In this document: piece after piece, positions 1 to 32,476 of the stretch | How the letters are laid out: every line of letters begins with the position of its first letter | Position numbering within the stretch: position 1 is the first letter of the stretch | Origin: Calothrix sp. HK-06 | GTDB taxonomy: Bacteria > Cyanobacteriota > Cyanobacteriia > Cyanobacteriales > Nostocaceae | Assembly: GCF_001904745.1 (NCBI RefSeq) | Contig: NZ_MRCD01000101.1 | Coordinates: forward strand, 1-32,476 | Direction: 5' to 3' | Length of the DNA stretch: 32,476 nt | The notes under the pieces: model-generated | The model's database searches: none | Told to the model about the DNA's origin: nothing | The model's input: the letters and a program-made list of their open reading frames with translations, nothing else | Translations under genes and position numbers: made by a program

Positions 1-378
1 TAAAGGAAGAGATTGATTATAAAATTTGAGCGCTTGTTGCTTGTCTCCGAGTGAGGAGTAAATATCACCGATATAATTGAGAGTGATAGCTTGCGACTTC
101 TTATCACCTATTTGTTGATACAGTTTTAGCGCTTCCAAGAATTTCTCAATACTGGAACGTAAAGATTCCGTTGTTCCTTGCTCACGCAGTTTTACCCCCT
201 CATCAAATAATCTTTCAGCTTCCGCGCGCGTTTTTTCTGAACTTTCTTGAGCAGGTGCCTTCACATTACCATTCGCTTGTACTACCGCGACTTGAGAAAG
301 TAAAACCACACAGACAAAAACAGATATAGCAAGACATATAAAACCTTTGATTTTCAAACGCTTTTTACTATCCATCAT
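1..378 (-). CDS. TPR protein with signal peptide, 5' part only
   Basis: Reading leftward from tandem ATGs at 378 and 375 gives 126 open codons that run off the window edge. The protein starts with a basic stretch (DSKKRLKIK), then a hydrophobic core (ICLAISVFVCVVLL) and a plausible signal-peptidase site after VVQA, so it is probably exported. From about residue 60 it has tetratricopeptide character (FLEALKLYQQIGDKKSQA, LNYIGDIYSSLGDKQQAL), the pattern seen at the start of cyanobacterial TPR-CHAT proteins. The C-terminal domain is outside the window, so the CHAT assignment is only inferred. The gene-free tract upstream must hold its promoter. No strong ribosome binding site is visible. Confidence 0.7.
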   Translation of the reverse strand, partial: MMDSKKRLKIKGFICLAISVFVCVVLLSQVAVVQANGNVKAPAQESSEKTRAEAERLFDEGVKLREQGTTESLRSSIEKFLEALKLYQQIGDKKSQAITLNYIGDIYSSLGDKQQALKFYNQSLPL

Positions 379-868
379 TCACACCTAGATACACCGCTTG
401 GTCTAACAAAGCTGTTAAAAACTATTTCTCCCTGTCGGCTCATTTCTACGAAGTATTTTTGTTCATATTCAAATTTAGCCATAACAACTTATGCAAACTT
501 CTGAGTTTACAATCAGCACAAAGATAACTTGCTTTGCAAGAGTTAAGATTGCGATAACTGACCTTTAGCCATAGGAACTACTGCTTCAGAGGCTGAAACA
601 AAATATATCTTTTAGATTGATTATTTCGCCTTTTTTGAATTATATACCTGATTTTCATTTTTATTTTACTGTTAGTTCCAATTCACTCCGTTTTCGTTTC
701 ATTTTTGATAACAAACTATATTTCAAGCGTCCAATTTTTTTATTGTCATATACTTAGTTGACAGTAAAGCATAATTGTGAATTACAAAAGTTTTGGACTT
801 TGGATAAAAAGATATATTTGTACTTCTCATAAGTCAATAGTCTTGATGCAATATCTTTAATATTTGCG

Positions 869-1033
869 TAACGAGTTAATTTAATCGTCAATATATATAA
901 CTGGTTATTACCATTTAACTAGCTATCGTAACTAGATTTAATTATCTTATCGTTGGTTAGGATTAACCCGGTAAGTATCTATAGATGCTTTATGGTGATG
1001 TTAGCGTAACTCGTTAAACATAATAACTAGATT
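869..1033. repeat. Cluster of TAAC-NN-GTTA palindromes
   Basis: Palindromic or near-palindromic boxes occur at 869 (TAACGAGTTA), 898 (TAACTGGTTA), 916 (TAACTAGCTA), 929 (TAACTAGATT), 1007 (TAACTCGTTA) and 1024 (TAACTAGATT). The same motif family flanks the protelomerase gene (7378-7435 and 9311-9394). Several copies are preceded by CG, as in two of the operator copies at the protelomerase gene. This looks like a multi-copy binding site for one DNA-binding protein; which protein is unknown. Confidence 0.5.
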
Positions 1034-1297
1034 CGGCGCCAACTTTTGACAAGTTTAGTACGCGATTAGTACATAGACGAGTAACTGGCGCCAAAATTTT
1101 CAGACGAACTTATCCGTCTTTACCCTAACCACTCCTAAAAGTGAACCATCAATTTATCTGCGATTGGTATATCAAATCGACTGCAACTAATCTATAGTTC
1201 GGCGCCTGTTCCTAAAACCTAAATCCCACCACCACTATGACTATTAACTATTAATAAAAATGTCAATTAGTACGTAGACTTAATGTACGTATTAGTA

Positions 1298-1554
1298 GGT
1301 AGCCAACCCCTATATATATTAATTAATTAAGAAAATACAGAACTATAAGAAAAGAAATTCCCCAATTAAGAGTAATGCCGATGTTGGCTACCGATATGCT
1401 GTTAAAAACTGCCGTCAGAATTAGCTACAACGCGGTTGATAATCATCGATAGGGTAAATGCTTCATTTGCGAGTTATCGTTCGTTGTAAGACACGCTAGG
1501 GGTTGACTACCACTTAGATAAGAAAAAATGCGTATCATTTTATAGTTGACTACC
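1298..1554. repeat. Four GTTG(A/G)CTACC repeats, iteron-like
   Basis: Copies lie at 1383-1392, 1502-1511 and 1545-1554 on the plus strand, and at 1298-1307 on the minus strand. The inverted first copy and the third share a longer 15-mer, TAGGGGTTG(A/G)CTACC, at 14 of 15 positions, giving an inverted pair about 185 bp apart around an AT-rich stretch containing TTAATTAATTAA. A single 9-of-10 copy occurs at 15303. The layout resembles an iteron or operator region beside an AT-rich unwinding element, but no cognate protein can be named. Confidence 0.4.
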
Positions 1555-1695
1555 AAATTTGTACGGATATAGATTAGGTGGTGTGGAGTGGTGGGAGTGG
1601 CGCCAATAATACCCATGTCTGGTGGGGTAGAAAGAGTGCTTTTTAGCCCATGTAAATTTATGGCGCCTTGCCCTACCCCTAAAGTCGGTGTCCTT

Positions 1696-1777
1696 TAGCA
1701 GTACATGTATACTGCTAGTAAGAATGACAAGATTCTTTGGCTATATATGTGTATAAAAATGGCTCTTGCCATTCTTA
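1696..1777. repeat. Near-palindrome followed by 14-bp inverted repeat
   Basis: 1696-1717 is a dyad with 8-bp perfect arms (TAGCAGTA / TACTGCTA) around six bases. Two bases later TAAGAATGACAAGA (1719-1732) is repeated inverted, with one mismatch, at 1764-1777, leaving a 31-base AT-rich loop. It could be a protein-binding site or a transcribed hairpin. No T-run follows, so it is not an obvious terminator. Confidence 0.4.
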
Positions 1778-1808
1778 GCGTGTGTACCAATTAAGGGTTA
1801 GCGTAGAG

Positions 1809-2345
1809 TGGCGCCTGTCTTGGGGTGGTGGAGTTCGGTGCCAATTGTCTTTTCAACCTCAGTACTGACATTAGCTATTGAGACCAGATGCCTAAATACC
1901 GCAGTGTGGAGGATTGATACTAACTTTAGTACCAAGTAGCAGTGTCGCTATTGGCGCCACTTTGGTAGAGCGGTCGGTGTTGGTGTCGGTGTTACCATTG
2001 GCGCCAATTATTGTTTCAACCTCAGTACCAACATTGGCTATTGGGCCCAGATGCCTAAATACCCCAATGTGGAGGATTGATACTGACTTTGGTATCAACA
2101 TCAGTACCAAGTTGCAGTGTTGGTGGTGGCGCCACTTCGGTAGAGCGGACAGTGTTAGTGTCGGTGTTACTATTGGCGCCAATCGTTGATTCAACATTGG
2201 TGTTGACATTGGTTATTGGTTCAAGCTGCCTAAATATCGCAATGTGGAGGATTGATACTGGCTTTAGTGTCAACATTAGTACCAAGTAGAAGCGTTGGTG
2301 GTGGTGCCTGTCTTGGGTGGTGGGGTGGCGCCTCAAAAGTCGGGC
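1809..2345. repeat. About three tandem imperfect repeats, 163-175 bp
   Basis: The landmark (A/C)TGCCTAAATA followed by TGTGGAGGATTGATACT begins at 1888, 2051 and 2226, giving periods of 163 and 175 bp. A partial unit precedes the first (from 1809) and another follows the third (to about 2345). The first two full units each carry two GGCGCC boxes in equivalent positions. The plus strand is GT-rich. Short related pieces recur at 1585-1625 and 5617-5650. I see no coding, CRISPR or known transposon signature. Confidence 0.65.
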
Positions 2346-2407
2346 TGGCTACACGCTCGTATAGATAGCGGTATATATATATTGGTTAAACGGCGGGCGG
2401 TACTAGG

Positions 2408-2721
2408 TTATTGTGTTTCACCAATTAAAGTAAAAGCTGCCCAATCAACAGGATTTGGTTCAGTTTTCATTGTTGTCAGCATCGCTTGTCTTAGTGCTTG
2501 TGCTTTATCTGGATTATTTTGAATGTTTCGATAAAATTCGGTCATTAACTGCGCTGTTGGTGCATCTAGTACTGACCATAATGACACCAACACACTTGGT
2601 ACACTAGCGCTAATCAGTGAGCGCGATAAACCGATTACACCGTCTCCTGAAGCCTTCCCGCGTCCAGTATCAGAGGCACTTAACACTATTAATTCAGCAT
2701 GATTTTTAAATCAAGGATTTG
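2408..2721 (-). pseudogene. CHAT-domain C-terminal remnant, frameshifted
   Basis: Translation gives a recognisable C-terminal piece of a CHAT (caspase-HetF-associated with TPR) protease domain: AELIVLSASDTGRG, GDGVIGLSRSLISASVPSVL, LVSLWSVLDAPTA, and a natural end in WAAFTLIGETQ. The catalytic cysteine that normally sits in LSACDTGRG is serine here (LSASDTGRG). Just upstream the frame breaks: QILDL is in one frame and KNHAEL in the next, separated by a single missing base in an A-run, and stops follow in both frames. The TPR and N-terminal CHAT parts are absent. It directly follows the intact CHAT gene (16 bp), so it is probably what survives of a neighbour in a former CHAT cluster. Confidence 0.8.
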
Positions 2722-2737
2722 CTAGCGGTCAAAACAA

Positions 2738-5533
2738 TTATTTTGCTGGTGGTAAGCCAAGCTTTCTACGGAATTCAGGGTCATATTCTGCTTTTTGCCA
2801 ATTCCTCGCTTGTTTTACTTGTTCTGGTATTAAATTTTTAGCATTTCTCAAATTGGTACATTCATTTTTATCGTTAAAATAATTTTCTACACATCCAAAT
2901 TTAACTTCGACGAGTCCGGCACTTGAGAGGTTAGCACTTTCGAGGTTGGCACCAGAGAGGTTTGCACCAGAGAGGTTGGCTCTATAGAGGTTGGCACTTG
3001 AGAGGTTAGCACTTTCGAGGTTGTCCCCAGAGAGGTTAGCACTTTCGAGGTTGGCACTTGAGAGGTTGGTCTTATAGAGTCCGGCACTTGAGATGTAAGC
3101 ACTTTCGAGGTTGGCACTTGAGAGGTTAGCACTTTCGAGGTTGGACCTATAGAAGTTGGACCTATAGAAGTTGGCACTTGAGAGGTTGGCACCAAGGAGG
3201 TTGGCATTTGAGAGGTTGGCATTTGAGAGGTTGGTATTTGAGAGGTTGGTATTTGAGAGGTTGGTCCCATAGAGATTAGCACTTGAAAGGTTGGCACCAG
3301 TGAGGTTAGCACTTTCGAGGTTGGCTTCCTTGAGTTCAATATTATTTAAAGAAGCACCAAGCTTAACGAGTTCTTCAAGTGCTTTAAATCTTATATAGTT
3401 GTCTCTCTGCCCTTTAGCTTTCTCTACATCGTTACGAAGTTGACTGATTCGTATCTCCCTATACCCAATAAACCCTAAAAATATCGTTAAAAATATAACT
3501 GGGATAAACCCAAAACTAATTAACTTTAAGTGATTATTTTGTCTATACTTAAAGCTTTTTTGAATAAACTCACAAGCCAAAGGAGATAACGGCAATTGTT
3601 CGGCTTGCTCTTTTTGAAAAGCCTTAGCTTCGTTTAACTGTTTACCGCCAAGCAAATAATCCTTTGACTTTTTCTTATCTCGCCACTCAGTTGCCCCTAT
3701 TTCGATTTTACGCTGTTGTATTAATTTCTCCCGATTTTGATTAATCCATTGACGTAAACGTCTCCATTCACGAATTAGCGCTTCATGAACAACTTCTACA
3801 GTTTCTTGTCCCGATTTATTATCACGTCCTGTGACCAATAAACGTGATTCAGAATCTGCTAATTGAATAATTAATTCCCAATTATATCTACCTACTTCTT
3901 CAAGGGTTGCAACTCGTCGAGTATCTTCTGTTCCTTCTCCCAACCGCACAAGTTGCAGAAAGATACGTTGAGCAAGATGTTGTTGTGGAGCGCTTAGTTT
4001 GTTATAAATTAACTCAGCGTGTTTGACAAGCGCTTGTTTTATGCCACCAATTTCATCATATGCCTTATGAGTCAGTTCACTATCGTTCTGTTTTGTCCAT
4101 AACTGAGTTAGTGCAAATTCTAATAATGGCAAATTCCCTGGTTCTTTCCCCACGTCATCCAAAACCCTTTGCGCTAAATGGGTCTGTAGTTTTACATTTA
4201 GCTTTTGAGATGGCATTTCTATTGCCGCAAGTAATTCCTCTCGACTCATTAACCCTAAAGGTTTATGTGTAAATTGCTGTAAAGCATCACTGAATGGTCG
4301 ATAAGAGAGGACATAACCGTAAAAATCTGCTCGTAATGTAAAAACCAATGTTATGCTTTTTTGGTTAATAGCCGCCAATAAGGTATCAATAAATTGCTGT
4401 TGTTCTTCCTTATCTTGACACTGGGTATAAAGTTCTTCAAACTGGTCTACCACTAACAAGAGTCGCTTATTAGGCTTATTCTCTAAAATTTGAGATGCAA
4501 CTTGATGTAATTTTACTTCACCCTTTTTTAAACTTTCTGCTAATTTACCTACCTGAATTGCTCTTTCAACTTTGTTAATATCTGGTTCTAATTGACGCAC
4601 TAATGCCAAGGCAAGTTCATCAAAGGGTTGACTTTTTGGACGAAACGATTCAATTAACCAAGTTCCTTCAGAGCGCAATTTTGGGATTAAACCAGCAAAC
4701 ACAACAGAAGATTTTCCACTCCCACTCGCACCTATAACCGTGACCATTGGTTGTTTGTGAGTTGTTTGAAATAAATCCTCAACAAATTTCTCCCTGCCAA
4801 AAAAGAATTCTGCATCTTTCTCGCCAAAAGCAGACAATCCCTGGTAGGGATTTGGAGGGATATCACCTGCAACAAACTGAATATCAGCTTTATGAATAAG
4901 CGTTTTTTTCAGTACTGGTGTTTTATCTTCTCCTAACCCAACAAGTTGAGAGCAACCAAGCTCGTATGCAAACTCCACCTCTTCCCCAGCCGCAAGAGCG
5001 TCGTAAAAAGCGACAGCAAAAGCAACGGCTGCTTTATCTCCAATCGACCGATTCATGCCAACCACATATTTAATGTATTGGCTAATAGCAATCGCTTGCA
5101 CTTGGGAGTAGCAAGCATTTAAAACAACACATTCAACACCTTTAACTGCAAATAGCTTAAACAATCTAGAAAGCGCTTCTTCTCCAACCAGTGCTGGTTG
5201 CCCAGTTTCATCCTCTAAAACAATTCCATCTACTCCTGCCCCATGCCCGCTAAAATGAACTATCTGTGGCTGATGTTCTAGAATCGCTCGGTAAAAATCG
5301 CGCGTTCTCACTGCCCATTTTTGTACAAGTTTAAATTGGTCGCGATGCTTTGCTGCAATAAACCCGTTCTCGATTTCCCGCACCTCCTCATCCAATCGCA
5401 GCCTTGAAGTGCTTGTGGGATTTGCTGCCAAAATCAAAATGGTTTTAGACGTTTTACTGTTCATGGGCAAATTAGAGGCAGTAGTCGCAATAATATCAAC
5501 ACTGCGTAAATCTTGAATCCGAATCTGCACCAC
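2738..5533 (-). CDS. CHAT protease-STAND NTPase-TM-pentapeptide repeat protein
   Basis: A 931-residue multidomain protein. Numbered from the GTG at 5533, residues 27-215 form a CHAT caspase-like domain with the expected dyad, His97 in HFSGHGAG and Cys141 in VVLNACYS. NPYQGLSAFGEKDAEFFFGR (228-247) opens a STAND NTPase domain (nSTAND1 type) with Walker A GASGSGKSS at 268-276 and Walker B LLLVVDQFEEL. A single transmembrane segment lies near 669-690 (ISFGFIPVIFLTIFLGFIGY). About 27 A(N/D)LxS-type pentapeptides follow (about 730-874), predicted to form a right-handed beta-helix. By family knowledge CHAT-STAND proteins act as ligand- or damage-triggered proteases, some in antiphage defence; the trigger is unknown. 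ATG at 5464 is the more likely start because CHAT homology begins there (TILILAANPT). No GGCGCC boxes occur, unlike the plasmid backbone. Confidence 0.88.
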   Translation of the reverse strand: MVQIRIQDLRSVDIIATTASNLPMNSKTSKTILILAANPTSTSRLRLDEEVREIENGFIAAKHRDQFKLVQKWAVRTRDFYRAILEHQPQIVHFSGHGAGVDGIVLEDETGQPALVGEEALSRLFKLFAVKGVECVVLNACYSQVQAIAISQYIKYVVGMNRSIGDKAAVAFAVAFYDALAAGEEVEFAYELGCSQLVGLGEDKTPVLKKTLIHKADIQFVAGDIPPNPYQGLSAFGEKDAEFFFGREKFVEDLFQTTHKQPMVTVIGASGSGKSSVVFAGLIPKLRSEGTWLIESFRPKSQPFDELALALVRQLEPDINKVERAIQVGKLAESLKKGEVKLHQVASQILENKPNKRLLLVVDQFEELYTQCQDKEEQQQFIDTLLAAINQKSITLVFTLRADFYGYVLSYRPFSDALQQFTHKPLGLMSREELLAAIEMPSQKLNVKLQTHLAQRVLDDVGKEPGNLPLLEFALTQLWTKQNDSELTHKAYDEIGGIKQALVKHAELIYNKLSAPQQHLAQRIFLQLVRLGEGTEDTRRVATLEEVGRYNWELIIQLADSESRLLVTGRDNKSGQETVEVVHEALIREWRRLRQWINQNREKLIQQRKIEIGATEWRDKKKSKDYLLGGKQLNEAKAFQKEQAEQLPLSPLACEFIQKSFKYRQNNHLKLISFGFIPVIFLTIFLGFIGYREIRISQLRNDVEKAKGQRDNYIRFKALEELVKLGASLNNIELKEANLESANLTGANLSSANLYGTNLSNTNLSNTNLSNANLSNANLLGANLSSANFYRSNFYRSNLESANLSSANLESAYISSAGLYKTNLSSANLESANLSGDNLESANLSSANLYRANLSGANLSGANLESANLSSAGLVEVKFGCVENYFNDKNECTNLRNAKNLIPEQVKQARNWQKAEYDPEFRRKLGLPPAK
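2887..3345 (-). repeat. 15-bp DNA repeats encoding pentapeptides
   Basis: The pentapeptide part of the CHAT-STAND gene appears as near-identical 15-base repeats (plus-strand core GAGGTTGGCACTT and GAGGTTAGCACTTTC). Pairs such as CCTATAGAAGTTGGA occur twice in direct succession (about 3145-3172), a sign of recent unit duplication. Such arrays can expand or contract by slippage. A frame open through the array in another phase is a by-product of the periodicity. Confidence 0.8.
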
Positions 5534-5739
5534 TTCACCAGCCGCAATCTGTTACCAGACCCCAACAAGTTTTGGTAAAAGTTACCGCACCCCAAGGCGA
5601 TAGTAGTACATGATTACGGCGCCTGTTTTTTGGTGGGGTGGTGGCGCCTGTTTGAGCGGGGTTAGGTGTGGTTGCGATGGTTTGGAGCGGGAATGAACCG
5701 GATTGTGGTGCTAATGCGCGTGTTAGGTTTAAGAACAGT

Positions 5740-5766
5740 AAAAAAGCCTTCTACCGCTGCAAGGCT
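5740..5766 (-). terminator. Rho-independent terminator
   Basis: On the minus strand the stem AGCCTT / AAGGCT (5761-5766 with 5745-5750) is followed by six T residues. The stem overlaps the last codons of the small HTH gene, so it ends transcription of the 6554-5751 pair before the CHAT gene. Confidence 0.75.
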
Positions 5767-5975
5767 CTTGCAAGCACTTGCCGCACCCATTCCCTAGATT
5801 TACCCCAATCAGCAGCTATTTGCGCTAAGGACTCACTGTTGAGGTAGTATCTCTCGACCCCCTCGCGCTCTTGCTGAGTGAGCTTCGATAAATCAGCATT
5901 GGGGTATTTCGCTTGGAATTCTTCAGTGCGGACGGATTTAGGGCAATTATTACAGCGGATTCTTAGAAAAAACAT
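5751..5975 (-). CDS. Small helix-turn-helix protein, sigma-70 region 4-like
   Basis: A 74-residue protein. Residues 37-73 (TQQEREGVERYYL, then SLAQIAADWGKSREWVRQV) have the spacing and residues of a sigma-70 region-4 type helix-turn-helix, including the EWVRQ recognition-helix pattern. The N-terminus has one CxxC pair (CNNC) that is too short for a complete zinc ribbon. It is too small to be a sigma factor and may be a plasmid-encoded regulator. It begins 9 bp after the NTF2-like gene, so the two are probably cotranscribed, and a terminator overlaps its stop codon. Its target is unknown. Confidence 0.65.
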   Translation of the reverse strand: MFFLRIRCNNCPKSVRTEEFQAKYPNADLSKLTQQEREGVERYYLNSESLAQIAADWGKSREWVRQVLARALQR

Positions 5976-5984
5976 TTTTCCTGC

Positions 5985-6554
5985 TTAAGAACACAAATTA
6001 GGCGTAGAGGCTGGAGGTGCTTGAATTAAACCTAATTGCACTAGAATTGCTGTTCGATCATAGTAATCTGAACTACGTTGAATTTTGTTTCCCTGCAAAT
6101 CAAAAACTGTTGTTGTGCGAACAGAGAAAGACCTACCAATCGTGGATGGTACTGGAATTAATCCATTATTTGTTGCAAAAAACACATATTCAACTGTTGC
6201 CTGATTTTGACCGATAAAAGCATTCAATACTTCAAGTTTAATGTTAATAAGATTCTTTTGTACAGACTGAACAAAGCATTGAATATTCTGTTGTCCTTGA
6301 ACTTTAAACTGGTTAGGAACATCTTCAAGAACGCCATTGTCGATGTAAAGTTCAGCCACTTTTGCTGGATTGTTACTATTTTGGGCATCAAGCCATTCTT
6401 GAACAATTTTTGGCGTTTTGTCAGCCCTAGCCATATTGCTTGAGCCAACCACAAAAGCCGAGGTAAGTCCGCTACCTCCAAGCCAAATAAGCGCGTTACG
6501 TCTTGATAGTTTATTTGCCAATGGCTGTATGGCATTGATAATATGTTGATTCAT
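5985..6554 (-). CDS. Tat-exported NTF2/SnoaL-like protein
   Basis: A 189-residue protein with a twin-arginine signal: SRRNALIWLGG (residues 17-27), then a hydrophobic stretch (LTSAFVVGSS) and a likely cleavage after MARA. The mature part (from about residue 46) matches the NTF2-like/SnoaL fold: an N-terminal helix VQEWLDAQNSNNPAKVAELY, VLEDVPNQ, then alternating strands including QATVEYVFFATNNG and a final IQRSSDYYDRTAIL. Such domains serve as small-molecule-binding or cyclase domains, so the ligand cannot be inferred. The start is supported by GAGGAAA seven bases upstream of the ATG. No GGCGCC occurs here. It shares a transcript with the downstream HTH gene. Confidence 0.75.
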   Translation of the reverse strand: MNQHIINAIQPLANKLSRRNALIWLGGSGLTSAFVVGSSNMARADKTPKIVQEWLDAQNSNNPAKVAELYIDNGVLEDVPNQFKVQGQQNIQCFVQSVQKNLINIKLEVLNAFIGQNQATVEYVFFATNNGLIPVPSTIGRSFSVRTTTVFDLQGNKIQRSSDYYDRTAILVQLGLIQAPPASTPNLCS

Positions 6555-6669
6555 TGAATTTCCTCTAAGAAGCGTGAGTATATGGCAGTTCTTGATTTTC
6601 TAGTCTATGAGGTCAGTCATCTTGTTATTTTCTCATTAAAGGTACCGAATAGACTGTAATTGCAGAAGA

Positions 6670-6692
6670 CGCCCCCAGATAGTAGAGGGCGG
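6670..6692 (-). terminator. Possible terminator hairpin
   Basis: CGCCC (6670-6674) pairs with GGGCG (6687-6691), about ten bases beyond the stop of the coiled-coil/SAP-like gene. On the minus strand only a T/C-rich tail follows. On the plus strand a GTTTTTAGTTTT tail follows, so it may work in both directions. Confidence 0.4.
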
Positions 6693-6701
6693 TTTTTAGT
6701 T

Positions 6702-7301
6702 TTAGGCTGCCTGTGCTACATCCGGCGCCAAGTTCTTTAAATACTCCCAGACTGATTCATGTTCTTCCTCAGTACGGCGCCCGCAGTAGTCAATAAATCG
6801 TTGTTTTAGTGTGTCTTTCTTCCCTTTATGGTCTAGCTTGTAATCGACAAGTACTTCTTTAAGTTGCTGGAATGACATCGATTTAATCGCAACCTTGATT
6901 AGCTCAAGGTAATCTGGCGTAGCCTCCTCGGTTTGTTCGTCCTCTGGAACATCGACGCACTCAATAATGTTTACAAGGTCAGCATTTGTACTTTCCTCTT
7001 CTGGCTGAATATCTTCATCGCTTGATTCGTCTATACCCGCTTCTAATTGAGCAACAGGCGCGGCGCCAAATAAGCCAACAACCAATTGCTTATAATTTTC
7101 CAATTCATCTGGACAGTGAGCATTGATTGCGCTGATAGCTTCTTGCATCATTTGAACTGCTGACAACATTTGCGATTCTACAGAGCCAAGCTGCTGTAAA
7201 TGCGCTTGAATTTGACGTTGCTGTTCTTGGAGATATTCAATTTGTTGTTGAATGTTTGCGTAAGCTTGCTGTTGGCTATTGATTAGTTCTTGTAAAAGCA
7301 T
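6702..7301 (-). CDS. Coiled-coil protein with SAP-like DNA-binding motif
   Basis: A 199-residue protein. Residues 1-65 are a Gln-rich coiled coil (NIQQQIEYLQEQQRQIQAHL), and 85-130 are acidic and low-complexity. Residues about 142-170 (SFQQLKEVLVDYKLDHKGKK followed by DTLKQRFID) fit the SAP helix-extension-helix consensus, a DNA-binding motif. AAGGAAA lies upstream of the ATG. The upstream region carries TAACCAGTTA operators shared with the protelomerase gene, pointing to common control. A structural or accessory role in plasmid maintenance is inferred from context only. Confidence 0.6.
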   Translation of the reverse strand: MLLQELINSQQQAYANIQQQIEYLQEQQRQIQAHLQQLGSVESQMLSAVQMMQEAISAINAHCPDELENYKQLVVGLFGAAPVAQLEAGIDESSDEDIQPEEESTNADLVNIIECVDVPEDEQTEEATPDYLELIKVAIKSMSFQQLKEVLVDYKLDHKGKKDTLKQRFIDYCGRRTEEEHESVWEYLKNLAPDVAQAA

Positions 7302-7377
7302 TGTTTTTTCCTTATTTTGTAGCGAGTTAGGGTTGAAGTGATTTGTTAAACACCAGATTTTTGAAGTGATGTTTTCA

Positions 7378-7435
7378 TCTGGTTATTATTAATATAACCA
7401 GTTACTTTATTTATGTCAATAGTCGTAACCAGTTA
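7378..7435. promoter_or_regulatory. TAACCAGTTA operator cluster, SAP-like gene promoter
   Basis: Perfect TAACCAGTTA at 7395-7404 and 7426-7435, with centres 31 bp apart. A further half-site, CTGGTTAT at 7379, forms an 8-bp inverted repeat with ATAACCAG. They lie 80-135 bp upstream of the minus-strand start at 7301 and about 90 bp downstream of the protelomerase stop. The 31-bp spacing recurs at 9354/9385. Confidence 0.55.
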
Positions 7436-7497
7436 TTTTATTGGTTTGTAAATGAAGGTATATCGGTTTGGCTGTTAGGGGTGCTTGAGTTTGGTGA

Positions 7498-7518
7498 AAC
7501 CCGTATTTGAAACGGGTT
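7498..7518 (-). terminator. Hairpin after protelomerase gene
   Basis: AACCCGT (7498-7504) and ACGGGTT (7512-7518) form a 7-bp stem with a 7-base loop, eight bases beyond the stop codon. The tail lacks a clear T-run, so termination is probable rather than certain. Confidence 0.5.
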
Positions 7519-7525
7519 CTAACGT

Positions 7526-9289
7526 TCAAAATTTAATTACCGAGGTAATATCGCCTTTACCTTTGTTGTGATACTTACCCAATCCATACTTGGTGTTATG
7601 GTCGTCAATCGAAGTTTGATATCGTTGCATCCAATCAGTTACCTTTAACCCGTTGCAGCCTGATATCTGTCTTAGAGATTGATTAGTAATAGCCCATCTA
7701 GTATCGTTACTTGGTTGAGCGTCGTTGTAGTCTGTGATAGCTACAAAAGCCCGTCTGATTTTCTCATCTACGGCGGCATCACCGCGTAGTTTTTTGAGTT
7801 CATCGCTGTCCATATTTTCATAATCACGCTCTACCTCTGGTTTTGGCTTGCGAGTAACGGACGTAGGAGTTGGGGAAGGGGAAGCGCTAGCGGTTGGTTG
7901 TGGTGATTGTGCTTGTGGCTGCATTTCTGCCAAAACTTCTACAATCATTGCTCTGAGTGAATCTTTGGTAACTGGTTCGGTTTGTTGCTGTGCTTGGGTA
8001 TTCACGGTTACTTGCTCCTCTAATTGTTTTTGTAACTGGTTAACTTGTTCTGTTGCTTGCTGTAACTTGGCTTGAGCGTCCATTAGCTGTTTTTGTAGTG
8101 TTTCTAGTTCGTCAGATTTCTTAACTAGTTGAGTGACAACTGATTGCTGATTAGGTAAATTCCACTTGGTTTGTAGCTCTTTAATGTGGTTAAAATCCTG
8201 TTGAGTGACGCGCACTTGCAAAGCTTTCTCAGACTTGGTGATTTTTTTAGCTGCTATTTGTGGGAATGAAACAGGCTTTGTAACGTAGTAATCAGCATAA
8301 CCAACAGTCGTAGCTAGCTTCATCAGTTCCTTATCTGTAAGCCTTTCATTTGGGGTAATGTGACCTAACATCAAGCCATAGAAGTAAATCTTGGCGCCAA
8401 CTGACCCCTTACAATCGCGCTCAGTAACCAATGCTGCATATGCTGCACGTAGAGCTTTGCAGTCGTTTTGGTCTTGGTCGAGACGGAAGTTTAATAGCGG
8501 TTCTTTGTCATCACGCCCACCAAAATACTCTTGGACTACACGACGTAGTGAGTTACCGCGTCTGTTTTCAATGGTTCGGTTTTGTGCTGACAAATCATCA
8601 GGAAATTCTTTTTTAACTTCAGCCAGTAAAGACTTGCATGATACATCTTGACGTAGTTTAGATAGGCATCTAATTAGATAATTAGCAGGGTACAGAGTAG
8701 AGATTGTAACCACTGGCTTTTCACCGCGTTTTTTACCTTGTCCCTCAAATGTCAGCTTATATTCTTCACCTTCAATTGCTTTGAATTGACCGCGCGCGAG
8801 AATTTCATGGGGACGGCGCCCAGTAGCTGCAATTAAACCAACAGCCAGTTCGTGAGGATTAATACTTAAGAGCAATTTTCCGGTTACTTCGAGGTAAGTA
8901 TCTGGTTCGACTTCTTGTCCTTTAAAACCTTCACTATCAACAGATGTAATGCGGTCGGTAACTCTTGATGTTTCGTTGCGCTCTTTCCAATCATCCTTAG
9001 TTAAGCCACAAAGTAAAACCGCGTAATGCTTCAATTCATAACCCTTAACGTTACCTTCACCGTCATGCTTGGGTATCGAGTCAGCGTTTTTACCTTGCTC
9101 TAACTTGATAGTGGCAAACTTCTTGTAAAAACCATATCGACTTAAATATGTACCTAGGGTGACGCGATTGTAAGCTTTGTTTGCCCACTCGTTAAACTGC
9201 TCACAGTGTGGCTTAATCTCCTCAAAGGTATACAGTTCCTTGGTTGCATTGAACAGCTTATCGATTTGTTCCTGTAGCGCTTTTGACAT
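7526..9289 (-). CDS. Telomere resolvase (protelomerase) family protein
   Basis: A 587-residue protein with the signature of the protelomerase branch of tyrosine recombinases, which cut a palindromic target and reseal each half as a covalent hairpin. Visible elements: GLIAATGRRPHEIL (151-164, active-site Arg), LTFEGQGKKRGEK (179-191, beta-hairpin Lys), KALRAAYAAL (278-287, Arg281), GLMLGHITPNE (305-315, His310), then YADYY (331-335), the likely nucleophile region. The His-to-Tyr distance (21-25 residues) is longer than I recall for TelN, TelK or ResT, so the exact nucleophile is uncertain. Residues 390-430 form a coiled coil, 455-485 a Pro/Ser/Thr linker, and 500-587 a separate basic C-terminal module. 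The gene has TAAC-NN-GTTA operators in its promoter. No candidate hairpin target was located. It could also act on circular DNA as a resolvase. Confidence 0.72.
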   Translation of the reverse strand: MSKALQEQIDKLFNATKELYTFEEIKPHCEQFNEWANKAYNRVTLGTYLSRYGFYKKFATIKLEQGKNADSIPKHDGEGNVKGYELKHYAVLLCGLTKDDWKERNETSRVTDRITSVDSEGFKGQEVEPDTYLEVTGKLLLSINPHELAVGLIAATGRRPHEILARGQFKAIEGEEYKLTFEGQGKKRGEKPVVTISTLYPANYLIRCLSKLRQDVSCKSLLAEVKKEFPDDLSAQNRTIENRRGNSLRRVVQEYFGGRDDKEPLLNFRLDQDQNDCKALRAAYAALVTERDCKGSVGAKIYFYGLMLGHITPNERLTDKELMKLATTVGYADYYVTKPVSFPQIAAKKITKSEKALQVRVTQQDFNHIKELQTKWNLPNQQSVVTQLVKKSDELETLQKQLMDAQAKLQQATEQVNQLQKQLEEQVTVNTQAQQQTEPVTKDSLRAMIVEVLAEMQPQAQSPQPTASASPSPTPTSVTRKPKPEVERDYENMDSDELKKLRGDAAVDEKIRRAFVAITDYNDAQPSNDTRWAITNQSLRQISGCNGLKVTDWMQRYQTSIDDHNTKYGLGKYHNKGKGDITSVIKF

Positions 9290-9310
9290 AATCTAGTTAC
9301 CTTGGTTGCT

Positions 9311-9394
9311 TAACTAGTTACAATATATTTGACTGGTTACGTTAATGTCAAGATAACCAGTTATAAATATTTTGGTAATTATCGTAACTGGTTA
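9311..9394. promoter_or_regulatory. Four TAAC-NN-GTTA boxes in protelomerase promoter
   Basis: Boxes at 9311-9320 (TAACTAGTTA, perfect palindrome), 9331-9340 (GACTGGTTAC), 9354-9363 (TAACCAGTTA) and 9385-9394 (TAACTGGTTA). Their centres are about 20, 23 and 31 bp apart, close to whole helical turns, which suits cooperative binding. They begin 22 bp upstream of the start codon and would cover a promoter there, so repression or autoregulation is likely. Confidence 0.6.
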
Positions 9395-9416
9395 TTGTGA
9401 GGTTATCTATGATAAA

Positions 9417-9436
9417 GGGGAGAGTGATTACTCCCC
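9417..9436 (-). terminator. Terminator after 172-residue gene
   Basis: GGGGAG (9417-9422) and CTCCCC (9431-9436) pair with an eight-base loop. On the minus strand TTTAT follows, 28 bases past the stop of the gene ending at 9464. It separates the upstream operon from the protelomerase promoter. Confidence 0.6.
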
Positions 9437-9463
9437 TGTTTTGCGGTTCGGTGGACAACCTCT

Positions 9464-9982
9464 CTACTCAAAATCAAGCTTTTCTTCTAATGCCGCAATT
9501 TGGGACTTATAAAAACTAATTTCACGCTCTATAGCCGCGCGTATTTTTTCAGGTGAAAGAAGTTCAATTTTGAACTCATCAATATTTTCTAACTTTTCTG
9601 TTGTCAGTGATTGAACCAAGTAAGCCCACCCTTCGCCTCCATCAATCAGCGAGGATGAATGGTAATAGTTCATTCCTACTATTTTGCCTTGTGTGGTTAA
9701 TTGTCCAAATTTGAACTTGGGACTCTTCCAGTTTTTTGGAATATCAATGGCTGTTGTGGTTTCAGTCGTGGCGCCAGCTAAAATTTCTATAGCAATAGAA
9801 ATTGAGCGAGCGCAGTCGCTAAGGCTGAGTTCTCTATTGTTATGTGCCTCGGCACATAAATAATCATGTACAGCAGAAAAGTCTATTTGAAAGCTTCCTA
9901 CAAGTCCTCGGATAATTTCTAAGTACAAAACTACTTCTTCGCAAGTACATTCATCTTCTGCCAATGCTTTGTTAAGTTCCAT
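9464..9982 (-). CDS. Conserved-looking hypothetical protein, 172 residues
   Basis: I do not recognise a family. The N-terminal half is helical and acidic (KALAEDECTCEEVVLYLEII). The centre (about 88-125: FKFGQLTTQGKIVGMNYY, then GWAYLVQSL) resembles a small SH3-like or tudor-like beta-barrel, as in proteins with a G-x-V-x-G turn followed by WxYxV. The C-terminus is a helix or short coiled coil (EREISFYKSQIAALEEKL). AAAGGGAC lies upstream of the ATG. It begins 34 bp after the large ATPase gene and is followed by a terminator, so it is likely the last gene of that transcript. Confidence 0.6.
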   Translation of the reverse strand: MELNKALAEDECTCEEVVLYLEIIRGLVGSFQIDFSAVHDYLCAEAHNNRELSLSDCARSISIAIEILAGATTETTTAIDIPKNWKSPKFKFGQLTTQGKIVGMNYYHSSSLIDGGEGWAYLVQSLTTEKLENIDEFKIELLSPEKIRAAIEREISFYKSQIAALEEKLDFE

Positions 9983-10016
9983 TAGTTTGTCCCTTTGATT
10001 GATTAAATAGTTTGGT

Positions 10017-12341
10017 TCAATTACCTTTCAAGCTGTTTTCAGAAGTCGATTTGTTGCAAGAGTTACATAGGTAATAATTAATACCTCTATTCTTCTTAGA
10101 CTTGAATAAAACTCCCTCATTGCACTTTGGGCACTTAGACCCAACATACCCGGAAGATGGCATCTGAGATGCAACGCTATCATCAGTGTTTGATGTATTG
10201 ATGGGTGTTTCAGATGCAGTGTATGCCATCTCGGTGGCATTGCTTGATGTAAGTGTATGCACTGGGAACAATTGGTCATATGTGTAACTACCAAAGCTAG
10301 GTAATTCAATGAAGTATGGTTTCTTGTCTGGCTCGACTACAAAGCCAAATCGGTAAGATTTAGGGTCTGTTTTATCAAGCCCCAATTCTTCATTTTTTTG
10401 ATTACAAAATTCGGTCAATTTATCTGCAATATTCTTAAGTCGGGTGAGTTCATCTGTAGTAAAACGGTTCGAGTTGGTTATTGCATCGTAGGCATTGGCG
10501 CCAATGTGAAGGTTAACCGCATTGTTCCAGTCGCTTCGGTCCATACCTGGGTATTCGGAAACGTTCGCATTTTGTCCCACAAATATGGCGCCTAAGTTCT
10601 GGTGACTAACCTGTTTAATAATGAAGTTGACGTTATTACCAATGATTGACCGCTTACCTTTGGTGTGGCCCATAGTCGAATCAATCTCATCAAACAGCCA
10701 TATCTCGAACTGTTCCTTGCTTTCATCACCCGACGTGCGCGCGTCCAGCTTAGAAGCTAGTGCCTTAATACCCTTCTCACTGTCTTGATGACTTGTACCA
10801 ACTGCGGGTATAGTCCAGTAATTTTTTAAGCTGTCGTGCTGAGGGTTAAATAACTTTGCGGCGCCTGGTCGATGCTTCAAAATTGCAACTGCTAAATTTT
10901 CCGCAGTTGGCGACTTGCCAGACTCAGAGCCGCCTGTGATTCTAACGCGCGTCCAATTTTTGACAGTTTTCTCGAACTTATCCGCAGTAATCCAAAGTCT
11001 AGAAACATCTTTTTCAACTGGCTTATTTTTAACCGGGTACCACTTTTGTATATCTACATGCCAGTGCCCACAACGTTCAGAGCGTTCAAACTTTGGCGTA
11101 TTAAGTGCGTTGGAAAGTTCTTTTAACTTTTCTGGTAGCGCTAACTCTTTATCATTAAGCATATCGCTACTAATAAACCTCTGACCGTTACGGCTAGTCG
11201 AGAATAACAGCTTATAACCTGTATCAGTCTGTAACCAATCAATTACATCAAGCCGATAACCGATAGAAAGATAGTAGTTAGCTATGGAATTACTCACCCT
11301 TGCTTGTTCTGTGTCACCTGGTAGTAAAAAAGGCTTTTCTAACTCCTGTAATCGTGCTAGTAAATCATTTATTTGCAAGTCTCTTTCTTGTAATTTCTCT
11401 GCCGCATATTTGGCGGTTTGTAGTACGTCATCAAAATTTGATTGATAGCGTTCTATGTGTCCATTGTTTGCAATTACCCATTCCTGAGCTATGGCTCTAA
11501 CATTTGCTTGATGTTCTAGTTTAAGATTCTCTACCGTTACTCCCACATGTGACTCTAATGCTTGAATACTTGACTCATATTCATCCAAACTAACAGCATT
11601 CTCTAACAAACTATCAAGGTATCGAATAAGTATTGTTTGTGCTTTTACTCGCAGTTCAATACATCCGTTAATAACTTTCTCTTGTATGTCCATACCAACA
11701 TCTAATAGTTCGTTAAAACTTTCTATTTGTTCGTATTCTTCAAGCTTGTTGATGTAGCGGCGCCTAAAATTATCTATTTCAATATGAAGTTGTGCGTATT
11801 TGTCAGCTATATCTGGATAATTACGCTTTAAAGCTTCAATGTGTCCATCAAGCTTTTTAAAAGCAGTTGTATATGTAGTGCGAACAATGCTATAAGCCTC
11901 AGTAGTGTTGAATCTACCGATAATTTTTAACTTATTACTTAGTTCATTGTTGATAGTTTTACACTGTTCTAGCTCTAATGTCCTATGACTGAGTATAGTT
12001 ACAGCTTCTGACAATGCTTTATCAAGCGTATTACTTTTATCTTGTAGCTGGTTTAACTCACTTTGTAATGATGTAATTTTCTTTTCAAAACTACTTAATT
12101 CTGTATCTTTCTCTTTAAGTAAAGATTCGTGCTTATCCTTACTAGTTTTAGCTTGAGTAATGGCAGCACTAGTAATGTACTCACCTGCAATTATTCCACC
12201 AATTGATAAACCTAAGAATACCCTTGAAATATTCTTAAAATAATCGTTGTTGTGTGGTGTAAATATTGCAATGCTTGATGCTAGTCCCAAAGTAAAGCTA
12301 GCTATAAATAATCTATTTTTTGCCGTGTCAACAATAGCCAT
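10017..12341 (-). CDS. Membrane-anchored coiled-coil P-loop ATPase with zinc ribbon
   Basis: A 774-residue protein, family not recognised. Two hydrophobic segments (11-28, FIASFTLGLASSIAIF; about 40-58, VFLGLSIGGIIAGEYITSAA) form an N-terminal membrane hairpin. A long coiled coil covers about 60-330. A P-loop domain follows: Walker A GGSESGKSP (about 469-477), Walker B EIWLFDEIDS (about 545-554) and a downstream IFVGQNANV segment resembling a sensor motif. The C-terminus (about 734-765) has CPKC and CNSC pairs, a topoisomerase-type zinc ribbon. GGAG precedes the ATG. The order membrane hairpin-coiled coil-ATPase suggests a DNA-handling or tethering motor (HerA/FtsK- or coupling-protein-like by analogy only). 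It sits in a four-gene set with DNA-binding and coiled-coil proteins. A role in segregation or DNA transfer is inference. Confidence 0.7.
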   Translation of the reverse strand: MAIVDTAKNRLFIASFTLGLASSIAIFTPHNNDYFKNISRVFLGLSIGGIIAGEYITSAAITQAKTSKDKHESLLKEKDTELSSFEKKITSLQSELNQLQDKSNTLDKALSEAVTILSHRTLELEQCKTINNELSNKLKIIGRFNTTEAYSIVRTTYTTAFKKLDGHIEALKRNYPDIADKYAQLHIEIDNFRRRYINKLEEYEQIESFNELLDVGMDIQEKVINGCIELRVKAQTILIRYLDSLLENAVSLDEYESSIQALESHVGVTVENLKLEHQANVRAIAQEWVIANNGHIERYQSNFDDVLQTAKYAAEKLQERDLQINDLLARLQELEKPFLLPGDTEQARVSNSIANYYLSIGYRLDVIDWLQTDTGYKLLFSTSRNGQRFISSDMLNDKELALPEKLKELSNALNTPKFERSERCGHWHVDIQKWYPVKNKPVEKDVSRLWITADKFEKTVKNWTRVRITGGSESGKSPTAENLAVAILKHRPGAAKLFNPQHDSLKNYWTIPAVGTSHQDSEKGIKALASKLDARTSGDESKEQFEIWLFDEIDSTMGHTKGKRSIIGNNVNFIIKQVSHQNLGAIFVGQNANVSEYPGMDRSDWNNAVNLHIGANAYDAITNSNRFTTDELTRLKNIADKLTEFCNQKNEELGLDKTDPKSYRFGFVVEPDKKPYFIELPSFGSYTYDQLFPVHTLTSSNATEMAYTASETPINTSNTDDSVASQMPSSGYVGSKCPKCNEGVLFKSKKNRGINYYLCNSCNKSTSENSLKGN

Positions 12342-12380
12342 TATTTTTACTCCAAGTTGACGTTTTATTAGGAGAATAAA

Positions 12381-12405
12381 AGCTAGATATCATCAGTATC
12401 TAGCT
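12381..12405 (-). terminator. Strong hairpin with T-run
   Basis: AGCTAGATA and TATCTAGCT form a perfect 9-bp stem with a seven-base loop. On the minus strand a TTTTATT tail follows. It lies between the 268-residue coiled-coil gene and the ATPase gene, so part of the transcription probably ends here. Confidence 0.7.
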
Positions 12406-12426
12406 TGTATATGCATGTAAACAGTG

Positions 12427-13233
12427 TTAGATAGCGTTAGTTAAATATTTACTAACTATCTCGTTAGTTTGTGCCTTTAGTGCCTCTATTTCTGCATTCC
12501 TTTTTTGTTCTGTTGCCTCTACTTTGGCTATAAGCTGTGATGTTTCCGTGCGTGTAGCCTGAGTAATAATCTGTTGCTGTTTTAGCCGTTCATCCGCTTG
12601 GTATAACTTCTCTCTATCAGAAGATAATTCAACATTTTGAGTATCAAACTTAGTAACCTCACGCTGTACTTTTACAGACTCAGTAGAAGATTTAATAATA
12701 GACTGTTGAGCTTTATGATACTCCTGTTTAGTCTTGCCAACTTCCCCTATATATTTGAATCCCGCTTGATACAATTGCATAGCTCTTGTAGCGCTAGCAT
12801 ATTGTTTTAATCCATCATTTAATTGTTGCTCTGAACACTCAGGTAAACCACTCGGATTTAATAAGTCTGTTGGTACAAGAGAATCAAATTTTAACTGAGG
12901 TATAGCTACACCACTATATACATCTGTAATCGGCTCTATTTGGGTATAAGAGCTATTAGTTTGTATGGTGGAATAATTACCACTAATTAAGCTATTACCA
13001 TTGCTAACAGTAGCGTCAATACCTTTATTGATTGCATTAGTTACTGGCTGTAAAACAGTTCCTACTGTATTTGCGACTTCGGCAGCTTTGGCGCCTACTC
13101 CCCTCATCGCGTCCATTCTTGCTTTTACTCGCGCTTGTACTAGTTCGTCTTGCTCCTTTCTAGCCTCTGCCTTGGCTTTAGCCTTCTCACCTGTCGGGTC
13201 GGTAATTGGAAAGTTTTTCTTTGCTCGTGCCAT
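12427..13233 (-). CDS. Coiled-coil hypothetical protein, 268 residues
   Basis: The ATG at 13233 (MARAKKNFPITDPTGEK) is chosen over the longer frame from 13302 because AGGGA lies 12 bases upstream and the preceding residues look untranslated. A basic and charged N-terminus (KAKAKAEARKEQDELVQARV) leads into an Ala/Val-rich helix (AAEVANTVGTVLQPVTNAI), a Ser/Thr/Asn-rich middle, and a long C-terminal coiled coil (about 170-265). No family is recognised. Its place between a HTH-like gene and the membrane ATPase suggests a shared complex. There is no signal peptide. Confidence 0.6.
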   Translation of the reverse strand: MARAKKNFPITDPTGEKAKAKAEARKEQDELVQARVKARMDAMRGVGAKAAEVANTVGTVLQPVTNAINKGIDATVSNGNSLISGNYSTIQTNSSYTQIEPITDVYSGVAIPQLKFDSLVPTDLLNPSGLPECSEQQLNDGLKQYASATRAMQLYQAGFKYIGEVGKTKQEYHKAQQSIIKSSTESVKVQREVTKFDTQNVELSSDREKLYQADERLKQQQIITQATRTETSQLIAKVEATEQKRNAEIEALKAQTNEIVSKYLTNAI

Positions 13234-13269
13234 AATTTTTAAATCCCTGAAGTCGTTTATCTGGGGGTG

Positions 13270-13303
13270 AGTGCTGGTGTAGTTTGGACGCTCTACCAGC
13301 ACT
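13270..13303 (-). other. 9-bp stem-loop in 5' leader
   Basis: AGTGCTGGT (13270-13278) and ACCAGCACT (13295-13303) form a perfect stem with a 16-base loop, 37 bp upstream of the chosen start of the coiled-coil gene and downstream of the 199-residue gene. No T-run follows. It could be a leader structure or an RNA-processing signal. Confidence 0.4.
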
Positions 13304-13355
13304 TAAAAATAAACTTGGTTTGGTTGTTGGTAAGCTTCGTTAAAGTTCATAAAAA

Positions 13356-13955
13356 TTAACGTTCAAAATCAGTAGTGTTTAAGACTTCGGAAACAGCTTG
13401 TTTAACCTCGACAGCGTAAGCGCTAGCGAATTGTTCCTTAAACCTTGCCCCAAACAGCTTTGCAAGGTTTTTAGCTAGTGTCGGTTGCTGTTGGTAAGCA
13501 TCCTGTAAGGTTTGTCTGGCATCCTCCAATACAACGCTTGAAGCCTGCAATTTCTCAGTAGCCAAAACGGCGTCTTTATCAGATGTGGCAAGTACCAAGC
13601 TTGATGACTGGCTTTTGGTTGTTGGATGTTGATTATTGTTGATGTGTACCTCACTCACCCATTGCTGAAAGCTTTTACCTGTGGCTATTTCGGTCTTCAA
13701 TACCTCCATCTGTTGAATACAAAATCGAGTGTATCGGACATACTTACCCGAACCAAACTTAAAATCTGATTCTGGTAGCCAACAGTAAGCTTCAATAATG
13801 ACTTTGAACCAAGTCTGAATAGTTTTTTTGTCAACCCGAAAGTAAGCGGCTAGCTCGCTGGAACTACGCGCTACATCTGCTATACCCTCTTGCGGTGATT
13901 CGTTTAGAGGGACATCAAATGATTGAAAGCTAGCTATTTCAAGTATTTCGCCCAT
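13356..13955 (-). CDS. HTH-type DNA-binding protein, 199 residues
   Basis: Residues 30-55 (ARSSSELAAYFRVDKKTIQT, then WFKVI) form a helix-turn-helix of the MerR/excisionase-like kind. The middle is linker-like with many Ser/Thr/Asn, and the C-terminal 60 residues are helical (ARQTLQDAYQQQPTLAKNLA). It resembles plasmid accessory regulators or adaptor proteins, but I cannot name a family. It is the first gene of the minus-strand block. It diverges from the RHH gene at 14136 across 180 bp that contain TGCA-type palindromes, which may coordinate the two. No Shine-Dalgarno sequence is evident. Confidence 0.6.
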   Translation of the reverse strand: MGEILEIASFQSFDVPLNESPQEGIADVARSSSELAAYFRVDKKTIQTWFKVIIEAYCWLPESDFKFGSGKYVRYTRFCIQQMEVLKTEIATGKSFQQWVSEVHINNNQHPTTKSQSSSLVLATSDKDAVLATEKLQASSVVLEDARQTLQDAYQQQPTLAKNLAKLFGARFKEQFASAYAVEVKQAVSEVLNTTDFER

Positions 13956-14026
13956 ATTTGCTTGTGAATTATATAGGTTGTAGAAACTCGCGGGAACTGC
14001 TGATAGGTCGTGCGAGTTGCCTTAAA

Positions 14027-14119
14027 ATGCAATATAGCATAAACTGCATATAATGCAATTAAAGACCTTTTGTCCAATAGCAGTATTAAGGCATGAAGTG
14101 CAAAAATATATGCACTGCA
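14027..14119. promoter_or_regulatory. TGCA-type palindromes between divergent genes
   Basis: ATGC-N6-GCAT at 14027-14040, TGCAT-N3-ATGCA at 14045-14057 and TGCACTGCA at 14111-14119 lie between the divergent starts at 13955 and 14136. The dyads suit an RHH or HTH repressor; the adjacent 56-residue RHH protein is the natural candidate. Confidence 0.5.
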
Positions 14120-14135
14120 AGCTTAAACTTCTTAT

Positions 14136-14306
14136 ATGGATGAATCTAAAGTTGTTGCTATTCGAGTAGAAATGCCAGATGAGCTAAGAAATCAGTTCAA
14201 ATCGGCTGTAGCTAGAGAGGGTAAAAATATGAAAGATGTTTTGTTGACCTTTATTAAGGAGTATGTAGCTAATCGCGAATCAAGCAAAGACAAAGGGGCC
14301 GCATGA
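14136..14306 (+). CDS. Small ribbon-helix-helix protein, 56 residues
   Basis: The reading starts MDESKVVAIRVEMPDELRNQ and contains GKNMKDVLLTFIKEYV. A beta-strand (VVAIRVEMP) is followed by two helices separated by a short turn, the Arc/ParG/CopG ribbon-helix-helix layout. Such proteins dimerise and bind palindromic operators. It could be a transcriptional repressor, an antitoxin without a visible toxin, or a ParG-like centromere binder. No ParA lies beside it; the ParA-like gene is 12 kb away. It probably binds the TGCA dyads just upstream. No Shine-Dalgarno sequence is visible. Confidence 0.65.
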   Translation: MDESKVVAIRVEMPDELRNQFKSAVAREGKNMKDVLLTFIKEYVANRESSKDKGAA

Positions 14307-14379
14307 GGAAGGGAAAATGGCTAAAAGAGAATGATTAAGTCTATACAACAAGAAAAAGTAACTATTATTGGTAAGCTTT

Positions 14380-15009
14380 ATGGCTCAAACCCTAATCAAA
14401 CCCGTTACCTACGAAGAGTTTATCGAATGGTATCCCAACGACGGGAAGCGGTACGAACTACACGATGGAGTAACTATTGAGATGGCGCCACCTACCGGAG
14501 ACCATGAAAAAGTTGTTGGGTTTTTAGCTGTAGAAATTGCCGTGCAACTCAGGCAGCTAAATCTACCCTACACCATCCCTAAAACCGCGTTTGTTAAAAC
14601 ACCATCCGCCAAATCAACTTACTCACCTGATGTATTGTTATTAAACCTTGACAATCTTGATAACGAACCTCTTTTCCAAAAAGAGTCAACAGTTACTCAA
14701 GCTGAATCCGTGCCTTTAGTAGTTGAAGTTGTCAGTACCAACTGGCGTGACGATTACCATAAGAAGTTTGCAGATTATGAAGAGATGGGCATTCCTGAGT
14801 TTTGGATTGCTGACTATAAAGGGTTGGGAGGACGGGAGTTTATCGGCGACCCTAAACAACCTACTTTTTTTGTCTGCGAGTTGGTCAATGGAGAATATGT
14901 AAGAAAAATGTACCGAGGCAGTGGCTTGATTATCTCCCCCACATTTCCTCAACTTAACCTTACCGCGCAACAAATTTTTGATTCGGCTCTGCCACAAGGT
15001 AATCAGTAA
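14380..15009 (+). CDS. Uma2 family (DUF820) PD-(D/E)XK nuclease-like protein
   Basis: A 209-residue protein with the typical Uma2 pattern: YEEFIEWYPNDGKRYELHDG at the N-terminus, then EMAPPTGDHEKV, SPDVLLLN (first acidic residue) and LVVEVVSTNWRDDYHKKFAD (E-x-V strand and lysine), ending in MGIPEFWIADY. The family is hugely expanded in cyanobacteria and assigned to the restriction-endonuclease fold, but its function in the cell is unresolved. ATG at 14380 fits family length; an upstream TTG at 14368 adds four unsupported residues. One GGCGCC lies in the gene, as in backbone genes. A terminator hairpin follows 170 bp downstream. Confidence 0.85.
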   Translation: MAQTLIKPVTYEEFIEWYPNDGKRYELHDGVTIEMAPPTGDHEKVVGFLAVEIAVQLRQLNLPYTIPKTAFVKTPSAKSTYSPDVLLLNLDNLDNEPLFQKESTVTQAESVPLVVEVVSTNWRDDYHKKFADYEEMGIPEFWIADYKGLGGREFIGDPKQPTFFVCELVNGEYVRKMYRGSGLIISPTFPQLNLTAQQIFDSALPQGNQ

Positions 15010-15177
15010 CATGTTTACACTTAAACTACTGACAGCAATATCCTTTAATCGCGTGTTAACAATTGAGGTGGCGCCGCGCAGATTAGATTTTACATCACTG
15101 GCTTACGCTTCCCTCTCCCCTTCTCCCCTCTGGCTAATGGGTAAAAATTCCTGTTACTTACTCTCTTAAGCCACTTC

Positions 15178-15213
15178 AAAGCGGTAGCCTACATATTGTT
15201 GGCGCCGCTTTTT
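15178..15213 (+). terminator. Terminator downstream of Uma2 gene
   Basis: AAAGCGG (15178-15184) pairs with CCGCTTT (15205-15211), and the T-run continues for two more bases. The 20-base loop contains a GGCGCC. The spacing and tail suit a rho-independent terminator on the plus strand. Confidence 0.5.
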
Positions 15214-15379
15214 AGTAAATGCCTGTTTCTTACTTATACGAGTGCTATTTTGCTACACCTAGTGGTAAAGCCTTATTGAGAAAAAGAAACATTTTTTACT
15301 TTGTTGGCTACGGGGAATTATTTTTCTTGTCTTACTTTGACAGAGTTGTGATATATTCACAAGAAGAATAAAAAATCAC

Positions 15380-15430
15380 CCCCCAACAACACCTATTTCT
15401 AAACGCCTTAAATCTGGTAGTTGTTGGGGG
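15380..15430 (+). terminator. 11-bp inverted repeat ahead of small RHH gene
   Basis: CCCCCAACAAC (15380-15390) and GTTGTTGGGGG (15420-15430) pair perfectly with a 29-base loop, followed by ACTTTTG. It lies 23 bp upstream of the 46-residue gene. It could end upstream transcripts or form an attenuator in that gene's leader. The rest of 15010-15453 shows no gene I can support. Confidence 0.5.
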
Positions 15431-15453
15431 ACTTTTGCGTGTGGAGTTTTTTT

Positions 15454-15594
15454 ATGGATAACACTGTTACTTTCCGACTTTCATCACAAGAAAAAGAGCA
15501 ACTAGCAAAGTGTGACCCTAACGGCAAAATCTCTGCTGCGGCTCGTGAAGCGGTTCGTGTTTTGATTCAAGCTCAAAACTCGGAAAAAAAATGA
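15454..15594 (+). CDS. Tiny RHH-like protein, 46 residues
   Basis: The reading begins MDNTVTFRLSSQEKEQLAKC and ends SAAAREAVRVLIQAQNSEKK. A strand (TVTFRLS) followed by helix-turn-helix segments fits a minimal ribbon-helix-helix fold. It is the first gene ahead of the replication region and may control copy number or its own transcript, by analogy with CopG-type repressors. That role is inference. A GC-rich hairpin stands just upstream and an A-rich-loop hairpin (CCAGCA/TGCTGG) just downstream of the stop. Confidence 0.5.
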   Translation: MDNTVTFRLSSQEKEQLAKCDPNGKISAAAREAVRVLIQAQNSEKK

Positions 15595-15653
15595 CCACGA
15601 TAAAAAGCCAGCAAAAAAAATGCTGGTAGCAGTCCCAAAGCTTTTTGAGTGAC

Positions 15654-15787
15654 GTGTGTTAGCCTTTCCTGGCAATTTCAAACAGCCACAAAGGGCGTTT
15701 CTCAGGCGCCCACACTGGAATCTCTACTCAGCAGATTCCGATTAGACTCTTTATAGAATCTTTCGTATGCTTACTAGGCTAACACAC
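15654..15787 (+). ncRNA. Candidate structured RNA in rep leader
   Basis: A perfect 12-bp terminal stem (GTGTGTTAGCCT 15654-15665 with AGGCTAACACAC 15776-15787) encloses 110 bases holding further hairpins: TGGC/GCCA with an 11-base loop, GGGCG/CGCCC with a 9-base loop, and a perfect 7-bp GGAATCT/AGATTCC with a 9-base loop. This nested multibranch arrangement has no coding explanation and sits 76 bp ahead of the rep operon. It may be a leader element, a copy-control RNA or the target of one. The strand is assumed from the operon; the dyad is equally foldable on the other strand. Confidence 0.5.
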
Positions 15788-15863
15788 TGTTTACTTACCT
15801 ACTTACTGTCATTGAGTCTGTAAAAGCTTTTGGGATTGCTCCAACAAAATATCAGGAGCGACT

Positions 15864-16097
15864 ATGCCAAAAACTTCTTCCCGTTACCCAGCAAGGGTTT
15901 TGCGGATAAAACCAATCGGTCTTATTTTACCGCAAAGCTCTAATGATAGCAATAGCACTAATAAACAGTGCCAGATATTCAGTCTCATTAAACTTAGGCG
16001 CCGTAAAGACGCGCTGGAATTGTTAGAAAGTCGTGGTTATTACGATGACGTAGCAATTTTCCTAATCAACTGCTTGCAACTTGAGGTGGTGCTATGA
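15864..16097 (+). CDS. Small basic protein, first gene of rep operon
   Basis: A 77-residue protein of unrecognised family. The N-terminus is basic (SSRYPARVLRIKPIGLILP), a Ser/Asn linker follows, and the C-terminal half is helical (LIKLRRRKDALELLESRGYY, DDVAIFLINCLQLEVV). AGGAG stands 6 bases upstream of the ATG. Its stop overlaps the next start (ATGA at 16094), so translation is coupled to the downstream genes. The high pI and position suggest a nucleic-acid-binding role in replication control, by inference only. Confidence 0.6.
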   Translation: MPKTSSRYPARVLRIKPIGLILPQSSNDSNSTNKQCQIFSLIKLRRRKDALELLESRGYYDDVAIFLINCLQLEVVL

Positions 16098-16273
16098 AAA
16101 CACGCCACCCTCACAGCCAAAGCAGAATTGCTTTAAATTCACCATGTCGAGCGTGTGGTTACAGGCATGGCTTGCTAATCGTTAGGTTTGAGAATGACCT
16201 TGGTTTTATTCGATGTGGTCGATGTGACGGCGCCCAGTACCCAGTAGAGATGATTCAGGAGGTAGCGGCATGA
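16094..16273 (+). CDS. Small zinc-ribbon protein, 59 residues
   Basis: Two CxxC knuckles, CRAC (residues 19-22) and CGRC (43-46), are separated by about 20 residues containing beta-strand character (HGLLIVRFEND). This is a compact zinc ribbon of the kind found in primase, transcription-factor and topoisomerase tails. It overlaps both neighbours by ATGA and has GAGGTGG upstream of the ATG. Being coupled to rep, it may be a replication accessory factor. One GGCGCC lies in the gene just after the second knuckle. Confidence 0.6.
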   Translation: MKTRHPHSQSRIALNSPCRACGYRHGLLIVRFENDLGFIRCGRCDGAQYPVEMIQEVAA

Positions 16274-16482
16274 TTACCTCGAAAGAATGGTTTACGTCTG
16301 AATCGGTTGGCTACCTCAGTGAATGCTTGCTGGCTTGCTCTAACCCGCAAATGCTAGCTGATTTACGCTCATTCGTTCCTGCCGCTGCATTAAGGGAAGC
16401 TGCTAAGAAATTGCCAAATGACCACAAAAAACAAATACGCGCGTGGGTTGAGCATCTAAATCAACTGGAGGTAGCAGCATGA
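16270..16482 (+). CDS. Small helical protein coupled to rep
   Basis: A 70-residue, all-helical protein (SVGYLSECLLACSNPQMLAD, REAAKKLPNDHKKQIRAWVE) of unrecognised family. It has a strong AGGAGG 8 bases upstream of the ATG, and its stop overlaps the rep start (ATGA at 16479). In the CyRepA1 plasmid pSYSA of Synechocystis, rep is also preceded by a small cotranscribed gene; whether this one is related cannot be judged by eye. It probably paces translation of rep. Confidence 0.6.
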   Translation: MITSKEWFTSESVGYLSECLLACSNPQMLADLRSFVPAAALREAAKKLPNDHKKQIRAWVEHLNQLEVAA

Positions 16483-19400
16483 ATCCTAAGCACCTCCAAG
16501 AATTTCAAAATAGCGCTATCGATAGCGATATCATCGAGCTTAATTTTAAATCGGTCGAACGTACAGAAGTACTATCAAGGCTGATACCAGATATTAATAT
16601 TGCTTCTGGCAAAGTCCACGCTGATGCTCAGTGGAGATGGATAAATCACCGCTACCAGGATTTAGGCTTGTCTGGTTGGTGGGCTTCTGGCATCGACCTG
16701 TTAACGATGCAACCGAGCGAATGGGGTTGTTTCAAGTCGGACCAGCCACGCATCGACCAAGAAAAATCTGAATTATTCTTGGCGCCACAATCAGGAATTG
16801 CCCCTAAAGTACACAAACAACTAATTGAGCTAACCCCGTGGATGGCTTGGGGTATCACGGTAAACCTGAAGCATATAAAATATGAGCATCCATCAAAAGT
16901 TCAAACCGAGATTTTTGCTCTCTGGGTTCCCGCACGTGTTTGGCAGAAAGTCGCGTTACGGTACAATGTTCATCTGCCAGATGATTATAAGAATTTACCT
17001 CTAAGTGCTTTTTGGCAATGGGTAATCGATAACCCAGGAATCCCAATTGTTCTAACTGAAGGCGCCAAAAAAGCAGCGGCAATACTTTCATGTGGGTATG
17101 TCGCACTAGCTCTCCCAGGTGTTAACGGTGGGTATCGACAGCCTAAAAATGATTTCGGGGAAAATGACGGACTACCTTTTTTGATTAACCCACTAAAGAT
17201 ATTTGCTCAAAAAGGACGCAGAATTTACTTCTGTTTTGATGCTGATGATAAGCAACGTACAGTTCGTAATGTAAATTTTGCCCTACATAAAACAGCTAAA
17301 CTATTTAATGCTGCTGGTTGCGAAGTTAAAGTTATTACCTGGAATCCATTACTAGGGAAAGGTATTGACGATGTACTTGCTGATACTGGCGCCGAACAAT
17401 TTGATGAACTTTATAAAAATGCGCTTGCTTTTAATGAGTGGCAATCACTCCAATTAAAACGATTAACCTATAAACCTAATCTAGTTTTAAATCAGCGTTA
17501 CTTAGGTGAAATTATCCTGCCTGCAAGTGCAAAGCTAATTGGCTTGAAGTCACCCAAAAACACAGGTAAAACCGAATTGATGAAATTTAATACGGCGCCT
17601 GTCATCCGCAGTGGGGAGAAATGCGTATTAGGTATAGTTCACCGCGTGCAGTTGGGATTGGGGACTGCTGACAGGTTGGGACTGTCCTTTGTCACAGAAA
17701 TTACTGGTGACTGGGTAGATAAAGAAGTTGGTAAAGCTAATGGCTTTTTCTTATGTATAGATTCATTACATGCTTTATCTCAGGCACGATTTAATCCTGA
17801 TGATTATAAGGGTTGCTGGGTTATTCTTGATGAAGTAGTACAGTTAATCTGGCATTTGCTAACTGCCGAAACCGATGTTAAGAAAAATCGGGTTTTAATA
17901 ATCAAGAACTTAAAAAAATTACTACAAAACGCTGAAAAAATAATTATTGCTGATGCTGATTTAAATGATGCAGCTATTGATTTTATCCGTAGTTTAGTAG
18001 GTTATGACGTAGAGCCTTGGATTGTAGAGAACCAGTATAAATTTGAGAATCCTTGGAAAGTTTACGAGTTTACAGATAAAAACGCTTCTCCTTTAATTAA
18101 GAAGCTACTGGAAAGGCTTAAAGCTGGTGAGAAGCATATGCTTTGTGTTTCTGGTCAAAAGCATAAATCTAAATGGGGCAGCATCAATTTAGAAGAGTAT
18201 TTTAAAAAGAAAATACCAGGAATTAAAATACTCAGAATTGATTCTCAAAGTGTTACCAATCCGAATCATCCAGCTTTTAAATGCACCAACGATTTAAATA
18301 AAATATTGCTAGAGGGACAATATGATTTAGTAATTGCTACGTCAACAATTGAAACTGGTGTTGATATTAAAGTTAACGTGTTTGATGGCGTTTGGGGAAT
18401 ATTCCAAGGTATTCAAACCACAGATTCTGTAAGACAACATTTATCTAGATACCGCCTTCCTGTACCGCGTTACGTTTGGATTAAGCAAATTGGTATTAAC
18501 CGCGTGGGTAATGGCGCCACTACTGTTAAAGAGCTAATTGCAAGCGAGCGTAAGAAAGATAAGCTAACTATTAAACAATTAATAAGCATTGGGTTTGAGG
18601 AAACTATTAATGATGATTTTGAGCCTATTTGTGTTAGCACTTGGGCAAAGCTAGGATGTGTAATAAATCTTGGTATGAGAGATTACCGTAACCAAGTTTT
18701 AAATGATTTAAAGTATGAGGGGCACATACTTTTAAATGCTTCTGAAACTTTGCTGATGCCTACGCCAGACGAAGCCGAAATCGTTAATGACCAAGTAACA
18801 GAAGTTCGTGATAACAATTATCAAGCATATAGAGAAAGTGTTGCTTCTTCCGATAGTCCTACATCTATTGAATTAGAAAAACTAGCACGTAAGCAAGAAA
18901 AAACAGACGAAGAAAGATTAATTGAGCATAAAGGACAGCTAGAAAATAAATATTTAGTTAATGTTACTCCAGAATTAATTGAGAAAGATGATAACGGCTG
19001 GTATTCACAAGTTAGATTACATTATTACTTTACTGAAGGTAGAGATTATTTACCTGACCGTGATAAAAAGATAATGAGTAATGCTCTTTCTGGAGGAGAC
19101 GGGCATTATTTTTTGATTGACACTAACTCTAATCAGATGGGAGTAAAGATAGCTACTCTTGATTACATTGGATTAGCCAATTTGTTAGAAGGGGGGGAAT
19201 TTAACGAATCTCACCCAACTATCCAAGATATATTTACTAAATGTAAAAACAATTCTTGGGAAATTAAAACACTGTTAGGACTTGATTTTTCTAAAACTAG
19301 CAAACCGATAGAATTGGTTCAGCGATTACTGCAAACCATTGGCTATAAAATGCCATTCCTACGACGTGAAGGCGGGAAAGGAAATCAAAAACGAATATAC

Positions 19401-20042
19401 GGTACACCTGCTGCTAACTTTGAAGTCAACGACGATGGAAAATTAATCTATAAAGGCGGGAAAGCTGTCCCTATATCTGATGGTCGTGAGGAAGTGTTTA
19501 TAAAGTGGTTAGAGCGTGATGAGTTGGCACGTCAAAAAGCAGTTGAGCAGAAAGCTAAATTGCAGGAAACTCCCCCAACACCTGCCGAACTCGCAGCTGC
19601 TCAACTCCGCGCGCTTACCAATTGGGGAGACTGCACCCTAAACCAAGAAGAAATCGACGCTGGTTGGGAACTACTAACCTTACAGGAGCAAAACGTTTTG
19701 CATCAAATTTTTGAAGACTGGCGCCAGTCTCAGGAACAACAGCCAGGAAATACAAACGACTCCCAACAAGCAGAAACAGGCGCCGACGAGGTATTCCAGT
19801 GGACTGGATGCCAATTTAAGCTAGTGACCAATTTGAGCCTAGACATTCAATTTCTACAGGAGCAATACACAAGTTTAGCCAAGTGGGTACAAGGTTTACC
19901 GTCTGACGTACTTACAGCTGATTCTGAACCAACCTATAACGGAATGCGGCGCGTATGGGTGGGCAATGCAGGCGCCTTAAAGTCGATTCCTTGCGAGTGG
20001 CTAGAGTTCGTTGGTTATCCGTTGCAGCCAGTTGCCGCTTAA
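16479..20042 (+). CDS. CyRepA1-family plasmid replication protein
   Basis: An 1187-residue primase-helicase-like initiator. About residues 185-300 form a TOPRIM/DUF3854 domain: IPIVLTEGAKKAAAIL (catalytic Glu in TEGAKK, about 193), LPGVNGGY, IYFCFDADDK (about 249-258) and GKGIDDVL. A superfamily-2-like helicase core follows, with KSPKNTGKTEL (Walker A, about 356-366), CWVILDEVV (Walker B, about 444), ATSTIETGVDI (about 619) and RQHLSRYRLP (arginine-finger-type motif, about 651). The C-terminal third is variable, with a Gln-rich linker. CyRepA1 proteins support replication of cyanobacterial plasmids. The gene is fourth in a translationally coupled operon. Seven GGCGCC boxes within it mark it as backbone. 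It is followed by a long inverted repeat. Confidence 0.88.
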   Translation: MNPKHLQEFQNSAIDSDIIELNFKSVERTEVLSRLIPDINIASGKVHADAQWRWINHRYQDLGLSGWWASGIDLLTMQPSEWGCFKSDQPRIDQEKSELFLAPQSGIAPKVHKQLIELTPWMAWGITVNLKHIKYEHPSKVQTEIFALWVPARVWQKVALRYNVHLPDDYKNLPLSAFWQWVIDNPGIPIVLTEGAKKAAAILSCGYVALALPGVNGGYRQPKNDFGENDGLPFLINPLKIFAQKGRRIYFCFDADDKQRTVRNVNFALHKTAKLFNAAGCEVKVITWNPLLGKGIDDVLADTGAEQFDELYKNALAFNEWQSLQLKRLTYKPNLVLNQRYLGEIILPASAKLIGLKSPKNTGKTELMKFNTAPVIRSGEKCVLGIVHRVQLGLGTADRLGLSFVTEITGDWVDKEVGKANGFFLCIDSLHALSQARFNPDDYKGCWVILDEVVQLIWHLLTAETDVKKNRVLIIKNLKKLLQNAEKIIIADADLNDAAIDFIRSLVGYDVEPWIVENQYKFENPWKVYEFTDKNASPLIKKLLERLKAGEKHMLCVSGQKHKSKWGSINLEEYFKKKIPGIKILRIDSQSVTNPNHPAFKCTNDLNKILLEGQYDLVIATSTIETGVDIKVNVFDGVWGIFQGIQTTDSVRQHLSRYRLPVPRYVWIKQIGINRVGNGATTVKELIASERKKDKLTIKQLISIGFEETINDDFEPICVSTWAKLGCVINLGMRDYRNQVLNDLKYEGHILLNASETLLMPTPDEAEIVNDQVTEVRDNNYQAYRESVASSDSPTSIELEKLARKQEKTDEERLIEHKGQLENKYLVNVTPELIEKDDNGWYSQVRLHYYFTEGRDYLPDRDKKIMSNALSGGDGHYFLIDTNSNQMGVKIATLDYIGLANLLEGGEFNESHPTIQDIFTKCKNNSWEIKTLLGLDFSKTSKPIELVQRLLQTIGYKMPFLRREGGKGNQKRIYGTPAANFEVNDDGKLIYKGGKAVPISDGREEVFIKWLERDELARQKAVEQKAKLQETPPTPAELAAAQLRALTNWGDCTLNQEEIDAGWELLTLQEQNVLHQIFEDWRQSQEQQPGNTNDSQQAETGADEVFQWTGCQFKLVTNLSLDIQFLQEQYTSLAKWVQGLPSDVLTADSEPTYNGMRRVWVGNAGALKSIPCEWLEFVGYPLQPVAA

Positions 20043-20052
20043 TACATGTTGT

Positions 20053-20299
20053 GGCTTGCAATCAAGAAGCACCCGGCTCACAAACAAGGCACTTTTTGGC
20101 TCACAATAAATGCAACTAAATTTACAAAAATAAATTCGATTCACAAAAAATCCAAATAAGTCAAAATGCTTACTTGTAAAGAGTTTGAGATACTTTGCGC
20201 TCCGCCCGCACTTCGCCCGATATCTTAAAATCTAGTTGCATTTATTGTGAGTCGAGAATTGTCTTGTTTGTAAGCCCAAGGGTTTATGATTGCAAGCTC
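20053..20299. repeat. Long imperfect inverted repeat downstream of rep
   Basis: Arms of about 72 bp point inward. The core CTCACAATAAATGCAACTA (20100-20118) is repeated perfectly inverted at 20233-20251. Outer blocks match imperfectly: GGCTCACAAACAAGGCA with TGTCTTGTTTGTAAGCC, and GGCTTGCAATCA with TGATTGCAAGC. The centre (20125-20225) is AT-rich on its left half and GC-rich on its right. No target duplication or coding capacity is seen. It may be a MITE, a replication or resolution site, or a large terminator. The remainder to 20435 shows nothing further. Confidence 0.7.
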
Positions 20300-20435
20300 C
20301 TACAAATATCTATGTGCCAATACAGTTTTGCAAGAGCTTAACCTGAGCCAAAACTATATTGAACCTATGGCAACAGTTACACATGCAAACATTTTTGAAA
20401 TAAATCACAATTAGTAACGTAAGAATAGAAATTAT

Positions 20436-20996
20436 TTAAGATTTCTGAATACGGTTAGAATTGCGGTATAAGCGTCCTAGCGCAATTAATCTTTCTGTCA
20501 TACCATTCATCGAATCGTGGCATATATTAGCCATCTCTGCTGGGAGAATTTCATTCTCTGCAAGGCATTGCACTGCTTCCAAAATATCCATTTGTGATGT
20601 TTTGAGATTTAACAGTTGTGACCGTCTCTCTGAAATTTTTAAAAGGCGGTCAATTGCCCTTAAATCTTTCTCTTCCTCCAATTTTTCCAATACGCAAGCG
20701 AGTGCCATATCAAGATATTCACATTCTTGTTTTATTAGCCGATATCGATTCTCAAAACTAAAAAATTGCTGAAGCTCTTCAGCGACTACCTTTGCTGCTG
20801 TTTGGGCTGTTGCAGCTACTGTAGCTTTCACAACTTCTTGAGCAATAACTTTTTCTGCATCAAGAAAGCCTTCCAGTTTAGTCCACCTTTGTAGAGTCCG
20901 AATCGAAACACCAACTTTTGCGGCTACTTCCGCTTGCGTCATTCCTGAAGATAGTAAAGTTAAAGCTTCAATTTGCTTTGAGGTCAATTTAGACAT
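20436..20996 (-). CDS. HTH protein with helical C-terminus
   Basis: Starting at the ATG at 20996 (MSKLTSKQIEALTLLSSGM), residues 3-45 form a clear helix-turn-helix (SGMTQAEVAAKVGVSIRTLQ, then RWTK) like those of resolvases and small-terminase or IS-type regulators. An Ala-rich helix and long charged helices follow, suggesting an oligomerisation region. The longer frame from 21047 adds residues without homology character. Nested GACA/TGTC dyads lie just upstream, consistent with autoregulation. The cellular role is unknown; it could control plasmid genes or help replication. Confidence 0.65.
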   Translation of the reverse strand: MSKLTSKQIEALTLLSSGMTQAEVAAKVGVSIRTLQRWTKLEGFLDAEKVIAQEVVKATVAATAQTAAKVVAEELQQFFSFENRYRLIKQECEYLDMALACVLEKLEEEKDLRAIDRLLKISERRSQLLNLKTSQMDILEAVQCLAENEILPAEMANICHDSMNGMTERLIALGRLYRNSNRIQKS

Positions 20997-21031
20997 AATG
21001 TTTTGATGTATTAGTTCATTATATTTTGCAA

Positions 21032-21078
21032 CGACAGATAGCGACAAAAAGATGACAATACCTGTCGCTTTTTTGTCG
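21032..21078. promoter_or_regulatory. Nested CGACA/TGTCG dyads upstream of HTH gene
   Basis: CGACAG (21032-21037) pairs with CTGTCG (21062-21067), and GCGACAAAAAG (21041-21051) nearly mirrors CTTTTTTGTCG (21068-21078). The repeated GACA half-sites, 36 bp or more upstream of the start at 20996, look like operators for the HTH protein. Confidence 0.45.
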
Positions 21079-21115
21079 TTTTTTGTTTTAACTAAGCTAG
21101 AAGGCGGCTTTTACA

Positions 21116-21196
21116 ATGTTATGCCATAAAATCAAAGCGATTGAAGGCGCGCTGATTGAGATTCAAAGTATCCTATCGCGGTTCGAGCTTTCGTAG
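21116..21196 (+). CDS. Possible 26-residue small protein
   Basis: The frame reads MLCHKIKAIEGALIEIQSIL and ends SRFELS. It is amphipathic-helical, and GAAGG stands 16 bases upstream. Its composition is protein-like, but the length makes chance likely. No family is recognised. Confidence 0.22.
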   Translation: MLCHKIKAIEGALIEIQSILSRFELS

Positions 21197-21798
21197 GTTA
21201 TGGCGTACATATAGCGTAGCTGACACCAGGGGCAAGTAGTATGAAAACTCTGTTTGTAGTATACAGGAGTATAGCTAAAACCCTTATTATGCGCGTTACC
21301 ACATTGTGGTGACTTTGGTTAATTGAAAGCGATAATGGTTTAAATAATTTCAGGTCTATCGATAGCGAAAAGCATATACGGCAATATTATTGTTCCACTG
21401 ACAGTAAAGTTTTCAATTTTTGCGTGGCGCCTGGTGACAGCTTTGCTACAATTGCGCCAAAATAGGCGCCAAACTTGCTATTAAGAGCGCTCTACAACGA
21501 ATCACTAGTATAGAATAGTACAGATTGAGTCTAGGGATAAATACTCCGGATTTTCGGAGTATGGCAAAAAGTTATACTCAAAACGGGTTAGAACTTTACT
21601 TTTAAACAACCTTCAAAATCTTTAGATGCTACCCTGCGGGAAAACTACGTTAACGTTCGCGACTCATGACATAAGTTCAAATTTTACCCGTTTGGAGTAT
21701 ACATCAAATAATCTTTTGTACTGATATAACTCTTATGACAATAGCCTATTTCATTAATTACTAAGCATTTTATAAGTATCAAAAACAACAATAAATTC
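21197..21798. other. Gene-free stretch with GGAGTAT boxes and a hairpin
   Basis: No gene is supported. A perfect 8-bp hairpin (ATACTCCG / CGGAGTAT, six-base loop) lies at 21541-21562. GGAGTAT also occurs near 21266 and 21694, giving repeated boxes. ACCACA-T-TGTGGT near 21300 is a short palindrome. Two GGCGCC boxes stand at 21425 and 21464. Confidence 0.45.
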
Positions 21799-22254
21799 CT
21801 ATAAGGAATTATTGCTTGAAGTCCGAAAACCCTGACAATTATATTCTTGTATTAACGCTTCTAGTGAATCGACTCGCGCGCGCAGGTCTTGGTTTTGTTG
21901 TGCAACTTCTTCAAATTTCTTTACTAAACCCTCAAAATCCCTCGGACTATCTGCTGTCGTATTGCTATCTATACGAATATCTATGTTACTGGCTTCCGAA
22001 AGATGCGAGTGGTGCATAAATTGTACGTGCTTGTTAGCTTCTATTTCCTTCAATTTCTTTTCCAATCTTTCTATTTTTTTAGCTACCTCGGCTATACTAT
22101 TAGCTATGTGCGGTCCTTCTTCTTGGTTAATCCCCAAGAAAGTGTTGAGTGCCTGAATAACTAAATCAGTGGCTGTAACGCGCTCTGCTGCTGCTTTTTC
22201 CTGAAGTGCTGTAATTAGTTCTTCGGGAAGTTTGTAGTTTGTTTGTTTCCGCAT
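21799..22254 (-). CDS. RHH coiled-coil DNA-binding protein, paralogue A
   Basis: Starting at the ATG at 22254, the first 45 residues (MRKQTNYKLPEELITALQEK, then ATDLVIQALNTFLG) form a ribbon-helix-helix domain. A coiled coil follows (KKIERLEKKLKEIEANKHV), then a conserved central motif NIDIRIDS and a second coiled coil ending SLEALIQEYNCQ. A close paralogue lies at 27947 with the same N-terminus, NAIDIRIDSDTT and LEALIPEYNCQE. The longer frame from 22278 reads through the operator. A 30-bp dyad (22258-22287) directly upstream, shared with the paralogue, suggests autoregulation and cross-regulation. The role is unknown, perhaps an accessory partition or regulatory factor. Confidence 0.7.
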   Translation of the reverse strand: MRKQTNYKLPEELITALQEKAAAERVTATDLVIQALNTFLGINQEEGPHIANSIAEVAKKIERLEKKLKEIEANKHVQFMHHSHLSEASNIDIRIDSNTTADSPRDFEGLVKKFEEVAQQNQDLRARVDSLEALIQEYNCQGFRTSSNNSL

Positions 22255-22257
22255 AAA

Positions 22258-22287
22258 GGTATAGCTACGTATATACATAACTATACC
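22258..22287. promoter_or_regulatory. RHH operator dyad, paralogue A
   Basis: GGTATAG (22258-22264) and CTATACC (22281-22287) flank a near-palindromic ACGTATATACATA core. The same elements, AAATGGTATAGTT and TGTATATAC, precede the paralogue at 27947. The site ends four bases from the start codon. Confidence 0.6.
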
Positions 22288-22376
22288 ATTTGGGCAGCAA
22301 AATTTGACAAGACCATTCGCACTAAGTGAAAGGGCATTCTTCCGTACAGATGTTATAGCTTATACATGGAGGATTT

Positions 22377-23495
22377 ATGTTCGCATTTGACCCCGATTCT
22401 TTTTTAACAGAAGCAGAAGAGCTTGATTGCGAAAACACCATAAAATCTCTACTTAGTGCAAATGAGAAAATTGATTATTATCTTTGGCATTTAAAGTACG
22501 AAATTTTTTGCGACGATAAAAAATATTCAAAACTTGGTACGTTTGCAGATATTTGTAAATACTTACGTAAAGAGCATGATTTCCCCTTATCTGTTAACAC
22601 TTGTTATGACCGTGCGTTAGCTTATAAAGAGAAACGAATTATCACCGACAAGTTGGGAATTGATATTTCTCATCTCCAAATATCAGGCCATGCCTTGCAG
22701 GAGTTAAGGAAGATTAAGGACTTGGCAAGAAAAGAGCTAGTTTTAAAAAAGGCATTAAAAAATGCCAAAAACAATTCCAGCAATCAAATAACTGAGCCAG
22801 ATATCAAAATTGCCCTCAGTGAGGTAGAGCGGGAAGAACAATTAGCTGCTGACGATTCTCTGGTACCAGGTTCTGTACAACTAAAATTAATCGGTGGAGA
22901 CTTCACTGATGAAGAACAAGTGAAACAAAAGCAGAGTCGAGTTGGGCAAGTTAGTTACTTATATATCAGTGGCGCACCAGATGCAAACTTGAACCTTGAA
23001 GAAAAATCTGGACTACCACAGTACCGGACCGAAGGTGAGCGTCTTGAATACACTATCATCGAGGACACAACAGCGGAAAGCGACACATCACGAAACAGCT
23101 TTCAATCTCATAACCAAGGACTCAGCTTCCCAAAAGGTCGGATTTTTTTGTGGAACAAAATGCGTTTCCGTTCCACAGCTGAGATTGCAATTGCCTATGC
23201 ATTAGATTGCCAAAATGTTGAAGTGTACTTTCCTAATTGCATCGCTAGATGCCACGAACAAGGTGTCCCCACGAATAAAGAGCCTGATTTCCTCGTTATC
23301 CACAAAGGTAGAACGGGAATTTTAGAAGTAGATGGTCCGCATCACACTTCTGAACGCCGAGTATTGGAACAGGAACGCGAACGCTTCTTTCGGTTGAAAA
23401 GTGTCCGCATCGTCGAACGCTATGAGGCGCAACGGTGTATAAATGAGCCGCATGATGTTGTGCGCGAGTTTCTACGGCTTTTGACAATGAATTGA
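22377..23495 (+). CDS. Protein with C-terminal PD-(D/E)XK nuclease domain
   Basis: A 372-residue protein. The N-terminal half (about 20-130) is helical and may bind DNA (FADICKYLRKEHDFPLSVNT, KRIITDKLGIDISHLQISGH). A charged linker follows. The C-terminus (about 255-370) looks like a restriction-endonuclease fold related to DUF559: MRFRSTAEIAIAYAL, EVYFPNCIA, KEPDFLVIHKGRTGILEVDG with Asp304 and Glu317-Val-Asp319, then RFFRLKSVRIVERYEA. This suggests DNA cleavage or repair. GGAGG stands 6 bases upstream of the ATG. No GGCGCC occurs from 21470 to 24173, so it may be newer to the replicon than its neighbours. Its target and partner are unknown. Confidence 0.65.
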   Translation: MFAFDPDSFLTEAEELDCENTIKSLLSANEKIDYYLWHLKYEIFCDDKKYSKLGTFADICKYLRKEHDFPLSVNTCYDRALAYKEKRIITDKLGIDISHLQISGHALQELRKIKDLARKELVLKKALKNAKNNSSNQITEPDIKIALSEVEREEQLAADDSLVPGSVQLKLIGGDFTDEEQVKQKQSRVGQVSYLYISGAPDANLNLEEKSGLPQYRTEGERLEYTIIEDTTAESDTSRNSFQSHNQGLSFPKGRIFLWNKMRFRSTAEIAIAYALDCQNVEVYFPNCIARCHEQGVPTNKEPDFLVIHKGRTGILEVDGPHHTSERRVLEQERERFFRLKSVRIVERYEAQRCINEPHDVVREFLRLLTMN

Positions 23496-23601
23496 GAACG
23501 GTGGTTGGGAGTAAATGAGCAATCGTACAGAAAGTTACGCGCTTGGCTGTAACCCTTACTAGATAAGGATTCTGCCAATCAATATTTTTGGAAATTCTCA
23601 A

Positions 23602-23706
23602 TGTACCAATTAACCTATACTCTGTTTAGTACGGCAAATGAGTACGGTACAGCAAGGGTTTCAGGCTTCTAAATTTCAGGACCTTCAATTGGTACAGTTT
23701 TTTTTC
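23602..23706 (+). ncRNA. Possible intrinsic-terminated RNA or long terminator
   Basis: TGTACCAATT (23602-23611) pairs perfectly with AATTGGTACA (23687-23696), followed by G and nine T residues. The 75-base interior has repeated AGTACGG and an AAGG/CCTT pair. It may be a small RNA ending at its own terminator, or simply the terminator of the nuclease gene 107 bp upstream. The rest of 23496-23819 shows nothing else. Confidence 0.4.
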
Positions 23707-23819
23707 CTGGTGATCAATTCCTTAACGTAACTTTCTGTTTAAATCCCCATCTCGCGATTGTTACTTGCGACTCGCGACTTACGAAAAAGCGACTTGTTCT
23801 TTAATGTACAGTTCATAAA

Positions 23820-24357
23820 TCAAGTTGTGCTGACTTCATGGTATAGTCCGTCTTTTTCATCAAATCGCCAACCACGTTTTACACTGTATTTGTCCCTTGT
23901 CCATGATTCAAACGAGCGGGGCGCTAAGGGTTGTACGTTTTTCAGTCAGTGTTGCAACGGTAGTACTAAGTCTAAAAGCCAGTTTTTTCTCGTCGTGGGG
24001 TTCGATCTTAATTGGTTGAGAATTGTATGGTTGAGAGTAACTTGACCTGCGAGATTTCGATGCATTTATACTACTTTGCATCACTAACAGCGCACCCTCG
24101 AACTTTGTCAGTTGATTAGCAACTGCTTCAAGTTTATTTTCTAATGCAGTCAACCTAGTTTCTTGTTGGGGGTTGGCGCCATCGTTGATACTTTGTTTGA
24201 GGCGCCAGAAATCTTCCTCTAATTCGTACAAACGTTTTTCTACACTTCCGGATACACCAGGCACGTCACCCAAGATATGATTTAACCCCTGTATTACGAG
24301 GTCGGTAGCAGTAGTATCAAGTTCAGCTGCTTTTGCTCTCAGCGCGTCTGCGTCCAT
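23820..24357 (-). pseudogene. RHH coiled-coil gene, frameshifted (copy B1)
   Basis: From the ATG at 24357 the frame gives an RHH helix pair (LRAKAAELDTTATDLVIQGL, then NHILGDVPG), a coiled coil and DEKKLAFRLSTTVATLTEKR, then stops at 23908. The next frame continues with FESWTRDKYSVKRGWRFDEK and DGLYHEVSTT, stopping at 23820. This matches the C-terminus of the related gene at 28444 (FLSWSKNRDPSEYSWKYNVK, DNLYHSLK). Removing one C from a CCCC run near 23919 joins the two frames. The RHH beta-strand also appears missing, because upstream codons in frame do not resemble it. The gene is therefore probably inactive or truncated, unless the break is a sequencing error. Confidence 0.7.
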
Positions 24358-24400
24358 GTTTGGGCAGTTTGAAGTTGATAGATTCCCTCTCGAATGAGTG

Positions 24401-24446
24401 CCATATACACCTGGTTATATACCCTGTGTAGATTTTAGGATATATT
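24401..24446. promoter_or_regulatory. Divergent promoter region, RHH gene and recombinase
   Basis: About 110 bp separate the RHH start (24357) and the recombinase ATG (24469). Near-palindromic GGTTATATACC (24413-24423) and flanking ATATACAC and TGTGTAG resemble the GGTATA-type operators of the other RHH genes. The assignment is tentative. Confidence 0.3.
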
Positions 24447-24468
24447 GCGTGTTTACTCTCACCCACAC

Positions 24469-25500
24469 ATGGGAGAATTAGTATTTAGAATCTCAGTTCC
24501 AGATAAAAAAGTGCGCGAAACGTTTTCTAGTAGGGGTACAAATGACCTTCAACTTTTTGAACCAGTGCCAGCTAATTTGCATCCAGCACTGGTATATTTG
24601 AATGGGTTGAGCGAAGGTTCTCGACCAACAATGCATCACGCCCTTGATGCAATCGCCGGATTGTTAACCGATAAGAAATGTTCGGCGATGACTTTGGATT
24701 GGAGCAAGTTACGATATCCCCATACGGTGGCAGTGCGGAGTGAGTTGAAAAAGCAATTTGCACCGGCGACGGCGAAGAAAATGTTGTGTGCTTTACGCCG
24801 GGTGTTGAAGGAAGCTTACAAGTTGGGGTTGATGAGTCTTGAGGATTATGTACGCGCGACAACATTAGAACCAATTGATATGCCGACCACCAAACCTAGA
24901 GGTCGTGCCTTGAGTCTTGAAGAAATTGCCACATTAATGGATGAAGTTTTAGGAGAAAAAAGCTGTGCCATTGATGTACGGGATGCGGCGTTGATTGCGA
25001 TTTTACGGGGTAGCGGGCTGAGACGCAATGAGGTTATAAACCTTAAAGTCAAAGATTTTGAAAAAAGTACTGGCGCCTTGGAGATACAATTTGGTAAAAG
25101 AGGGTCATACAGAAAAGTTTATTTGCCATCCGACGCAATTAGTTTGGTTGAAGCTTGGCTTGATGTGCGAGGAAGAAAACCGGGACCACTAATATGTCAT
25201 GTTAGAAAAGGGGGAATAGTTGAGCTGCGTCCCCTGTCCCCAGATGCGGTGTTGAAAATATTGAGAAGTCGGGGTAATAGGGCTGGTCTATCTCAGTTTT
25301 CTCCCCACGACTTTCGCCGTACTTTTTGTTCCGACCTTTTGGATGCTGGGGTTGATATTGCCACAGTCCAAAAACTTGCGGGTCATTCTTCTCCTGCGGT
25401 GACATCTAAATATGATAGAAGGGAAGAAGAAACTAAGCGCAAAGCTGTGCAGAAGTTGTCGATTCCCCTACGGCGCTCTATAGATAACCCAAAATCATAA
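24469..25500 (+). CDS. Tyrosine recombinase / integrase, XerC/D-like
   Basis: A 343-residue protein from ATG 24469 (a TTG at 24445 would add eight residues). It has an N-terminal SAM-like core-binding region (LVYLNGLSEGSRPTMHHALD) and a catalytic domain with the full active site. Numbered from the TTG: Arg193 in GSGLRRNEV, Lys near 218 in FGKRGSYRKV, HDFRR with His288 and Arg291, GHSS with His314, and Tyr323 in SKYDRR. Such enzymes resolve plasmid multimers or integrate elements. It lies upstream of the iteron/ParA module and beside a frameshifted RHH gene. One GGCGCC within it suggests a backbone gene. No att site was recognised; an 8+1+8 palindrome lies 92 bp downstream. Confidence 0.9.
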   Translation: MGELVFRISVPDKKVRETFSSRGTNDLQLFEPVPANLHPALVYLNGLSEGSRPTMHHALDAIAGLLTDKKCSAMTLDWSKLRYPHTVAVRSELKKQFAPATAKKMLCALRRVLKEAYKLGLMSLEDYVRATTLEPIDMPTTKPRGRALSLEEIATLMDEVLGEKSCAIDVRDAALIAILRGSGLRRNEVINLKVKDFEKSTGALEIQFGKRGSYRKVYLPSDAISLVEAWLDVRGRKPGPLICHVRKGGIVELRPLSPDAVLKILRSRGNRAGLSQFSPHDFRRTFCSDLLDAGVDIATVQKLAGHSSPAVTSKYDRREEETKRKAVQKLSIPLRRSIDNPKS

Positions 25501-25591
25501 GTCAGCGTTTCTCAGGTTTGCGTGTCGCAGCCACCTTCGGTAAGTTTGTACTGACTTTCATGCATGAATTGTTGTACAAATACTATGGCAC

Positions 25592-25608
25592 CAACAAGTT
25601 ACTTGTTG
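25592..25608. repeat. CAACAAGT-T-ACTTGTTG palindrome
   Basis: A perfect 17-base palindrome with 8-bp arms around one base lies between the recombinase and the iteron array. Its size suits a protein-binding or recombination core site, but nothing ties it to a specific protein. Confidence 0.4.
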
Positions 25609-25728
25609 AATGTCGAGTGGAGCGACTGTTATGTCAGCCGCGATATTCGCTTTTCAGATTGAAGATACGCCGCTACTACCAATAAATTCCATACCACCTA
25701 TACATTCAAAGTAATATTACATTTGCTC

Positions 25729-26065
25729 GGCGCCACCATTTAGGCTTATTTGCTGCATTACATCTTTGCTGCATGATGTCTTGGTTACATTACTTATTTG
25801 TTGTACCATCATTCAATGTAATTATATTGTTGCATTACATCTTTGTTGCATTTGATAACTTGCTTGTTGCTCCAGATTGAAATGCCCGACAATGCAACTG
25901 CCCGTACACTAGGCGGCGCCACCATTTCAATTATTTGTTGTATTACTTATTTGTTGCATAATGTCTTGGTTGCATTACATCTTTATTGCATGATGTCTTG
26001 ATATCATGATGTATTAATTTCATTACTACTTTGTTGTATTATGTTGTTGTTGCATTACATCATGT
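25729..26065. repeat. Iteron array, putative centromere upstream of parA
   Basis: About a dozen degenerate copies of TTTGTTGCATTACAT (variants TTGCTGCATTACATC, TTGTTGCATAATGTC, TTGCATGATGTCTTG) fill this stretch. Two blocks begin with the same GGCGCCACCATTT (25729 and 25915), showing an approximately 186-bp duplication. The array stops just before the ParA-like start codon, where type Ib partition systems commonly carry centromere and operator repeats. The natural ligand would be the RHH protein encoded after ParA. Confidence 0.65.
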
Positions 26066-26073
26066 ATTAAATA

Positions 26074-26886
26074 GTGCTAACAATAACTGCTGCATCATTA
26101 GCCGGAGGGCAGGGCAAGACAACGAGTTGTTTCTTCTTGGGCTTGGCTTTAGCTCGTTTGGGCTACAAAGTCTTAATGGTTGATGCCGACCCCCAGTCAA
26201 GTTTAACTTTTTACCTAGGACACGAAGTTGAACCCAACCAACCAACCCTGCTTGAAGTCCTCAAAAAACAAGTAACTGTACTTGATGGCATTTATGAATC
26301 GAGTTATTCCAACCTGTGGATAATTCCCAGCGATGATGGACTCGAAGTTGTTCAGGAATTTTTGTCGGCTACCGCAATGGGTGAACTGACATTATCAAGG
26401 CGATTAAAACAAGTGAAAGACTTGTTTGACGTTTGTATTATTGATTCTCCACCGCAACGAACACAAATTTGCTTAACAGCAGTCGTCGCTGCTGACGAAT
26501 TATTGATTCCCGCTGAAGCTTCTTCCAAAGGATTACATTCATTGGTACGTACACTGCAATTAGTAGAAGAACTAAAATCGGTCGATGCTTTTGTCGGTTC
26601 TCTCTTAGGGATAATTCCTTTCCGCGATAAATGGGTGGGACGTACTCAAGCCAAGCGGAGTAAAACCAGTATCTCTGATATGAAGGAAGTAGCGGTTGAT
26701 GCATTCATCGTCCCTTCCATACTGGAAAGCGAACGCTACAAACAAGCTATAGATAATGGCAAAACTCTTGAAGAATTGGGATATCCCGATTTGGAATTAC
26801 CGTTTGTAAAAATTATTGAGGTATTGAAGACAAAATGGCTATCGAAGATTCCGCAAAGCGAAGTGACGCGAACAGTCGGTTGTTAA
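26074..26886 (+). CDS. parA: ParA-like partition ATPase
   Basis: A 270-residue Walker-type ATPase from a GTG start (an in-frame TAA lies two codons upstream, so no earlier start exists). ASLAGGQGKTTS (7-18) is the deviant Walker A, MVDADPQSS the A' motif and CIIDSPPQRT the Walker B. The signature lysine before GGxGKT is Ala10 here, so the usual MinD/ParA intermonomer lysine is missing. The length suits small type Ib ParAs without an N-terminal HTH. The gene overlaps the RHH gene by 52 bp and directly follows an iteron array, a standard partition cassette. It should pair with that RHH protein to position plasmid copies. The altered Walker A may change ATPase cycling. Confidence 0.85.
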   Translation: MLTITAASLAGGQGKTTSCFFLGLALARLGYKVLMVDADPQSSLTFYLGHEVEPNQPTLLEVLKKQVTVLDGIYESSYSNLWIIPSDDGLEVVQEFLSATAMGELTLSRRLKQVKDLFDVCIIDSPPQRTQICLTAVVAADELLIPAEASSKGLHSLVRTLQLVEELKSVDAFVGSLLGIIPFRDKWVGRTQAKRSKTSISDMKEVAVDAFIVPSILESERYKQAIDNGKTLEELGYPDLELPFVKIIEVLKTKWLSKIPQSEVTRTVGC

Positions 26887-27320
26887 AACAAAGGGCACGA
26901 GCCACCGTCCCGACTAGAGATACAAGGGTAATCAAAACACAACCAACCGAACATAGTAACGAATTCAACAGCACGCCACCTTCAGAAGAAGACTCGGCGC
27001 CACTAAAAGCTGAAACAGAAACAGCAACAGAAACGGCACCTTCCCCATTACCCAAAGAAAAAGTCGTAACGCAGAAGTCGAAACTAGCGACATTTACGTT
27101 ACGGGTTGACGACAAGGTGGACAAAGGGCTGAAATCACTATGCACTATTGAAAATATCAGCAAAGAAACTTTTCTCGAAGCTGCGTATTTGGTGTGCATG
27201 GAAAATGGGGACTTTAAGGAACAGGTATTATCCATAGCCACCGAGCGTAAACAAGAACGCCGGGAAGCGGGTATTCAACGTCGAGCTAAGGCGATGACTC
27301 GGTACTTGCAAGATGATTAA
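26835..27320 (+). CDS. ParB-like RHH centromere-binding partner
   Basis: A 161-residue protein. The N-terminal 70 residues are polar and disordered (Thr/Glu/Pro-rich, ETETATETAPSPLPKEK), as in ParG/ParR-type partners whose flexible tails stimulate ParA. Residues about 84-125 (LATFTLRVDDKVDKGLKSLC, then ISKETFLEAAYLV) form a ribbon-helix-helix domain. The C-terminus is basic (ERKQERREAGIQRRAKAM). It overlaps the ParA gene by 52 bp in another frame, so translation is coupled. It is expected to bind the iteron array upstream of parA. One GGCGCC lies within it. Confidence 0.7.
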   Translation: MAIEDSAKRSDANSRLLKQRARATVPTRDTRVIKTQPTEHSNEFNSTPPSEEDSAPLKAETETATETAPSPLPKEKVVTQKSKLATFTLRVDDKVDKGLKSLCTIENISKETFLEAAYLVCMENGDFKEQVLSIATERKQERREAGIQRRAKAMTRYLQDD

Positions 27321-27561
27321 AAGGTGGTGCCGCATTCAATAGTTTGAGTCAGTACGAATTGCCGAACAAGCAGCGAGTACAGATATCCCTGTGTCATCGC
27401 CATAATGTTTGCGCCAGTACAAAAAGGCTCAAAATCTTGGCAACACCGTACCCGTACCTGCATCTTTCTTCGCGCTCACGTTCATTGCTCTCCAGTACAG
27501 ACACGCTTTAAGAGTAAGGGAGGAACTGCACTAATTCCTGATACGCTGATATCAAGGCTAT

Positions 27562-27782
27562 TGTCAGTTAACAAATTATTTGTCGTCTTAACCAATTAAT
27601 GTCACTGGGCATCTAATGCCCAAAACAAGGTTTATCAAGGATTAGCCCGTTCAGTATATATAAACTTTATATTTAGTATTGTTACTCAAAAAAACCCTCT
27701 ATTGCTGGAATGTCTGCTACATCAACTCAAAATCGCGCACGACATTAATTTATTAGGACGACAAATGATTTGTTAACCGACA
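27562..27782. mobile_element. Mini-element with Tn7-like/CAST-type ends
   Basis: A 221-bp unit starts TGTCAG and ends CCGACA (TGT...ACA). Its 42-bp terminal inverted repeats match at 37 of 42 positions (27562-27603 and 27741-27782). Each arm holds two adjacent motifs: TTAACAAATTATTTGTCGTC, then one ending AATTAATGTC. From memory, the left end of the type V-K CAST of Scytonema hofmanni has the same order (GTGACAAATTATCTGTCGTC then GATTAATGTC), where TnsB binds. The 137-bp interior carries only a small hairpin (TGGGCAT/ATGCCCA). No transposase or target duplication is seen. It is therefore a decayed or non-autonomous element, possibly built from two left-type ends. Confidence 0.6.
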
Positions 27783-27914
27783 AATGGCAACAGAAGAAGA
27801 TTTAGAATGCAGGGGCTTGGTTCCTTGATTTGATTGAATGAAAGTAAACTCATGCATTTTCTCTTTATCGATGCACTATTTTTTTGATCTAGATGCTAAC
27901 TTTGCACTTTAAAT

Positions 27915-27942
27915 GGTATAGTTTGTATATACAAAGGTATAC
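27915..27942. promoter_or_regulatory. RHH operator, paralogue A'
   Basis: GGTATAG (27915-27921), a perfect 14-base palindrome TTTGTATATACAAA (27922-27935) and GGTATAC (27936-27942) abut the start codon at 27947. The arrangement parallels 22258-22287 upstream of the sister gene. Confidence 0.6.
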
Positions 27943-27946
27943 AGCT

Positions 27947-28402
27947 ATGAGAAAACAAACCAACTACAAATTGCCCGAAGAACTGATTGCCGCACTTCAG
28001 GAAAGAGCGGCTTTAGAGCGTACTTCGGCTACTGATTTGGTGATTGCCGCCCTCAAAAATTACCTGGATATAAATCCGGGAAAGGAAAATGAGCGTATAG
28101 CTATAAGTATACCAGAACTAGGAAGCGAAATAGCAAAAATAAAACAAAGATTGGATGAGATAGAGACTAACAAGCAGTTTCACTTTATGCCCAATTCGCC
28201 CCATTGGCAATCTAATGCTATAGATATTCGTATAGACAGTGATACAACTTCGGAAGTTGACTTAGTAAAAAACACTACTCTTATAGCAACTAAACTAAAA
28301 GAGCTTGGAGACGAAAATAAGAAATTACGCGAACGAGTATCGGCATTAGAGGCTTTGATTCCCGAATATAATTGCCAAGAATATATACCAGATATTAAGT
28401 AA
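27947..28402 (+). CDS. RHH coiled-coil DNA-binding protein, paralogue A'
   Basis: Starting at the ATG at 27947, the first 20 residues (MRKQTNYKLPEELIAALQER) differ from those of the 22254 gene at only two positions. ATDLVIAALKNYL completes the ribbon-helix-helix. A coiled coil (SEIAKIKQRLDEIETNKQ), NAIDIRIDSDTTSE and LRERVSALEALIPEYNCQ follow the same plan. The pair clearly arose by duplication and kept the same operator type. A leftward extension to 27893 reads through the operator and is rejected. Shared operators mean each protein may regulate both genes. Its function on the replicon is unknown. Confidence 0.72.
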   Translation: MRKQTNYKLPEELIAALQERAALERTSATDLVIAALKNYLDINPGKENERIAISIPELGSEIAKIKQRLDEIETNKQFHFMPNSPHWQSNAIDIRIDSDTTSEVDLVKNTTLIATKLKELGDENKKLRERVSALEALIPEYNCQEYIPDIK

Positions 28403-28443
28403 CTTAAAATACTCTATTTTGTATACCTACTTATATAAATATA

Positions 28444-28987
28444 TCATTTTAAAGAGTGGTATAGGTTATCTTTGACATTATATTTCCAGCTGTACTCGGA
28501 AGGGTCGCGGTTCTTGCTCCAAGACAAAAATTCCGATTGCATCATGTGTTCCCGGTTGCGGCGCAGGGTTTTAATGTCGATAACCAGGCGCCGTGCTAGA
28601 TTCTCTTCTGGAAATGGCAGTATTTGGGCGGGTGGTTGGTTGTGCGGGTATGGCGATTTGCTTCGGCGGTTGGGTGTTGAGGCATTAACTTTAACTGTAT
28701 CAATGCTTGGGTAAGTTGCTCGACCGATTGCTTCGAGTTTTTCTATCTGCTTCGAGTGTTCGGAAGAGAGGGTTTGTACAGTATCTAATAGATTGGCTAA
28801 TTCCTCTTCGTATAGATAATTGTCTGTACCATTGTCTACACTGGCGCCGAATCCAAAACGCATTGCAAACCTTCGATGACTAGCGCTCGAAGAGCGTGGT
28901 TTCGTTTTCTGCTGCAAAAGCTCGTGCTTCTTCTAGCAAGTCTTCCGGCAACTTGAAGTTAATTGAGATTCGATTGGTTTTCGCCAT
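28444..28987 (-). pseudogene. RHH coiled-coil gene, multiply frameshifted (copy B2)
   Basis: The ATG at 28987 opens an intact-looking RHH strand and first helix (MAKTNRISINFKLPEDLLEE, ARAFAAENETT), then stops at 28880. The second helix (ALVIEGLQCVLDSAPV) is in another frame and stops at 28846. The coiled coil and C-terminal domain (SVDNGTDNYLYEEELANLLD to DNLYHSLK) are in a third frame that is open from 28917. At least two shifts are therefore needed to restore a protein, and the last lies at a GGCGCC box (28843). It is the same family as the frameshifted gene at 24357. Whether any fragment is made is unknown. Confidence 0.7.
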
Positions 28988-29085
28988 GTCTGTACGCTGT
29001 CTGCACTCAATACAGATAGTTTACGATGAATACTTGCTTGCTGGATTGCGAGTGTGCAGTTAGATAATCTAAGTGCCTCTAACCC

Positions 29086-29250
29086 CTATTGTCTCGTTCC
29101 CTCCCCCTTTTGCGCTACCCCACTTAAACAAAGCTTATCAATCCTGTACCCCCAAACCCGCATTCCATCGTCGAGCCATAAATCTTGGTTATGGCAAGTA
29201 CAAATTTCCCCTTTGGTAGTAAAATAATGTCTTGTATATTCCTCAAGCAC
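29086..29250 (-). CDS. Small hypothetical protein, 54 residues
   Basis: A frame with a GTG start has AAGGGG seven bases upstream. It reads MLEEYTRHYFTTKGEICTCH, then NQDLWLDDGMRVWGYRIDKL and CLSGVAQKGEGTRQ. The composition (two Trp, several Gly, Asp, Tyr, three Cys) is more like a folded protein than a random frame, and beta-strand alternation is evident. No family is recognised. It may be a genuine small gene or the remnant of a longer one, since an in-frame stop lies just upstream. Confidence 0.45.
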   Translation of the reverse strand: MLEEYTRHYFTTKGEICTCHNQDLWLDDGMRVWGYRIDKLCLSGVAQKGEGTRQ

Positions 29251-29558
29251 CGCTACCCCTTATCTGTTAGAGAAGGCGGTTCGCTTCCGTTTCCTTCTAA
29301 ACTTTTCGTATGATAGCCGATAGCGAAACTGATATCAACAATTAAAAATGGTTTAAGTGGGTAAAGTGCGCCTTGCTTTTAATTGCTGTGTCATGGCTGC
29401 TGTCATTGTCTAGCTGTTGATGTATTATGACATTCCTTGAATCGTGATGTTACAAGCATTTGTGATTAAATCTGAGTCTAGATATAATTTGTAATACAAT
29501 CAAGAGCAATATCAATGATTTAATTAGCCGTCCCTCCAAATATGTATAAAATAATGCA
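29251..29558. other. Upstream region of GUN4 gene, no gene seen
   Basis: Nothing coding is supported. GTTTAAGTGGG (29351-29361) mirrors CCCACTTAAAC at 29119-29129, 11-bp arms that bracket most of the small gene. AT-rich DNA before 29559 (TATAAAAT near 29545) could supply a promoter for the large gene. Confidence 0.35.
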
Positions 29559-32204
29559 ATGAATGTCCCTGTTTCTCAGGATTATCAATATCAATTTGGT
29601 GGCAGTCTTCCTGCATTGGCGCCTACCTATGTTACACGTAAAGCTGATACAGACTTGTATGAGGCTTTGAAAGCTGGAGAGTTTTGTTTTGTTCTTAACT
29701 CTCGACAGATGGGAAAATCCAGCTTGCGTGTCCGTACAATGCAGAGGTTACAAGAGTCGGGAATTGCTTGTGTATCTATTGATTTGACAGGAATTGGCAC
29801 TTCAGGGCTAAGTGCTGAACAATGGTATGCGGGAATTGTTGATACTATTGCTGAGAGTTTAGATTTAGATGAGCAGTTTGATTTAGATGCATTATGGGAA
29901 GAGAATTCCCGATTTTCTGATGTGCAGATTTTTGGGAAATTTATTGACAAATTACTAAAATTAATTTCCACTCAAATTGTTATTTTTATTGATGAAATTG
30001 ATAGTACTCTCAGCTTAAATTTTCCGGTTGATGATTTCTTTGCTCTAATTCGTGCTTTCTTTAATCAAAGAGTTGATAATCCTGAATATCAACGCATTAC
30101 CTTTGTGCTTTTGGGTGTGGCTACTCCTTCCGAGTTAATTCAAGATAAAAAGCGCACTCCTTTTAATATTGGACAAGGAATTGAATTAACGGGATTTGAA
30201 TTTGACGAAGCTTTACCTTTAGCAACTGGATTTTCTGCCCAAACGAACAACCCTCAAGTGGTATTAAAAGCGATTTTAGACTGGACAGGGGGACAGCCGT
30301 TTTTGACTCAGAAAGTTTGTCAAATTGTCCGTCAAACTGAAACTGTAATTCCTACTGGAGAAGAAGCTACCTTTGTAGAGAATTTAGTTAGAAGTCGCGT
30401 AATTGAAAATTGGGAATATCAGGATGAACCGGAACATTTTAGAACAATTCGGGACAGGATTTTAAAAAGAGATGAGCAGAAAGCAGGATATTTATTAGAT
30501 TTATATCAACAAGTGTGGCACTCATCCGGGATTGATACTGATAATAGTACTGAACAAAGTGATTTACAGTTAGCGGGAATAGTTGTTAAAAAAGATAGCA
30601 AGTTAAAGGTTTATAATCTAATTTATCAAACCATTTTTGATAACATTTGGATTGAGAAAACTTTAGCCAGTTTGCGTCCTTATGCAGAAACTTTTCGTCA
30701 GTGGATATTAGCAGGAAAACAGGATGAGTCTAGGTTGTTGCGAGGAAATGCTTTAGCAGAAGCAGAAGCTTGGGCAAAGGATAAAAGTTTAGGTTATCAA
30801 GATTTAGAATTTTTAGCAGCTAGTCGTAAACGAGAACGAGAAGAGGAATTAGCAGAAACAGAGAGACAGGCAGAATTAGAAAGGGAAAGGAAAGAAAAAG
30901 AAGCTGCGGAAAAGGCTAGGATAATTGAAGCGGAAGCTAAACAAGAAGCTGAAAGGCAACTGGCGACTGCCAAGAAAAAAATGACTTTTGGAACAGTAGT
31001 TTTATTTATTACTTTAGGTCTTGCCAGCTTATCAGGAATAACCGCATTTATGGCGGCTCAAAATGCTGATAAAATGCAACAGAATATTGCGAAAATCAAA
31101 GAATTATCAGAGGTAGCGTCTAATCTTCAACAAATAAACCAAGTAAATGAAGCCAATCAATTTTTGAATATTGCCGGGTTAGTTTTGCAAGACAAGATTA
31201 AAAATCAAGAATTAAAAGAGTCTTTATTAGATAGTTCTCTGGTTTTAGGCTATGAATATTTAACTGATATAGAAAATGAGAAACCGATAAAAAATCAAGA
31301 GGAAAAATATAAAAAAGCTAAAGAAAACCTTAATAAGATTTTGAAAGATTTCAATTTATCAGAATTAGAAAATCAACTTGATAACAACAATTCTAGCGAT
31401 TTAGCTACTTTAGTTTATATTTACTATGTTAAAGGCAAATTACAAGAAAACTCAAATAAGGATTTGGCAAAAGCTGATTATAAAAAGGCATTCGATAAAT
31501 ATAAGCGTCTCGAAGCTCAGTTGAAATCTCCCCTTGAATTATTCAGTTTAGACCTAAATATTCTCTACAATGGTAATGCTGATATTGTTGCTGCACTTCA
31601 TCGGCGGATAGAAAAATTAGATAGCTCAAATTCTATTTATGCTCAATCTTTAAAGCAACATTATTTACATGAGCTAGACTATTTAATGGGGCAAAAAAGA
31701 TGGATAAAAGCAGATAGGAAAAATTGGCAGTTTATTTTCTATTCAGCCGGAAGAGAAGAGCAAGGCGATTTATTATATTTAGATGATATCAAAAACTTTC
31801 AATGTGAGGATTTGAAACAACTAGATAGCCTTTGGATAAAGAACTCTCAAGGGCATTTTGGTTACAGTGTCCAGAAAAAAATATATCTGAGTACAGGTAA
31901 CTCTTTAGATTTTAACTGGGAGAAGAGACAATGGAAAAAATGGAACGAGAACGGGTATAATAAATTTGCAGAAAGCGTAGGATGGAAAAAAGAAGGAGGG
32001 GAGTGGTGGAATAGTGAGGAATGGAAGAACCTAAGTGAGAATGGTGGTGAATGGGGGGGAGTGGTAGTGGATTGGATTAGATTGAGATTGGGAATTCTAC
32101 CGAGGATGCATATGGTAAGAGATTTTAAGGGGGAAGGGGAGAGTAGGGAGAAGGGAAGGAGTACTCCTCTCTTCTTGCAGAGACTTGTAGATTGTAGCAG
32201 ATAA
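29559..32204 (+). CDS. AAA-like ATPase with TM segment and C-terminal GUN4 domain
   Basis: An 881-residue protein. Residues 1-370 form an AAA_35-type STAND-like ATPase: [18 protein letters not shown], Walker [10 protein letters not shown] (47-55), Walker [10 protein letters not shown] (141-149) and a sensor strand [10 protein letters not shown] charged coiled coil (about 415-470) leads to one transmembrane segment (about 475-500) and a helical region. Residues about 700-830 form a GUN4 domain: [44 protein letters not shown] and [14 protein letters not shown]4 domains bind porphyrins in chlorophyll synthesis, but fused forms look like sensors. The last 50 residues (from about 832) do not look like a domain, so the frame may read past an older end. 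No strong ribosome binding site is seen. Only one GGCGCC occurs, at the 5' end. Confidence 0.87.
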
Positions 32205-32476
32205 GGCTTTCAGAGTATTGTAAAGATTTTTAAAAGGTACATTTCCCACGAACGAATAAGGTTTTCGTAAATTCGATACCTGGCACCCATCGTAAAATAG
32301 CAAAAAAGGCACTCATAGATTTAGAAAAGCTGTTGTGATAACTGTAAATTATATGGTTGTTTTTTGCAAAAAAGTAGCAAATTTCTTCAAAAAAGATGTT
32401 TTTAGCGATAAACAGAGACACTCAGTAAATCACAAAGTTTTTTCAGGCACCATGAAAGTGCGTATGCTCATGTAGC

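What the first reader, a model, noticed from the sequence alone, without database searches (positions are those of the whole stretch)
7526..20042. Protelomerase homologue and CyRepA1 replication protein on one cyanobacterial replicon
The 587-residue protein shows the Arg, Lys, Arg and His signatures of telomere resolvases, on the same window as a CyRepA1 initiator, a ParA cassette and a recombinase. If active, the plasmid could be linear with covalently closed hairpins, or the enzyme could resolve replication products of a circular plasmid. The long His-to-Tyr spacing and separate C-terminal module suggest a divergent branch.
Basis: partly seen in the sequence, partly recalled or inferred. Interest (0 to 1): 0.85.

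Follow-up and report, generated by a model that had tools for sequence, protein, structure and literature searches.

The report
Hairpin-telomere enzyme on cyanobacterial plasmid
This stretch of a cyanobacterial plasmid encodes an enzyme of the kind that makes closed hairpin ends on linear DNA, and relatives of the plasmid can be seen in public assemblies as linear molecules with matching hairpin-like ends; whether this particular plasmid is linear remains to be shown.

Summary
ORF 7526-9289(-) is a telomere resolvase (PF16684, E 2e-22). A family profile finds TelA, TelK and ResT in the PDB and aligns R159/K186/K278/R281/H310/Y331 with TelA's active site. CyRepA1 (16479-20042) is also real. Ten of 18 relatives' sequences compared have inverted ends or fold-back palindromes. 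Scanning 84,980 species' genomes for the 24-bp telomere palindrome gave 18 stretches on 14 contigs, all titled cyanobacterial; in 17 the palindrome is perfect to the last base of the contig, in one to the base before. All 12 searchable genomes carry a resolvase; 12 of 14 contigs carry it themselves. New here: TAACNNGTTA, common beside telomeres, also lies upstream of the resolvase gene in 31 of 46 distinct loci, three times in the window, suggesting autoregulation. Hairpin plasmids with AAATTAACRGAC ends were reported for Nostoc N6 and NCBI already annotates 'protelomerase'; no paper I opened joins the two. The window shows no telomere: it is an incomplete contig, and its closest relative is recorded circular. 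Linearity of this replicon is inferred (about 0.7), not shown.

The parts
7526..9289 (-). telomere resolvase (protelomerase) gene, 587 aa
   Evidence: PF16684 E 2.1e-22; A1 profile hits TelA E 7e-18, TelK 1e-16, ResT 7.5e-8
8354..8917 (-). catalytic domain, residues 125-312
8297..8299 (-). codon of the inferred nucleophile Tyr331, aligned with TelA Tyr405
   Evidence: alignment; Y in 29 of 30 sequences; not tested biochemically
7985..8149 (-). predicted long helix / coiled coil, residues 381-435
   Evidence: AF2 secondary structure, block pLDDT 73-83 over 381-430 in a model of mean 56
7529..7807 (-). conserved C-terminal module, residues 495-587
   Evidence: alignments A1/A2; PHROG 34828 E 5e-9 over 492-579
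9311..9320 (.). TAACNNGTTA site upstream of the resolvase ATG
9354..9363 (.). TAACNNGTTA site upstream of the resolvase ATG
9385..9394 (.). TAACNNGTTA site upstream of the resolvase ATG
7395..7435 (.). pair of TAACCAGTTA sites between the resolvase stop and the start of the 199-aa gene 6702-7301
869..1016 (.). cluster of three TAACNNGTTA sites near the left contig end; partner copy near the right end of contig C89
9464..9982 (-). 172-aa ORF between resolvase and 774-aa gene, no family match
10017..12341 (-). 774-aa protein with coiled-coil matches and a P-loop-like motif (read by eye); relatives on 17 of 23 resolvase-bearing replicons
   Evidence: family matches are weak
12427..13302 (-). 291-aa protein of the same module
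13356..13955 (-). 199-aa HTH-like protein, weak family matches only
15010..16478 (.). gap upstream of CyRepA1 holding the window's cumulative GC-skew minimum (16143): candidate origin, weak
   Evidence: 12 of 500 block shuffles as deep; in pNPM8 the minimum lies far from CyRepA1, so this is inference
16479..20042 (+). CyRepA1 plasmid replication protein, 1187 aa
   Evidence: NF042913 E 1e-128
26074..26886 (+). ParA-type ATPase
   Evidence: PF13614 E 4e-36
24445..25500 (+). ordinary tyrosine integrase, separate from the resolvase
   Evidence: PF00589 E 7e-30

Best explanation
The gene encodes a hairpin telomere resolvase of a cyanobacterial clade of mostly plasmid-borne enzymes. Most likely mechanism: CyRepA1 starts replication at an internal origin; forks copy through the closed hairpin tips and create inverted-repeat junctions (..GTCYGTTAATTT|AAATTAACRGAC..); a resolvase dimer binds each junction, cuts both strands with Tyr331 around the central TTTAAA (6 bp apart, by analogy with known resolvases), folds each strand back and reseals it, releasing linear monomers with closed ends. 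TAACNNGTTA sites beside many telomeres and in the resolvase promoter suggest that the enzyme also binds its own promoter and limits its own synthesis. Shown: the domain and catalytic residues; palindromic or inverted ends and a shared tip motif in many relatives; co-occurrence of enzyme and palindrome. Inferred: cutting, the exact cut site, the origin, autoregulation, and linearity of the window's own replicon, whose tips need not carry exactly this motif.
For: PF16684 E 2.1e-22. Profile hits to TelA, TelK and ResT with catalytic residues in register; Foldseek of a modest domain model gives protelomerases as its first 8 hits, next Cre at E 0.7. 10 of 18 distinct sequences compared show inverted ends or fold-backs; pNPM8, pNPM9 and pNsp_d carry the half-site at both ends. 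24-bp palindrome in 18 stretches against 0.004-0.03 expected from base composition; perfect to the contig's last base in 17 of 18, one base short in L118. PF16684 in 12 of 12 searchable palindrome genomes against 15 of 386 in a phylum sample that includes the window's genome, on the same contig for 12 of 14 contigs. In the plasmid collection the palindrome hits 5 cyanobacterial records, all 5 among the resolvase carriers. Nostoc N6: the three plasmids called linear in PMC5987646 are the three N6 records that match. ATCC 53789: both linear plasmids carry a protelomerase. TAACNNGTTA within 200 bp upstream of the resolvase ATG in 31 of 46 distinct loci (33 of 48 rows), 8.95 per kb against 0.36 overall; close pairs of it occur at only 4 places in the own genome, 3 in the window, control 0. 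Contig C91 of the same genome has a resolvase and 699-bp inverted ends.
Against: The window holds no half-site: its best score is 10.5, inside the range of 20 shuffled maxima (7.1-16.3), while the 14 tips that trained the matrix score 20.5-32.3. It has no terminal inverted repeat, and the own genome has no core palindrome with up to one mismatch. 8 of 18 sequences compared show no inverted ends, the window among them; several are contig fragments. The exact 12-mer is missing at the ends of C91, AP018302, AP018305, AP025026 and pNsp_f, and G010:C5 begins one base short of it. The closest relative (AP025026, 76-80% identity) is recorded circular and has no inverted ends, though its right end begins with telomere-like inner sequence. 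Carriers recorded circular: CP117767 (partial gene), AP018300, NC_019775, CP091924, although NC_019775 has about 620-bp inverted arms. 15 of 48 loci lack the promoter motif, including four with the gene at 48-50% identity. AF2 models are poor (pLDDT 56 and 61).
Confidence: 0.72

Rival explanations
1. The window's replicon is circular: the lineage closed its ends, and the resolvase is a leftover or resolves dimers at an internal site.
For: Closest relative AP025026 recorded circular, without inverted ends; no telomere in the window; other carriers recorded circular.
Against: The gene is intact with all six catalytic residues, keeps three promoter motifs and neighbouring module genes. Records called circular can hide linear ends: AP018215 has perfect palindromes at both record ends, AP018302 and AP018305 have inverted ends, pNPM9 is linear in the paper but circular in PLSDB.
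Confidence: 0.2
2. The enzyme works mainly in trans, for other linear plasmids of the cell; the window may be an integrated or rearranged fragment.
For: The cell has three PF16684 genes. A Coleofasciculus contig (L128) has the telomere but its genome's resolvases lie on another contig. AP018300, a 312-kb plasmid, carries the gene beside an imperfect 527-bp palindrome.
Against: The window has its own CyRepA1, ParA and module genes; the resolvases of C28 and C91 are only 33-36% and 24-32% identical to it over the aligned parts, so shared telomere specificity is doubtful.
Confidence: 0.1
3. It is an ordinary tyrosine integrase.
For: Shared catalytic chemistry; Foldseek lists Cre after the protelomerases.
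Against: No PF00589 match at E<=1, strong PF16684 match; the 7 PDB profile hits below E 0.01 are all protelomerases or ResT.
Confidence: 0.02

Closest known systems
Linear hairpin plasmids pNPM8, pNPM9, pNPM10 of Nostoc sp. N6 (PMC5987646; passages seen)
   Same: Same resolvase family (47-51% identity), AAATTAACRGAC at each end, inverted terminal repeats; pNPM8 also has CyRepA1 and ParA.
   Different: Hairpins there were inferred from reads; the window lacks ends. The words protelomerase, resolvase and telomere do not occur in that paper's main text.
TelA of Agrobacterium (PMC3558466; passages seen), TelK, ResT
   Same: Catalytic domain and active-site residues align.
   Different: Lys at the TelA Tyr363 position, about 10 more residues between His and Tyr, a predicted coiled coil and a C-terminal module; TelA has 442 residues against 587 here.
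N15-type linear plasmid phages
   Same: Weak protein similarity (N15 TelN 33% over 32% of the query); the same resolution logic (recalled).
   Different: No phage structural family among the window proteins scanned (7 against PHROGs, 19 scans against Pfam, one of them not from the window) beyond weak coiled-coil type matches; the telomere pattern gave no match in viral contigs.
CyRepA1 plasmids such as pSYSA (PMC10899382; passages seen)
   Same: Same Rep family.
   Different: pSYSA is described there with a theta-type model; that paper's main text does not contain 'linear', 'hairpin' or 'telomere'.

Membership tests
Telomere resolvase (PF16684) | catalytic-domain profile above the curated cut-off | tested here: met
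   80 bits against 27
Telomere resolvase (PF16684) | active-site Arg, Lys, Arg, His, Tyr in register with TelA | tested here: met
   R159, K186, R281, H310, Y331; each in 29 of 30 sequences
Telomere resolvase (PF16684) | fold of the catalytic domain | tested here: inconclusive
   Domain model pLDDT 61; top 8 Foldseek hits are resolvases, but TM by query length about 0.4 and rmsd 11-16
Telomere resolvase (PF16684) | palindromic target on the same replicon | tested here: inconclusive
   Absent from the incomplete window; present in many relatives
Telomere resolvase (PF16684) | cutting and hairpin formation | not testable with these tools
   Needs purified protein
Hairpin-ended linear plasmid | covalently closed ends | not testable with these tools
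   No reads available; contig ends look like repeat breaks
Hairpin-ended linear plasmid | terminal inverted repeats | tested here: inconclusive
   None in the window, but the contig is incomplete
CyRepA1 plasmid | NF042913 above cut-off | tested here: met
   431 bits against 200
Ordinary tyrosine integrase | PF00589 match of the 587-aa protein | tested here: not met
   No match at E<=1

The most novel reading that the evidence does not exclude
The resolvase promoter is a decoy telomere: TAACNNGTTA sites, often about 21 bp apart, let the enzyme repress itself, and telomeres compete for it, so enzyme supply follows the number of ends. A second resolvase type (pNsp_f) has a different end motif, and copies of that motif lie 140 and 177 bp upstream of its own gene; the same motif lies upstream of the gene in both other close relatives of that type.
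Probability: 0.45. Interest if true: 0.72.

Novelty: new variant of a known kind. Interest (0 to 1): 0.63.

Why it matters
Telomere resolvases are best known from Borrelia, Agrobacterium and a few phages (recalled). Here a cyanobacterial branch comes with its probable target sequence, many natural variants and a probable regulatory site, so the enzyme, its DNA specificity and its control become directly testable, and hairpin-ended linear plasmids may be more common in cyanobacteria than records labelled circular suggest. It would also give a natural toolkit for linear DNA in photosynthetic hosts.

Tried and rejected
Looked for a telomere in the window by half-site search, palindrome search and a PWM: none. 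Tried to find the window's ends elsewhere in its genome: the left end lies in a TPR-repeat family (38 matches, itself included); the last 55 bases equal the start of C137 reversed and resemble the starts of four other contigs and the end of C144, so both look like assembly nodes. The closest relative's last 500 bases have no match in the own genome. The half-site in the own genome is near chance (4 hits, control 2), and the C30 hit is not palindromic. No palindromes and no relatives found in viral contigs. 27 Acinetobacter 18-mer matches at E about 8, under annotated hypothetical proteins, rejected as chance. Ordinary integrase rejected. The full-length AF2 model was too poor to search. GC-skew minima as an origin test: strong shuffles in 5 of 8 other replicons, but the minimum does not sit beside CyRepA1 in pNPM8 (37089 against 14410-18237), so I give it little weight. 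Considered that contigs C4 and C89 are two arms of one linear replicon because they share an inverted 300-bp segment near their ends: possible, not shown.

Full report
What is there. The window is a whole contig (C4, 32,476 bp) of a 9.99-Mb, 243-contig genome; the plasmid records with relatives are cyanobacterial, mostly Nostoc, Fischerella and Calothrix (15 records). The 587-aa ORF (7526-9289, minus strand) matches PF16684 ResT-TelK_cat, E 2.1e-22, and several relatives are already annotated 'protelomerase family protein'. CyRepA1, a ParA-type ATPase and a separate tyrosine integrase are present.

The enzyme. A 30-sequence profile finds TelA (E 7e-18), TelK (1e-16) and ResT (7.5e-8) in the PDB. 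With the 20-residue tag described in PMC3558466 (passages seen), the alignment puts R159, K186, K278, R281, H310 and Y331 on TelA R255, K286, Y363, R366, H394 and Y405. R159, K186, R281, H310 and Y331 are each kept in 29 of 30 sequences, K278 in 26 of 30; the one sequence without them is L039. AF2 was weak (pLDDT 56 full length, 61 for residues 118-345); the domain model's first 8 Foldseek hits are all resolvases, with low TM-scores.

The ends. Self-comparison of 18 distinct sequences carrying relatives or fragments of the gene, the window included (20 rows, two being repeats), shows inverted ends of about 0.2 to 2.9 kb in seven (pNPM10, AP018302, AP018305, AP018215, G010:C5, G087:C6 and the own genome's C91) and perfect or near-perfect fold-backs in three (CP040280, G090:C170, G079:C3); AP018215 has perfect palindromes at both record ends. 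Eight show neither: the window, C28, C119, AP025026, G062:C260, G051:C86, G077:C154 and a 20-kb part of G093:C22; several of these are fragments. Fourteen tips of ten replicons read AAATTAACRGAC with at most one deviation; two of them (C052_G, C057_I) had been found with the palindrome itself. Ends without the exact 12-mer: C91, AP018302, AP018305, AP025026 and pNsp_f; G010:C5 begins one base short of it. PMC5987646 (passages seen) reported this motif and read-inferred hairpins for three linear plasmids of Nostoc N6; those three are the only N6 records that match the enzyme. I did not check that N6's seven circular plasmids are held in the collection, and short-type resolvases would be missed by that query.

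Independent test. The 24-bp palindrome GTCYGTTAATTTAAATTAACRGAC was sought in genome contigs (84,980 species; contigs under 3 kb not held): 18 stretches on 14 contigs, all with cyanobacterial titles; 0.004-0.03 expected from base composition. In 17 of 18 the palindrome is perfect to the contig's last base, in L118 to the base before it; one of the 17 (L126) is a 7,884-bp contig that is one perfect palindrome. Eight of the 18 contig ends were confirmed against stretches fetched by place; the others follow from locus lengths. Four contigs have it at both ends. Contig lengths place it on the palindrome contig in 11 of these 12 genomes, and tblastn adds L114: 12 of 14 contigs. The exceptions are L126 and L128. 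Relatedness of the genomes inflates such counts.

Regulation. TAACNNGTTA occurs 9 times in the window (0.97 in shuffles): three within 105 bp upstream of the resolvase ATG, two between the resolvase and the 199-aa gene, one inside the gene, three at 869-1016. Within 200 bp upstream of the resolvase ATG it occurs in 33 of 48 loci (31 of 46 without two duplicates), 8.95 per kb against 0.36 per kb overall, frequently about 21 bp apart; the same motif lies beside many telomeres, though AP018305 and C91 have none. It is missing upstream in 15 of 48, including AP018302, AP018305, G010:C5 and L018. In the whole own genome, close pairs occur at 4 places, three in the window and one near the end of C89; control 0. 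pNsp_f, a linear plasmid with a short-type resolvase, shows a different repeated end motif (TATAGGGATA) that also lies 140 and 177 bp upstream of its gene. The same motif lies 76 and 154 bp upstream of the gene in the two closest relatives of that type, NC_019775 and CP091924, whose record ends do not show it. So the parallel at the ends is n = 1.

Context. A relative of the 774-aa protein accompanies the enzyme on 17 of 23 replicons tested, CyRepA1 on 8 of 23; three of the 23 were partial and many are draft contigs. The window's GC-skew minimum lies at 16143, in the gap upstream of CyRepA1 (12 of 500 block shuffles as deep); the same test was strong in 5 of the other 8 replicons and weak in 3, and the minimum is not always near the replication gene.

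What it is not. The window shows no telomere, the own genome has no core palindrome with up to one mismatch, and both window ends look like repeat breaks. The nearest relative, AP025026, is recorded circular, though its right end resembles the inside of a telomere lacking the first 12 bases. So linearity of this replicon is inferred.

Literature. Ten searches on telomere resolvase, protelomerase, linear plasmid, hairpin, terminal inverted repeat, PF16684, CyRepA1, cyanophage and Nostoc or cyanobacteria. I opened passages of seven papers; none of those passages joins the cyanobacterial enzyme to these ends. The other papers were seen as listings only, and one search listed 15 of 1,730. The library lacks most subscription journals, so this is not proof. 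PMC7118181 (passages seen) lists two linear plasmids in ATCC 53789; both carry a protelomerase.

Noticed in passing
G229:C1 about 2110111-2116269 (loci L174, L177): A single-contig 4.68-Mb cyanobacterial genome holds a 6,159-bp, 99.98% palindrome with a PF16684 gene in each arm, in the stretch where GC skew, sampled in 20 windows and noisy, tends to turn from plus to minus. This is what a linear chromosome with inverted hairpin ends would look like if closed by the assembler; an inverted duplication is the plain alternative.
   Followed up: partly
L203:16533-17573 (NZ_CP046709, pNsp_f): Short (346-aa) resolvase type on a linear plasmid with a different end motif, copies of which lie upstream of its own gene.
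   Followed up: partly
L012 (G000:C91): 12,090-bp contig of the same genome with 699-bp inverted ends (99.7%) and a distant resolvase: probably another, nearly complete, linear plasmid.
   Followed up: partly
L010/L011 (G000:C28): A 33-36% identical resolvase beside 81% and 89% identical copies of the window's 774-aa and 291-aa genes, plus two stray C-terminal resolvase fragments.
   Followed up: partly
window 793-1094 and L112 (end of C89): A 300-bp, 93% identical segment with the TAACNNGTTA cluster lies near the left end of the window and, in the opposite direction, near the right end of C89.
   Followed up: partly
L128: Coleofasciculus contig with the hairpin palindrome; the two resolvases found in that genome lie on another contig, hinting at service in trans.
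   Followed up: partly
L046, L047, L044, L085, L204: Plasmid records labelled circular that show inverted or palindromic ends or, for L085 (pNPM9), the telomere half-site at both ends; topology labels look unreliable for this group.
   Followed up: partly
L206:8395-8921 (AP018300): Imperfect 527-bp palindrome beyond a resolvase gene on a 312-kb plasmid with photosystem genes: possible scar of a fused linear plasmid.
   Followed up: no
window 2738-5533, 29559-32204, 14368-15009: CHAT-nSTAND1-pentapeptide protein, AAA_35-GUN4 protein (PADLOC PD-T4-6 match) and a Uma2 protein matching PADLOC candidate PDC-S03.
   Followed up: no
window 25728-26040: Imperfect direct repeat (74%, about 127 bp) just upstream of the ParA gene, a possible partition site.
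   Followed up: no
control genome Synechococcus elongatus: The only one of 14 control genomes with a PF16684 match above cut-off.
   Followed up: no
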